From positions 186,001-250,000 of the forward strand of contig NBIV01000004.1 of the NCBI GenBank assembly GCA_003194525.1: a stretch of 64,000 nucleotides of DNA, given 5' to 3'. A program made the position numbers and the translations under genes. This stretch comes from Gracilariopsis chorda. Its lineage: Eukaryota > Rhodophyta > Florideophyceae > Gracilariales > Gracilariaceae. The notes beneath the pieces were generated by a model that did no database searches, had not been told where the DNA came from, and worked only from the letters and a program-made list of their open reading frames with translations. Below, piece by piece: positions 1-64,000 of the stretch (its first letter is position 1; every line of letters starts with the position of its first letter).

Positions 1-270
1 TATTCTTGGAGATTATCCTCCCGATGTACTCTTTAGTACACAATTGGCATCAAATGTGGCATTATTTAGTTCTCTTGCACGAATAATTTTTAGCCTTGAT
101 GGCAATCTATCTGCCCATACTTTGCAAAGAACATTGCCAAAACTTGGACACACCACTTAATCTACCCTCTAGGAAAAGGAAATAGCGCAAAATTGTATAG
201 ATAATGTTCAACGATCTTCTTTTTCAATGGCTTCGTCTAATCCAGCCACGAATTTAATCAGGAGCATGAA
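1..270. other. Left edge, no gene recognised
   Basis: I see no convincing coding sequence here. It lies directly upstream of a gag remnant and could be leader or LTR sequence, but I find no repeat partner in the window. Confidence 0.3.
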
Positions 271-1106
271 ATGAATCCTCTGATTCCTTACAGGCTTGAA
301 GATCCAAATGCACATCGGACAACCGTTGATCCTACAATCCCTCAGACAAAAATCGATATCCCAAAAGCTGCCCATAATATTTCAATGCAGTTCAAGAATA
401 AAGAGGCAAAGTTCTCAGGAGCTTTAGGAGAATCGTGAAACGACTATTTCATCGAGTACAAGAGAGCTTTAGAAGATTATCTGGTACCAGGGCAGAAGCA
501 CCTTCGTTTTCTCCACTACATCATCCGGGATAGTGCGAAGCGCTATTTTACAACTAATGTCATTTCTACAGCAAGCTCACTAGAATCAGTCAACGACGTG
601 GTGGAGAACAAGTTCAAATCCTCCTCTAAACAGAAGAAAATCGAAAATCTTCTCTCTAATCTTGGTTGTGAATCATTTACATCTAGCTCTACGTCCAAAA
701 CTGCTACTCTGGAGAAACTAGGAACAGAAACATCTAAATTTGCACCGCAAGGTCCATCTCACTGCCGCTCGGAAGCAAAAAGTATAACATACCTTCGAAT
801 AGCAGTAATGGGGATTCATGGGCCAGTAACCCCATCATGCGACTTGATACCGAGCGTCTCTCCTATCAAGAGTTTTATACACAGCTCGAAAGCTCGATCA
901 AGCTGGAGAAAGAGGAATCCAACCCTCGTAAGATGACACGCATGTACGGATTGTCCAATGAATCAAAGACAACACAGCTATTCTACCAAACGAAGAAGCT
1001 GTTTCCTCCAGCACGCTACGGTAGACACAAAAAAAAAGTGAAACCACATCTCCGTACGCGCGTGTGTTTCTATTTTGGTGAAAAATGACATACCCTCAGG
1101 CATTGT
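271..1106 (+). pseudogene. Retrotransposon gag remnant with a broken zinc knuckle
   Basis: From the ATG at 271 one frame reads through a capsid-like segment (around FIEYKRALEDYL and FLHYIIRDSAKRYF) typical of retrotransposon Gag. It is interrupted by a TGA at 436-438, where Gag proteins often have Trp. The frame shifts by about 840 and the C-terminal part continues (LDTERLSYQEFY...). At 1065-1106 lies a CCHC zinc knuckle in CX2CX4HX4C spacing, with its second Cys changed to Phe (1074) and a TGA at 1086. The knuckle would bind RNA in the retroelement particle. No protease, integrase or reverse transcriptase follows; a Harbinger-like fragment begins at about 1440. This is a dead, truncated copy. 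Whether it was copia- or gypsy-type cannot be told from gag alone. Confidence 0.6.
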
Positions 1107-1439
1107 TGCCATGCCAAGGATAGTACCTCTATGGCAGCTCGCAAAGTCCAGATATACAAGAAATCTTAAGTATCCGAATCGAATCATGCTCTGAAACAGT
1201 TCTTGTTCGAATTTTGTGAGCAAGTAGACACATCTGATACGGAAGACACTGAGATTTCTTGAAGTTAGCTGGCGGAGAGAGGGACGCAATCAATGCCGAT
1301 GCCGAAGAGAACAAAGTCGAAGCAAGTGACAAAACAGAAACATTTTTCAATGAACATTACTCTAACTCATCGTCATTTCATCTAAAGCTTTAGAGTGGAA
1401 CTCTCATATGCGTAGATTTTTTAGAAAATCAGAGACGTT

Positions 1440-1792
1440 CCAAAACGCTCATGGCATAAATTCCAGAAACAGCTCAGACGACGGTTTGGTGACTCTGCCT
1501 ATGTCCTTCGTGCATGGGTACAGCCGGCATATTCAAGGTTTGGGGCGACGGAGATGCAGGTGGCCTACAACAAAGATATGAGCGCTGTTTGTGAGGCGTG
1601 GAGTGGACGTACAAAGATCTGAAACAGATCTTCACCTCGCAAGACCTTAAAAGGGTTCTCCAAGTTTGACAGGCTCCTATGACCTTGCTGTACAAGTCTG
1701 CAGCATTGCCTTGGAAGTTTAAGATGTGTATGAGTCACGGAGGACAGGTCGTTTCGTACTTCAATTTCCCACCCCCGATGCTTGGGAAGTAG
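1440..1792 (+). pseudogene. Harbinger-like DDE transposase, C-terminal fragment
   Basis: The frame through 1491 reads RRRFGDSAYVLRAW, the second catalytic Asp block of HARBI1/DDE_4-type transposases (Asp codon 1491-1493). It continues to YNKDMSAV, then shifts frame near 1597 into EWTYKDLKQIFTSQDLKR, which holds the catalytic Glu (codon 1601-1603). One TGA interrupts the tail (about 1667) and a stop follows at 1790-1792. The tail MCMSHGGQVVSYF matches the C-terminus of the degenerate copy at 34.1-35.3 kb (TYIEKGGQESYYF), so both belong to one family. The N-terminal half and first Asp are missing. Its 3' end lies about 130 bp from the end of the opposing Myb-like gene, the usual two-gene layout of Harbinger elements. 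Confidence 0.65.
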
Positions 1793-1926
1793 TACAGTAC
1801 ACTGCGCACGAGCGTGAGGAGCGATAGCAAAGTAGAAGAGCGAAGGTCCCACCAGCCAAGCCGTAGGCAACGCTGTTGTGGGGCCGCTCGGAGCACCTTT
1901 TTCTCATCCTTGTCTGTCCGTTGCCT

Positions 1927-2847
1927 TTAATGAAGCTTCCTTACTAATGCATCAAGTACAGCTAGCATCCCCTTTCGTTGTTCCATCGCGCTGCGCCTTT
2001 CCTCCCTGTACATGGCCGCACGCTTGACATCAAGTTCGATACGGGGCTGGTCGAGCGAGAGATACTTCGCATCGTCTTCCTGTTGACGCAGTGCCCGAGC
2101 GTCGTTTCGCTCCGCAACGCGCTACTCGAACGCAAAGCGCTCCTCTTCCAGGCCCACGCGTTTCGCCTCCAACTCGCGCCTCGCAACAATGTGCTCCTTC
2201 ATCAGGTCCTTCCCCTCTTTTTCCGAGTCCACCACAACCGCCCGCTTCTTCTCAGGCTTTTGGAACTTAGCACTCTCCTCCAAGCTCTTCCGGGCAACCG
2301 CCTTCTACCTAATGTCCTCCCTAGCGGCCCACAGTCGCTTTTCCAGCTCGCTTCGTTCGTCCCGCTCGGTGCAACATCTATCATCCACCTCGTCTATGGC
2401 CAGCATTATGTCGTCCAGGAGCGTCCCCGTCTCGCCCCACTCCTCGATAATTCCAGAGGCAACAGCGTTGTTACCCACAGCGAGGCGGTGACTCGAGATG
2501 ACCTTCTTCAGGCGGTCACTCAACGTCTTCCACGTCGGGGTGCACACGACAGCAAGACCACCAGACGAAGTGGGGGAAAAAAAGAGAGCAAGCGCTTCTT
2601 CCAACCGTGCCTGCGCCTCGTCATGCGGAGCGATGTGAGCGTCGAGAGCCTTGATTGCTTTCACTAAGAGCACGTAACACCCTGCGGAGAAGTGAATGCG
2701 CTTTTTGCGTCCGCTTCCAGGGGCAAAAGTCACAGCAGGCGCGGCTGACGGGTCGGAAAAGGAAGCACGAGATGTTGTGCTAGGCGCAGGAAAAGTGCTC
2801 CTCGAAAGGGGCAGTGGGCTGCCGGGACGAACCAAGGGGGTCGCCAT
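1927..2847 (-). pseudogene. Myb/SANT-like coiled-coil protein, Harbinger partner type, two stops
   Basis: The upstream part of the frame lacks an ATG, so I take the Met at 2847 as the start. The product would be about 306 residues: a Pro/Ser-rich leader, a Myb/SANT-like region (about residues 50-150, around TPTWKTLSDRLKKVIS and SGIIEEWGETGTLLDDI), then a long charged helical tail rich in Glu, Arg and Lys (about 155-300), probably coiled coil. TAG codons at 2305-2307 and 2122-2124 break an otherwise continuous frame. Similar proteins accompany Harbinger-type transposases in many eukaryotes, where the Myb-like partner helps bind the transposon ends. The tail resembles the gene at 31.5-32.0 kb. 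It converges on the transposase fragment at 1440-1792. Confidence 0.6.
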
Positions 2848-3164
2848 GTCTGGTCGCTTGACGGCAGTGAGCCGGGAGAGGGGGCACCCACTGTTTGGCG
2901 ACAGGGACGTCTCTCTTTTGGTACTGAGACGGGGGGTGGTGTAGAGGATGCTTTTTCCTATTTCGCAAAGAGGCTGTCCAAGCGAAAAATGAGCTAGCTT
3001 CAGAATCAAATTACGTCTTAGTTTCCCGACGTGTGAAACGTTTCACTCAAAACCTATCTCATGTAAAATCACGAGGTTTGCGTAATACCTCTACTGATAT
3101 CAATCCCCTACTTCCCGAAAATTCTAACCTCTACAGTACTGGCCGATTTGGGGTTCATGCTGTC

Positions 3165-3237
3165 GCTTCGCTGAAGCCACGCGGCAGCGTGGCCTGTCAA
3201 CAATCTTGTCTCGCTCCGCATGGCTCCAGCGGAGCGA
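3165..3237. repeat. Three GC-rich hairpins in tandem
   Basis: Three palindromes occur within 73 bp: 3165-3177 (5-bp stem, 3-nt loop), 3177-3192 (6-bp stem, GGCA loop) and 3211-3237 (9-bp stem, 9-nt loop). A run of five T follows at 3241. They resemble the hairpins near transposon ends, but no element boundary could be fixed. The surrounding 2850-3405 holds no recognisable gene. Confidence 0.6.
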
Positions 3238-3283
3238 CTCTTTTTGCGTGTTGTACGCATTTACCGCAAAACACATCGTGGAT

Positions 3284-3358
3284 GTAAGACGACTGGGCTA
3301 CAAAAGTGTCCCGCCAGACACTGATGCGCGCTTGTCCAGCGATACTTGTAGAGAGCTT
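3284..3358 (+). repeat. 75-bp direct repeat, copy 1
   Basis: This begins GTAAGACGACTGGG and ends with TGTCCAGCGATACTTGTAG. A closely similar copy in the same orientation is at 5221-5296. The pair brackets the Tc1 element but does not abut it. It begins like a splice donor and contains a CAG, so an intron remnant is possible; a short dispersed repeat is equally likely. Confidence 0.65.
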
Positions 3359-3740
3359 TCACGAGCGTTGTCGGAACCGAGTTTGGATGAACGAATCAGC
3401 TTATACAGTCCCTGAAATTCCAATAAATCTACCAAGCCACTGGCCTTGCTCGTGAAGAGTAAGGCCGATCAACGGTGGAGTAGTGGGTCTGAGCGTAAAT
3501 ACTATTACAGTTAACGGCACGAAGAAGGCCAAAAGTGCAACGTAGACACTAGTAACAACTTATGTAGACTATACAATGTGAAATGCGAAATAGATCCACG
3601 AAATTCAATGAATTCAAACACTTGTTTACTGCACTTTGGCGCTCTTTTTTGCCGTTTGTAAATGACACCGAGCCTACTAGAATGACACCAAACGGTTACA
3701 CAGTTCTGAACAAAGAACGTCTAAACCACAGTTGCAAAAA

Positions 3741-4700
3741 ATGACCCGCGGCAAAGCCCTTACGGACAGGGAAAAGGCATCATTGTAGCTCGACATCACG
3801 AGCAAGTCAGCGAAAGGAACATTGCAGAAGCTATCAAACGCTCTAGAGGAGCCGTGCAAAATGTCCTAAACAACTCAAACAAATCCAGCCGACAGTATTC
3901 GCGAGCTAATAACCGAAAGCTTACGAAGAAAACAGAACGGCGAATAGTTGGCAAAGCTCTAACTGGAGAATTCAGTGCAAATGAAATTCATCGAGACATG
4001 CAACTCCCCGTAACAACTCGTCGAGTACAGCAGATACTTCACAAAGTTCCACACCTGAAGTAAAAAAATATGATGAAAGGCTCCTACACGAAGGCGGAAC
4101 ATAAAATTAAACGTAAAGAGTTTGCTAGAAAATGCATTCAGTTTGGGGCTACTGATTGAAAGAAAGTTATTTTTGTAGATGAGAAAAAGTTCAATTTGGA
4201 CGCCCTCGATAGGAACTGTATGTATTGGCACGATTTACGTACCGAACCAAGATGGTTTTCTAAACGGAATATGGGAGGTGGATCTGTCATGGTTTGGGGA
4301 GCTATTTCTTACTAAGGTGCGCTGAAATTACTGAAATTGAATGTTTATCAGAACTTTACCGACTATGTGAAACTATTTTAAGAGAATATTTTATCTTTTG
4401 CTGCAGAACCACTAGGTGAAATATGGACTTTCGTGCACGATAGTGCATCTATTCATTGTTCTAAGCTTACAAAAAATTGGATTGTTCGCAAGAAAGTTGT
4501 TTTTTACAGTGGCCGGCTCATAGTATGGATTTGAATTTTATGAAAAATGTGTTGGGGTCAAGGGTAAGTGACGTATATCAAGGTTTTAAGCAGTTTGATA
4601 CTGTGGGCGAGCTTGGTGCTTAAATCGAATCAGTTTGAAACAATATCAAGGAGGCGTTTATACGGAAACTTTACTGTTCTATCAATTATTGTCTCTTATG
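3741..4700 (+). pseudogene. Tc1/mariner transposase (DD34E), decayed
   Basis: An ATG at 3741 opens MTRGKALTDREKAS, then the frame shifts. The helix-turn-helix region is readable from about 3790 to 4060. The catalytic part shows the first Asp in VIFVDEKKFNLD (codon 4178-4180), the motif SVMVWGAIS, the second Asp in FVHDSASIH (codon 4439-4441), and the end motif WPAHSMDLNFM. The third acid, normally Glu before N-V-W, is Lys here (4543-4545). The second-to-third spacing is 104 nt, one short of the 105 nt expected for DD34E, so a single base is missing, probably in the T run near 4500. Several stops also interrupt the frame. The enzyme would have cut and pasted the element at TA sites. It is inactive. 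Confidence 0.85.
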
Positions 4701-4918
4701 CGTGCTAGAAGCAAATGGTGGTCGTTCAGGCTATTGATTGTGTTGTTTTGTCTACAAATTTGTTTTTGGACTTACTGAATTTTGTGGATTTATGCTAAAT
4801 ATCATATTGTAAAGTCTACATATGTTGTTGTTTGCGTTTTACTTTGTCTTTTTGATACTACCAATGCAAAAACTCTACTCTTGTACATGTTCTGAGCTAC
4901 TCAACAGATCCTTACTGT

Positions 4919-4939
4919 CCTTGCTCTTCACGAGCAAGG
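4919..4939. repeat. Hairpin in the right Tc1 terminal repeat
   Basis: CCTTGCTC and GAGCAAGG form a perfect 8-bp stem with a TTCAC loop. An inverted, one-mismatch copy lies at 3444-3464 in the left terminal repeat. Confidence 0.7.
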
Positions 4940-4977
4940 CCGCTGGTTGGTTGGACCTATTTGAATTTCGGGCAGTG

Positions 4978-5332
4978 TCGTGAGCTCCATACTCCCCGGT
5001 GAAACCAGGTGGAGCCGAAGCGAGGCGTATGTAACGTTTTGACGACGTGTTGTGTAGATGTGTAGATGTGTACATGTGTAGGTGTGATTGTAGTGTAGAA
5101 GTGTAATACTCCCCGGTGATCGGTGTTACTTCGTGCGACGGAAAGTGCGGAGCAGAGGGAATGGCGACTCGTGAGAATCGACCTGTGTACCACAGCGGCA
5201 GCGATGAGGGTCCATAACCTGTAAGACGACTGGGCGACAAAAGTATGCCCGGCCACACACTGGTACGAGCTTGTCCAGCGATACTTGTAGTGAGCTCCCG
5301 CAGTGGACATCCTGAAAACCGTTGATGCTCCG
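4978..5332. repeat. Low-complexity stretch and 75-bp repeat copy 2
   Basis: 5044-5100 is a degenerate GTGTAGAT-type simple repeat. It is flanked by two direct copies of ATACTCCCCGGTGA (about 4988 and 5106). 5221-5296 is the second copy of the 75-bp repeat first seen at 3284. No gene is apparent. Confidence 0.6.
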
Positions 5333-6712
5333 CTACAACAACACGCCAATCAGTCGCTCCAAGTCCTCCGAGCTCTCCAACCTTGTCTTCCTTCTCAGAA
5401 CGCACAGCCTCCATCGCAGCCTCTCTCCAAGCTCTCTCTGCTCCTTGCGCTTCACCTTCTTCCCCTTCGGCCGCATCTGCCTCCTCACCTCCTCCACCCC
5501 AAAAGCCTCCGACACCTTTACCCTCTTAACCCCCCTGTTCCACTTCCCCACTCCCACCAATACCCTCTCTAGCCGCTCAAACATCCCTTCCTCCTGCCCC
5601 TTTAACGAAATCTCCAACTCATCCAACCTCTCCCCACACTCCTCCAACAACCCCTCCATCTCCGCCCACTCCATGCTCACCCGCACCAATCCCAGCTTCC
5701 GCACCTCTCGCGCCGCCCGCACCACCTGTCTCAACACTCCGTCCTCCACCACCGCGTATTTGCCCCTGCGCCGCTTGCCCGTCCCATAAACCGCACGACT
5801 CCAGTCCAGCCGCAGCGCCTCCAGTTCGGGCAACCCCTCCACCAGCGCGGGCAACCCACATTCCTCCCCTACCTTCACGCCGATCTCCAGCCGCCTCAGC
5901 CGCGTGCACGCCCTCACAATCCCGATATCCCCTGCATCCAGCGCGTCCATCGTGCAGAGCTCCGTCACAGCGGGGGCCAGGCGCTCGGCGTGGAACACGG
6001 CGTCCGTCACACCCGCGCGGATCCGCACGTCCTGCAGGCCGCGCAGCATCAGCAGTGCCTTGCGGCGCGGCGCGTGGTCAAGCGTCACGGTGCGCAGCGC
6101 GCCGAGGTGCGGGAGCAGCGCCCAGAAGACGGCGTGCGAGCGGTCACGGGTGCACGAGGCAGCAAAGGTGTGCAGGTCGGGGCAGAGCGCAGGTATGGAG
6201 TTGGGCGAGGTGGGGTCGGCGAGGGGAGAGGCGGCGAGAGAGGTGCGCAGGGAGGGCGCGTGGCAGTAGAGCGTGAGGGTGGAAAGCGGAAGGGCGCGCA
6301 GAGCGGCGAGGATTCCCGGGTGGCTTGCGTCGCGCTGGATGATGAGCTCCAGTGACTCGACGCAGGCAGAGATAGTGAGGGCGGTGAGGGCGGCGGGATC
6401 GTCGAAGACGCGTACGTGGCGGAGTGTTGGGGCGGCGAGGAGGGTATAAAAGGCGGGGTCCGGGGAGTGGGCGCAGAGGTCACGGAGAGTGTGGATGGTA
6501 GAGGAGAGGAGGGCGGCCTCACGGGAGAGGCCATGCGAGGAAGGGGTGTCGAGGCTGTGATTGACGGCAGCTAGGACAGCGCGGCGGAGACGGGGGGAGG
6601 TTTCAGCGAAAGAGAGGGCATGGGGGGTGAGACAGCCGTGGGGAGAGAGGTGGATGGCGATGCGGATGAGGAGGGAGTGCGGAAGGGTGTCGAGGCGTGG
6701 AGGAGGGGTCAT
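5333..6712 (-). CDS. F-box/LRR-like protein, likely host gene
   Basis: This is a long, uninterrupted, GC-rich frame of 459 codons from the ATG at 6712. An in-frame ATG at 6907 would add 65 residues of Pro/Ser-rich sequence; I prefer 6712 because the folded region starts right after it. Residues about 8-50 (LDTLPHSLLIRIAIHL, then an Ala/Arg-rich helix) resemble an F-box. From about 100 onward the protein has repeated Leu-rich strand-and-helix units (LRTVTLDHAP, LRRLEIGVKVG, LEALRLDWSRAV, LDELEISLKG), as in leucine-rich-repeat folds. The C-terminus is Lys/Arg-rich (RPKGKKVKRKEQR). Proteins of this design usually pick substrates for SCF ubiquitin ligases. The open frame and high GC, unlike the decayed AT-rich flanks, argue for a real intronless gene. 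The F-box call is by eye and tentative. Confidence 0.7.
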   Translation of the reverse strand: MTPPPRLDTLPHSLLIRIAIHLSPHGCLTPHALSFAETSPRLRRAVLAAVNHSLDTPSSHGLSREAALLSSTIHTLRDLCAHSPDPAFYTLLAAPTLRHVRVFDDPAALTALTISACVESLELIIQRDASHPGILAALRALPLSTLTLYCHAPSLRTSLAASPLADPTSPNSIPALCPDLHTFAASCTRDRSHAVFWALLPHLGALRTVTLDHAPRRKALLMLRGLQDVRIRAGVTDAVFHAERLAPAVTELCTMDALDAGDIGIVRACTRLRRLEIGVKVGEECGLPALVEGLPELEALRLDWSRAVYGTGKRRRGKYAVVEDGVLRQVVRAAREVRKLGLVRVSMEWAEMEGLLEECGERLDELEISLKGQEEGMFERLERVLVGVGKWNRGVKRVKVSEAFGVEEVRRQMRPKGKKVKRKEQRELGERLRWRLCVLRRKTRLESSEDLERLIGVLL

Positions 6713-7013
6713 TTGGAGGGGTGCAAGGGGACGGAAGAGGGGGACGCGGAAGGGCGCGTGTGATGGGGATCGGAGGGAGGGGTGAGCGCGTCGAGAGGAG
6801 GGATGAAAGTGGAGAGAAAATGGCGGACTTTCTTGGTAATACACGAGACTCGAGGAGGAGCGGAGGGTCTTGGGGAATCGATGCGCATCAGATGGCGAAG
6901 AGTTCATTGTTGCTTTCGACCTGAATGACCTTTTCTGACACGTGGGTGCGGAACACGTGGGTGTGGCATTGCAGGGGTACTGTACAAGGAGGGTAATTAC
7001 TTGCACACTTGCA
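6713..7013. promoter_or_regulatory. Probable 5' region of the F-box/LRR-like gene
   Basis: The coding frame stays open upstream to about 7006, but only GTG and the ATG at 6907 could start it. The stretch is GC-rich up to about 6900 and then becomes mixed. No TATA box is clear. Confidence 0.25.
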
Positions 7014-7420
7014 CAAAGGTACAGGTGAGAACCGCAACTAGTGTCTATCGCACCGCTGACCTCATATTATGAGGTCAAAACAATCAACTTAACTTTTAAT
7101 TTTAGTTATTTTTGATCCGATTTTTTCGCCTTTTGTAGTTTGTATAAGTTACGCAACCTGTTTTGTATAGCAAAAATTCTAAGCCTCTGTTGTTAATGCT
7201 CGGTAAGAAGCAGAAACATAAGACAACCAGATGGTTTAGTATAGATGTCCTTGAAAAATATGTCGAATTTACTACAGAGCCTCAGAAAATTGCCTTTTTT
7301 GATATCAAAAATGTACTTTTGAATCAAAAACACCGTTTCTAATGCGTGTATCAAAGTTTCAAAATCTTCAAAAAATAGTCATTTCGCAACATTACATCTG
7401 GGCGGATAGACACTAGTGTG
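7014..7420. repeat. Possible MITE with short inverted ends
   Basis: ACTAGTGTCTATC-GC at about 7037 is matched in inverse by GC-GGATAGACACTAGT at about 7400-7416. The interior is AT-rich and noncoding. The outer left flank, 7019-7043, repeats in inverse beside the Tigger-like element at about 13,980-14,008. No transposase is present. Confidence 0.4.
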
Positions 7421-8160
7421 GACCTGTAAAAATCATCTTTCACGGGAAACGTCAAGGACGGGTGTTGAGATTCTTTCCGTGACAATTTCCACGTTTTTCT
7501 TGCCAAAGATTTGGGGAAAATTTAGCATAGTATACATACTTTTTACAACCCCAAAACTTTATTCATTAGAAACGGTACTGACACGTAAGCTGCATTGCGT
7601 TCCATGCAAGCCAACCGGCAGCCGCTGGCATGATATAAAGAGCTTCACAAAAAAATTAAATATTTGCCAGTTCCTTGCTTCAAACTCAAATAATTTCTAC
7701 TCATTAATTTGCGAAATTTATCACTGGCCTGATTCATTTTAATTTCATGACATAGACTCCGAAAATAATAGTTTTAGCTGCTCATTGTCCTCCACAACTA
7801 CAACTCTGCTTTTTCTTGAAAAACTCCTGTCCTGACTTTTGCAGCTTAACTAACAACAGCTCTTTAATGTATGTAATAGTTTCAGCCGCATTTTAACGCG
7901 AAAAACCATGCGCAAAACTGTGGTGCTTGCTCCCGTCACGGCCGCAACGCTTCTCAGCCGCGCCGATCGACCACGCTGTCTTACTGCGCCCGTCCTCTTG
8001 CTGCAAGCGTCCCGCTGTCAACGTCACTTCTTCCATTACACATCATCTTTCATCAAAAAAACCTTTTTCTTTTCCCTATTGCGTTCTTTACACCAACATG
8101 GCGCCTTCCTACTCGCTACGGAATTTTGCGTTCGAGTTCTCGAGCAGTTTACTTTTTTTG
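7421..8160. other. AT-rich interval, no gene recognised
   Basis: Only short frames without known motifs occur here. The last 40 bases run into a pyrimidine tract and CAG that abut the coatomer-like sequence, so the end may be old intron sequence. Confidence 0.4.
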
Positions 8161-8898
8161 CAGGGATCAAAACATTTGGACAGATTGGCATTCTTGTATG
8201 TGCTGACGGGTAACTTTGAGAGGCTCGCCAAAGTCGGGAACATTGCTGACGAACGCGGAAACCTTGCAGTTCGCTTCCAAATTAGTATGTATCTGGGTGA
8301 CGTAAAGGGCAGAATCTCAGTATTGAGAGATTGCAGTCAAGTCGCAATGGCCAAACGAACTGCCAGGAGCCATGGCATGACAAAATAATGGGAAGAATTG
8401 GGGGGGGGTTTCGATTCGGAAGTTACGATGGACCCGTCGTGATCAGAAGTGGAATTGATTATACCACCCACTTCTGTTGGTACTGACGAAATGGTTTGAC
8501 GGCATCTTTCTGTAGCACCAGTCCTGGTAAGTAGGTATCTTGGCTCAGAAGGTGACTTTGAGGAACCTCCTGGTGACTACTATGGTGACTACTACGAGGA
8601 CGCGGCTGCATTTGAAGCGTCGGAACGGGATGCGGTTTGGGACAAGGAAGATGAAGCAACGAACGCTGCTGTTCATTGGTTCGCAGTTGGACTGGGCACC
8701 GAGGACACTGCAGCTAATGGCGATGACGCGTGGGAAGGAGACTTTGATGTTGAAGACTCCGGTCTGGGCGGGGAGGAGTTTGTCGGTGGCGAAGAAAAGA
8801 ATGAGTTTGATGACGAATTTGGACGTGCGGGAGGGGGTAAGAAGGGCAGGGAGTACTACGTAGCGCATACGGCGGGACCTGGAGCGGCATCGCAGTGA
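8161..8898 (+). pseudogene. Coatomer alpha subunit (COPI) gene fragment
   Basis: One frame reads KHLDRLAFLYVLTGNFERL, then RFQISMYLGDVKGRISVLRD and a decayed ATARSHGM. This is a signature of the alpha-COP subunit region after the WD40 propeller. The same frame continues through in-frame stops at 8386, 8440 and 8497 to an acidic linker (GDYYGDYYEDAAAFEAS, DDAWEGDFDVED) and ends in GREYYVAHTAGPGAASQ with a stop at 8896. Alpha-COP coats Golgi-derived vesicles. There is no frameshift across about 740 bp, only point stops. The sequence starts abruptly after a T-rich tract ending in CAG, so a splice acceptor came along with it: this is a genomic, not a retro-copied, fragment. The N-terminal WD40 part and the C-terminal domain are absent. 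Confidence 0.75.
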
Positions 8899-9088
8899 GA
8901 GAATAACGGCAAGCGACAGAATAGCTGGTTACGGCGGGTGCATTAAAGGAGGCTTTGAATGTACTGCAGGATGAAATTGGAGCTGGATCATTCAGAAAGA
9001 TGAAGGAGTCATTCATGTTATCATCATCATTCATAATCATTAAGTACTCTTGAAGGAAAGTATCAAGCTAATGGATGTACTCCCGCTG

Positions 9089-11230
9089 TTACTCAGCAAG
9101 AAACACATCCATCGTCGACGAGTCTATAAAAGACAAAGTGGCGTCATTTACATCCTCCCGTTCCAGCTCACCCTCAATCTCTTCGCCTTCCGGTAGTTCC
9201 CCACTATAAGATTCTAGCATAGTGCTAGCTGATTGCATTTCAATTTCAATCGCCGTACTCGCAGGCCATATCATGTCTCGTTGCAGTCTTGTAGCTCCAA
9301 CAGAAGCTATCTTTCTTCTGATTTGTAGCCCAGTATTAAATTCACAGACGACCATCTTGTTCACTTTCTCCAGATGCAAACGGTTGCGGATAGAGGTCCG
9401 TATCCGGGCTTGCAAACTGAAACTTCTTTTAACTGAAGAAGAAGATGGACTCACGCACAACACCCGTAGCGCAAGCAATCTCAAAAAAGGCCATCCTTTG
9501 TTTTGAATCCAGTACAGCCCCGGAACAGTGCGGTATACGAAAAAAAGATGGCCAGTTCCTTCGTGATCCACCTGCTGCTCCCAAGACATTCGGGTACATT
9601 GGAGGGCTACAAATAGTTGCTCAACCGCAGCTTTCTCACCCCCTATTCTTTCCAGCTTTTGCGTTTGCGGAAAAACATCGGAACGAACAAACTGGAGCTT
9701 TTGCTCCATTATCTGAGCTTGATAGAGCGAAATGTCCTCCTTGTAACTACGAATGTATAAAGCATACGACACGAAATGTAGAGATGTCAATAAAGGAATA
9801 CGGCGAACACGGCCGTGAACCCGAGCATCATAAACATCCATAACTTCCTGTTTTCTTTCAAGCGTAAAATACGTCGTCAGAGGGAGTGGAGATAGTTGGC
9901 AATGCAAATTGCGGGTCATGGGAGACACTTCAGAGATATACGACGACTCGTCTTCAAAATATCTTAAGTACTGACGGACGACTCTGAGAATGTGATATAT
10001 TTCAATGCATTGATCATAAAGGGAGTCGTCTGTTACTGCGAAGGTGAGTATTGCTCTTCTTACCTCGTTGCGCGTTCCAAAAAGATTGATGTCAAAGTCG
10101 TGAGATTCAACGAGCTTCTTGTAAAGTTTTTGCGCCTTAAAAACGACTGCATCATAGCTTCAGAAGTTGCAAACCGCGTAGACGCCTGTTTCAAAGTGAT
10201 AACTGCCATGCAAGGTGGCAAAACACGAGAACAGTGGTCAAACTCCTTTGTGCCTGTGACCCACCCACTGTCTCGCACCGAAGCATTGTGTAATTCTTGA
10301 AGCTCTTTGAAGCGAAAGCAAAGCTTCGGTCGATCGCGTAAGTCACTCATCAACTCAGAAACAGTGCACAGAATCTCTGAGATCCATTTCAAACTACCAA
10401 TTTCCTGCATGAGCAAATTTGCGAGATGTGTCCAGTGTTGGTTTGGTGTCATGAAGTTGAACATCTGTGCCTTTTTTTCTTTAGCACTGACACAAACCCT
10501 GGCATTGTCGCTTGTGATACCACCGACCTTTTTTATATTCCCGACGTCTGCCATTGTTTCCGTGACAAATTTGGCATAAAAATCAGCATCGCACTTCTTT
10601 GAGCCAGTATATATCGAGCGCAGGAAAAAGGTTTGCCTCGCCTGATCAAGCCCAGTGATGAAAAGCATCACGTTAACTACTTTCTCTGAGTTCCCATCTG
10701 ACCACCCATCAAATATCCAGGTGTCATAAGTGTGGGACAACGACTTTTCCATACAACATTTCACATGAGCGAGCATATTAGAATAATAGCAGTCAAGTCC
10801 TTCTCCTTCAATTTTCAGAACGCTTGGAACCTCTTGAACAATCTTGGGGCTCAAAAGCTTTATAAATTGATACAACTGATCCTCTCCTTCTCTTCTGCTA
10901 AGCACCGAAAAATGCAGCACATGAATAATAATCAGAGAGGTGAGCAACTCCTTCAGTCTTGATACCTTGAGAAACCAGTCATCGCTTCTACCACTAGAAT
11001 CATCCCTTCGGCGCTTCTCTGATTTGAGCACTTTTCTCAACTCCATCGTTCCATGTGAGCTCTGAGCTGCCGAGCCAGATGACGTTTCACCTTCCGCACA
11101 CATGACTGCAGAACACCGAAGCACAGCGATTTCCCCCCTAACCTGCGGTAGTGTTCCGCAAAATGATTCAGTTTCAAAAGGCGTTCTTTCACCGCTTTGG
11201 ACGTGCTTTTCCACTCAAGCAGATGCTTCC
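9089..11230 (-). pseudogene. hAT-superfamily transposase
   Basis: The frame open to 10060 on the minus strand carries a DUF659-type core: TWIFDGWSDGNSEKVVN (first Asp), GGITSDNARVC (second acid block), then NQHWTHLANLLMQEIG. A frameshift between 10060 and 9928 leads into the C-terminal part. There FLRLLALRVLCVSPSSSSV and RTSIRNRLHLEKVNKMV match the hAT dimerisation domain that carries the catalytic Glu. N-terminal sequence near 11080-11150 has Cys/His pairs in two frames, possibly a decayed BED zinc finger. An acidic tail ends at 9089. hAT enzymes excise by hairpin formation and leave 8-bp duplications; I could not find matching ends or a duplication around this copy. Confidence 0.75.
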
Positions 11231-11234
11231 CCAT

Positions 11235-12066
11235 TTCTATGGCGTTTGGTATAGATGTCGGAGATTGATAAGAACACTTCTTGTACGTAGTTTTTGTTTG
11301 AAAGCTTCCACTTGGGTTTACTGCTGAGCGGTCGACATTGAAACACTCTTCAGTCCACCAGCTCTTCCTTCGGCCCTTTCAAGCTGTTTGAGTGTCTGAA
11401 GATTGTTTTGAATTGAATTGGTTGCTGCTGGAAATGACGACGGATATCCGTAATGCGCGCACGAAATGCTTCTACACCTACACCCACTGCTGAAGGTTGA
11501 TAGTACTAGAGACACAAAGCGGCTTGACGTAGGGACGGTTGTAAAGTGCAATAAGTGTTGCATATGGTGAGGCACCGCAACAGCGTTTAGTATTCGAAGA
11601 CGTAAGAGGGCTGGGTGCTCATCTTGACAAGGCGCGGGAGCTTGTGGTTGTGTGGCGCTGATACCTTGCTTCTGTTTTGGATGCAAGTGCGCATAAGCAA
11701 TGGCGCACCATTTTCACAAGCCTTGAGTTCATCACAAGCCATATGTAGGCCAAGGAGTGTACGTGTAGCACTTTTGTGCCACAAACGTTGTGGTAAGTTG
11801 TGGTCAGAGCTTCTGAAATTGGAGGTCTTGGCGCAATGCAAGACTTTCACGTTGTCGTTGCACGTCTGGAATTCGTTTTCGGTATTGGCTATACATAGAA
11901 CTATTTGCCAAGTTTTTGAAAACCGTAACGAAACGGTGATGGGTAACGTCCGCTACAAGGAGGGAGAGAAAATTTGGACATGGGCTTTATAATTTTTGGA
12001 AGACGAGTTTCACGGGTGTGGACCACACTAAATCTGTATATCCCATTCTGAGGGAGTCCACAATAT
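11235..12066. other. Intergenic, no gene recognised
   Basis: Only short overlapping frames on both strands, none with a motif I know. One copy of the palindrome GTGTGGACCACACTA lies at about 12019-12033. Confidence 0.4.
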
Positions 12067-12067
12067 A

Positions 12068-13984
12068 TAGTGTGGACCACAGTAATACGCGTACCCACAC
12101 TATTCTGGTAACGGGTTAATTAGTGTGGACCACACTACTCAAGACTCACGCAATAAGTGTGGTCTTTGACCTGCCGTTTTATGAGCTCCCGCCTACAACC
12201 TGTCTATCAACATTCTCCCTCTACTTGCCTATGATGACTTGCAGCTCCGGGAACAGTTGTCTTCCTTCCCATTGCCCGTTCAAATTCAAGGCCATCCCAT
12301 ATCTCATCATAGCCTTCCGCGCGTAGCTCACAACGTCATCGATCTTACTAATTTTGCCGCAAGATTCAATAACTGGCTCTTCCCAGGATTTGTCAGCTTA
12401 CCTGATACCCTCAGATTATATGAACACAAACTGCTCTCTAACAATCCCATCTTATAGTCGTCCCAATAGTTTCTCCAGAAAGCTTTGAGCTTTTGAATTA
12501 TAAATCTGTCGGCAGGCTGCACTAAATGCGTCGCGTTACAAGGAAAAAATGTGATCTCTTTGCTACTCGCTGCCAGAGCATGTTTCATATCGTCCGTAAT
12601 ATCGTGTGTGTTGACTTTATCAAGATACAACACACGTTTTCGCCCATTTGGTAGTGGCTTGAACACCTCTTTCTCATGTAGCCCTTCTAAAAACACGCGC
12701 TTGTCCATCCATGCTCTCGGGCTAGTGCGGTATACAACACCAGGTACATCATCTGGAACTGCGCTGATTAGGTAGTTCTTCTCCGCATTCTTGACGATTA
12801 ACATTGGAATTTCCAATCGTGCAGATGGGCCCCGAAATCAGTACCATCATCGTAATGCGGTCGTGGCCAGATACTACATCGGCGTATCGTACGCTTTTCT
12901 CTCCTACAATCGCCAAAGTTTTGTGAACATCCATGTTCATGCAGAAATGCGTTTCATGTGCATGGAACACGTCTTCTTCTTGCGATCAGTTGCACCGAAC
13001 ACCTCGCGCTAGCTCTCCTAGGTGAAATGCAAGCTGAAGCTCAATTTGTTCCTGCTTTCCCGGAGACACCACCAGCTTCCTGCACTGATAACGGCTTAAA
13101 ACCTGGAGCCGGTGCATAAATGTCTGAATCCAGCACGGAGTTATCGCAGATTGTATCAAATCGTTCGTTTGTAGGTTGATCATATTATAGTGGTACGGCA
13201 TTTCTGTTTTCTTTTGAACAAGTGATCGAGCTAGTCGCCACAACAGTGTAGCGTTAAACTTTTCACCAGCTTTTCCCATCCGATTGAACTCTTCAATAAG
13301 ATCTAAATGCAGAGCATGTACCCATGGTGCTCTTTTGCGGCCTCGTCACGGTCTGGATTTGCAGTATTGCCGTTTCAATCCAGTTTTTGTGTTACGTACA
13401 AAAGAGTATGCACTTGTTTCTGACTGTCTGTCGCTTCCAATCGCCAAAGTGTCTCTGGCCCTCAAGTATCGTCTGGCCTTTTGTAAACTTGCTTTGTAAA
13501 CGCCACGGAACAAAGATGGAAACTGGTCTACAGCACGAAAGTTCACGTGCTTTGCATCGTTTGTGGCGGCGTAATCAATCATTAACTTGGCTACTTTGGC
13601 TCTTTGACTGTTGGTTAGAACATTTTGTGGCATTCTTTTGGCAAAGTCTGATGCGTTGTTTGAATGTGTACGGGGCTCTTCATTGACTACGGTGGTTGTT
13701 GGATTTGAAGCGTTGATCTGAGCAGTAGAGGCAGAGGTGATGTTTTTGAGTTATAGACCGTTCGGCAAAGGCTGCTAGTAGTGGTGAGGCGTGCACGGAA
13801 ATGGGGGGTGTCATGTGATGTCTGAGTCGCGATAGGCAGTGGCGAAATTCTGAAGCGCGTGGATTGTTTTGTAAAGTCCGCCTAAGTGGTTTAGCTCTGA
13901 CTGAGCACCCACATTAATTGTTTCAACGAGCTGATGACTTGAACATGTTTAGTGTTGACTACACTACATGACGCACCCACACTA
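12068..13984 (-). mobile_element. Tigger/pogo-like DNA transposon
   Basis: A decayed DDE_1 transposase is bracketed by two 35-bp near-palindromic units, 12068-12102 and 13950-13984, about 27 of 35 positions identical. Each begins TAGTGT and ends CCCACACTA. A further copy of the 17-bp palindrome TAGTGTGGACCACACTA starts at 12121. Ends that start with TA fit the TA target of Tc1/mariner/pogo elements. The exact boundary is ambiguous because the repeats are themselves palindromic: 12121 to 13966 is an alternative pair. Confidence 0.6.
12328..13633 (-). pseudogene. Tigger/pogo-like transposase (DDE_1)
   Basis: The ATG at 13633 starts MPQNVLTNSQRAKVAK, a DNA-binding N-terminal part. Frames then switch at about 13,300 and 13,000. 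The catalytic part reads CMNMDVHKTLAIVGE (first Asp), RKRVLYLDKVNTHDI (second Asp) and ITFFPCNATHLVQPADR, the classic P-x-x-x-T-H-x-x-Q-P-x-D block of pogo/Tigger/CENP-B-type enzymes. About 430 codons in total is normal for the family. At least three frame changes make it inactive. A second family member is at 35.7-36.7 kb. Confidence 0.8.
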
Positions 13985-15184
13985 GTGGCAGTTCTCACCT
14001 GTACCTTTGAATCCTTGTACTCCTGCAGTCACCCTCGAGTACAGGTAGCTTCAGGCCTTAAGTTCACGATTTTTGCACTCCACGCATGTCTACGGTATTA
14101 ACATGGAGAGCCGGGTGCGGGAGCTTTACGAGTTATTTAGGTTTTAAATGGTGAAATCAGTTCTGAAATGCGCGACACACTGAATATTCCCAGTTCTTGT
14201 CCGGCATCACGTCGCCCACATGTCTCAGTGGCATATAGCAATAGAAGGCGTTGGGCAAGATAGAATACCGTCCACAATAACAATTATTTCACGTAGGCAA
14301 ACGCATTGCCGTAACGGAAGAAGGCGGGACGGGAGGCCACGTGGAAGAGAAGATGGAGAATGAGGAGGGCACCGAAAGGGGAAGATTGAGATTATGAAGA
14401 GGGCTGATGGGAGTGGGGAGATGGGTGTGATGCGAGTGCGCTGAGACGAGGAGGACGGCACGCGAGGATTTGCTGGCTCATCAGAAAAGCCCTAAAACAG
14501 CTTGTTTTGCCACATTGCAGGCCATTCAAGACCACGCAAAACTGCCAAAAACAAGGCCATGGATGCAGTTGCTCTACACTGTTTAAGATTCGGCTGATTT
14601 CTTCCGTCTTGCCATGAGGCGGGACAACACAAGCATGGTTAGGTTGGCAGGCAATATGTGTGAGGCGTTTAAGATACGGCATGGATGATTGTCGAACACA
14701 AGGGTGCATTGTGTCCGCGTCTAGCGTCGAGGCTCAGAATAGTGCAATTCTGAACATCCCACTCACTTCCCATAAATTCTGCATATTAATACCCGTGAGG
14801 TTTAACTATTGGAGACGATGCGGCACTCCAACGCGCCAGAAAACAAGTCATTCAAAAGGAAGCACAAGTCATACCCCATTTGCTGGGATTTACCTAGGGC
14901 ATTCGGTACGGCGTTGCATCCATTGACTAGTGCTTGGCCCGGCCTTGACCTTAACTGTCAACAACAACAGGCAGAGACTGCATGATTGGCAGAATAACTC
15001 CCTTTTGTACTGTGACTTGACACAGTCGCTTGTGTGTCAACATCACTGCCTAATATTGGATGTCACCAAGAAAGGTCCTGATGAGGATGCCAAACACTTT
15101 CCTCTTAAGCCATCTTTACTGCAGTGCGAAACTTCAGTGGATGCTGTTGGATACCTTCCTGCCATACCTGCCACACCCGCTATC
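13985..15184. other. Intergenic, no gene recognised
   Basis: About 13,980-14,008 repeats the inverted motif also found at 7019-7043. The rest contains short frames without known motifs. Confidence 0.4.
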
Positions 15185-15187
15185 ATT

Positions 15188-15202
15188 GGGGCTTTCCAAG
15201 AA
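15188..15202 (+). repeat. Harbinger terminal inverted repeat, left
   Basis: GGGGCTTTCCAAGAA directly follows target-site ATT and is identical in inverse to 22807-22821. With a short gap, weaker similarity (CACTCTGAGAGA against CACTTGAGAGA) extends inward. Confidence 0.8.
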
Positions 15203-15283
15203 AAGCCACTCTGAGAGAATGACAAAGTTATAGCCAATGAGCTCCTATAGAATGGAACCGCACTCGCTGAAAGTTTCTCAGTA

Positions 15284-15310
15284 TGGAGTGGGTATGTCGA
15301 CCCCACTCCA
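15284..15310. repeat. Subterminal hairpin, left
   Basis: TGGAGTGGG and CCCACTCCA form a perfect 9-bp stem around a 9-nt loop, between the terminal repeat and the transposase start. It may be a transposase or Myb-partner binding site, or part of the promoter. Confidence 0.6.
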
Positions 15311-15423
15311 AAACGACACATCTCGATTTCTACGTAAGTTACACAACAGATAATCTCATTTTATGAATACAAGCAGCAACCTAACACCTCCCAATCGCTC
15401 TCTCCATCAACCTCGCTTTGACC

Positions 15424-16701
15424 ATGACCATCAACATTACCGTAACCAACGAATTGTGTTCTTCATGTTGTCAATACAGATTTCGCATCGTTCCGCTTCC
15501 GATCTTTTCACTGAACATGATTCCAGAAACCATACAATCCTTGAACGCCTTCGTATTGTGCCAGTGGTGCTTAATGTACACAAGCAAGCTGCTAGAATCC
15601 GAATATTGTCTAACATCACGTCGAATTGTTTCCAAGCCGTTGAACTACACAAGAAACGGAATTAAGCGTGCGATTCACAGCAGATGTAACACTGATTGGT
15701 ATCAACTGTTATCATGCGGCGGCGATGTTGACTTTATCGTCAGCATCAATGTACGAAAATCTGACTTTCTCAAAGAACTTCTTCCACAGTTTGAAAATAT
15801 GCGCGCACGAATGGTTGCTCAATCTCCGTACACCAAATCAGCTAAACAAAGAGGTCGTCGTGGTTGTATGCGATCGGTTGACATACTTGGTTTAGCACTG
15901 TGGTATCTGAAAACCAGCGATAGGATGTTTACACTTTGTCCCACGTTCGGATTGGTCCCAACCAGTGTGAGCGACTGGCTTGAATATGGAATGAGCGTTC
16001 TCTTTGCACTGTTGAGTTCGGGGGCTGTTAGAAATGCTAGAATAATATGGCCGTCAGTGAGTGAAATGGAGTGCTCTTCACAAGCGCTCGCGAAAGCAAA
16101 GCCGAATATTGCGATCTACCTGAAGGGTGTGTTTGGGGTTGCAGATGGCGGAAGATTTCGGTGTGCAAAGTACGATAATGCGAATCTCCAAAACGCACAC
16201 TTTGAAGGGTACACGCAAAGTACCGAGGTCACTAACCTTTTCGTGTGGAACTTCTTCGGTGAAATTGTTCATGCTGCAGTTAACTACCCTGGGTCATGGC
16301 ATGATAGTAAGCTGGCCGGAATTTCAGGGCTTTACTGGCCGAGGTTGTCGGACGAAGAGACACCACCAGGCTACGCAATTCTCGGGGATAGTGCGTTCAC
16401 CACCCACCCGAACGTGACCAACGCGAAAATACTTCGTTGTCGTAAGATTAATGAAGCTGGACAAGCTTCCAAGTCCCTGGAAATGGCAGCGGTGGATTGT
16501 GTGCTTCAAAGTCTGTATCCTGCGTACAGACAATCTGGGGAATGGGGAGTAAATGCGCTCAAAGCGCCGTTTCGAAGACTGACCACAGTGCTTCCGGCGG
16601 ATAGCTACAAACGGTATAGGATTATTGCCTTGTGTTGCTATTTGATGAATTACCGAACGCGTACCATCGGCCACAACCAAATTAGGTCCGTGTTTAGCTA
16701 A
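15424..16701 (+). CDS. PIF/Harbinger transposase, open frame
   Basis: An uninterrupted frame of 425 codons from the ATG at 15424; the two upstream in-frame codons lack an ATG. The C-terminal half is a DDE_4-type nuclease: first Asp in GVFGVADGGRFRC (residue about 241), LQNAHFEGYTQSTEVTNLF, then NYPGSWHDSKLA, second Asp in GYAILGDSAFTTHP (about 322) and Glu in YRQSGEWGVNALKAPFRRL (about 373). All three catalytic acids are present. The N-terminal part has a basic stretch (SAKQRGRRGC) and a helix-rich region that could bind DNA. PIF/Harbinger transposases need a Myb-like partner to reach the element ends; one is encoded at the other end. The intact frame suggests recent activity or selection. 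Real introns or sequencing errors cannot be excluded. Confidence 0.85.
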   Translation: MTINITVTNELCSSCCQYRFRIVPLPIFSLNMIPETIQSLNAFVLCQWCLMYTSKLLESEYCLTSRRIVSKPLNYTRNGIKRAIHSRCNTDWYQLLSCGGDVDFIVSINVRKSDFLKELLPQFENMRARMVAQSPYTKSAKQRGRRGCMRSVDILGLALWYLKTSDRMFTLCPTFGLVPTSVSDWLEYGMSVLFALLSSGAVRNARIIWPSVSEMECSSQALAKAKPNIAIYLKGVFGVADGGRFRCAKYDNANLQNAHFEGYTQSTEVTNLFVWNFFGEIVHAAVNYPGSWHDSKLAGISGLYWPRLSDEETPPGYAILGDSAFTTHPNVTNAKILRCRKINEAGQASKSLEMAAVDCVLQSLYPAYRQSGEWGVNALKAPFRRLTTVLPADSYKRYRIIALCCYLMNYRTRTIGHNQIRSVFS

Positions 16702-16722
16702 CGATATCTTCTTGGGTCACAG

Positions 16723-17289
16723 ATGCCGACTTTGTTTTTTGTATTGTCTTCAGAGTTTCGAACTGCACTTGATCGCGTAAAAAGGAAATGCCCACGCGAT
16801 GCGGAGAGAAGCACTGATAGCGACGGAGACTATGATCGCGTTTCAGATGAAATATCCGAGAAGCGACCCGTTAAGGGAAGAAACATAGACAGAGGACACC
16901 GTGACTCCCAGGTCGAATACGATCGACATACAGAAAGCGGACTACGTTCAACGAAAGGTGACGAGGAGCCCAAGCACGAAGCGGATGGCCTCCATGACAG
17001 CGAGCGCGATCGAAAGGTTGAGCCCGCAAGATCGTGACGACTGCCTCTCTCCGATACACCTCAGACTTCGCAGGAGTCTGATAACAGCTTGAAAGACCAA
17101 GTCCAGCCCAAAGGCAATCGCGATGCAAAGAACGGCCATAATAGCGACTGGTCGGTACCTGAAAAAACAAAGCAACATTCTCCAAAGTTCCGTTCCGTTG
17201 CGGTGAATCTTTCTGGCGCACCAAAGGTTCCAGAAAGCACTGGTCTAGATCGTCCATCCCCCGGTGGCAGGGCCACCTTGGGCGCATAG
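16723..17289 (+). pseudogene. Charged low-complexity protein fragment
   Basis: Immediately after a T-rich tract ending in TCTTCAG, one frame runs 189 codons with a single TGA at 17035-17037. It is very rich in Asp, Glu, Arg and Lys (DRVKRKCPRDAERSTDSDG, RGHRDSQVEYDRHTE). No family is recognised; such composition is common in nuclear RNA-processing proteins. The pyrimidine tract and AG suggest an exon with its splice acceptor, so it may be another captured host fragment. It lies 20 bp beyond the transposase stop. Confidence 0.35.
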
Positions 17290-17676
17290 AGACTGACGGC
17301 ACTACTGACAGAATTCTGCAGAGGGTGTTGATCAATACTGAAGGGATTTCACGTCAGTGCCTGGAGGTAGTTACCAGGTCGGTGTGAGCATCCCCGGAGA
17401 GGCAGACACATCTGGCTCTGCTACGGCAATCCACGGGCCGCGGGACGGGATATACATAACTGCCATCGGGAGGGATCTTAGTGAGTAGGGGATAAATGGA
17501 GGTTTGCCGGTTATATACGTAATGCAGAGGGTGAAGCACAAGAACGAAACAAAACAGTGCATGGGTTCACGCATGACGAAGAAGTTTGAGTGCCGGGGAT
17601 CGTCGCACTTGAAGCAAAACGCTACGGCTCATGCATTAGAGCTATAGAATCTACGTGAAACGGTACTGTACCACGC
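17290..17676. other. Gap within the Harbinger cargo
   Basis: A short minus-strand frame (about 17371-17574) begins with a hydrophobic segment resembling a signal peptide (FVSFLCFTLCITYI) but has no recognisable domain. Confidence 0.25.
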
Positions 17677-18354
17677 TCATCTGATCCTCTGAATAAGGAA
17701 CCTGCCCACTATTCGTCGTTCAAATCGGTCAGCTTCGTCTTCAACCAAAGGCGCAATGTTCTTTTGTGGTTCAGAAGGCTTATCAAATGATGCGTCCGCT
17801 GGGATCGTGAACTCCTGACCATCGTCAGTGCCAGCATCAGAAGCAATCAGAGTGCCAAAATCACCAGCAACGAATTTTACGTCGCGCAGCATGTTCCGGT
17901 TGTTGGTTTGAACAATCCAGTTGGGTAACGGGGCAATCATGCCCAGCATCATGATGAACGGGTGCGAGCAGTCAACGGGATAGGACAGGGTGGTGTACTT
18001 TCCAGGTAACGTGGGTCCGTTGGCCGCGGCCACATGCAGCACTCCATGGCGCTGACTGCGCAGGTTCCTGGCCATCGTCACAAATCAGCTATTGTCACCA
18101 GTCTCGGCGATCGGCCCCACTTGTCGGGACGCGAATCCGCGACCTGTATGGAAGGAAATGCGGTGGGAGTGCGAAGCACTAATCAACGGAGAAAACACCA
18201 GCCCACGTTGCGGGATAAGTATGCCAAAGTTCTTCGGAGTCAGCAAGTCGTGGAAGCTGACTCTGTAGATAGCTCTGCTACTGCAACGCCCTTCTACAGG
18301 CACAACATGGACCAAAGTGAGGACTAGAAAAAGGGCAGTTACTTGACGCATCAT
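17677..18354 (-). pseudogene. Secreted spondin-domain protein, one in-frame TGA
   Basis: The ATG at 18354 opens a classic signal peptide (MMRQVTALFLVLTLVHVVPVEG). It is followed by a spondin-N-like domain across nearly the whole protein: YRVSFHDLL, LVFSPLISASHSHRISF, IAETGD, then MIAPLPNWIVQTNNRNML and ASDAGTDDGQEFTIP, ending about 25 residues before the stop. The block M-I-A-P-x-P-x-W and the D-A-G-T-D-D-G motif are diagnostic. The frame is continuous over 225 codons except for a TGA at 18085-18087, just after IAETGDNS. Spondin domains are extracellular adhesion or matrix modules. The TGA makes this a likely recent pseudogene; a sequencing error is possible. It lies inside the Harbinger element, opposite in direction to the transposase. 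Confidence 0.75.
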
Positions 18355-19509
18355 GGTGAGAGTTGAGAGTTTGGTATGGAGTGTTTGAAGTCAGTGAAGC
18401 TCAGTAACGGTTGGTGGGTGGAATGATGCTGATGGTTCGTCATGGAGGGAGCAGTGGCTTCATGGAGCCCTTAAGTACCCTGGGGATGCCCAGTCCCATC
18501 GCAGAGACGAAGCAGGCGTTAAAGTGTAAACGTTCATAGACTAGCGTCCAATACCTTCCTTCTTCGTTGGAACAGTTGCAGTGGTAAGAAGGTGCATCGC
18601 ACAACATGTGGCTGTGGATTAGCCAGGACCGTTTCGTATTTGTAGCTCAGCCAGAACCGTTCAGGCCCTACTCGAATCCTTGGGGCTTGTAGAAGGTGGA
18701 TCATCTCAGATCGCTTAATACTCATGCGCACATCTGGGAAACGCACGGAAATCTGAAACATCCTGTGGTTACAGGGCGCTGATAGTGCATGATGTTCATG
18801 CTTACACACTTGAGCAGGAGTAGTGTTGAATGTGTGTGGAGTATCCTTTCCGAGTGAAGAAGTGGCGGACACCTATGATCGAACTTTGGACTGTTGATGA
18901 AGAAAGAAGTCGATGAAGGGGGTATGACGGTGGAAGAAGGCTTTAACGACTGCGTAGTAGTCGCGCAAACGCTTGAAGAAGAACGGCGAAGTGGACTTTG
19001 CCCGTATCAACCTCAAAAGGTAACCATTTAGCGTTCTCCTTAAGTGAAATTCACGAGTTGCCTTGTTCATCGATAGAAGAACGCGGTGCGAGAGGCGAGA
19101 TTCGTGACACGATGGGGCATTGAAACAGCCACCGCGAATCTCATGCTTTTTGGAGCAAAACGTGTGACACAGGGCCAGCCGCCACGCAGATCAAACTGCG
19201 CACGCTCTGCTCAGAATCTGGCCCAATCACGGAATCACAGCTATTCTTCTTAACGTTGTACAAGATCTGACAACTTGGTCGACGAATTTGAACCTCTTCA
19301 CGTTTCTCACGTTTGACCATTTACGCGCCAAAGTCACGGATGTGCCGTCTCAGGAACAACTCAGCAGATTCCCGGCGCAGCCTCACGCAGCCGCCGTTTC
19401 TGTCCACGGATAGCGTGGGGTAACAAACTACTAAGCATTTTGCCCACATCGTATTCCACCTGGTCTCCACCAGTGACCGTCGCTCTTCGCGATGGAGCAC
19501 GCAGAGCAC
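18355..19509. other. Interval between the spondin and GCN5 genes
   Basis: 18355-18540 probably holds the spondin gene's upstream region. The rest has only short frames; a plus-strand stretch near 18,890-19,030 is acidic (GMTVEEGFNDCVVVAQ) but unrecognised. Confidence 0.35.
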
Positions 19510-21009
19510 CATGCAGCCGCTGATTCGTCGCGGAAAGAGTAGTTTGAAGATGGCCCGCTGTTTGAGGAGGAGGTATTAGAGGAAGGTCATTTTGACGCTG
19601 ATAACTTCACACTGGGTTCACCGTCTGGGCGAAGACGTTCAGCTGTTATTCGTACCGCGTCTGAAGCCGGTCACGGGGATGCGCAGCCTCTACCTGAGTC
19701 GCTATTTAAGGTCACGGAGCCGGCCGCTCGCCAACCTGTCATTGAAGTGCCTGTTTCATTGTCTGAACCGCCGTTTTTCGCGCCGAGTCACACCGCCACT
19801 CGAGTCGTACCAATCTCAGAAGCTTTTCTTCACGATGAAACCCCGTTTAACTTGTTACCAATAACGCCGGTTCCGCATTGCAAGAAACCAATTCGCCCCC
19901 CGAAGGGAACCCACGTCCTTCCTACAGAGGATGTTCTCGGCTGGGATTCACAGCATCCGTATATTCTACGCTGGGCACGCATTATGCAGCAAGAGCACCG
20001 TCATAGTGTTGTGTTCCATTGCTTACGGAATGATTCCAGCCCACAAAACCTCTTCCTGCTGCTTTGTCTTCAGAAGCTCTTCATCAAACACCCGCCCAAC
20101 ATGTCATCGGCCTATGTCACCCGATTGTTGTTTGACCCGAACCATGAGTCGTTCATAGTTGTGAAGACGACACTCGGAGAGTACGAGGTTGTTGATGGGT
20201 GTTGTTATCGCTCTTTTTTGGAGCGGCGCTTTACGGAGATTGCGTTCTTGGCCGTTTGGGGTACTCAGCAGGTTCGCGGCTACGGCGCTCGCTTGATGGA
20301 CTATAACAAGGAGCGTGTCAATCAGCCGAGGCTTACGCATGTTTTGACCTGTACTGACAACAACGCCGTTCCTTACTTCGCAAAGCAGGGCTTCAACACT
20401 GAGATTTCCCTGCCGCAGCACCGATGGCACTCTTATGTCAAGGCATACGACGGTGTCACGCTCATGGAATGTGTGCTTCTTTCTCAATTTAACTACCTCA
20501 ACGTCCCGATGCTGCTCAAGGCTCAGAAGATGGGTGTCGTCGAGAATTTGAAACAAGTATCCGCGTCTCACATCGTCCATCCTGGGCTTGACGGGTGCTC
20601 AAAGAAGGGAATATGCGTGCGCGATATCGCCGGTCTAAGACACCAAGCGGGTTTTGAGAGACACCAGAGACGCAACTCCGAGCAAGAACGGGCGGAAAAA
20701 CATGTTCATCATGCGCACTTGCAAAGGGTCCTGGAAGAACTGAAGAAGCACGAGTGCGTGTGGCCGTTCTTGTGCCCCGTCGATACGGAGGATACCGGTG
20801 CGAACGATTAATATGACGTTATCAAGAACCCTATGGACTTTTCCACGATGCAAGAGCGATTTGACGACGGTTGGTTCTAAGTGACCAAGGAAATCTTTAT
20901 CGCGGACTTCAACCAACTTGTTGCAAACTGTATCGAGTACAACGGCAAACACCATTACATCACAGCATTGGCTTTGAAACTGAAACGGCTGTTCATGAAT
21001 ATAGTTTAG
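19510..21009 (+). pseudogene. GCN5-type histone acetyltransferase, bromodomain broken
   Basis: A single frame runs from about 19510 to 21009. A TAG at 19540 precedes a 422-codon open stretch; the first ATG within it is at about 19747. The catalytic domain is intact by eye: AYVTRLLFDPNHESF, CCYRSFLERRFTEIAFLAV (catalytic Glu, residue 164 from 19747), QVRGYGARLM (acetyl-CoA loop) and LTCTDNNAVPYFAKQGF. The C-terminal bromodomain reads YDVIKNPMDFSTMQERFDDG and FNQLVANCIEYNGK but is cut by TAA at 20809-20811 and 20878-20880, both where Tyr is usual. GCN5 acetylates histone H3 in SAGA-type complexes. The copy could still make an acetyltransferase without a bromodomain. It lies inside the Harbinger element and is probably a captured duplicate. 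Confidence 0.8.
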
Positions 21010-21160
21010 CACTGGTACTTACTAACTCCGATTGGACATGTATCATCTTGTGCAGCAAATGAACGAAAACCTACTCCACGTGCTACTTTTGCAACGGCTG
21101 CTGCGCACGCTATAATCCCCTGCCTGCCTTCTCCTACAGAGGTATAGGAATCATAGGGGC

Positions 21161-21670
21161 GTGATCAGCGTACACGAGTACAAGACGACGGGTGGGTACA
21201 AGGCAAGCTTGAGCATATCAAGATGGATTCGATTCGTTTTCACCTGCAGCACTGGTTTTGAGTTGTGGGCATCATTCTGCGATACAGGGTCTATCCATTG
21301 CAACCGCTCTCCACGCTCATTACATTTCAATGACCAAGCTCTTGAAACTGGAGCCGAGTTCTTGAGGCACCATAAGGAAGGGTTGAAGGAGAAACAAAAG
21401 TCCCTCGACAGTTACTGGGGCGTGCAACCGCTCACAGCATTCACAACATATCGTCAAGCTTGTGCCCAGATGAGAGATGGATGCGCTAAAGTTGAATTCA
21501 TCCTGACCGTAAGAGCTTCAAAATCAAATGTTGCACCGGAAGCTGAAGATCTTGTCCTGGGATTTCTAAATGCACGCAGATCATTGCGATACAAGGTTAA
21601 CCTTCCTAAGATTTTACCTGAACTACACTGTTCACCACACCTTTCACTCATAGACTACGACGTTCACTGA
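21161..21670 (+). CDS. Unknown open frame in the Harbinger cargo
   Basis: 169 codons are open, but the frame has no ATG until about residue 106, so it is an exon or a decayed gene rather than a complete one. No domain is recognised. The middle is charged and helical (FLRHHKEGLKEKQKSLDSY). It ends about 110 bp before the opposing Myb-like gene's stop. Confidence 0.25.
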   Translation: MISVHEYKTTGGYKASLSISRWIRFVFTCSTGFELWASFCDTGSIHCNRSPRSLHFNDQALETGAEFLRHHKEGLKEKQKSLDSYWGVQPLTAFTTYRQACAQMRDGCAKVEFILTVRASKSNVAPEAEDLVLGFLNARRSLRYKVNLPKILPELHCSPHLSLIDYDVH

Positions 21671-21778
21671 GCAATACCATTTTGTTCCTTATTCAGATAG
21701 TTTGAAATGAGCAACGCAGAAGTAAATATGTTTATGTATCATCTCCTTATGTTTCGTGCAAGGCTGTTACTGGGAGAT

Positions 21779-22528
21779 TTACATCTCACAGCCAGATCCG
21801 GATTCGTTATCCTCCTTGGACGTTTTCAGCATCTGTTCGATACTCGGAAGGGGTTCTGTCGGTGAAATAGGTCCAGCACGATTTGCTGGTAGTACCAAGT
21901 CTCTGAGTGCGCTGCGCAGCGCCCTTGATGTTTCTTTCTGTATAAGTTCCTTGATCATTGGCAGTGGTACGACACTGGACTCATTATTAACCGCGTGCTT
22001 CACACAATTGGCAACCTCTATCATTGTGGTAGTCATGACTTCCATATGCTTTCCAATATCAACCTGCATACGCTTGGCTAATGGAAGGCGACTGTCATCT
22101 GAAATTCTTCTTTTGCGCCTTTGCCCTAACACTCCTGTCGTATGTACGGCTCGTTGCATCTGCTCGTGTGAAGGCACAAGATTTCCGTTGTCATTACCAA
22201 GAGCCGTTGCTTGCGCTTTGGCCTGAATATCCTGGTATATTCGCTTCGCACGACGCACTTCTGGCTTGATGGTTGGGTCTCCTGTTTTCTTCCTCGTATA
22301 TGCAAGTTTATCAAACTTTTCTTTCAGACTGTCCAATGTTCTTGGAGGCCTTTCGTTGGTCTCCGCCCATTTGTTGAACCTCTCGGCTACAACTGCCCAG
22401 TGATTCCTACCCAAGGGTTCCACATATGCCACTAAGTCCAGCAAATACTCAACATCATCCGTGCTATAGTTGAGACTTCCTCTTCGAGAATGTTTTCCGG
22501 TCTCGCAGATTTCATCCACTTCGTCCAT
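21779..22528 (-). CDS. Myb/SANT-like DNA-binding protein of the Harbinger element
   Basis: An intact 249-codon frame from the ATG at 22528; an upstream ATG at 22654 would add 42 residues. After a basic N-terminus comes a Myb-like domain (about residues 18-105): NYSTDDVEYLLDLV, NHWAVVAERFNKWAE, RTLDSLKEKFDKLAYTRKKTGDP and VRRAKRIYQDIQAKA. The K-T-G-D-P and V-R-R-A-K blocks are typical of the DUF6818-type family found with transposons in fungi, oomycetes and algae. A nuclear-localisation-like RRKRRIS follows, then helical segments and an acidic tail. As the second Harbinger protein it should bind the element ends and help import or recruit the transposase. It faces the transposase from the other end of the element, and its upstream region contains the hairpin at 22657-22721. 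Confidence 0.75.
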   Translation of the reverse strand: MDEVDEICETGKHSRRGSLNYSTDDVEYLLDLVAYVEPLGRNHWAVVAERFNKWAETNERPPRTLDSLKEKFDKLAYTRKKTGDPTIKPEVRRAKRIYQDIQAKAQATALGNDNGNLVPSHEQMQRAVHTTGVLGQRRKRRISDDSRLPLAKRMQVDIGKHMEVMTTTMIEVANCVKHAVNNESSVVPLPMIKELIQKETSRALRSALRDLVLPANRAGPISPTEPLPSIEQMLKTSKEDNESGSGCEM

Positions 22529-22656
22529 TACGTCTTGTAATCTGTGAACGTTATAACGGTAAATGGTTAGCTGCCTGAAAGACGGAAAAGAATAGAATAC
22601 TGCGTATGCTTCTGAGCATGTTGACGCGTAGAAATGTCTTGAACGAAACTCCATAG

Positions 22657-22721
22657 TCTCCCTAGCGCACAAATGGCCATGCAACTTCGATTAAGGTATA
22701 GCCATTTGTACGCTAGGGAGA
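22657..22721. repeat. Subterminal hairpin, right
   Basis: Arms 22657-22677 and 22701-22721 match at 20 of 21 positions around a 23-nt loop. It sits between the Myb-like gene start and the right terminal repeat, in the same relative place as the hairpin at 15284. Confidence 0.75.
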
Positions 22722-22806
22722 TTCGCGTAGTGATCTTTTCTGACAGATGTAAGTGGCCAACATTTGGCAAGGACGTCTCCAAGTCTCTCAAGTGTCATTG
22801 TGTCCG

Positions 22807-22821
22807 TTCTTGGAAAGCCCC
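22807..22821 (-). repeat. Harbinger terminal inverted repeat, right
   Basis: Exact inverse of 15188-15202, followed by target-site ATT at 22822-22824. Confidence 0.8.
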
Positions 22822-22824
22822 ATT

Positions 22825-23496
22825 CTATTCTTGCCTCTCGAAGGTAAGAAGGTACAAGCGTCCTTGCTGTTCAGTCGAATCGCCCCTGCCCAACGTTCCT
22901 TTTACCAGTTGAAATTTTGATGACACCCTGACAAGCCAATAGGGCACAGCTAGATTTAGGGGATTGCACAGGAATCACAGCCACATAAAGAGCAGCGGGA
23001 GGCATCTGGTCTTTCACCGTCACAGATATCAGTTTGAGTTTATAAGGTTATGTGCTGTATACATGCCTCATACTCTCACCAAGACTTGTAGCGGGGAAAC
23101 GGGGGGTTGGATTTCACTCCCTTACGTCTCCCCTGACCTTTCGAGGAGGCCAGAGCAGGGAGTTCATATATTTGTTGCCTCCAGTTGGAACATGGGGACG
23201 GTATTCCACGTTTCAACTGGTGGATAGCGTAGCTCCATCCACACCGTCCCTCAGGATCATGTCATTCAGCGCAGATTGCAACTTCTACGATTAGTAACCA
23301 CCGTTAAAAACCTATACAACAGCAAAACCCTATAGGAATAATCTGTAGTCTAGGAACATATATAATAGTCTTACTCCCTACGATATTTATGACAATTAAA
23401 CAAACATATCTATTTTAAAAACAGATTTGATAGAAATAAGGCAAGGTTAGTGATACATTAATGCATTCAGATAATACTTACAAAATTCTGATCATG
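22825..23496. repeat. Noncoding interval with a 141-bp dispersed repeat
   Basis: 23105-23245 is similar, in the same orientation, to 28938-29078. Both copies contain the inverted pair CCAGYTGGAAC and GTTYCAACYGG around a GGGGAC-GTATTCC loop. The copies bracket the copia remnant and could be old LTR pieces, but homology does not extend as expected of LTRs. 23280-23496 is AT-rich and without a gene. Confidence 0.5.
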
Positions 23497-26400
23497 TTAT
23501 TTTAAGCCACAAAGCCATGTCAGTCTTTTCAGCGTGTCACAGACAACAGGCTTAGTAAATACGTTGGCAGCTTGCAATTCAGTCCTTATTGACTTCACGT
23601 CAATTAACTTGGTCTCCAACAGCTCTTTTAGGTGGTGATATTTCAGAGAGATATGCTTGTTCCTTTCCGAGACCTTTGGATTCTTCATGATCGACGTAGC
23701 AGTCGAATTCTCCATTGCTTTTGATATGGGGTACATTTGAAGATCATCCTCCAGGACTGTTTCGTTGCGTAATTCCCGGTAGATTCTACGCAACCAAGTT
23801 ACTGTTTTTCCACAATACGATAATGCAATATATTCTGCCTCTCCAGATGAAATTGTAACAAAGGTTTGCTTTTTGGTCGCCCACATCACAGGTGCTTTGT
23901 TCAACATTATTATTAATTCAGTCTTCATGGACCTGCCTTGGCCGCATTGAAGCGGGAAACGTGATTTCTAGCCTTGATGAGACCGCTAAGTACATCAAAG
24001 TATCTACCAGTTTCCGGTAGTGGCCATGTGCTCCAGATAAACCACGCCGTTTGTCCTCTTGACGTGCTGTGATGTCACATAGAGATGATAATGGATTCCG
24101 AGCAACGTTGGACTTGACTAGACCATTTTCTAGCAGTATCTTGTCAATATAACTTTTTTGTTGTACCTTTTTTCCGTTTTTGTCTCTCATGATGTCGAAT
24201 CCTACAAAACGTTTTGCCTTGCCAAGAATCTAAACCGTAAAGAGCTTCTGCATCCCTGACTTGAAGTCTTCCAGAAGAAATTGGGAGTTTGAATATGCCA
24301 ATAGGTCATCAACGACCACTACGATGGTCAAGGTTCCGCTGTTGGACTTATCTATATAGAGTTGGCTGTCTGTGCTAGACTGCTTGAATCCCTAGCGCAA
24401 TAGCTCCTTGTGCATTAGGCATCTCTAAAAATTTCCGGCCTGTTTTGTGCCGTGTATTGACTTTAGGAGCAAGCATACCTTGCCGGGAACAAATGATGAT
24501 CCAGAAGCGTTTTGGGGTTGTTCCATGATTAACGTCTCGTGTAGATCCCCCTACAGGTATGCGTTGCTAATATCCATGGCCTCCAGTAGCAGGCCTTGAG
24601 CTGCAGCCTTTGCCAACAAAAGACGAATTGTTTCAAATCGAGCAATCGGGACGTACAAGTTGTCTGGGTCGTAATCCAAGTACGGACGCTGCAAGTCACC
24701 CCGTGGTACGCAACGTGCTTTTGGTAAGATGCACGGAGAATTGGAGCTCAAAACTTTGCTAAGATCCACCATAGAAATGGCAAGGATTTCATGCCTGCTT
24801 TTCTATCAATCTGCTTCCAAGTGCCTCTTTCTACCAACGCATCGTACTCCCTGTCGATTGCTTCTGCCCATACTGGCATCACTTTAACTTCTTCAAAGCT
24901 CTCGGGGACTCTGCCATCATGCCCAAGGTCTTTGGATGGTGATTGTGCCACAGGGCAATAAGCAACAGGAGCATCTAGATGATTTTCATCATCCGCACCC
25001 ATGTTTTTCTCGCCTTCGTGTCTTCTGAAAGACGAGAAGTCCATAAGGTCTTGTATTGAACGAAGGGACTCCTTTGTAACCTTAACATCTGCCTCGTGGC
25101 ACTTTATTACTTGTCCCATGGATGGAATATCTATCCTTTACAGTGTCCGCTGGCTCTGCATCCCCACGAAGTGTCCAGAACTAAGGCGAGATAGGAACTT
25201 CTTACTTGTGAGGGATTCAGGCCTGTATATGAAAGGTTGGCCTTCTCGCCCGAGCTTCAGTAAGTTTGTGAAGTCGGGGTTTCGTCCGAACCATAATCTG
25301 TAAGGAACCCTCATTCCTGCTCGATGATTTGGTACATGGTTTCTTAAATAGTTAGCGTGAGAGATGCCTTCCTCCCAAAGTTCATGCGTTAGCTTGGAGG
25401 CGAACAGGAATGTTCTATCCATCTTCCACAAGTCTTGGATGACTTTCTCTGCTACGCTGTTCCATTGGTGTGCGTACGGTGGGGTGAACTCTACTAATAT
25501 ATCCTTCTCTACTGCGTATGAGATAAAGTCTTCGGACCTATTCTCACCCCCCCGTCAAGGCGAAAGCGGTACATTAGGTTAGGAGGTAGTTTGGTTTCCG
25601 CGCGAGCCTTGTACCAGCAAACAGATTCAAAGAACTGTGTCTTTTTACTTAGAAAATATATTGAGCTTGATCTCGTGTTGTCATCAATGAGGACTTGCAT
25701 GTACTTGGAACCTTGTAAAGAGGTCAGGTTAATGTATCCGGTGAGATAGATGTGCGTTAAAGCCAATGGTCTCTGCACTACGGAGTGTGAAAGGCGAAGA
25801 GGAACACGCTTGGCACCGGTTTCAATGCACTGAGTGCATATGACATTGTTGACTACGTCTGGGGAGAATTCTGATACGCCTTGACACAAGTCAATTCATG
25901 TCAAGAATTGATCTCAGCCAGGGTGTCCGAATTTCTCGTGCCTATCCTTGGCTCTATGGCCAGGTGCGTGTGTCGCGGCTTGTACCAGTGGTGGTGGTGT
26001 GGGGCTCGGTAAGGGATAGAGTCCGTCCCTCAGACTGCATTGTGGTATAAGTATGCACGTTGTGCAGTCTCTAATAAAGAAGCCTTTTGTGAATTGTACC
26101 TCGACATACGTCGCCAGGACGGATAAGGATACCAAGGTAAGGTCGAAGGTTTGGGTATGTCTGGCCGGTAAGATAAGTTCGGTTCCGAAAGGTAGCCTCA
26201 TTTTTCGGCACCCTAGGATCTCTGACTGGTGGCCGCAAGTGTTTACTGTTGGCGTAGGTCTTTGGCGATATTCCCAGAACCACCGTTGGGTTTTGATGAA
26301 AACATGACTAGCCCCAGAATCTATCCAGGTTGGAGCTATGTTATCGTGATGGAGTCTGGCATTAGCTAATGATATGAACCCGTGGTAGTGGTTCCTGTTT

Positions 26401-27220
26401 CTTTCGCCATGGTTGCGATTAGCGTTTGGAAACCCTTGGTTGTTGGAGTCGTGAAAATTGTTCTAGTCCCAAGGTCAATTGTTGTTACGTCCTTCTTTTT
26501 GTTATACTTATTACTGGCGCTTTTATTGTTGGTCTCTTGTTGTTTATTGTTCTTCTTGTGCCAACAGTCTGCACTGATGTTGCCAATGCGCCCACAATTC
26601 CAACAAACCACTCCCTTCTTATTCCCTTTTGGACGCTGCTTGCGTCGGGTTGTAGATTTCTTCGAAGCGGGGTAGGGGTGACTGCCATCTTTCTCCGCCT
26701 CATGGATCATGGTTATAGATGTAGAAGCCCGGTGAATAAATCAGTCGATTTCAGATCGCACAAGCGAAAGGACTTGATCGTATTCCATATTGGTTGCGTC
26801 GGCCGACAGTGTGATTGCCATTAATGAGTCGGACAAAGTGCGAAGCAAAGTCGCAGGTCGCTCCTTGTCCGTGACATGGTCACCCAGTCTAGCGAGTTCT
26901 AATTAGGTTGTCTCTAGCTCTAGCAAATGTCTCTGTATGTCATCGCCATCTTTGATTGCCAAGGTGCTTAGCATTTGGCGGAGGTTCAACTTGGATTGTA
27001 TGTTGTTCTTCTTGTAGGTGGACTCCAGTTTATTCAATACATCGAAAGCAATGCAATGTTCTCGTTCGAGTAGTTCCGAGACTGCGACGATCGGTTGCGT
27101 GCCAAGGTTCTGGACTATGGCCAATCATGTCTTACGATCTGCATCGTCCCATCTCTTTCGAGCTGCAGTGGAACCCTCGTTTGAACGAGGTTCCGTCAGA
27201 ACGAATAATGATTGTAGGAA
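23497..27220 (-). pseudogene. Ty1/copia gag-pol remnant, minus strand
   Basis: Domains follow copia order in changing frames. Gag (about 27220-26370): NLGTQPIVAVSELLERE, then a zinc knuckle CWNCGRIGNISADC with Asn in place of the His. Protease: WIDSGASHVFI, catalytic Asp at 26319-26321. Gag-pre-integrase near 25,930 (HEKFGHPG). Integrase: SLQGSKYMQVLIDDNTRS and VEFTPPYAHQWNSVAEKV. Reverse transcriptase: ARCVPRGDLQRPYLDYD, YVPIARFETIR and VVVVDDLLAYS in place of Y-V-D-D. RNase H: KKQTFVTISSGEAEYIAL and FTKPVVCDTLKRL, ending at 23497. Stops and shifts break it at many points. The polyprotein would drive copy-and-paste transposition. No clear LTR pair was found. It is distantly related to the plus-strand copy at 50.7-54 kb (roughly half of integrase C-terminal residues shared). 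Confidence 0.85.
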
Positions 27221-28153
27221 GTGCATAAGATCCCTAATTTATATGCGCCAAATATAATAATCAGCGCCCCTTTTAGACTGGGTATACGTTTATTTTCGTT
27301 CTGAGTCTCAGAGTCCATCTCAGAGTACCACTCCACGGAAAACTAAGTAAAACTAGCAGAAAGGATTCTTCACCGGTCCCCTAGCGGTTGAGGCATCCTT
27401 CTACTACTTCTTCGTAGCCAGATCCACTGGCAGGAGATGTGATCTCCGGTTCCCTCAAAGTTAGACCTCTGGCTCCGAGTAAGACTCTTTTGGTGAGATG
27501 CGATTACAGTGGCCAGTCCAAGTTCTGCACAATCCAGAACGAGGGTGCGTGTAACTTACGGAATCTGCAGGAGAGAAAACTAACAGCAGGATATGTGTTC
27601 ACCACTTGGCCTCCCCGACTTCCTTACGGCTACTTGCGCTGCGATCGTGCTCCGTAAGACGTCCTTGTTCTCACTGAAGTCCAGGCCAAACGACGAGACA
27701 CCCTGTCCCCGTACGAGTGGTTACATGCATCCCAGCTGAGCCAGCTACACGGCAAGTGCGCTACTCGCTCGTTTAGTTCAAGTCCCCAGTCGATTACCAG
27801 TCGGTATTTGGCTGGCGAACCTTAGCACAGCGAAGTGCTAACTTCCCTAAAGCGGTACTTGTGGCGGAAGTATTATTCAGGACTTACGATTTTGCTCGTC
27901 TTATACTCAATTTTCTTTGCAGGGTAATGAATACGCGAAGCCCTCTTCAGGACTTTAAGATTCCCAATTTTCCGTCGGTACTCGTATTCCAAGGTTGAAG
28001 ACTGCTATGCGGAGCGTGCAGTAACTGCGATGAGTCGCCACTAGGAGCTTCAGGTGGTCGGTCCAGACCGCAAGCCAAGTGTAAGGGTTGTCCAGCGACA
28101 CGGTGGCTTTCAAGAAGCTTCTAGTGCGCACGCTCTAACGCAAAGAATGATAA
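27221..28153. other. Upstream region of the copia remnant, no gene recognised
   Basis: It may contain the element's leader and 5' LTR, but no duplicated end was found. Short frames without known motifs. Confidence 0.3.
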
Positions 28154-28540
28154 AGGGGGGGTAGGACGCGACAGCCAAGTAGTTTGCGTGTGCGGAGTAG
28201 GGGATGGTAGCGACAGCACGGAAACCAACTAGAATGTGGGCCAGAAGGGTGAGAGGGCGGCGACAACACGGCAGCCAAGTAGTATGTGCCCCGAAGGGGG
28301 GAGGGTGGTGGCGATAACACGGCAGACGACTAGTAGGTTCCAAGTAGTATGTGAGCCGTAGTTAGGGGGGAGGGCGGCGGCGACAAAACGGCAGCCAAGA
28401 ATTATGTGTGTCAGAGGGAGGCGTGGAATGGCGGCAAAAACACGGCAGGCAAGTATTATGTTCGCCGGGGCTGAGGGTACGGCGTCGACGACACGGCGGG
28501 AGGGGGTGGGATGCGGCGCCGCAGCAGCCTGGTTTCCAAC
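28154..28540. repeat. GC-rich minisatellite, about seven degenerate units
   Basis: Units of about 45-68 bp share GGGGGGAGGGCGGCGGCGA, an ACACGGCAGCCAAG core and a TAGTATGTG ending. The strongest units start near 28245, 28295 and 28365. The strand is strongly G over C biased. Long frames across it are by-products of the repeat. Confidence 0.7.
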
Positions 28541-28937
28541 CAAGGTTTTCAGAGGGTTAGGTTGCAGCGGTAAGGGAAACAAACAAGGCCCTCAGACGGG
28601 GGGGGGGTGCGGTGGCAAGGAAAACCAACCTCAGTCCTCACATGGGAGGGGGTGGGGCAGCGGAAAGGAAGCCAATCCGGGTTCTCAGACCGGGGAGTGG
28701 CGACCGTGCGCGCAGAGAAGGTGCGTGTGCGGCGGAGCGGGCAGAGGGGTGGATGTGCAACAGCGCGCGCGCGGAGAGAGAACCTGACTGCGCCGCAGCG
28801 CACGCGCGGGTAGAGAAGGCAAGTGCACGGCAGCGCATGTGCACGTTGAGAAGGTGGGTGTGCTGTAGCGCGGGCGCGAAGGGAAGCACGGAAGATGTGG
28901 TGGCGGGTTGGTTTTGCGGTGATGCTACAATGTGGCA
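28541..28937. repeat. GC-rich low-complexity tract
   Basis: 28790-28890 contains three degenerate copies of a roughly 34-bp GCAGCGCACGCGCGGGTAGA-like unit. Before it are G-rich, G/A-skewed stretches. I see no coding signal. Confidence 0.55.
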
Positions 28938-29078
28938 GGGTTGTATTTCACTGCCTCACTTCTCCTCCGGCCTTGCGGGGAGGGCAGATGAGGGAGGTCT
29001 TTTATTTGTTGCCTCCAGCTGGAACGAGGGGACTGTATTCCCCGTTCCAACCGGTGGCCAGTGTAGCTCCATCCACAG
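28938..29078 (+). repeat. 141-bp dispersed repeat, second copy
   Basis: Similar to 23105-23245 in the same orientation, sharing TTATTTGTTGCCTCCAG and TGTAGCTCCATCCACA-type blocks and the conserved inverted pair. Confidence 0.65.
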
Positions 29079-29556
29079 CAGGCATACTGCATTGAGTTAA
29101 ATCGCTCCGCCATACATGGTTACAGATTTTACATTCGAAGGGTACCTGCAGCCCTATACGAGTCGCGGCATGAAAGATATTTCAATGTTCACAAATAATC
29201 TTGAATGCTGTAGCGGCCAGCTTCTGATTTGAAAATCCGCCGAAAGCTAACTTTTATATGATGCGAAGCGCAAATGCGCCGCGGAGGCAATGCAGCGAAA
29301 CTGATTTGGACCAGGTCTATAAGAACAGTGAAAAGCTGCAGCGGATCATTAGAGAACGCCGCACGGGGCATGTGCTCTCTGCTTCGAACCCATACTGGAA
29401 GCGGAATGAAAGTGACACCTGACAGTTTTCTCTTTGGTTTGTTGTAGATGAGTATCATGGATTGTTTCAAGCTTTAACGTCATTCACAGCTCCAATTTGT
29501 GGCTTCCGGTTTTTGGTACTATCAGTATCGACTTCTTAGGTGAGCTACTGTGCAGA
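29079..29556. other. No gene recognised
   Basis: A minus-strand frame (29189-29470) is open for 93 codons but shows no motif and is probably chance. Confidence 0.3.
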
Positions 29557-29706
29557 CATCGAGCTGCTATTGTTCACTGCATCGATACATCGAGCTAGTA
29601 TTGTTCTGAGTGAACAATAGTAGCTAGTTGTATCATATTGTGGATATCATATTGTGGATACATCGAGCTACTATTGTTCACTCAGAACAATAGTAGCTCG
29701 ATGTAT
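29557..29706. repeat. Paired 49-bp palindromes in opposite phase
   Basis: 29585-29633 and 29658-29706 are each a 21-bp arm, 7-nt loop and 21-bp arm built on ATACATCGAGCTACTATTGTT. The second is perfect; the first has a few mismatches. The loops, CTGAGTG and CACTCAG, are reverse complements, so one palindrome is the inverse of the other. Between them is a tandem duplicated 14-mer (TATCATATTGTGGA). A further half-unit lies at 29557-29583. This looks like a small foldback element or repeated insertion of one. Confidence 0.8.
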
Positions 29707-31206
29707 TGATGGATTCTGCACAGTCGAAATTTGATATTCCTGACATTCCGATATCGGCTGGCTGCGTGGCTTGCATATTACTGTTCAACGCGTTAGATAT
29801 CGCCTAACGTTATACCAAACGAAGGTGAATGTGGGCTTTGTTGTTCCTTCCAAGCACCCGGATTTGTAGGACCTCGATGACCAGCAGATGTCTTGCCTTC
29901 ACTGACACAGAAATACGGTGACGAAAAGTTTGAACGACTAACAGCCAAAACCCACAGAAGTTAAGATTTTAAGCAAGCGATAAAACCTAGGATAGGAGAA
30001 TTTTGTCGCAACTATTGAACTTTGCTGTGGACCAAATTACGATGAAGAGAGGGCACTGCGTGCAAACTAGCGTAAGAAGTCTTGCTCCGCTACGTCTGTA
30101 TCATCCTGGCATCAAAAAAGGCTTTTATTTGAATTGAAATAGGACACTTGTAGATAATTATTATTCTCCTTTTTGCTAACCCAGAAGCTCGCGAAGTAAG
30201 GGCAATATCAGGCATACGCCATAACGTTGTTGAAAATATTCCAAACCACAGTCAAAGGTAGTGATTTTGAAGGAAAGAGATTAGTTTCAAAGAGAAATCG
30301 CCAGTGTTAAGGAATGCAACTCTTCACCACTTCACTTGGCGACATTCCTATTAACCCGCATTTGAAGTAGAGTTTCAAGGAGAAAAAGATCTCTGACTCT
30401 GTTACTCGTAAATGTGTAACATCTGAAACCCCGTTTTGAGTCTTATACACTGTACAAAGCGGTTCGTTACATCTCCAACATGTCCTCAACTACCTGCATG
30501 GTTGATCGCGTCTGAAATATGGACTGAGAAGCCAAACGCTTCATGGCTTTCTGCGGATCGTCTTTGATTTATTCAAGTACCTTTTGCAATGTACTATAGA
30601 AACAATTGCCAGCTCCGTAATTTTGCAATACCTTCACAAATGTATTTAAGGCTGTCCTAGACTCCTGGAAGCGAGCTGCCTGCGACAGATTCATATTGGA
30701 GCACAGAAAGGTCTCTGGAACGGCAATAATCATCCCATTTAAACAGTAAAGTCCATTTCGGTCCCACCGCGACAGTCTCGTTCTTTCTCTTAGATACGCA
30801 TTTACGTAATTTACTGCGGTAGCAAATCCTTTCCCACAAAGTAGTTAGCTATATAAGTAAGCTTGTCCTTGGGTACAAGTAAAGGGGGGATGCAGCAATA
30901 GAGACTTTACAAACAGCCAAATCTCGTAAAAATCTCATATACAGGGCGTACACAAATATTACGTGACCGTCGTGGCCAAGACTTGTACCAAGATGCATAC
31001 AAAATCTCGTCTGCGCTCTGGTTTCTACGAGACTCTTCTCGTACAGTCTGTGCGACAGAGAGCGTGACGATGACTTCCGTCGAATACATTTCCACGATAA
31101 ACGACTCTCATTCAGCCACAGATATCGCACGAAGCAAGGAGCAAAACCTCTGTGACGATGTAAAACAACGTTTCCCACGCCAAAAGAGAGAGAGAAAACA
31201 GCAGAA
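29707..31206. other. No gene recognised
   Basis: AT-rich with short frames on both strands and no motif I know. The right part may contain the start of the Myb-like gene that becomes readable after 31,207. Confidence 0.35.
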
Positions 31207-31975
31207 ATGACTCTAACTTTTCTTCGAATACAAAGCTTAAACGCTTTCGCTCTAAAGAAACTCTTGACTCGTTTCTTCTACGGGCCTTTCGGAAAGAAGA
31301 CCCTCACATCCCAAAATGGGGAGAACTGGAATCAGTTTACGAAAGAGTTCTCGAAACGTTTTGAAGCGCATACTATCTACTGTTTTCGTGTACATGAATC
31401 ACCCGTCAACTAAGGCTCTGATAGATAGATTCTAACGTCTCATTTCTATGGGAAGAGCAGATAATACGAGAAACATGGCAACTTCAGGAATAGCGGAAAC
31501 ATATTGAGAAAAAGAATCGCTGTTGGATGATTAAATACTAGAAATGGATGAAAAATCAGAGGTGACAAGGTTATTGAAAGAAAAGCAGAACATGAACGAG
31601 CAGCGGTTATTACGAGCGGGTGAGTCCATAAGAGAGAGAGCGCTGAAGCGCTTAAGTATAACGGATCGTATTGATAACACCAAGAGTCAAGAGTCAAAGG
31701 TTCCCGCCAAAAAAATGAGGAAGTCAAAAGCAACAACTTCCGATGATGCAATCAGTACTTTTCTTATCGAACAAGCTGAGGGGCCGCAGCGGCTGGATGC
31801 AGATGGCATGAACATAGAACGGGAGAAGTTTGAATTACAACAGAAAGAATCTTTACAGCGTTTAGAACTTGATCAGCAGCTGTTCGAGTTGGAAAACTGC
31901 GAGCGTATGCAGGCAAAGGAAGAACGAAACAAGTTTCTTAATATTATGGACATGTTGGGGTGGAAGCTACAGTAA
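31207..31975 (+). pseudogene. Myb/SANT-like coiled-coil protein, second copy
   Basis: The N-terminal part (GPFGKKTLTSQNGENWNQF, KEFSKRFEAH) is followed after frame breaks by TSGIAETY-stop-EKESLLDD and then an intact 143-codon stretch from the ATG at 31544. That stretch is a charged helical tail (IEREKFELQQKESLQRLELD, MQAKEERNKFLNIMDML). The order, S-G-I-x-E and L-L-D-D block, then Glu/Arg-rich coiled coil, ending in a short hydrophobic C-terminus, repeats that of 1927-2847. It is the probable DNA-binding partner of the Harbinger-like transposase at 34.1-35.3 kb, toward which it points. The stops make it a pseudogene, though the C-terminal half is open. Confidence 0.6.
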
Positions 31976-33183
31976 GTACAATCTGCCAAGAACATGCACC
32001 GCTTGAGGCATTACACCCACATGCAACGACCCCAGTCAGAGCCACGTCCCTTCTCAGCTTTTCTCATGCTGTCCAACTTGGGGAGTTCACTGTGAGTAAC
32101 AAATATCTCACAGGTTTACGAGAGAGATGATTTCGAAGCACGACTATACCTGACTTCATATGACACTAATCAACAAGGAGCAATAGTTCGTATTTGCTTA
32201 TAAGGGATGACCTGCTGAACGTTATGCATCATGCGTGGTGATGATCATGTGAAAGTTTCGAATCATGGTCAGTCACGATCTAGTAAACCCTGTGGATCAT
32301 TTTTTATTTCCTACCGGTCAAGAAAAGGAAATAATCGGCCGCGTACTACTTTTACTTCCTTTTTTCGTCACCTTTGATGAAGATCGTGAGTCTCTGAGTT
32401 TCTGCAGCCGTTCTCTGATTCCGTATGAGCAAAGCAATGCCAAAGTAATTAATAGTACATGCTCTCTTTTTCACGTTTCGCTTCCCGTGAAATAGACCTA
32501 AAGCTGTTCCAATTTGAACCGCACCTTGCATTTCAGTTGCTTTATATGGTGCATAAGAACATACGACCATGAAGGCAGAACAAGCCCTTTGCTTGCGACT
32601 CCCTCACCCACTTGTGCTTCAAATATCAGACACAGGTTATTGAGCAACCTTTGCATTCGTATCCACAGCTCTTAGCTGACCTTCAGGGCATATTTTATGG
32701 AGATACGAGTCAAATAATAGCAGCAGTTGTATGATGATTCGCTCGATATCGTTCCTGTGTACCGATGTTCTGGCAATGAACTCATTTTGGTATGCTGTTT
32801 CATACGCCCAATCTACGGAAACATCAGATTGTTTAAACGCCGACGGTTCTTGCCCGTACTCAGAATCCAAACCGTCTGGAACTTGTATAAGGTATCATGG
32901 TGATAGAAAATATCTACAAAGTATATGTCAAGAATCATACAAGTGTGATTGCCTTGGATATCAAATGTGACAGAGATCAAGTTGTGCCGTTTATACCTTT
33001 ATTGAGGATGCAATTCCGAGTGTGGTCGTGCCGTTTTGCTGTCGCCTTACACCCTGAGCTGGATCTTGTTCCACAATCCTCTCCGTGCTAGATACGATGG
33101 TAGCAGCCGAATGCGCAAGAGAGGACGCCCGTTTCCCAAACAATGAGCTCGTTGGTCATCGTTTCGAAGCATGACGAGAAGTA
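31976..33183. other. No gene recognised
   Basis: Several frames of 60-80 codons, none with a known motif. Confidence 0.35.
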
Positions 33184-33588
33184 ATGGATGTTCAAAATGA
33201 TATCGAGGTCGCTATTGACGCTTTGGAGGAGCTCGAAGATGTCAAAGCTTATATGAATTCAAAAGAAGAAAACGAAATCTTTACAAAAGCGCACATGGTG
33301 AAGGCTGCAACTCTGAGAAAGACAGAGCAAACTACTGCAAGCGTGATCCCTGTTATCACACCTCACAGCATTTCTTGCCTGCGAGCCACTCGCATCTCTA
33401 CGAATAAGATTGACAGATTTGTACCTGAACCTTATACCCATCCCATTGAAAAGAAAGTGACGTCATCATCAGGAGAACTACAAATGATCACTTTGCACGA
33501 GAACGCATCCAAATCTCGAAACCTCAGAGTAGTTCTCAGTCTTGCAGCTGTTGCATATATCTTCTCATTTCTGATCTTAATGTCCTAG
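33184..33588 (+). CDS. Unknown small protein with a C-terminal hydrophobic segment
   Basis: An intact 134-codon frame from an ATG. The first 110 residues are hydrophilic with an acidic start (VAIDALEELEDV). The last 20 (LSLAAVAYIFSFLILM) look like one membrane segment, as in tail-anchored proteins. It overlaps the end of the minus-strand frame at 33536. It sits between the Myb-like gene and the transposase of the second Harbinger set and could be an accessory gene or chance. Confidence 0.3.
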   Translation: MDVQNDIEVAIDALEELEDVKAYMNSKEENEIFTKAHMVKAATLRKTEQTTASVIPVITPHSISCLRATRISTNKIDRFVPEPYTHPIEKKVTSSSGELQMITLHENASKSRNLRVVLSLAAVAYIFSFLILMS

Positions 33589-34048
33589 TTCTTTGCACTG
33601 CAACTATGCATTCCAACTCCTTTACTATAGCGTTTGCGATTATCGTTAGAGATTTTTGCGCAGAACGAGCAGTGGTGAACCTTATATCTGGTTCTGGTTT
33701 GCTTCTCAATAAAACTCGTTTGACAGACCCTGTAACGGCTTTGACATCGTTCTTTATGCCAGTACGAATGGAACCCTTCCTCTTGGGTGCTCCAGAGCCG
33801 TCAAAGGGTGTGTGAGGGTGTGACCGCCTATACTGATCCTGATCGAGCTGCTGGCGTCTTTGACTATTCGAGATATCGTCGCATTCTGCCAGAAACTGTG
33901 GCTCAAAGTTAGCTGAAGTCATACACGGCGGCGTTGGAATTTCTGTTCTTTCTTCCATACTTCTTCGGTGCTGCATTTCAATAAGACGAAGTGATATTTT
34001 TGCTGAGTTCGAAGCTTTGCCACGGAAATACACGCATCTGAGTGACAT
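33536..34048 (-). CDS. Unknown basic protein beside the transposase
   Basis: Open for 170 codons from the ATG at 34048, about 50 bp after the transposase stop on the same strand. It is basic and polar (GAPKRKGSIRTGIKND, KELECIVAVQRTRTL) with no recognised domain. It may be a third frame of this Harbinger-like element or chance. Confidence 0.3.
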   Translation of the reverse strand: MSLRCVYFRGKASNSAKISLRLIEMQHRRSMEERTEIPTPPCMTSANFEPQFLAECDDISNSQRRQQLDQDQYRRSHPHTPFDGSGAPKRKGSIRTGIKNDVKAVTGSVKRVLLRSKPEPDIRFTTARSAQKSLTIIANAIVKELECIVAVQRTRTLRSEMRRYMQQLQD

Positions 34049-34099
34049 TTGTCGCCTTTTTTTCTTCGAATTTCTTTCCTTGCCAGTACGCAAACGCTG

Positions 34100-35260
34100 T
34101 TACAAAGTGGAGAACACATCAAAACTCGGAGCATCACAATCAAAGTAGTAGCTTTCCTGTCCTCCTTTCTCAATGTAAGTCTTGAAGTTCAGGAGCAAGG
34201 CAGGCGCGATGTACAAAAGTGCTCCTGGAAATCGCCTCACACGCAGTAATCTAGAAAACGCATTCCTCGTTCATATCAGTTTCAAATCTTTGTAGTCCCA
34301 CTCCACGGAAGTAGGAATTGTATTCATCGCACAGTTGTACTTCAGCTCATCTTCTTTTGCATTTTCTCTATCGAAGGCAGTTTGAAGGCATTGTCTTAAA
34401 CCCAAAGCCGGATCTTCGTAAACGTAGTACTGAGTGCCTTCAATTACCAAAGATGTTTCCATATTACTTTCAATATCACTTCTTCGCATCACGGTCATGT
34501 CGTGACGACGGCCAACTTCAGATTCATATCGTTAAAAAAATAAGCTATAAGGCAAAGATATAGTTTCGTACTTCAAGCAATGTTTTCGCGTATGGCCCGA
34601 GAAAGAAGACCTTTGATTGCTTGCCAGTCCTCCAGGGCGGCAGATTTATATTTTTGTGAAACTGATGAACCCAACACAGCTGGGCAATGCACATTCACGT
34701 TTACGTATGGCTTCAGAATAAATATGAGCGAGAGATCGAAGAAGTTCTGATTGCAAGTTGCTTACGAGATGGCCCTTATGTTCTACAAAGTTCTCTATTG
34801 AGTCCCAAAATATTTCACTGATGTGCCTGTACCACATTCCAAACATCGGTTCCATGTCAAAACAAGTATTTGTGCAGGACAAGCGTTTAAATAGTATGCA
34901 AGCAGCTGTCATTGCCTCGCACTGATATCGGTTTCTGCTTGTGTGGTTTAAATGCCATCCTATCAACCTCGAAATGTGCTCTATATCGGTACACTGAAAG
35001 GGAAAATCGTGTAGGCATTGTTCTTCAGACAGTGCGTTGATACTGAAAGTATAGTCAGGAATTCCACGCATGTGAAGCCTTATGTTTCGTACGTCTGCCT
35101 TTGCACGTTTGAAGCGGCGCCAAAGCGCTAGGAGTCCAGTAAGATCTTATACACGTTGGTTAGCGAGAAAGACATGCCGCACGGAGGATTGTACACGAAT
35201 TCGAGCAGCTTCAATCGAATAATCTGCTTGGCGAACCATGAAAACCATGGCCATTCCAAG
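34100..35260 (-). pseudogene. Harbinger-like DDE transposase, second copy
   Basis: N-terminal sequence near 35,200 reads FVYNPPCGMSFSLTNVYKIL. A middle part follows (AMTAACILFKRLSC, MFGMWYRHISEIFWDSIENF, ending CVGFISFTKI, where the family has a D-G-T block with the first Asp). Then come TQYYVYEDPALGLRQ (second Asp codon 34412-34414), TSVEWDYKDLKLI (Glu codon 34301-34303) and a C-terminus TYIEKGGQESYYF stopping at 34100. The first Asp is not visible. It shares its C-terminal motifs with the fragment at 1440-1792, so both come from one family, distinct from the open copy at 15.4 kb. It is broken by several stops and shifts. Confidence 0.7.
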
Positions 35261-35714
35261 ATGGGCATGGACAATATATAGAGGCTTACGAGATTCTTTC
35301 CACGCTGTGTGCCAAAAGCAGTTATTACACTTCTCGTACGTAACTTGTGGTACACGTCGTAGCCTATGTGGCTACGAGCAAGATGCACGAGCATTTGGTT
35401 TGCGTAAAGTCTCTAATGTTTGGACGCGACGATAGTAGTCGGCCGTTGAAATGTCATCCGAAATTAAGCTTTTCGCTATTCTAAGAAGCTGGAATGTAGC
35501 TCAATGGTAGAAAGTCAAAAACTTCTCAAGATCCTGTGGATAAAAACAAGAACTAATCTCACCATTCGATTCAACATCACTCAAAACAGTTATGGCGCGC
35601 ATTCTGCGAGATTCAAGTGCGGAAATATGCAAATATATGCAAATCCTAACCATTGGGCAACTACCCTCAACGGAATTCTCATCGCCAACCTGGTTCCAAG
35701 CCCCTCCCAACACA
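35261..35714. other. No gene recognised
   Basis: Lies between the Harbinger-like and Tigger-like transposases. It may contain both elements' left ends, but I found no matching terminal repeats. Confidence 0.3.
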
Positions 35715-36705
35715 ATGCCAAACCCAGCCAAGGAGTCCCTTGAGACCGCTATTCAAAGCGCTATTGCTGCCATAGCAGATGGATGTCCCTATCGCACAGT
35801 TTCACGCGAGTTCGGCCTGCCACGCGCCACTCTGCACTACCGCCTAAAGCACTTTCAAAACTCCTGACCTGGGTGGTGTCGAGGTCTCACAGATGACGAA
35901 GAGAAGAAAATTGTGTACTTTCTTCTGCGGTTCGCTGCACGCAGAACAGCGTTAACCAACCATCACTTACGAGAAGCGATACAAAGATTTTGCCAAACTC
36001 TCTCCCACGAACGCCTAACTAAATTGCCGTTCGACCACACCAATATCTCTGATTATTATCTGCGATCATTTCCCAAATGCCATACGCAAATATGGTTTTT
36101 CTTCGGCGCCTTTTCGCAAGAAAACAAGCGCTACAAAGCAGTCAATGGCGAAACATTAACAAATCATTTTGCCACACTCAAGAAGATTACCAAGAACTGC
36201 GACATCGACGTTTTACGAATTTTCAATCCCAACGAGGTCGATGTAACCACGGAGAAGAAAGTATCTGGTGTGACTTCGCAGCGCAGGCTGTTGCAGCGTC
36301 AAGGCTTGCAGGGTATGATCATGAATGAATTTACCTTTAAACATAGAGTGACTATGATGCCTGCTGTAAGTGCCACTGGAGACCTCGGCCCTCTTCTCGT
36401 CGTTTTCAAAGGGATCCTTATTCCTTATCGTACAGTTCTGCGTGATGGCGTCGCACACCAGGAAACACCAGCGATGAATCTACCTAGCTGTTCGTTGGTG
36501 GGCACAAGCGCCGAAAATGGTGACGTTGACACTGTTAACTTTCGTGCATGGGCGGACAGGTTTGTGGACTACTCAAAGAATTTAATGGCGAATGGAAAGA
36601 AGGTCTTGCTAATTTACGACGCGTATCGGGCGCACATATCGCTTCAAGTACTTCATACTTTTCATCAGAACGACATCATTGTGTACACACTTCCGGAACA
36701 CACTG
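35715..36705 (+). pseudogene. Tigger/pogo-like transposase, 3'-truncated
   Basis: The ATG at 35715 starts a Psq-type helix-turn-helix: MPNPAKESLETAIQSAI, then VSREFGLPRATLHYRLK. After a stop and a shift near 35,870 the frame runs open to 36752. It includes FCQTLSHERLTKL, IDVLRIFNPNEVDV (usually N-x-D-E, so the first Asp is changed), GPLLVVFKGILIPYR, a long insert ending VDTVNFRAWADRF, and KKVLLIYDAYRAHISL (second Asp). It breaks after YTLPEHT, just before the Q-P-x-D block, at about 36,705. There an LTR element's gag-like sequence begins on the opposite strand, so the retroelement probably cut it. Confidence 0.75.
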
Positions 36706-37075
36706 CCCGAAAGGGGTTCAAGCGAAACGTGGTTGTCGACTGGTTTGGGTGAAGGCGTACGGGGCTCGAAGGAGAAGCTGCGGTCAGCTACGGGAGTTCC
36801 AGGGTCAGCGAGGTTCACCGGTGACGGCGGCAGCGGTGTTGACTGTGGTTCGGAGGATATGTCGGTGTTTGTGTACACTGACGGCGAGGACGGCAGTAAC
36901 CTGGATTGGAGTACTTGGCTAACTAGAAACACACAATTGGTCAGAAATCAACAATCAGTATGATCTGGGTCTCTGTGGCGCATTGAAACGTGGCGAATTT
37001 TGTGTAGCAAAATCCACCAAGGCTGGATGGTCACCAGTTTCAGGTAAGCGCAATACTTACTTGCGATGGTACCAA
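36706..37075 (-). pseudogene. Primer-binding site and gag start of an LTR element, truncated
   Basis: Reading leftward from the LTR, the first bases are TTGGTACCATCGC, comparable to the TGGTAYC start of initiator-Met primer-binding sites. A minus-strand frame follows (about 36932-36706) that is Ser/Pro-rich (PPSPVNLADPGTPVADRS), like the N-terminus of many Gag proteins. It stops at the junction with the Tigger-like transposase at about 36,705. Confidence 0.45.
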
Positions 37076-37664
37076 TGTTAGAAACAGAGGTGCAGTGGTT
37101 GAATTGGTTAGAAGTCGATGGTGATGATCCGAGTTATAAGTTCGGAACATCCATCTGGGTTTATATAGAGTTTCTAGTCTAGTTCTATCAGTGCCACTAG
37201 TCGACGAGAATTCGTCCGAGTTAAACGGTATGATGCTTGGTATTCGTGCTGGCCTCCGTACGCGACTGATTTGCCGGGTTCAGTGCCAGATCTAGTCGTT
37301 TGATGACTTGGCAAAACCCATCGATGCTGATGACATGTCATCAGACGAGGTCTTGCTGATCTGGCATGAACCCAGGGTGCCAGTGATGACGTGGCACGAC
37401 TCCCTCGGGAATCCTCCATGACCGTTCGATCCCTGCTGTACCTTGTGAAGTGTTTGTCAACGTTGTGAGTAGTAGGCAACGTGTAATTTAGAGCCAATAT
37501 GTCCAGGTGGTCAACCAAGACTTCTTTGACATGAACATGTTGTCATGTCATACAGAAAGGGTGTCACGAAAATGTCAAGTCGGCTTTGAGGCCAGTTTGG
37601 CATGGCAAATGGGTAACCAATTTCTTCAGCAGATCGAGTAGAATAAAACTAGCTGGTCTTTGCA
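37076..37664 (-). repeat. Putative LTR, 589 bp
   Basis: Bounded by TG (37076) and CA (37664). On the minus strand it carries a TATA box (CTATATAAACC, about 37165-37175) 90-100 bp before its end, and it is followed directly by a primer-binding-like site. It lies just beyond the stop (37679) of the gag-protease-integrase element. No second LTR copy was found near 40.6-41.4 kb. Confidence 0.5.
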
Positions 37665-37678
37665 CGTTAGAACTGATA

Positions 37679-40615
37679 CTAGAGCCAACTATACTCAAAG
37701 AAAGGTAAATAATAACTAATTCTTACATTGGTGTTTGCATCTTCCGATGTCTGCTTCAGGATGGGTGGAGCAAGGGAATTATGGCTTTCGGTGTTGTACC
37801 ACCATTTCTCGTACTGTAATTTCAATACTTCCTTCCCACCATCGTTGTATCTGATAGTATGTTCACCTGTACCAGCAGTAAATTTATCCACTTTTCCTGT
37901 GTAAAATGCGTTATCGAGTGGCCAGAAGATATCGATGTTGTCGCCAACTGTTGGCAGAGCAGGATTCGGGGATTAATGAGTAGTACCCAAGGAGGGTGAG
38001 ACCGAAGGGTCCGGAGAAGTGGTATATGGACCGTGAGAAGATGGAGTGAATGGAGGGGTGACATCTTCGGTATCGCTACTTACCGGTTCAGGAGTCTGCG
38101 GGGATAAGTTGGGGTCCTTGGACGTAAGCTCTTCATTGGAGGTGGTTGTTCTTATGTTTTCCAATGCAGCAGAGATAGTGCGTCCGTTATTTCCGAGAAT
38201 GGTAACAGTGTGCAATGCATGATCATAGAAAAACACAGGTCTCGGCGAACACCAACGACCGCGTTTTTCTTGTTGTTGCTTCACATATAGTTGCACCAAG
38301 TCACCTACGGCAAGGGGCAAGTCTTGAGCAGCCTTCGAACGTAGGATTAATGTTAACTTACGTTTCGAAATTAAGGCTTCGTGAGCCTTAGCCAGATCAT
38401 TGGGTATGGGAGCAGGGAAAGAGGAAGATAATATTGGCGGTGAAAAACTCTTCGCTAACTCGTATGCAGACAATACGTCGTTACCGTACAAGTCATTGGA
38501 AATGCATAGCTCTTGTTGAAATAACAAAGATGTTAGGGGAGGTTCTGCTTGGGAATGATCGCCTTTGAGGGGTAGAAAAATTTCTGTGAAATCTTGTGCT
38601 TGGATTAGAGAACATTTTGTTATGTCTCCGTGGTGGTATCGGACGAGGCTGTATGTCATGCTTGGAAGAGTAATTGAGAAAAATTGAGTTCTTAAAAGCG
38701 GGATCGAAGAGTACAGCATCCAGAGCCCAAAACGGAGAGACCCAATTTGACTCGAATGCAGTAATGGCATGTGCCGTGGATGTATTGGATATAGAGGTAC
38801 CAGCAAAGTATCGTGAGACGGAATCCATGACATGAAATACGCAGATCTCTTCCAGAAAGAAATGATCGACACACACAGGTTCGTTGAAAGAACGTGACAA
38901 CGAGTGAAGGGACACCTTGCGTGGTGCCAAAGTGCGTGCAGTAGTAGAGCAACTACTGCATTCTTCAAGTGTTCTTTACACTTAGTTATCAATTCCATCG
39001 TTCCAAATACCGTTACGTTGCAGGAGTAGCTTAATATCAGTATAAGATGCGTGTCCACATATATGTTGATGTAATTTGTCCACGATGCGTTTGACGTCAG
39101 ACCACGGACGCTCGCTGATAGAACTGAAAATTGAAGCAGTAGAAAAAAGAAAGGTGAAGCATGTTGAGTAGAAAGCGGTGTAATTAATGAATTGAGAGCA
39201 TGAGAGGGTATGTAGCAGTGCATATCGTGATAGATTAGAGTGATCGTGTCTTGCGCGATTTCATCAGAAGTCTTGGGAAGTTGGAGTGCATTGGTACCGT
39301 TATGCAATATGTTAAAGTGTTGGGTGACGTTTCTGCCAACAACCCATTGTAAAGAACCTTCCACGACAAGGTGGCGTACATGCACGAGTTTGTTTGTGTC
39401 AAAGTACACCTCTACTACCATCGAACCAAGAATAGGCCGAGCCTAACTAGAATGATCGCCTGTACCATACTGCCAATAGGGATTATTGGCGATTGATTGA
39501 GGCAGTCGATCATAATTTCCTTTCCAAGAAGGGCATACAATATGCTTGATCAAACTTAGTTCATTCTCGCCGATACCTGAATAAGGTGCGCCATCGTCCA
39601 GCAAAGGTTCTAAAGTACGCATACCAGAGAAAGGAAGATTAGCATGAGAAACTGGAATCATGTTGAAAACGAGTACCTTACGCTCATTACAGTTTTCTTT
39701 AGGAGCGTCCTAAAATGGCACACCATTTTTCAAATAACCATCAGCATCATGATCATTGGATCATCGTCTGTATTTTGAGCATGCTTGGCACTTTGAACGA
39801 GATTTGAGATCAGCCACCACTTCGGGTGACAATCGTTTTTTCCTTTTTTCGTGGTGAGTAGCTAGGAGTTTAGATCCATACGCAGAGCTTGTTACCAGAG
39901 GAGCAGAACGAGAAGCAACCATAGAAGTCTTTTCACACTGACGGAGAACTGAAGCAATAGAGTCGTAAGATACTGCCTTCAAGTAATCATCAGTAGACGG
40001 GGTGGAGGAAAAGTTTCTGTCTTGAGGAGCAGAATTAGCCAAAACGGAAATACGTTGGGTACCGTCTAGATCAGCGTTACCTAGTAACGTAAACGCAAAA
40101 ACTGACTCGCAGAGTTTAACCTCGGTACCGTGAGAATGTAACTTGAATACTTGAGCTTGGAATCGGTATTCAAAATTCTTGAAGGTCTCATCGCTGCCAT
40201 GTTTTTGGACAAAGAGTGCTAAGAAATCTTGGTACACGTCCGACAATACAGCCAAGAGATCACTTTTGTATACAGCATTGACTATTGCAGCAACTCCTTC
40301 TTCACTTCTAATTACTTCGATGCAGATTGATTTGCAAATATACCGAGCACGGCCAAACATTTACGATTGGAGCATTATTCTCTGTACGTCTTTGGGAATC
40401 TGGTGACTATTTGTATCTCTGGGGCGATCATGGAACGCTTTCCATTCCGTAACAGCTTCAGCATAAGGCTTTTGATTACCTCTACCATCGGTCCAGGGCA
40501 AATTCCGAATGTCCCATGTGAAGCGCGGACGCGACGGTTTCTCAAACGAGCTTTCTGGGCCCATAACTATGAGAAGATTAACGAAAGAAGGGTAACGCAA
40601 ACAAGGGTTTAGCAA
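37679..40615 (-). pseudogene. Gag-protease-integrase retroelement with a Tudor-like tail, no RT
   Basis: Gag (40615-39761): RPRFTWDIRNLPWTDGRGN, LLAVLSDVYQDFLALFVQK, KNFEYRFQAQVFKLH, and a partial Cys motif (KCQACSKYRR). Protease: LLDDGAPYSGIGENEL (39590-39598 for the D-D-G). Integrase: EPVCVDHFFLEEICVFHVMD (Asp codon near 38867) and AVLFDPAF (second Asp near 38705), then PRRHNK; the usual Glu after this block is not visible. An integrase C-terminal part follows (VGDLVQLYVKQQQEKRGRW). The last module (about 37960-37700) reads VGDNIDIFWPLDNAFYTG and IRYNDGGKEVLKL, like Tudor or PWWP folds that read histone marks. No reverse transcriptase lies between any of these or before the LTR. The protease-integrase order suggests a copia-type element from which RT was deleted. 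Several stops. Confidence 0.65.
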
Positions 40616-42790
40616 CTAAAGCTTATGAAGGTGTCTCTTCCGTCTGCTCTGTTTTTTCTTTCACAGGTTCCTAGGCAGCATTCTAGCTTAAATACTCGAA
40701 GAGTCGAAGAGCGCAACCGTTCAAACATTAGACCTAGTAGTTGCACACACAAATACAATATCGGAAGTACACTAACGAGCGTATTGAGGGTACAAAGAGT
40801 ATCGTCGGGGCAATGACGATATATATCTTTCACATTGAGGTGCAGAAAACGCTCAAAGTCTAGACGAGACTCGTTCCCGTCAGCATGAGAAAGACGGGGA
40901 GTTGGAGTATCTAAAATAGTGATAAAATGGCCGGAAATGTAGCTGGACGTCTTGTGAAGAGAGGGATTCATCAACAAGAGTACCGATCACGATGTCAAAA
41001 TTAGTGGCGTGCGCCCATAAACATACATACGAACATGACTTCTCCGGTATGAAAGGGCGAAGAAGTCGAGGGCAAAGTATGATTTTCATCGAAAGTAAGT
41101 CCACATTCTTTCTCAACATCACCATCACACACATCTCCAGAGCTATAGCCATTTTCACCAAACTCGATGAAATGGCGAATGGTTTCCGAGAAAGTTACAC
41201 TTAGCGGCCCACTTCGCATAATGGTATCTGTGACGCTCGGAGATGTATATAAGATATAGGGTCAGCTCAGCCCAAACAGAGAGCAGTGCCTATAGCATCT
41301 CTCCAGCGTGCTATGGGGGGATTTCTTCCTCGTCGCCGGGTCATTCCGCAAACTCTTGTGAACAAGCGGTAGAGAGGATGATGATAGCTACCACAAGCCG
41401 GTAATGCTGCGGACTGGGGTTGTGCCCAGAATGAATCAAATCGATTCTGGGAATGACTTTGTGATACCTTTCAGTAGTGGTACTGAGGCACAGTACGTAG
41501 CATGGGTTCTTTATAACAGTTCTAGGTATCCTCCGTCTCAGTTAACAACAAATATAGAGTTGGATGCGGATTATGCAAGAAAAAACCAACAGCGGGTCCA
41601 TGAAAATTCATGGGGCAGCGCGATGAGTGTCTCGCTGGAGTGATTTAGAGGTACGTGATTCGCTGGGACGGACGTAATCGACCGCGCAAAATCAGGGTCA
41701 CGAAAGCGGTTGAATTAAACGAAGGAGGACACCATCCTGAAATTGCAACACAGAAATATCGAATGGGTTTTCACCAGAGTGGCCACCAGCAACGAAATTC
41801 ATCAATGGAGCGCCGCGGATTCGTGTGGCGACCCTAATTCTAGATAGTTGGGTTTGTAGGCAGGAGCAGGCGTACCTGCATCTTTGTAGTGACACAACCC
41901 AAGAGGGTTTGTAAAGCGTTTCGCCTGTGCACAGGGCTTTACCGAAGGCCATTGTAAAAGGTGTTGTTAGATCCTGATCGGTGGGGGATAGTGTTGTTTC
42001 AGTCACTCAACAGTGCTCTGCGAATTAGGGGAAAGATTTGTAGGCCTGTGAAGATTGATGAGACAGGGCCCTGCTTTCTGACACGATCGCTCTGACTCCT
42101 CAATAACCTGACAATGCTTCCCATCTGGCGCGGCTTTCTAACATGATTGCTGTGGGCCCTGATAACATGACGATGCTTCCCTTACAGCCAGATGATTTTT
42201 AAGGGGCTGCCCGCAGGTCCTCTGGGGGTGGTAGCTCGGGGTAAATCTTCAGAGAGGGCCAAAACAAGGTAAGGATGAAGAATTTAAGATTGTCAGGAAA
42301 GTTGGGGGTGCGGATTTTCCGCAGTACACCTGTGAATTTGCGTGCTTACTGCGAGATTGTTGGTAGCAGGCTTCAAAAAGTAACCCATTTCGAAACAACG
42401 GGCGACAAAACGGCCAAGCGGATTTCTCCAGTCTATTTTAGAAGCTAACAAATATTATCACTGCATGCGCCTGTGATTGCCTTTATCCGTCTTTGGACTC
42501 CGTTGGAGATCCGTGTGCATTCTTATTTCGCTCCGTTCCAGTGAAAAAGAAACGGAGTCTGGCACAGCACGTGATGACGTGATGTACGTGCCCTCAGCTG
42601 AATTAATTGATAAGAAACCGCTGGTCTGAGGTTTTGGTTAACATCAATGCGTCTTCGTTCAACCTAACAATTGATCGAACAATTGTAACAGGTAGATTTA
42701 CAGAGAGTTACATTGCAATTCTCTCAATTACAATACAACTACGAATTAAGATTGCATTTGGTACCCTCTTTCAATTAGACTGACAAATGA
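40616..42790. other. No gene recognised
   Basis: Minus-strand frames at 40.6-41.2 kb (FLHLNVKDIYRHCPDDTL; ETIRHFIEFGENGYSSG) may be remnants of something but match no family I know. A TATA-like TGTATATAAGATA is near 41,245. 41.3-42.8 kb shows only short frames. Confidence 0.35.
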
Positions 42791-42845
42791 TTAGAAGATA
42801 GACAGGGAAAAGCAGCCTTCGGCCGCAGGCGGTGCTTTGCGCCGC
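42791..42845 (-). repeat. Candidate Helitron 3' terminus with hairpins
   Basis: The stem GCGGCC/GGCTGC (one G-T pair, GAA loop) is followed 17 nt later by CTAA-T. The neighbouring GCGGCGC-AAA-GCACCGC has one mismatch. Confidence 0.5.
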
Positions 42846-43149
42846 AGCCAAGATTTTGCATAATATATCCGCACAACTTTTGGTTTACGCATAAAATAAA
42901 CTATATCAAATTAATGACGCACCTCCGCCAAAGTCTACAGCTTCTTATAATACGGAGTTCTTGATGCTTACTGCCATTCGAAGGACATCATGCGTATTTT
43001 GGAGAAGTTCTTCTTCAATATGAAGCACTGGCACATCATTAGATGTTCTCACACGCAAAAGTCCGACGTAGACCTGACCCGGCGAGAAACGTTTGCTCGT
43101 AAGTCAATTATCATATTCTTCAGCATTTATTCTTGCGTTTTATGCACAG

Positions 43150-46100
43150 GTGCTGCAAACGCTAATTTGATGGAAAACTGTCGAAGTTTGCCTTTCACAT
43201 CTTCAAACTCAAAGACAAAGTCAATGCAGTGCAAAAATAGCTTTGCCGAAGTTCCCCATGTTCGTTAATGCCCAAAAGTCAAATCACTCTGCGAGAAATT
43301 CTGTTACAGATGAAAATATTTTCCATTCAGCAAGTGAGGATGAAGTGCATTTGGAATCACCATAATAGAAACACCCAACTTCAGTTTCAAATGATGGTGC
43401 GGGATTCCAATTAGAGCGTAATTATACGTCAGTTCAGGTCCAATGACACTATTTGTGAGAACGTTTTCACCTTTCGGACTTCGATTGGGAACGATTTTCG
43501 TTGCAGAAATCAAGTCAAACCTCCTTTCTGGGAGATACTCCCATGCGTTTTGGTGAGGTTCCTTCACTAATTGATTTGTTGGCGCAACAATCAATCGGTT
43601 GAGCTTGACATCTTCCTTCTTCCGTGTTGTAAACCATTTCCACAGCAACTTGTATGTTTCGAGTATATGTGATGTAGAAATGATTGGAAGCTCTGCAGAT
43701 TCTGGAAACGTCGCACGACCAAGACTGAGCAAAATGTTTGCAAAAATGGATCATTTTGTTGACGAACCTGTTGTATAAGGTGAAGAACTTTGAATCTTCT
43801 GTCTCAAAGCTCGCAAGAGTACAATGAAAGCTCCCGTAGGAGACTCACTGGAATAGAACGAATTGTTCCGTCCCTTCCTGATACTGTTCTCGTTCTTTGA
43901 ACCACTGGAGGCATCTGCATATAGTTGCTGGCCATAACTATGACTATGCCTCCAACGTCTTTGGCAGAGCTTCTTAAGTCCTTCAGTACGGTTTTTACGA
44001 TATAAAAGAGCATTGTCGGGCACATTGAAGCTTCATAAATGACCAACAAAGCAGGATTCCAGATAAGTTCAGCTCTCTGTGATCGTGGTCCGTACTTAGA
44101 AAGTGCCTGACACTCTCTACTTTGCGAGTCTTTGTTTTCATCGACTCCCAATCCAAGTAAACTATGCAAAGTTCTTCCAACATCATAAAGTGCAGCAGCA
44201 ATAGCTGTCATGGCTTTCATCACCACAAATAGCCTTTCGTGCTCAAAAATACCTCTCAGCAAAGTGATGAGATAGGTCTTCCCTGTTCCCGCTCGTCCTT
44301 GTAAAAAGAAAGGCTTCCGTGCGTGTTGAGTCTTTCAGACTTCCTCATTCTCTCTCGGTATTGTATTTGTCTCATTATGTTATCCAAAACTTCATTATGG
44401 CATTCTTTCAGATCATCATACCCCTCTTCTAACCTTCGCCTAGAGCTCGAAGAAGAGTTGCGACGTACTCCAGCTCGTTCCTCTGCAAATTGCAATTCCT
44501 TCTGTCTGAGAAAATTTTGTGATACAGAATGATGAAAGAAGGTATCATTCCTGATAAGCGGACCATCCTGTCTGTCCGAAATCTCAATAGTTTTTCGAAG
44601 TGACTTTTCTCTTCTCTGTGCTCTGTTTCTCCCATTCATATCTGCAGTTAGAGTTCACTCGTGCTTTTCAATCACAGTTTCAAGATTTACCCCTTGTGGA
44701 AAAAAGTGACCACCTAGTAACACAGCTCAAGAAGAGTAGAATGGTATCTTACTGCCTCATCGAGAGCCATTTCGTACTCCTCACCATGGATATATAGTCC
44801 AAGGGCTACTGCCGCTTCTATATAAGTTGAATAGTACTCGCTCCCAACACATTTCGGATCATAAAAGGAACTGAATGCAGACTTTATGAGCAATATTCGA
44901 AGAGCGAAGAGTTCGGTATTTGCGGGAGAAGAAACTCTAATCCGAGTTACATTTCGATCATTTTCGGATCGTAGCACGACGTACATTCGTGTTCGTCCTC
45001 CAACCCGAGTAGATTCAGACTCTGGTACAGTGCGGTGTAGTATATTTTATGCAAGTACAGTCTCGTATTATGACATGTAGTCCAAATACATGTACCGGGA
45101 GGGGGGTTTGAAATATCCTTCCAGCAGGGAAGACTTCAGACGTTTATGCAGGCTTACGTTTCGAATCAAAACCTGTCGCGCTCCACGGAGATGTATGTCA
45201 AATTCCTGTACAGTTTGATTGATGGGAAAATTTCTGAGCTGAAAGAGGTTCCATGCAACTTCAATCGCGCGCACCACTCTTGCTCTCATGTACGCTCTGA
45301 TCTCATTTTTAAGCATGCCCCTCTGTGCACCTAATTGGCTTCCGGTTCGACTTGGTACAACCAAATCCTGTTCTTTGGCACTTTTCTAGGCATACTTAAT
45401 CAGGTACGCAATAGTGCCGCCACCTTGGGTTCGTTCAACATTGATGTGAGGCTGGTATTTCATTGTGAAATCCAGAATATAAGGAACCACTTTCAAATAT
45501 TCTGTCCTTCTTCTTCGAGATGTCACTAGCTTTGTATAATTATTGATATTTCTTTCAGCCACAAATTCTTAGCGATCATCTCCAAATCAGCACATCCAAT
45601 CCGAGGTATGACGGCGGCAATATAGGGAGTGTCTGTGCATCTTGAATTTCTTCTCCAATTTGTGGAGTTTTCGGTCTTCTGGCCCGTCACCCCAAGGCAG
45701 TTTGGCTTTGATCAAAGTTTCAATGATCTCAGGATCTTCAGAATACGCCCTTCTCTAACCAAATAGGAATATGATTATGTGAAGTATTTCTCTCCTGGAA
45801 ATCCAATTTGGCGGCAATCTTAATGCCAGTCAAGCTAAACAGCTCTTCTGAACTATTTTGTGGATCCTCTATGATTGAATTTGCATACTGTTTACACATT
45901 CTTGCAATACGTTTTGGCCTTTCAAAAGCATGGATTTTGTTTCCCTGTAGAGAAAATGATCCAATGTTTTCGTTGTCCATACCTCTTCATCTCTTCCAGG
46001 CATGGACTCATTGTTACTGTGACGAAAAGCGTTGGGGAGCCCAGTCGAGCGACCATTGCTTGCACATGCAGTCGATTTTGTCTCCAATACGCCGGAGAGG

Positions 46101-46200
46101 TTTTGTGATTATGGAAGGAAGAGTTTACCGGGAGGGCCCATTTCGTCTGTAGCGGTATGGGTTTCAGGCTGTACCTCACGGTCTTCAAAAATTCTCTTTT
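43150..46200 (-). pseudogene. Helitron Rep-helicase protein
   Basis: Rep-type part (about 46188-45060): RLHVQAMVARLGSPTLFVT resembles the Helitron N-terminal domain (usually ending F-I-T-x-T-x-N-P), followed by decayed blocks and NEIRAYMRARVVRAIEVAW. PIF1-like helicase: Walker A region near 44,290 (GRAGTGKTYLIT, split between frames), FVVMKAMTAIAAALYDVGRT, LLVIYEASM (Walker B, D-E changed to Y-E), VMASNYMQMPPVV (usually G-D-F-x-Q-x-P), RLIVAPTNQLVKEPHQNAW, and after 43,300 FSIKLAFAAPVHKTQE. The enzyme would nick and unwind DNA for rolling-circle transposition. There are many stops and shifts. Confidence 0.75.
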
Positions 46201-47000
46201 GTTACATTTTCAAGTAACGACTTCTCACGTCTTCAATGTTTGTTTTAGTACGAAGCAATCATGACTAAAGAAGAGTGCAAGAGTTCAGCAGCATATTATC
46301 GGTATATGATCTCCACTTAGAGTGCTCTGCCCATGTTAGGATCTTTTCATTTCGGTTGTTTGCATCCCTGAATAAAATATATCTTTCCCTATCATATGGG
46401 CCATGAATCTCACAGTGAGGGTAGAGCAGTGCAAAAGGTTTTTCAGTATTCATGAATGAGCCTTCGAACGGTTGTACTTGACAACTCCACGTCGAAGATT
46501 TCCGGTTGACATGGGATGGGATTCTCTTTCCTCTTCCAGCTGTTCAACCGGAGCTTCCGACTAGAACAGTCCACTGGGCTATATAAAAGAAGCTCTCATT
46601 GTAAGAGTTCTGCCTCAGCTGTCGGCAGGTAAAGGCCCTGCACCATAGCTCAACTCAATTCAGGCGTCATGGGCACCCTGATAATTCCGGGTAACTACTT
46701 CTTCCTGAACAGCATTTGCAGAGATCTCCAGAGTAGTGTCGTCTGCGCTTGATCTTCTCCGAACACTTTCGTCTGGTCTGAAAAAATTTCTGTACCTCTC
46801 TCGGACAATATCTGCTCATGGTTGCAAGAGACCGTATAACTTCGGAACCAAGAATCGAATATTAGGTTTTCACCCATTCTTCTCGTGACAGAAGAAGAAT
46901 AATCACTTGAATTGAAATTGGGAGGACTTTCCGAATACAAATATGTGTAGTCCACGTCTTGGCCTGGAACAGAAAGAGACACACTGCCTTGAATTCAAAG

Positions 47001-48431
47001 AAATGACGGACATCAACCACGAACGTACTTCATATCCATGATTGTGACAACGGTTTCAAATAACACATTTAAGTGTCCTCATAGCGTTTGAAAAGAACGT
47101 AAGTGATATATATCTTCAAGTTGCGAATTGGTATGCACTATTGTGAACGAAACTCCAAGCGATTTAAAGCTTTTATATCCACAGCATGTTCCTTCCGTCC
47201 CCGCTTAAATTAGAACTGCGCCATAATACTTGCACCTACGAATACAAATCACCCACCGCGAATCTTTGAGAAGACATCGAGTTGCTCGATTACCGTTTGC
47301 AGCGCACGCCCCACAACACGCTGAAAGTGTGCGCGTGATTGGTTACTACTCCGGATGTGAATAACTTGGACATGCAAGGCCTTCCAGAATATTTTCTGCC
47401 CTTCCATTCCAGAAATCTTTTGCTCTTTAGCGAATGCCTTGACTAGGTCTCCCATTAAATTGCATAACCGTCCTATATCGTTCCTGTTGAATGCCAGAAT
47501 AATGAGAGAAGTCCAAGTACATCTTTTCAGAGTTATGAGGATCCATAAGATTTTGGGGAAGCTCGGTTCAAGCTCCTAATTCCACCTCCCTAAAAGAAAA
47601 TTTTGGAATAATAGGAGTGCATTTGGAGGGTGCATGGTCCTTGTGGATGACGCACGGGAGCTAAATGGAGGGAATCCGGAGGTCTCGGAAACTCTCTTTC
47701 TGGCCTAGATTCGAGCTCTCCAAATGGAATTCCCAAGTAGCGCAAGTAGTACGCAGATGGAGTGCTAGTCATACAATTTGCATTCCATTTATACTCCAAC
47801 TGCAATCCTTTGAAAGCGGCCAGAAGCCATTTGCAATCTGCGTGACATCCAAAAAATGGAAAAATTGCAATTTTTTGTGCAGAGATGTCTATTTGCAGGA
47901 TGAATAGACCTCTGCTTGAAACCAAATGAAGTGCAAGACCCTTGAGTGCTGCACTCCAACTGCACTTCTAAGAAGGCAAAAAATTCTTCTAGGGCCCTCG
48001 CAAACTCATTTGTTATTTCTCGATGATGCACACGCTGTATAATGTCTCTGGAACGACGGCCTGCTTACGACCGGGGTCCTCCACGTCGTCATGGGGGTAG
48101 ATGCAAAAAATAACTCATGTCGGATTGCAGGAACTGGAGAGAGACTCAGAGATTGGGTGATCACCTTTCGATGGAACATGTACCGTCTCTGCTGCTTAAG
48201 TAGAGAACGGATGTTGCACAATATTTTCCTGCATGATATATATTGTCCTCATTGTCTCAAGATATTCCTCACACCCGCAATACATTGATATTTTGCATGC
48301 GTAGTAGTTTCCTAAAGTGTATACGTATTTATTTCTTATTCAGTATTGGTTTCAGACGTCAATACATATCGAGCACGATTTTACCTACGTATGAGACGTA
48401 TACTTAATCCCTATTCTTCTTAGCGGGTTCT
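47001..48431. other. No gene recognised; short dispersed motifs
   Basis: Contains ACTCCAACTGCA twice (about 47790 and 47952) and nearby inverted fragments, suggesting small repeats. No known protein motif. Confidence 0.35.
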
Positions 48432-48760
48432 ACGTTTGTAGTACTGTGTGATCTACGTATGCACAACTTAGAATAAACTAATTTTGGTAGAAGGATATAG
48501 GTTTGCACTACTGGACCGCCTACGGAGGCACTACATGAATTGCAACTAGTTGTGTTATAAGGGTATATGTTTGCAGTACTGCGCCGCCTACGACGCACTA
48601 CATAGATTACAACTATTTTTGTTCGAACGGTATACGTTCGCAGTACTGTGTAGCCTACGTATGCACTACGTAAACTGTAACTATTTTTGTTAGAAGGGTA
48701 TACGTAGGCGGTACTGTACGTAGTTACTTTTGTTGTTTGAATAGGATACGTTTCTGTTTT
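48432..48760. repeat. Minisatellite, 67-68-bp unit, about five copies
   Basis: Units at 48432-48498, 48499-48566, 48567-48633 and 48634-48701, then a unit with an internal deletion (48702-48747) and a partial copy. Shared sequence: a GTTTGCAGTACTG-type start, GCCTACG-, GCACTAC, AACTATTTTTGTT and an AGGGTAT end. The minus-strand frame across it is a by-product. Confidence 0.85.
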
Positions 48761-49390
48761 ACGTATTGTATAATGTGCTGAAGATTTTTTATTTAAGCTA
48801 AAATGTACTCTAAAGTTGCAGAAAACCTTTTTCAAAGCAGCTACCTACAATCTATTTCACTCTATTTGCTTCTTCGTTTCAACTATCATCTAACGTTATG
48901 GTCGATATGTCCCAAACAGAGCTTCGCTACCTACAACTATGTCGTTTGCGTGATCGTAGGGATTGTATTCTACAGCGATTGTGCACATGATTGCAAAAGT
49001 TGGGCATAATAAAGGCTACATTGAAGCACAATGATGTGCATCGTGGTACTTTAAAATGGTTTCTTTTGGAAGAGAGTTTGTGCTCCATTGGCCCTAAGAT
49101 CTGCACCGTGTACATGGAATTGGAAAACTACCGCCTGATTGTATGCAGCAAGGATTTGCCTGTTCGTTGGCACTTAGAAATATCTACGTGTTAGACGCGT
49201 TAAACGGGGCTGATAGACGTTGAAGCTGTCGAGAGTGACAGATGTTACACGTGCTCGACCAATTCGCGCCAGTAGGGCAAATCTTTTGATTAACATTGAC
49301 TAGTCGTCTGGACTGAAATAAATGTGCGTTCATTCATGTATTCTAAGGGGTCAATTACCTCGTTGTCAGGGAAATTCTTAGGTAGGTTAG
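48761..49390. other. No gene recognised
   Basis: A plus-strand frame (48991-49194, GTLKWFLLEESLCSIGPK) is open for 67 codons but matches nothing known to me. Confidence 0.3.
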
Positions 49391-49394
49391 ACTG

Positions 49395-49402
49395 TATAAA
49401 AG
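49395..49402 (+). promoter_or_regulatory. TATA-box-like site
   Basis: TATAAAAG precedes a GC-rich stretch and a Pro/His/Ser-rich open frame (49457-49843) without recognised domains. It could be an LTR or host promoter; there is no supporting initiator. Confidence 0.3.
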
Positions 49403-50736
49403 AGCAGCCGGCGGCGCAGTCTGTGCCTTCTGCCGGGCGCATACTTCGTCGCATGGTTGCATCACCCACCCATCCCTCGACCGCAACCCCGGGACCCATC
49501 TCTCTCTCCCCTTTTACTATGCACCCATCACTCTCTCCACGTTAACTCCGCACCCCCCCGCTCTCCACATGAACACCACCACTCCTTCCCTACTCTTTCT
49601 CCACTACAATTCCACTGCAGCTACGCGCCCAAACTCCCCCCGGCGACAGTGAAACGATTGTACAGTTTCCATTTTGTTGCTACCGCACCTCTACATCAAC
49701 AGCAGCGTTATTTGGCTCCCTCGCTTTCGAGACAAAAACAACTGCTAATCCAACTGATCTGCGCCATTGACAACATTGTCCGTCATTTCGTTCCAGCAGC
49801 GCACTGTCGGCTGTTTCACCCATTAACTACCGACACGTCGTGAAACGACACTGGCAATGAACACTGGCACCGAGCGTTGCACAGTATCAACTGAAACTGG
49901 AGTCCCATACTGCTACTCGGGGACGAACAAGAGGTTAACGAGTCAACCACTACTCAGATTTGATGCCTTGTTCCAAGAACGTTGAATGCTTTTTACGGAT
50001 TTGGGTGTGTCTACACTTTCTACCATTAAAACTTCATTTATCTTGGACGTCCAAACTTTCTTTTCTTTTGACCAACCTTAAGGCCGAACAGCTTGCAGGC
50101 CGAGTACCGGGATGGAAATGGATTAGGCACTGCAAGTGACTCGTAGGACTTGATATCACCCCGGATAAACGACTTTGCTGGGGCGTGCTCTGTCTGTTTG
50201 TGGTGACATGATCTGTCGTCGTTTGGCGCGAGCTGTTAAATAAGCCTTCTTCTCTACTAACCAACCAAGCAACGCTCGAGTCCTGCAAGGAACTAGAAGG
50301 GGTGAGCTGGTGAAAACTTTTCTTGAGCTATTAACTTCCCTTGGACGTTCCGTAGAGGCTGAAAAGCACCTTACTCTTGTTCGCGCAGAGATTGTCATGC
50401 TACAGAAATTCGTGACTAGCTGGGAGAGAGTAGTAACGGTCCGGAGATCAAACCTTTAGGGTAGTGGAAATAATTTCTCCTGCCAGTGCGCCCGAACAAA
50501 AGAAGACTCCAAAAAGGAACCATGCCAACCAGAGTTCATCACTCTGTCTCCACTTTTAACCCAAACACATGAGTAGAAGTAGAGAACAAGGCAAGAGAAC
50601 AATCCCACGCCTTAAGGGATTGGCAGACTATTATACATGAAGAATATATGTTCGAGACATAATGTACGCTGGCCAAGCTCTCTTTGTAATAACGGATGCC
50701 TGCCCCTTGGAAAGCGAGAGCTCTGCCTAAGCTTGT
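49403..50736. other. Upstream of the plus-strand copia remnant
   Basis: May include its 5' LTR and leader, but no duplicate end is found at 54 kb. The 49457-49843 frame is compositionally biased and probably noncoding. Confidence 0.3.
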
Positions 50737-53700
50737 CGCCTATCGTACAACGAGGATGGAAAACCACGACACAGAATCTGCCGAAACGTGGTAGTCAGCC
50801 AATCTTTGCCGTGGCAGAGCTTCTTGAAAGACCCCAATGTTCTGCATTAGACGTTGGAACAGGGTTGAGACAACGTATAGAATGGAGAACATTCAGACGA
50901 GCATGAACCTTCGACAACGTCTCAAAAGTCTTGCGTTCAAGGATGACGGGAACATTCTCGAACATTTCCAGGATATGGAAAAATAATCTTTGAGCTTGCT
51001 AGTCTCGGAGACCCATGAACCGACAAAGAGCGAACCGCTTGTTTATTAAGAACCATACCCGACTCGTTAATGGCAATCAAAATACTCGCAGATGCCAATA
51101 ACATGGAACACGACGAGATCGTCTCGTTGATAAGATCTGAAAAGAATCGCCGAAAACACTGTGATTCAACTAGTACCATGGAAACCGCTGCTGTACAAAG
51201 TGGTTCCCAATACCCGCATACTGCTGCAATAACGCAATCCAAAAGCTGCATATGACATCCAAAACGGTTCAATGCTGCCACTGTGGAAGACTGGGCCACA
51301 TCTGATCCGAGTGTCGTTGGAGAAAACAATCCAAACCAAACGATGATTACCGGAAACGTTCTTCAAACAGCATGCGTAACAAGAACTTCAGATCGGAGGA
51401 ATAGGACACAAACGGAAAAAATTTCAGCACGCCAAAATTTGAAAGACAGAACACTGAACCTCGTGGCTTTGTTGTGATAACACATGCAAAGCTATGTGCT
51501 TACGACCATGACGCATTTGCATGGCTGGACTGTGGCGCCAGTCAAATTATCGTTGACGATAGAACCAGCTTCTGGAGTTATGAAGCCGTGCGGAAACAAT
51601 CAGTGGGTAGATGCGACAGAAAGTCTGAGATGGGAGGAACAATAATGATCATGGTGCCTTAGAGAGCTGGAATCTCTTAAACTGCAAATAGACTCCCTCA
51701 TTTGATTCCAATCTCGTCTCTCTATTAGTATTTTCAGATCAGTCTACTGTCCCATTCCGTATTAATAATAAATTTACAGATTTTACCACAAGGGATTTTC
51801 GAAACCTAGCACTGCTTCACCAATGCACACCAAATAACGGCCTTTACCCACTACCAAACCCAATCTTACCCCTTCGTGCTCAGGCCACTTTTCCAGCACC
51901 CGCAATTACAGAAAAATACTGATATGAAAAACGAGAATATCCTCAAAGAGATCGATTACTCCCCATCGTGCACCAGTCAGTGGTGTACCCGATCTGTCAC
52001 AACTCAATGTTCAAAACATCCATTGCAGACCATGCCTAGAAGCAGGATCGAGACGAGCTCCACTACAACGCTCTTCATCTTTAGAGACTTCCCCACTGGG
52101 GCTCATGCATACAGACCAAACTGGTCCCATAACACCACCGTCATTCCAAGTCTCAAATTACATGCAAGTACTCCCTCATGACCACACATGAGCATCGTCG
52201 ATATAATTCCTATCTAATAAATAACGTTTCTTCATCTCCATGAAGTAGTAAACGGCTCTCGCTGAACACGGACAGCCAAGGAACCGTCTATACAGCGTTT
52301 CACTTGACGGAGTGGGTGAGAATAAAGCGAGGTAGTTCATCACTTATTTATTGAGCAACAGAATAATTCTTGATTACACACCAGCATATGCACACGAGTC
52401 GAAGAGAACTGCTGAGAAAATCATCCTAGATTTGTTGAAGACGGCTCGAACACTTTCCTGCACATCCGAACTATCAGGGCAGCTTTGGGAGGAAGCCATA
52501 TCCCATGCAAATTGGATAAAGAATTGCCCACCGAGCTCCAGAAACGGCATGAAGGTCCCTAACAAGAGATGGTTTGGTAAAAAGCCCAAGTTCTCCACTC
52601 TACTTACGTTCGCACAAGAATGTCCTGCGTATATCTATCGATTTGATAATTCACCAAACAAGAAGTTAATACACCGATATGTGAAGGGACACTTCATTGG
52701 TATGCATAGTACTCAGGCGATACACAGAGTTTACATCCATTCCATCGAAAAGATGATCATGGTCAGTCAGAGGGATTTTAAGTTATTAAAGAACTATATA
52801 CCATCCATCAACACGCTACTTGATTTCTCGTCCTCGCGCCTGACAGAAGCTGAGCAACGGATGGATAAACAAGAATAGGAGTACCTTGACGCCACTTCTT
52901 TGCATTTCATAGTTGCAGAATTTCACTCGAAGGATCAAAATGTCTCGTGTAAGGTACCAAATGGCTTTGAGGAAGCGAGACATATTCCCGAATAGGCAGA
53001 AGCAATCAACAGAGAACAAGATGCTCTCGCTGAGAGAAAAACATGGAAATGCATTGACAAGAAGGCAGGAATGAAACCCCTTCCATTCCTGTAGACTTTT
53101 AGAGGGAAATATCTACGTATAAATCCTCCAGAAATTCTCCCTAAAGCCCGATGTGTTGTAAGATGCGATTTGCAAAGAACATATTTGGACTACGATCTCG
53201 ACAACCTGTACGCATCTGTGGCTTAGTTCGAGACATTCCGCCTAGCTTTGGCCAGGGCACCTGCACCGAAACTGCTGTTGGAGACAAGTAATATAAGAAA
53301 TGATTACCTCTACGGTGGTCTAGTAGACCGGTGATAATGGAGCAACCGCGGAATGCCTCTGGCTCTGCTTATGTTCCAGGTAAGGTTTGCTTACTGTTAA
53401 ATTTAATTTATGGAGCGAAGCAAGCGCGACAAATATGAGGACCCCTCTTTCACACAGAGGTAGTTCGACTGGGATTAAAGCAGTCGAAGACGGACACTTG
53501 GCAGTACATTTACAGTTCAGGAAGTGGCATAGTAATTATTGTCGTCTTGGTAAACAACATTCTGGATCTGTTCGATTCAAAGTCTCTATTGAAAGACTCT
53601 AAGGCCGAAATAAAGAAACTCTTTCAAGTAAAACTTCTTGATGGGGCCAAGTTTTTCACTGGTCTGGAACTAAAAAGTGATAAGAACGGCATTCCTGCAA

Positions 53701-53960
53701 GCCAGGAAAGGTATGTGGAAAACCTGCTTTCGGAATCAAATATCTGCAATGCCAACACAGCAAAGACTCCACTACCGCTACCTTGTACTGTGTCAGCAAG
53801 AGGTCAAAGTGAAACAGACCTTTCATCTTTGCTTCACGCATAATACTGTAAATTGATCGGTCACCTCATGTATTTGGCAGTGACATCGCAGCCTGATATT
53901 ATGTTCACAGCATCAATGTAGGCGAGACACGTACACAATCCCTGTCACAGGGACGTTGCT
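50737..53960 (+). pseudogene. Ty1/copia gag-pol remnant, plus strand
   Basis: Gag: RGSQPIFAVAELLERPQCSA and MNLRQRLKSLAFKDDGNI. Zinc knuckle CCHCGRLGHI-stop-SEC with all four ligands (51273-51314) but a TGA inside. Protease: FAWLDCGASQIIVDDRTSFW (D-C-G-A for D-S-G-A). Integrase C-terminal part is intact over 52351-52878 (QLWEEAISHANWIKN, RYVKGHFIGMHS). Reverse transcriptase: KARCVVRCDLQRTYLDYD, then VLVNNILDLF at 53544-53573, where both catalytic Asp of the Y-V-D-D box are Asn (53553-53558), and LIGHLMYLAVTSQPDIMF. It ends near 53,960 without RNase H. The integrase core is lost between 51.7 and 52.3 kb. The family is shared with 23.5-27.2 kb. Confidence 0.85.
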
Positions 53961-56056
53961 GTAGCATTCGAGATGCATTGGTGTCGGATTACTGAATGAT
54001 GAGTTAAGTCGAGGACGAAATTCATAGCATTCCGCTACAGTATACGACTGTCCAGCGAGGATTATGAAAGGACCTCTTTGTGGAGGGATGGGAACTGTAG
54101 AGCAATGCGTGCGCGCATACCATCTATGCCAGGTGGATCATAAATGATTAAATACCGACGTAGCATTGGTTCAACTCAGGTATGAGTGGACCCTCGGAAA
54201 TATTGGGTGAAATTCGATATGAGTTTTAATTGTTTTTTTTGGAACCTTCATGGGTAATTTCTGTAGTATGTGGAACAAATGGACGCGTGGCAAGCGTGCG
54301 GATATTAATCATGGTTGCCATGATTCACACGTGTCGTAATGCGCTGTGGTCGGCAGTGACGCCAAGTGACAAAAGAGTGTGGACCACAAGTGTGGCACAC
54401 TAGATAAGTCGTGTTCTTTGTCGATTGTGACCCAATAGTACTTAAGGGAGAACGGCCTAGCCGTTTCACCCTGAATTAAACACTAGCTGTTACTTGGCTC
54501 TGATTTTATCGCATGCGCGAAGTGATCAACGTCTGCTGGGTTTTCACCGCGTTCTGTCTCATTATACTCAATCGCACAGTATCACCAGCGACCGCGGATC
54601 TGTCTTACCCCGTGGGTTCGCCAAGTGTTCACTGTATTTACCGTTTTGTTTACTTTGTATTGTGGCAACGGATAGCCGTTCGACTCAGTACTGGGTTTTG
54701 CCGGGCTGTCTGAACAAGCAACACCCCCCACCGCTGAGTATCTTTCGGCTTTCCGCACGACCTGCCGGGTTGTACCTTCCCTTTGGCTTGTCCCGTTTTT
54801 CGCTTTTCCCTTTCTGGATTATTCGTGGACTGGAACACTGGTCAAACGGACCTGGGCACTACGTTGACCAGCGGGGAACCAGATTCTCGGTATCACGTCG
54901 GACGGTAAGGCCGGAAGCCACCTCGGTTTTACACCTGAACACCATGTGGTACGGAGGGCACTGTCACTGCGCCTATCCCACAAGAGAACAAGGCTGCGAA
55001 CAACTTAGGAAGATTTTCCTCCTACGGATATTGCTCTACAGGACCTACGAACAGTATTTTGGCACTGTAGTGGGCATTCACGAATTATTAGTTGTATTTT
55101 ATTCATTTTTGATGTAGATGATTGAAAGCCACACATTGAGACATTACAGTCAGACTACTGCATGGCATCGAAGTCTAGTAAAGGGTGATCTGCCGAGGTG
55201 ACGGAGGCGAGGGCTAACCAACAGCCCAACTTTTGACCCTTAGGTATAGACCGTCGCGAATCCTAAGTCTTTTACAACAGATAAGCAACTATAGTATACA
55301 TAATAATTGTTTCTGACCTATACCTCTTTGTTCTGAGGATATCCTCACGCGTTCTACAGCTTACTGTTCTTGCTTGACTCTCTCGTTTATTTGTTGTGTT
55401 CGCCACAGAATCCTCTGAGAGAAGTATCAATCTTTCTGCTCTGAGTCTCCGACCCTCCGCAACACCGTTTCAAACACGTTGTATCTGCATCGCTGCAAAC
55501 GCCTTGGCCCTGCTCTCCTAGCTCCATTTTTTGCAAGGCAACACTCATATTTGTGTTTCGTCTGTGGGTTACCACACCACTACCGAGCCACTACACGCAT
55601 TAGTGGAATTCCACATAAACTGGTCTCCTGACCTAGAAGAACAGCTGCTACTAAACTTGTTTTATCGGTTACTCGCGTTCAATATATCTTGTTTGTTGTA
55701 CACTGCGTGTTTTCTGGAGTCTGACTATACTCGTGAAATTGATATTCGCGAAGTTAGAATGGTCGCTACGGAATGGGTTGGGACAGAAGACTCACACATC
55801 TGAACCACGCTCTTCACTCGTGAGTTCAGAGATCCAGAATTTGGGAAGCTGTCTTCTTATTTTTTTTCAGAGTGCCTAAGCTACTGTGCTATCTTTATCG
55901 GTTTGTCTTGTGAAGTTTGTTTTCTGCAGGAAGAGGAAGTGTCGCTGTCGACCTTGTTGGTATGTGTTGATCCTGACTCTCTTTGCCCTACGTTTGTTCG
56001 TCTTGTATAGCGCTTTTTGCTGAACGATCTGGAACGCCAGTCGGTATTCGGTCGCT
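53961..56056. other. Noncoding interval, probable gypsy leader region
   Basis: A GTGTGGACCACA half-palindrome of the Tigger-end type lies near 54,378. CTTAAGGGAGAACGG and AATTAAAC blocks (54,440-54,490) could belong to an LTR promoter of the gypsy element that starts at 56,057, but no partner LTR was found. The long frame at 54494-55117 has no known motif. Confidence 0.35.
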
Positions 56057-59000
56057 TTGCAGACAAGAAGCAGGTCTAGGTCAGGGGAGTCTGATACCAC
56101 TGGTAGTCGTCTAGCCACGTGTAAAGGGGCAAGCAACCGCTTATATCAGGATAAATTGAAGTCAAGGTCGATAGGGGGGCTGGAACACCTTCTGAGGTTC
56201 CCATTTCCGCTGCCTGCGAGGGTTCGTCGTCAGCAGACGTCCTAATTGCTGAGATACAGCGGCTCCGTGCGGAATCTGCGTCGCCGAAGTTCCGTCTGGA
56301 GAAAACGCACAGTCAAGTGAATTTGTTAGAATTGTGACGTGACAAGTAGACGCAGGAGCAGATTACTCTGAACACCAAGAAAGACAATGCTCAGATGGCT
56401 AATATTGTTCGGACGATCTGAGAAGACTTCAACGGCCTGATGGAAGGGCAAAAAAACCTTCTCGAGACCCCACCGGCAATACCGGTCACTGTTGAGGAGG
56501 TCCTCTCACGCCTTACTCCTCGCTTGGAACGACTCGAAAACGTATTGAACACACCTATGGAAGCAGAATATCACGAAGCGTAAGCCATCGGTCGAGCCGA
56601 CGCCCTTTCGAGAAGAAAAGAATGTAAGAAGCAGTCTTCAAAGCGGTCGAAGAAGTGAAAGTCCAAAAGGCCTGATGATTCTGATGAGAATTCGAAGGAA
56701 GCCGATGATGCTGACTACTCTTCGAAGAGTTCTGAGTACGATTCGTCGGGGCACGAAAGTAGCTCTAGTGACGATGAAGAATCTCGCTGCAGGAGAAGAA
56801 ATAGGGGTGATAACTCAGTTTCCCGAATTCAGAAGGGGCCTTCCCATCCGGGAATGAAGCGCCTGGCGTGTTCAAATCTGCTTAATTGGAAAATTAACGG
56901 TTATCGGTACTATCTACTACACATTCGTAACACGAAGCCATCATGACACGAGACAGGGAAATGACAGATAACATTCGCCGATTGAATGTTGGTTTGGGTG
57001 ATATCACCTTTGATAGGACGGACACTATGCTCATCTTTGAGTTTTTTAGCCGTTTTATCATAGAGGCAAACACTATCAAGGATAGAAAAGCACAGGTTTT
57101 CGTGGATTAACCACATTTTCTGCGGAAGGTCGCACTGGAGCAGTATCGTGCTGTCAATGGTTTACTGAATGCAGATGAAGGTGGACTCACCTGTTGGCTC
57201 GAAGCTGTTCAGTAGTTTATGCGTAGTTACGCTACTTGGAATGCCATTCGTGGAGCTATCTTGTATATCAGAAAGGTTACCAAGAGGACAGAGACAGAGG
57301 CGGAGTACAGCTTAAGGCTGAATAGTGTTGCGACTTGTTGTGAAAATGTTCACAGTATATACGACAAGATGCCGCTTTACATCGATGGGTTGGGTAAGAC
57401 TATCAAGTAACTGGTTAACCGCAATTAGAAAGGGCATCCTCGAAATCGATTCCTGGAGCTTCTTCAATTTGCACAGGGGGAAAATGATGAACTCCGAAAC
57501 CGTAATGGAGAGAGCTCTATAATCCGACGTCTTAGGACGTACGCTACTGAAGATGTAGGTTTGCAGCCCACTGCGAAAATGGGCAAAGCCATATATCTAG
57601 AGTCGCCAGAAGATTTGCGCTTGTCGACGCAGAAGCCATAGGGGAGCCATGCGGAGCATGATGCTTTCCAGTATCTGGATGAACCACTTAGGTCAACACA
57701 GACCACGGAGTTGCCTTCAACAGAGTCTCTTCAGGATTCTGAACTGCTGGCTATGAAACAATGCAGGTATCCTTACCAAAGAAATGCGGTCGTTCTGCTC
57801 TCAGGAGGGATAAATGAGAGAAGGCCAGGTTGGGTGAACAATCGCTTGGTAGGTAACTACGAGGAGCGACACAGCAGGGAGGGCCTGATTTGTTATAGCT
57901 GTTATTCTAGGCACCATATGTCAGCAGAGTGCATGCTGTACTTTAGAAACCTTTGTAACGTCTTCCTGAATTAGGAAGCCCTTTCGGAAGTAGAACGTGC
58001 CCTGGTACGGGCTACCTTGTAATCGGAGGCCAAAAATTGGGTTGCAGCAGAAGCCGGATGCCAATCAGAAATCCAGAAGGTGAGACAAACACCCACTGAA
58101 GCGACGATGTGGAACGAGCCAATGGTGGTTCGTAATCGTGGTCAATCGAGAAAATAGAGGGAGTAGTTCTCAAGGGGTCTGTAAGGATCGATCCAATCTC
58201 ACCAGCCGTTGTTTCCACATTAACCCGCTCTTGGGAGTGTGAGCCGAAGTTTTTTCTTAGGACGGACAGATCTTTGAATGTCCGAAACCAAGTGCAGCTC
58301 GACCAGGCTTTAAAACACCCTTGGAGACAATACATGTCCCCACGAAGACGAACATACTACGTGATGGTCATGGCCTGCAGAAACTATAAGGACTATGCCG
58401 ACATCGGCTCGTCAAACTCTCCGCTGTCAAGCAGGCTCACGGGTCTCAATACTGGTGCTGGCTCAAACTTCATCAAATTGTTTGAACTGCAGTCTAAAGA
58501 GTGAGCGCAAATCCAGGAGGCACGCTAACCGGATATCTGGAACGCGAACAGGAGGCAGATCAAGTCTCTTGGAACAATAAGATTTATCGTTCAACTTGAA
58601 AATCATGTTATCATGTCGCCCGTTTATCGAGTAAACCTCGTTAGCTGCACCGTTTGTGCTTGTTTGCCATTATTTAGACAAGTTTATCGAAGCAATTCAT
58701 CCGAAGGATCTTGAAGTGTAGTTAGACGACGGGTCCACGGTACCTATTGTACGGTGACCTCTACCACATCCAGACACAACGGCACCACTATCTCTTTTGA
58801 AGGATTACGAAGCCCCAAAGGGCGGGACTTCGCCAAGCATTCGTGTGCCTCAAGTGACAGTGGTGCCTCCCCAACATCAGGCTTGGATAGCAGTCGCGAC
58901 TGCTAAGCATGGACTCATTGTCATCCAGCCGAAGTCAGCATTTTTTCATACCCATGAACTACTTGTCGCGGACAGCATTGCCCAAGTAGAGGCCAACAAG

Positions 59001-59990
59001 CCATTCAAAACTCTGGTAGGCAACACTGGAGTGTAGAAGTGCCGATTGCGCAAGAATCAGGTTTTTGGAACCGCTCTACCACAACTCTCGGTAGTCATTT
59101 CTCCTCATGTTATGACGGCATACGTCTTGGGAATTTCACCTGAGAGTGATTCAAAACCGACAACGGCAGGGGCAGGAAGGGAAAATGTGAAGGAGCAGAA
59201 GGTTTCGAAGAAGGAAACTGAAGAAGCCCTCGAGGGCATAAAGATGGAACACGTATTCGAGGATTATAACGAGAGACTACGCAGACTACTGCTAAAGTTT
59301 TCACACATGTAAAATGGCCACCTTGGGTACATTTCTGCTACAGAGCATCACATCGAATTGCTGCAGGGCATTAGACCCATCGCCCAACCACCATATCTGG
59401 CAGGGCCACGTGCCCGGCAAATTGAACAGGAAATTGTTGAGCTCATGCTGGAGAAGAGATTATCGAGCCAACTCCGTCAGCACGGGCCTCACCTATGGTG
59501 TCAGTTTTGAAAGCAGATGGATCGTTACGCTTCTCCAAGGACTACAGGAAAGTAACGCAGTTACAGTAAGGGATACTTACTCATTGCTGCGCATGGATAG
59601 ATGTATCGGTAGCCTTGGAGAATCCAATGCTTTTACTTCGTTTGACGCAAATTCGGGTTACTGGCAGGTACACCAAAGGACCGTGAAAAGACGGAATTTG
59701 TTTGCCACGCAGAACTATATTGCTTCAAACGAATGCCTCTCGGCTTGAACAATGCTCCGGCTCCGTTTCAGCGCACTATCGATATAGTACTCTCACAGTA
59801 TAAGTGGAGGACTAGTCTAGTCTACTTGGACGACACCATTGTCTGCAGTCGTAATACGGAAGGCCATTTCTCTGATGTTGATGCAATCTTTGAGCAGTTG
59901 GATATTACCAGGTTTTCATTGAAGATTACGAAATGCGATTGGATCATGAAGCAGGTGAAGTACCTTGGACATCTGATTGTAAGAGAATGA
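56057..59990 (+). pseudogene. Ty3/gypsy gag-pol remnant, plus strand, truncated
   Basis: Gag begins MQTRSRSRSGESDTTGS. A Ser/Asp-rich linker (56.6-56.9 kb) and a capsid-like part (57.0-57.5 kb) follow: FDRTDTMLIFEFFSRFIIEA. An intact zinc knuckle CYSCYSRHHMSAEC is at 57891-57932. The protease site is L-N-T-G-A (Asn at 58448-58450 where Asp is needed). Reverse transcriptase: SLRFSKDYRKVTQ, TVRDTYSLLRMDRCIGSLG, FDANSGYWQVH, MPLGLNNAPAPFQRTIDI and VYLDDTIV (Y-L-D-D at 59823-59834). It stops at KYLGHLIVRE near 59990. RNase H and integrase are absent, so this is a 3'-truncated copy with numerous stops. Confidence 0.8.
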
Positions 59991-60489
59991 CCACTGGACA
60001 GGTAAAGTGGTATAAAAACCATAGGTCTGGGCTCCTAGAGGTGTTCAGAACATTGCTGTCCAAAATGTTCCACGTTGCCAAGCTGGGTGCCGGTGGAGGA
60101 TATACCAGTAGACTTGCCCAGTTCCAAGGTGCTGTGATCTCAGGTTTAGTTATGTAGGAATTCTAATTAGTTTTTAGGGTACTTCCGGAGGTCAGAGCGC
60201 CTCTTCCACCATATAGGGCGCTTCGAGGGCAGGCGACATCCGAAGAGTAAAGACAGGCACCATCGCAGTCTTCTCGCTACCGTATGCAGCTAGTAGACAC
60301 CAAAGGTCTCCAAGCCATCGCTACCATTTTCCCGACTTTTAGGGACTTGAGATAGCGCCCACTCATTGTGCTTTGCTGCCAGTTGGTGCCGGCGTCACCA
60401 ATAGACCAAGTAGACTATCACCCCGGTGGCTGGCTCTCTTCCGCTACTAAACTTCAGTGAACTACTACTCCAGTTGGCCAAAGGACCTA
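59991..60489. other. Junction between two gypsy elements
   Basis: Probably holds 3' remnants of both elements, which are tail to tail here. No LTR pair could be recognised. Confidence 0.3.
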
Positions 60490-63400
60490 TTACTCTACTA
60501 CAACTGCTCTCCTGACTTCCAAGCATACAGGAACAGCCGTTTGTGACAGCTCTTCCATTTTCGACCTTTCTATCAGTACTGCTGCACAATTGGTTTCTGC
60601 CGGTATTGAAGACTTCGCCAATGCAAATGTGTAAGAACATTCTTGTACTATAGAATCTGGAAACGCTTTTGTAAGCGTCCCATCAGCATCCAAAAAATCT
60701 CTCGTCTGATGCCATTATGCATTATGCGTATTAGCATTTTGCATGACGGTCAACCATTGATATCGTCGACCGCGTCGTCGATGAGCAAGAATACGGTCTA
60801 CCTTGAACAGTGGGATAGAGGATGTAGAATTAGCAGGCGCAGGAGTAGGTCTACTAATCTGTCCAAGGTCTTGAGACTGTTCGTGTTGCAGCTTCGTATA
60901 CCATACTTTAATGACAGGATGAATTCGAATATGATGAGGCAATTTCAGACGAACAGCATTTCTCCCAACATGTTGCTGAATCCAGAACGGGCCATGACAT
61001 AGTTCCAGCTCTTTTGGAGTCTGTTTTGCATTACTTTACGAATGTTTGAACAGCTTATGCGAAATACAAACACGATCATCTATACTGTACGAAGGCGCCT
61101 TAAATTGAACCCTAGTTTCTGGGATTGGTTTCGCCTCAGGAGGCTTGTGAGCGTATTGAACGTCTTCCATTACCGCTTGTATGCGGTGACGAAAGTCCGA
61201 TAGTTAATCCAGCTGTGTCGTAGTTCCCAGAAGCATATCCAGAGGACCTCTCGGTTTCCATCCCAAGTCTACCTCGAAAGAAGAGAGACCAAGATCCTCT
61301 GGCACTGCTGAGTTATAAGCAAACTCGGCGCAAGAAAAAAAAAAGATCCCAATCGTCCTGTTCGTAGTTACAAAAGCACCGGATGTATTTACCTACCATC
61401 CGATTCACTACCTCTGAAGCACCGTCAGTTTGCAGTTGTTTAGTCGAAGACATACGAAAACTCACTCCACAAAGCCGCATAAGCTCCGCCCAATACCGAG
61501 AGATGAACTTGGGTCACGGACGGATATGATATCATCAAGAAGGCCATGATGCGAGATAACGTTGGTAAAAAAGGAATATACCATATTGGGAGACTGATCA
61601 TTATCCTTAAAAGCAATAAAGCGATCTTTTCGAGACAAACGGTCAACCCAAATGGAAATAGTATCAAACCCCCGGGAGGTTTTGGGTAGCTTCACAATGA
61701 AGTCCGTTGCCAACAAAGTCCACCTTCGTGTAGGAATAGGAAGCGCCGCCGGATCATTCAACAACCGGCTATGAAAATATTTCTGTTGTTGACACACGAG
61801 GCATCCATCACAATACTGACGAACATGCTCCGTCTTTTGCTTCCAATAAAATTCTCCAAGCCAAGCCGAGGTCTTTGAAAACCCAAAATGGCCAGCTGAC
61901 TGATGAAAATGAGCGAGCTCAAGGACAGCTTTTCTCGCCTGAGATGGCATGAAAAGTTTTCCTCATTAAAATAGTTTCGAATATCTTGTGGAGAAAGAAG
62001 GCAACAATTCCTCAATTCTTCGTCTCTGCTTCCGGTCTGTCGACCATTCGCCATGCAATACAGCCATAATGGGCCCAAACTTTCGGTATTGATCATAGCA
62101 ACAAACAACATGCCCAACATCTAGCAGAGACGGAGTGCTGCACTCCACTTGTTGTATGGAAAAATGATCCGGGATACGAGACGGGGAGTCCCTGAGGACA
62201 TGAATATTACCATGCATGACAATCATCCCTCAAATGTTGAACATGGTAGGCATATCCAACCAACGCGCTTCACGTCTATTAACCAACTTCTTCGTCAATA
62301 AATTCATCACAACCTGATTATCCGTCAACACATCAAAAGTAGACCCCTCAAGATAGCACCAGAAACGTTGGAGCGCAGAAATGAGGGCCGTAAGCCTTCG
62401 TTCGTTAGCCGTATAATTCTGCTTAGCTACCATGAGCATCTGAGAAGTAAAAACCACGGCTCTATCATGGTCTTCATGGTCCAGTTGCGTCAACCTGGCC
62501 CCAAATGCCACCTGAGAGGCATCAATATGAACACGGAACGGTTGAGACCAGTCAGGGGGACAAGATCCGGAGCCATCATTAATGGTGACTTCAAGTCCAT
62601 AAACGCAGCTAGCGCCCACGCATCGCACTGGCGAATACCATCGCACTTGTTCAACAAAACATACAGGGGCGCTGCAGGAGCCGAAAACCCACGGATAAAC
62701 CCGCGGAAAAACTGTACCAACCCAAGACATCTACCTAGTTCAGTCATATTGATAGCTCGAGGCCAGTTCTGAATGACCTCGACTTTATGCGGATGTACGA
62801 ATATGCCCTCGCGTCCGACAACAAGACGCAAGAACTCAGCTTCCCATTCATAAAGGAGCACTTCTTCGGAGAGGCCTAGATTTTATGCTCCTGCAAAAGG
62901 GTCAAAACCATGCAAATATGAGCAAGATGTTCTGCCTGAGTGTCACTATATATGAGAGTATCGTCGATATACACAACCAAGAAACAATCGTGGAAAACAC
63001 GATTCATCAACGACTGAAAGGTTGCCGGCGCATTACACAACTTCATGGGCATCACCAAGTACTCGAAATGTCCATATTTGGAGTTAAAACCGTCTTCTCG
63101 ATATTGGAGGGACGTAAGTGTATCTGATGGAAGCCCGTATTTAGGTCTAACTTGGAGAAGAAACGGGCCTTCCCCAAACGGTCAAACATTTCATCACAGC
63201 GCGGCAATGAAGCATTGTCCCGCTTGGTTATCCGATTTAAACCAAGATAGTCAACAACACCATGCAACCCCCAACCAGACTCCTTGACAAAAACAAAGTG
63301 GAACCATATGGAGATCTGCTCGGGCGTATCGTCCCGGAGCGTAGAAGCTTTTCGACAGATTCGTGGGCTGCCACCAATTCGGCTGGCGACAACTCATACA

Positions 63401-64000
63401 GTGGAAGATGCGGTGGTTGGCTGTCCGGTAGAATTTCAATGACATGATCCACGTCACCTTCAGGTAGTAGTCCATCGGGCACTTCTTCCTCACAAACATC
63501 CTCAAACTCCTGCAACAAAGCGCAAAGGTTCGGATCATTTTCGTGCAACAATTTTGCTTTCGGACCCTCAGGCGTAGACGACGGAAATGAAAACAACTGC
63601 AAAACCCGATAGACCTCAACGCCCTGTTTTTTACTACGTAGCACACGACGAAATTTTTTCACCCCAATGTTGGTGAACTACAGGGCCGAACGACGCGACA
63701 CGGTATTAACGTCGAGAAAGTCACCCCCAACTGCAAGGGGTCACGAGTTGTAATCAGCCTGTGGAGTTTCCTCAGTGTGCCATCGCATGCAAACAAAAAT
63801 ATCGTAGCGGCACCCCGCCACAATCCAGTTTCTCGTTCAGGAGTAGGACCCAAGTGATACATATCCATTTACGACCATCTCTGTAGCAAGGTCTTGAGCG
63901 CCTTGCTGGAAATGGCTCACATCAATCAAAACCGGCGAGAAATAAAGCAAATGCCCATGAGCAGTAGCAAATTCGCGCGATATAACACTTGACGTGCATT
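60490..64000 (-). pseudogene. Ty3/gypsy chromovirus pol, running off the right edge
   Basis: Read leftward. RT N-terminus: LLQEFEDVCEEEVPDGLLP, LYELSPAELVAA, SPYGSTLF. RT core: VDYLGLNRITKRDNASLP, FFSKLDLNTGFHQIHL, NAPATFQSLMNRVF and VVYIDDTLIYS (Y-I-D-D, 62960-62971). RT thumb: FVHPHKVEVIQNWPRAIN. RNase H: FRVHIDASQVAFGARL and LTDNQVVMNLL. Integrase: zinc-binding HFHQSAGHFGFSKT, CDGCLVCQQQK; core RWTLLATDFIVKLP and ISHHGLLDDIISVRD; C-terminal EFAYNSAVPEDLGLSSFEVD (61.3 kb). Chromodomain (60816 to about 60650): LFKVDRILAHRRRGRRYQWL, then FLDADGTLTKAF. Chromodomains direct insertion to marked chromatin. The first stretch (64000-63660) may include protease; gag lies outside the window. Fewer breaks than its neighbours, but several frameshifts remain. 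Confidence 0.85.

Follow-up and report, generated by a model that had tools for sequence, protein, structure and literature searches.

We identified in the red alga Gracilariopsis chorda a PIF/Harbinger-type element of 7,634 bp that carries host DNA as cargo and is inserted, cargo included, at three unrelated sites. The window copy occupies positions 15188-22821 of the 64,000-nucleotide stretch of DNA that we analysed (the window), and copies of the same unit are referred to as E copies. We consider it highly probable that this is a cut-and-paste element whose spacer, between its two genes, took up host DNA.

The ends and target-site duplications are those of the PIF/Harbinger superfamily, with short terminal inverted repeats and a 3-bp duplication. 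As the initial annotation had described, the two ends (15188-15202, +, and 22807-22821, -) are perfectly matching 15-bp inverted repeats, which lie directly inside an exact ATT duplication (15185-15187 and 22822-22824). Exact 3-bp duplications (ATT, ACT or AAT) were present at all ten two-ended members examined. A member of a second subfamily, at C91 (relatives and donor loci are named by contig), is flanked by AAT and has a 21-bp terminal inverted repeat with one mismatch. The duplicated sequence in these elements is ANT; in plants, the PIF/Harbinger target duplication is usually TWA. A third, compact subfamily has a 17-18-bp inverted repeat starting TGAGTGCAT (three members), and a clear 3-bp duplication was not seen in the flanks of these three.

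The transposase is encoded at 15418-16701 (+) by an open reading frame of 427 codons from TTG, the first ATG being codon 3. It matches the DDE_Tnp_4 profile at 50.3 bits (cut-off 24.8), as a Harbinger-type DDE transposase does. We aligned 34 sequences, comprising E, C203, C7 and 31 of 58 search hits, and found D243 in 33 of 34 and D324 and E375 in all; these we take to be the catalytic acids of the 427-residue protein. The open DDE transposase described at the outset was confirmed. D296 is likewise invariant (34/34), and invariance alone therefore cannot single out the catalytic triad.

The partner gene, at 21779-22684 (-), encodes 301 amino acids. It had been described as an open, Myb-like gene facing the transposase; it is indeed open and convergent, but the Myb-like label is weakly supported, with the Pfam Myb/SANT models reaching 15.6-16 bits, under their cut-offs of 21.7 and 29.1, and the real match being DUF6818 (54.4 bits). 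A DUF6818 match is convergent with the transposase at 53 of the 63 loci entered. The gap between the two genes is 2.1-6.1 kb at all ten entered loci of the window element's subfamily and below 0.9 kb in 21 of the 27 paired distant relatives entered.

Both genes are constrained between lineages (dN/dS 0.30-0.38 for the transposase and 0.30-0.37 for the partner), and captured cargo compared with its donor is less so (0.53-0.95). The transposase frame is open in all three E copies, one stop interrupts it in C38, and the partner gene has stops in C7, C203 and C38. Present autonomy of the element is unproven, because the E-copy transposases are without clear constraint (2 synonymous changes, and 4 and 8 nonsynonymous ones relative to the other two copies) and C203 against C7 gives a dN/dS of 1.03.

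The window element carries its cargo where the two convergent genes face each other with their 3' ends, and this cargo is a mosaic, in which outer pieces from a locus on contig C54 enclose 4.4 kb from C64. The left outer piece (16795-17248, +) is a fragment of an SR/KR-rich host reading frame of 880 amino acids (C54:250785-251301, 78% identity), and the right one (21633-21737, +) matches C54:252605-252709 at 87%, downstream of that frame. The C64 DNA consists of two blocks, 17248-17517 (donor 106551-106820, 91%) and 17511-21630 (donor 101662-105801, 93.2%), which overlap by 7 bp at their join, where 749 bp of the donor are absent. The larger block holds a spondin-domain gene, a spacer and a GCN5-like gene. 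In the spondin-domain gene (17677-18354, -), Spond_N pieces remain in a frame broken by one in-frame stop, and the donor frame of 225 amino acids is intact. The GCN5-like acetyltransferase/bromodomain gene (19492-21009, +; GNAT domain within 19747-20811, +) has three in-frame stops and no indels; its donor is intact, with 505 codons from the ATG used. The initial annotation had named pieces of at least two host genes, spondin and GCN5; both were borne out, and because the outer pieces match C54 the actual count becomes three genes from two loci. Host DNA entered the element from both C54 and C64, and divergence and nesting suggest C64 as the later source. The window copy's cargo most probably amounts to neutral passenger DNA and not to a functioning gene.

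Two further full-length 7,634-bp copies stand at unrelated sites with the same cargo and their own 3-bp duplications, from which it follows that the cargo travelled together with the ends. Pairwise, the three E copies differ by 21, 41 and 48 substitutions and no indels over 7,634 bp, and their similarity stops at the element ends or within 6 bp of them. Second copies with these ends, one of the checks proposed with the initial annotation, thus exist; another, an empty site breaking at the trinucleotide, succeeded in part. For the C258 copy, all 34 non-self matches cross the junction, by about 29-32 bp, and such sites were also found for the C7, C38, C203, C201 and C227 insertions, but for the window and C156 copies the search returned the occupied sites themselves alone. 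In total, 6 of the 10 insertions have an empty-site counterpart that reads across the junction.

Intact donor genes, also looked for, stand side by side on C64, where the spondin and GCN5-like genes are unbroken. The GCN5 named for Gracilariopsis chorda sits on C36, and C64 holds a second, divergent GCN5 gene. At the 51 residues where donor and captured GCN5 differ, the C36 protein agrees with the donor at 26, with the element at 1 and with neither at 24; when the comparison is restricted to columns that 80% or more of 66 outgroups conserve, the score is 20 for the donor and 0 for the element. For the dehydratase carried by a relative, Gracilaria domingensis sides with the donor at all 10 positions. 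This polarity against outgroups indicates transfer from host to element. The reverse, in which a transposon delivered the spondin/GCN5-like locus to the host, could draw on the divergence of the C64 gene, but we rejected it on polarity and hold it to be very improbable: the C64 stretch is without a transposase or DUF6818 match, among the matches listed, and the C499 dehydratase has relatives at 85-86% in Gracilaria domingensis and Agarophyton chilense. Capture of the cargo by the element, initially offered as an inference, is now well supported by the shared cargo, the C64 donors and the polarity.

Three further explanations were weighed. Chance repeats or an assembly artefact would fit the numbers of end patterns at up to two mismatches (the pattern matched 235 times and its reversed control 139 times), and such weak end matches alone mean little. 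The exact 15-bp pattern, however, occurs 16 times against 0 for the control, with three pairs 7,634 bp apart, and the copies carry 21-48 substitutions between unrelated flanks; we rejected this explanation, which is hardly credible, and the earlier judgement that chance was unlikely hardens into exclusion with two more full-length copies elsewhere. Insertion of the cargo after the element had landed, or its arrival in a nested element such as a Helitron, is favoured by a 14-bp target duplication bordering a C176-derived insert in C38, but the same cargo and breakpoints recur in all three E copies at different sites, and the donor blocks have their matches at one host locus or a few. We therefore rejected separate insertion, and regard this class of explanation as improbable. 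Helitrons lack terminal inverted repeats and target duplications; the whole element has both and was rejected as a Helitron. Unlikely, too, is the fusion of two neighbouring elements around host DNA, followed by decay of the inner ends and movement of the whole, as proposed for Pack-TYPE elements in all the DNA superfamilies studied there (PMC8903248). Inner end matches do occur in C38, C203 and C33, although weak (3-4 mismatches of 15), but a scan allowing up to 4 mismatches of 15 showed no internal end remnant in C7 or the window element, and fusion was rejected on the lack of inner ends in E at that threshold. The cargo is flanked by a single transposase gene and a single partner gene, which also speaks against fusion, as does the replacement of the middle of older cargo by newer in C203 and E.

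Capture into the spacer was not confined to one element. Relatives with the same ends hold different host cargo in the same place, between the two genes: a methyltransferase with a dehydratase (C499), a helicase and others (C50, C176, C236) and WD40 (C56). Nested host blocks occupy this position in other family members, and a C33/C201 group of 2.85 kb carries WD40 cargo and a transposase cut short. In the second subfamily, six or more copies contain cohesin SCC3 (C234), and 2.7-kb cargo-free members occur beside them. Cargo junctions are sharp, with overlaps of 0-14 bp, mostly short and as observed in this one genome, or a few filler bases.

From the shape of these junctions, copying during break repair would be the likeliest route of capture. 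The transposase and DUF6818 protein, from these or sister copies, would cleave at the 15-bp ends and produce a 3-bp duplication on insertion. Capture would occur when the element suffers an internal break or gap and repair copies unrelated chromosomal templates, with rejoining at short homologies. Host DNA placed between the gene ends would survive because neither gene is spoiled. A bolder reading, which we put forward tentatively and think rather doubtful, is that the spacer is a standing cargo bay, reloaded by break repair, nested, and used in at least two subfamilies with both element genes left open; the elements would then disseminate complete or almost complete host genes (methyltransferase with dehydratase, SCC3), of which some would be expressed and add functional duplicates.

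Two element proteins, terminal inverted repeats and a 3-bp duplication make up Ping/Pong elements as they do the window element; unlike it, Ping/Pong-type two-gene elements are, to our knowledge, without host cargo. Ping and Pong are described as two-gene PIF/Harbinger elements (PMC2836001), but the initial statement that known Harbinger elements usually hold just two genes was overstated, as grapevine PIFs are reported to carry transduplicated host DNA (PMC2528002). Pifvine-3, of the same superfamily, has a transposase, a second ORF and host exons and introns, some common to several copies; its cargo, as described, lies in a long 5' region of up to 3.5 kb (PMC2528002). The window family likewise combines host DNA, transposase and second ORF in several copies, but its cargo lies between convergent genes, reaches about 5 kb, is nested and comes from several identified donors, in a red alga. 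The Turmoil-1 Harbinger of C. elegans also joins a transposase to two captured host coding pieces, which are reported to lie in 760-bp terminal repeats of one full copy (PMC2572040). Pack-PIF elements of maize and rice share PIF ends, captured gene pieces and amplification with the window family but are short in one example, a maize cluster with a mean of 402-535 bp, and Pack-TYPE elements are defined there as non-autonomous (PMC8903248), whereas the window element, with host pieces between its ends, has both genes open. The C33/C201 group does resemble Pack-PIF.

Gene capture by PIF elements is thus already known from grapevine, maize and rice, and C. elegans, as reported in these sources. 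We found no description of red-algal Harbinger cargo in the open-licence literature searched; as far as that literature shows, the new features are a red-algal host, two element genes that are both still open, and host DNA taken up repeatedly and in nested fashion into a single spacer from identified donors. A single small genome brings together donors, empty sites, cargo-free sisters and layered captures, from which it can be read directly how, and in what order, a cut-and-paste element captures genes. The Gracilariopsis chorda gene catalogue counts transposon cargo as a host gene in at least one case, BWQ96_00992.

We compared E, the transposon at window 15188-22821, with the whole Gracilariopsis chorda genome (91.3 Mb in 1,081 contigs), of which the window is C4:186001-250000; E coordinates equal window coordinates less 15187. 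Its 15-bp end has 16 exact matches genome-wide, versus none for a reversed control, and three end pairs lie at a spacing of 7,634 bp: the window copy on contig C4, C156:83988-91621 and C258:103518-111151. Pairwise comparisons of these copies show 21, 41 and 48 substitutions without a single indel; the changes are scattered across ends and cargo, and the similarity of C4 extends past the element ends by 5-6 bases to C156 and by 1 base to C258. The initial annotation had read the locus as a complete-looking transposon with host-gene cargo whose ends should recur; two other full-length 7,634-bp copies, cargo included, bear this out, and E is a genuine element with which its cargo travelled. An exact 3-bp duplication flanks all 10 members examined with both ends (C4, C156, C258, C7, C38, C203, C294, C227, C33 and C201), reading ATT in three, ACT in three and AAT in four; the end at C117:126685, with just 198 bp of adjoining element, was left out of this set.

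Empty sites were sought with the joined flanks of these 10 insertions, where scoring 40 of 415 candidates gave 51 rows, and then again with just the E-copy sites (C4, C156 and C258; 40 of 163 candidates scored). The C201 junction is spanned by C374 over 217/217 bp at 100%, with three additional rows at 84-88%. This C374 stretch (G000:C374:32620-32836), which has exactly the sequence of the unoccupied site, could represent either a recent duplicate or the alternative haplotype. The C7 junction is crossed by C7:151127-151344 (97%) and two rows at 89-90%, that of C227 by C3:81336-81554 (90%), that of C38 by 10 rows (88-96%) and that of C203 by 24 rows (88-97%), with 8 shorter rows stopping before it. 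For C258, one row crosses the junction in the first search; in the second, six rows are the sites themselves and all 34 others cross it at 90-91% identity, extending about 29-32 bp through it, in matches that exceed the query length by a few bases. Empty sites were recovered for these five relatives and the C258 copy of E, but not for the window copy: among the candidates scored (40 of 415, plus 40 of 163 for E sites), none was found for C4, C156, C294 or C33.

Similarity of E to the C7, C203 and C38 elements (88-90% identity) is confined to E 1-1513 and about 6552-7634. The cargo begins at the transposase stop (window 16701) and stops about 40 bp before position 21779, where the partner frame ends. 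It comprises pieces from C54 at E 1608-2061 (78% identity) and E 6446-6550 (87%; downstream of a C54 880-aa ORF that had no Pfam match) and blocks from C64 at E 2061-2330 (91.1%) and E 2324-6443 (93.2%), between which 749 bp of the C64 donor are absent. Our reading is that the C54 piece was acquired first and that the C64 block later replaced its middle. Intact donor genes, which the initial annotation had proposed to look for elsewhere, are both present on C64: a spondin ORF (225 aa) and a GCN5-like ORF with GNAT and bromodomain. Their copies in E contain one in-frame stop (spondin) and three in-frame stops with no indels over the 505 codons compared (GCN5). Because the C36 GCN5 agrees with the donor at 26 of 51 residue differences, with the element at 1 and with neither at 24, and columns at least 80% conserved in 66 outgroups (taken from 73 protein matches) favor the donor 20 to 0, residue polarity indicates transfer from host to element. 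The donor of the spondin region is the 93% copy on C64. C64 and C251 together contain several stretches about 74% similar to this region (L023-L029), probably a local array. The GCN5-like gene at L023:2123-4027 is divergent and the second of its kind beside the C36 GCN5, to which it is 58% identical; it has no named G. chorda entry among the 73 protein matches.

Relatives carry other cargo in the same position. The C203 element (6,787 bp) holds a 2,639-bp block, 97.3% identical to C499 and gap-free, with an open 401-aa methyltransferase frame, which extends further upstream in the donor, and an open dehydratase frame; the block lies within an older C56 block (91%), replacing its middle. The dehydratase donor, BWQ96_10595, agrees with Gracilaria domingensis at 10/10 residue differences, and columns 80% conserved in 26 chosen outgroups favor it over the element 7 to 0. 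C117 contains a second copy of the C203 cargo (92%), and C7 lacks 2,555 bp of it; the C7 cargo remnant (L012) is annotated as host gene BWQ96_00992, and other transposon cargo in the G. chorda gene catalogue may be similarly mis-counted. In the C38 element (8,185 bp), C56 blocks contain inserts from C176 (91%), C236 (85%) and C50 (94%, DEAD helicase), and C148 is a second copy (92-93%), in which transposase and DUF6818 frames are open. The C33 and C201 elements (2,847 bp each), which have lost most of the transposase, carry WD40 sequence from C56:74251-75980 (95%); four more copies, on C194, C434, C604 and C444, carry this WD40 sequence too. The C56 donor stretches contain open frames and have no transposase or DUF6818 among the matches listed.

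A second subfamily carries cargo in the same manner. The C91 element (C91:137470-146005) ends in the 21-bp sequence GGGAGGATCNAGGAATTGACA and is flanked on each side by AAT, the one target-site duplication read in this subfamily; its cargo is a cohesin SCC3/STAG gene. The same cargo occurs at 90-93% in C90, C17, C3, C35 and C248 (six with C91) and partially in C153. From sequence, the presumed donor is C234 (93%), where the 1,579 bp compared fall in a single open frame of 539 codons; the C91 frame ends inside them. Transposase matches in SCC3-bearing elements, some partial, are 47-68% identical to the E transposase. End-pattern searches bracketed the six SCC3 elements at about 8.5-9.4 kb. Members that have transposase and DUF6818 but no cargo (C79, C283 and C511) were bracketed at about 2.7 kb, as was C514, for which no transposase is among the matches listed. 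C9, C73, C46, C15 and C199 match both flanks of the SCC3 block to identical borders (1155 and 5793 of L049), with no SCC3 match between them. In a third, compact Harbinger-like subfamily (L042, L030 and L033), inverted repeats of 17-18 bp that begin with TGAGTGCAT lie about 2.5-2.6 kb from each other.

We surveyed gene spacing at 63 transposase loci picked by hand from at least 102 matches, excluding short derivatives and fragments. A convergent DUF6818 match was present at 53, out of 60 DUF6818 matches entered. The gap between the genes is 2.1-6.1 kb in 10/10 loci of the E subfamily (at least 75% identity as entered). Of the 16 loci at 54-68% identity, six have gaps of 494-605 bp and 10 have gaps of 1.6-6.8 kb. 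Among the 27 at 41-53%, the gap is below 0.9 kb at 21 and measures 1.5-6.6 kb at the other six, one of them the SCC3 group member C17:395649.

Between E and the C203, C7 and C38 elements, dN/dS is 0.30-0.38 for the transposase and 0.30-0.37 for the partner (dS about 0.23-0.24), indicating from sequence comparison that both frames are constrained between lineages. However, C203 versus C7 gives 1.03, E copies display no clear constraint among themselves, and stops interrupt the partner frame in C7 (1), C203 (1) and C38 (2) and the transposase in C38 (1). Cargo-versus-donor values (GCN5 0.64, spondin 0.95, C203 genes 0.53 and 0.53) are as expected where the donor side alone is constrained.

By analogy with its family, transposase and partner protein would cut and paste the element. 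The PIF/Harbinger superfamily is described as requiring two element proteins (PMC2836001). Capture copies DNA, since donors remain and both spacers and genes of both strands are included. Cargo junctions are sharp: adjoining blocks overlap by 0-14 bp or have a few filler bases between them. The C176-derived insert in C38 is flanked by a 14-bp duplication, and newer cargo replaces older. Junction shape and replacement are consistent with an internal break or gap having been repaired with patches copied from elsewhere. A Pack-TYPE fusion model instead predicts inner element ends; C38, C203 and C33 do contain inner matches to the end, but only at 3-4 mismatches, and none is present in E or C7 at up to 4 mismatches.

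Host-DNA capture by PIF elements is already known: grapevine Pifvine-3 (PMC2528002), Turmoil-1 (PMC2572040) and Pack-PIF (PMC8903248) are described as PIF elements with host DNA. In the literature searched, mostly titles and abstract openings, we found no description of host-cargo PIF elements in red algae or of layered capture between two element genes, and to that extent both are new.

Elsewhere in the window, an ORF at 23497-23928 (minus strand) looks on visual inspection like a Copia polyprotein at its RNase H end; a Pfam search returned only a sub-threshold, unrelated match. A 384-aa ORF at 10060-11214 (minus strand) matches DUF659 in Pfam (52.5 bits), a domain common beside hAT-type transposases, and is probably a remnant of another DNA transposon.
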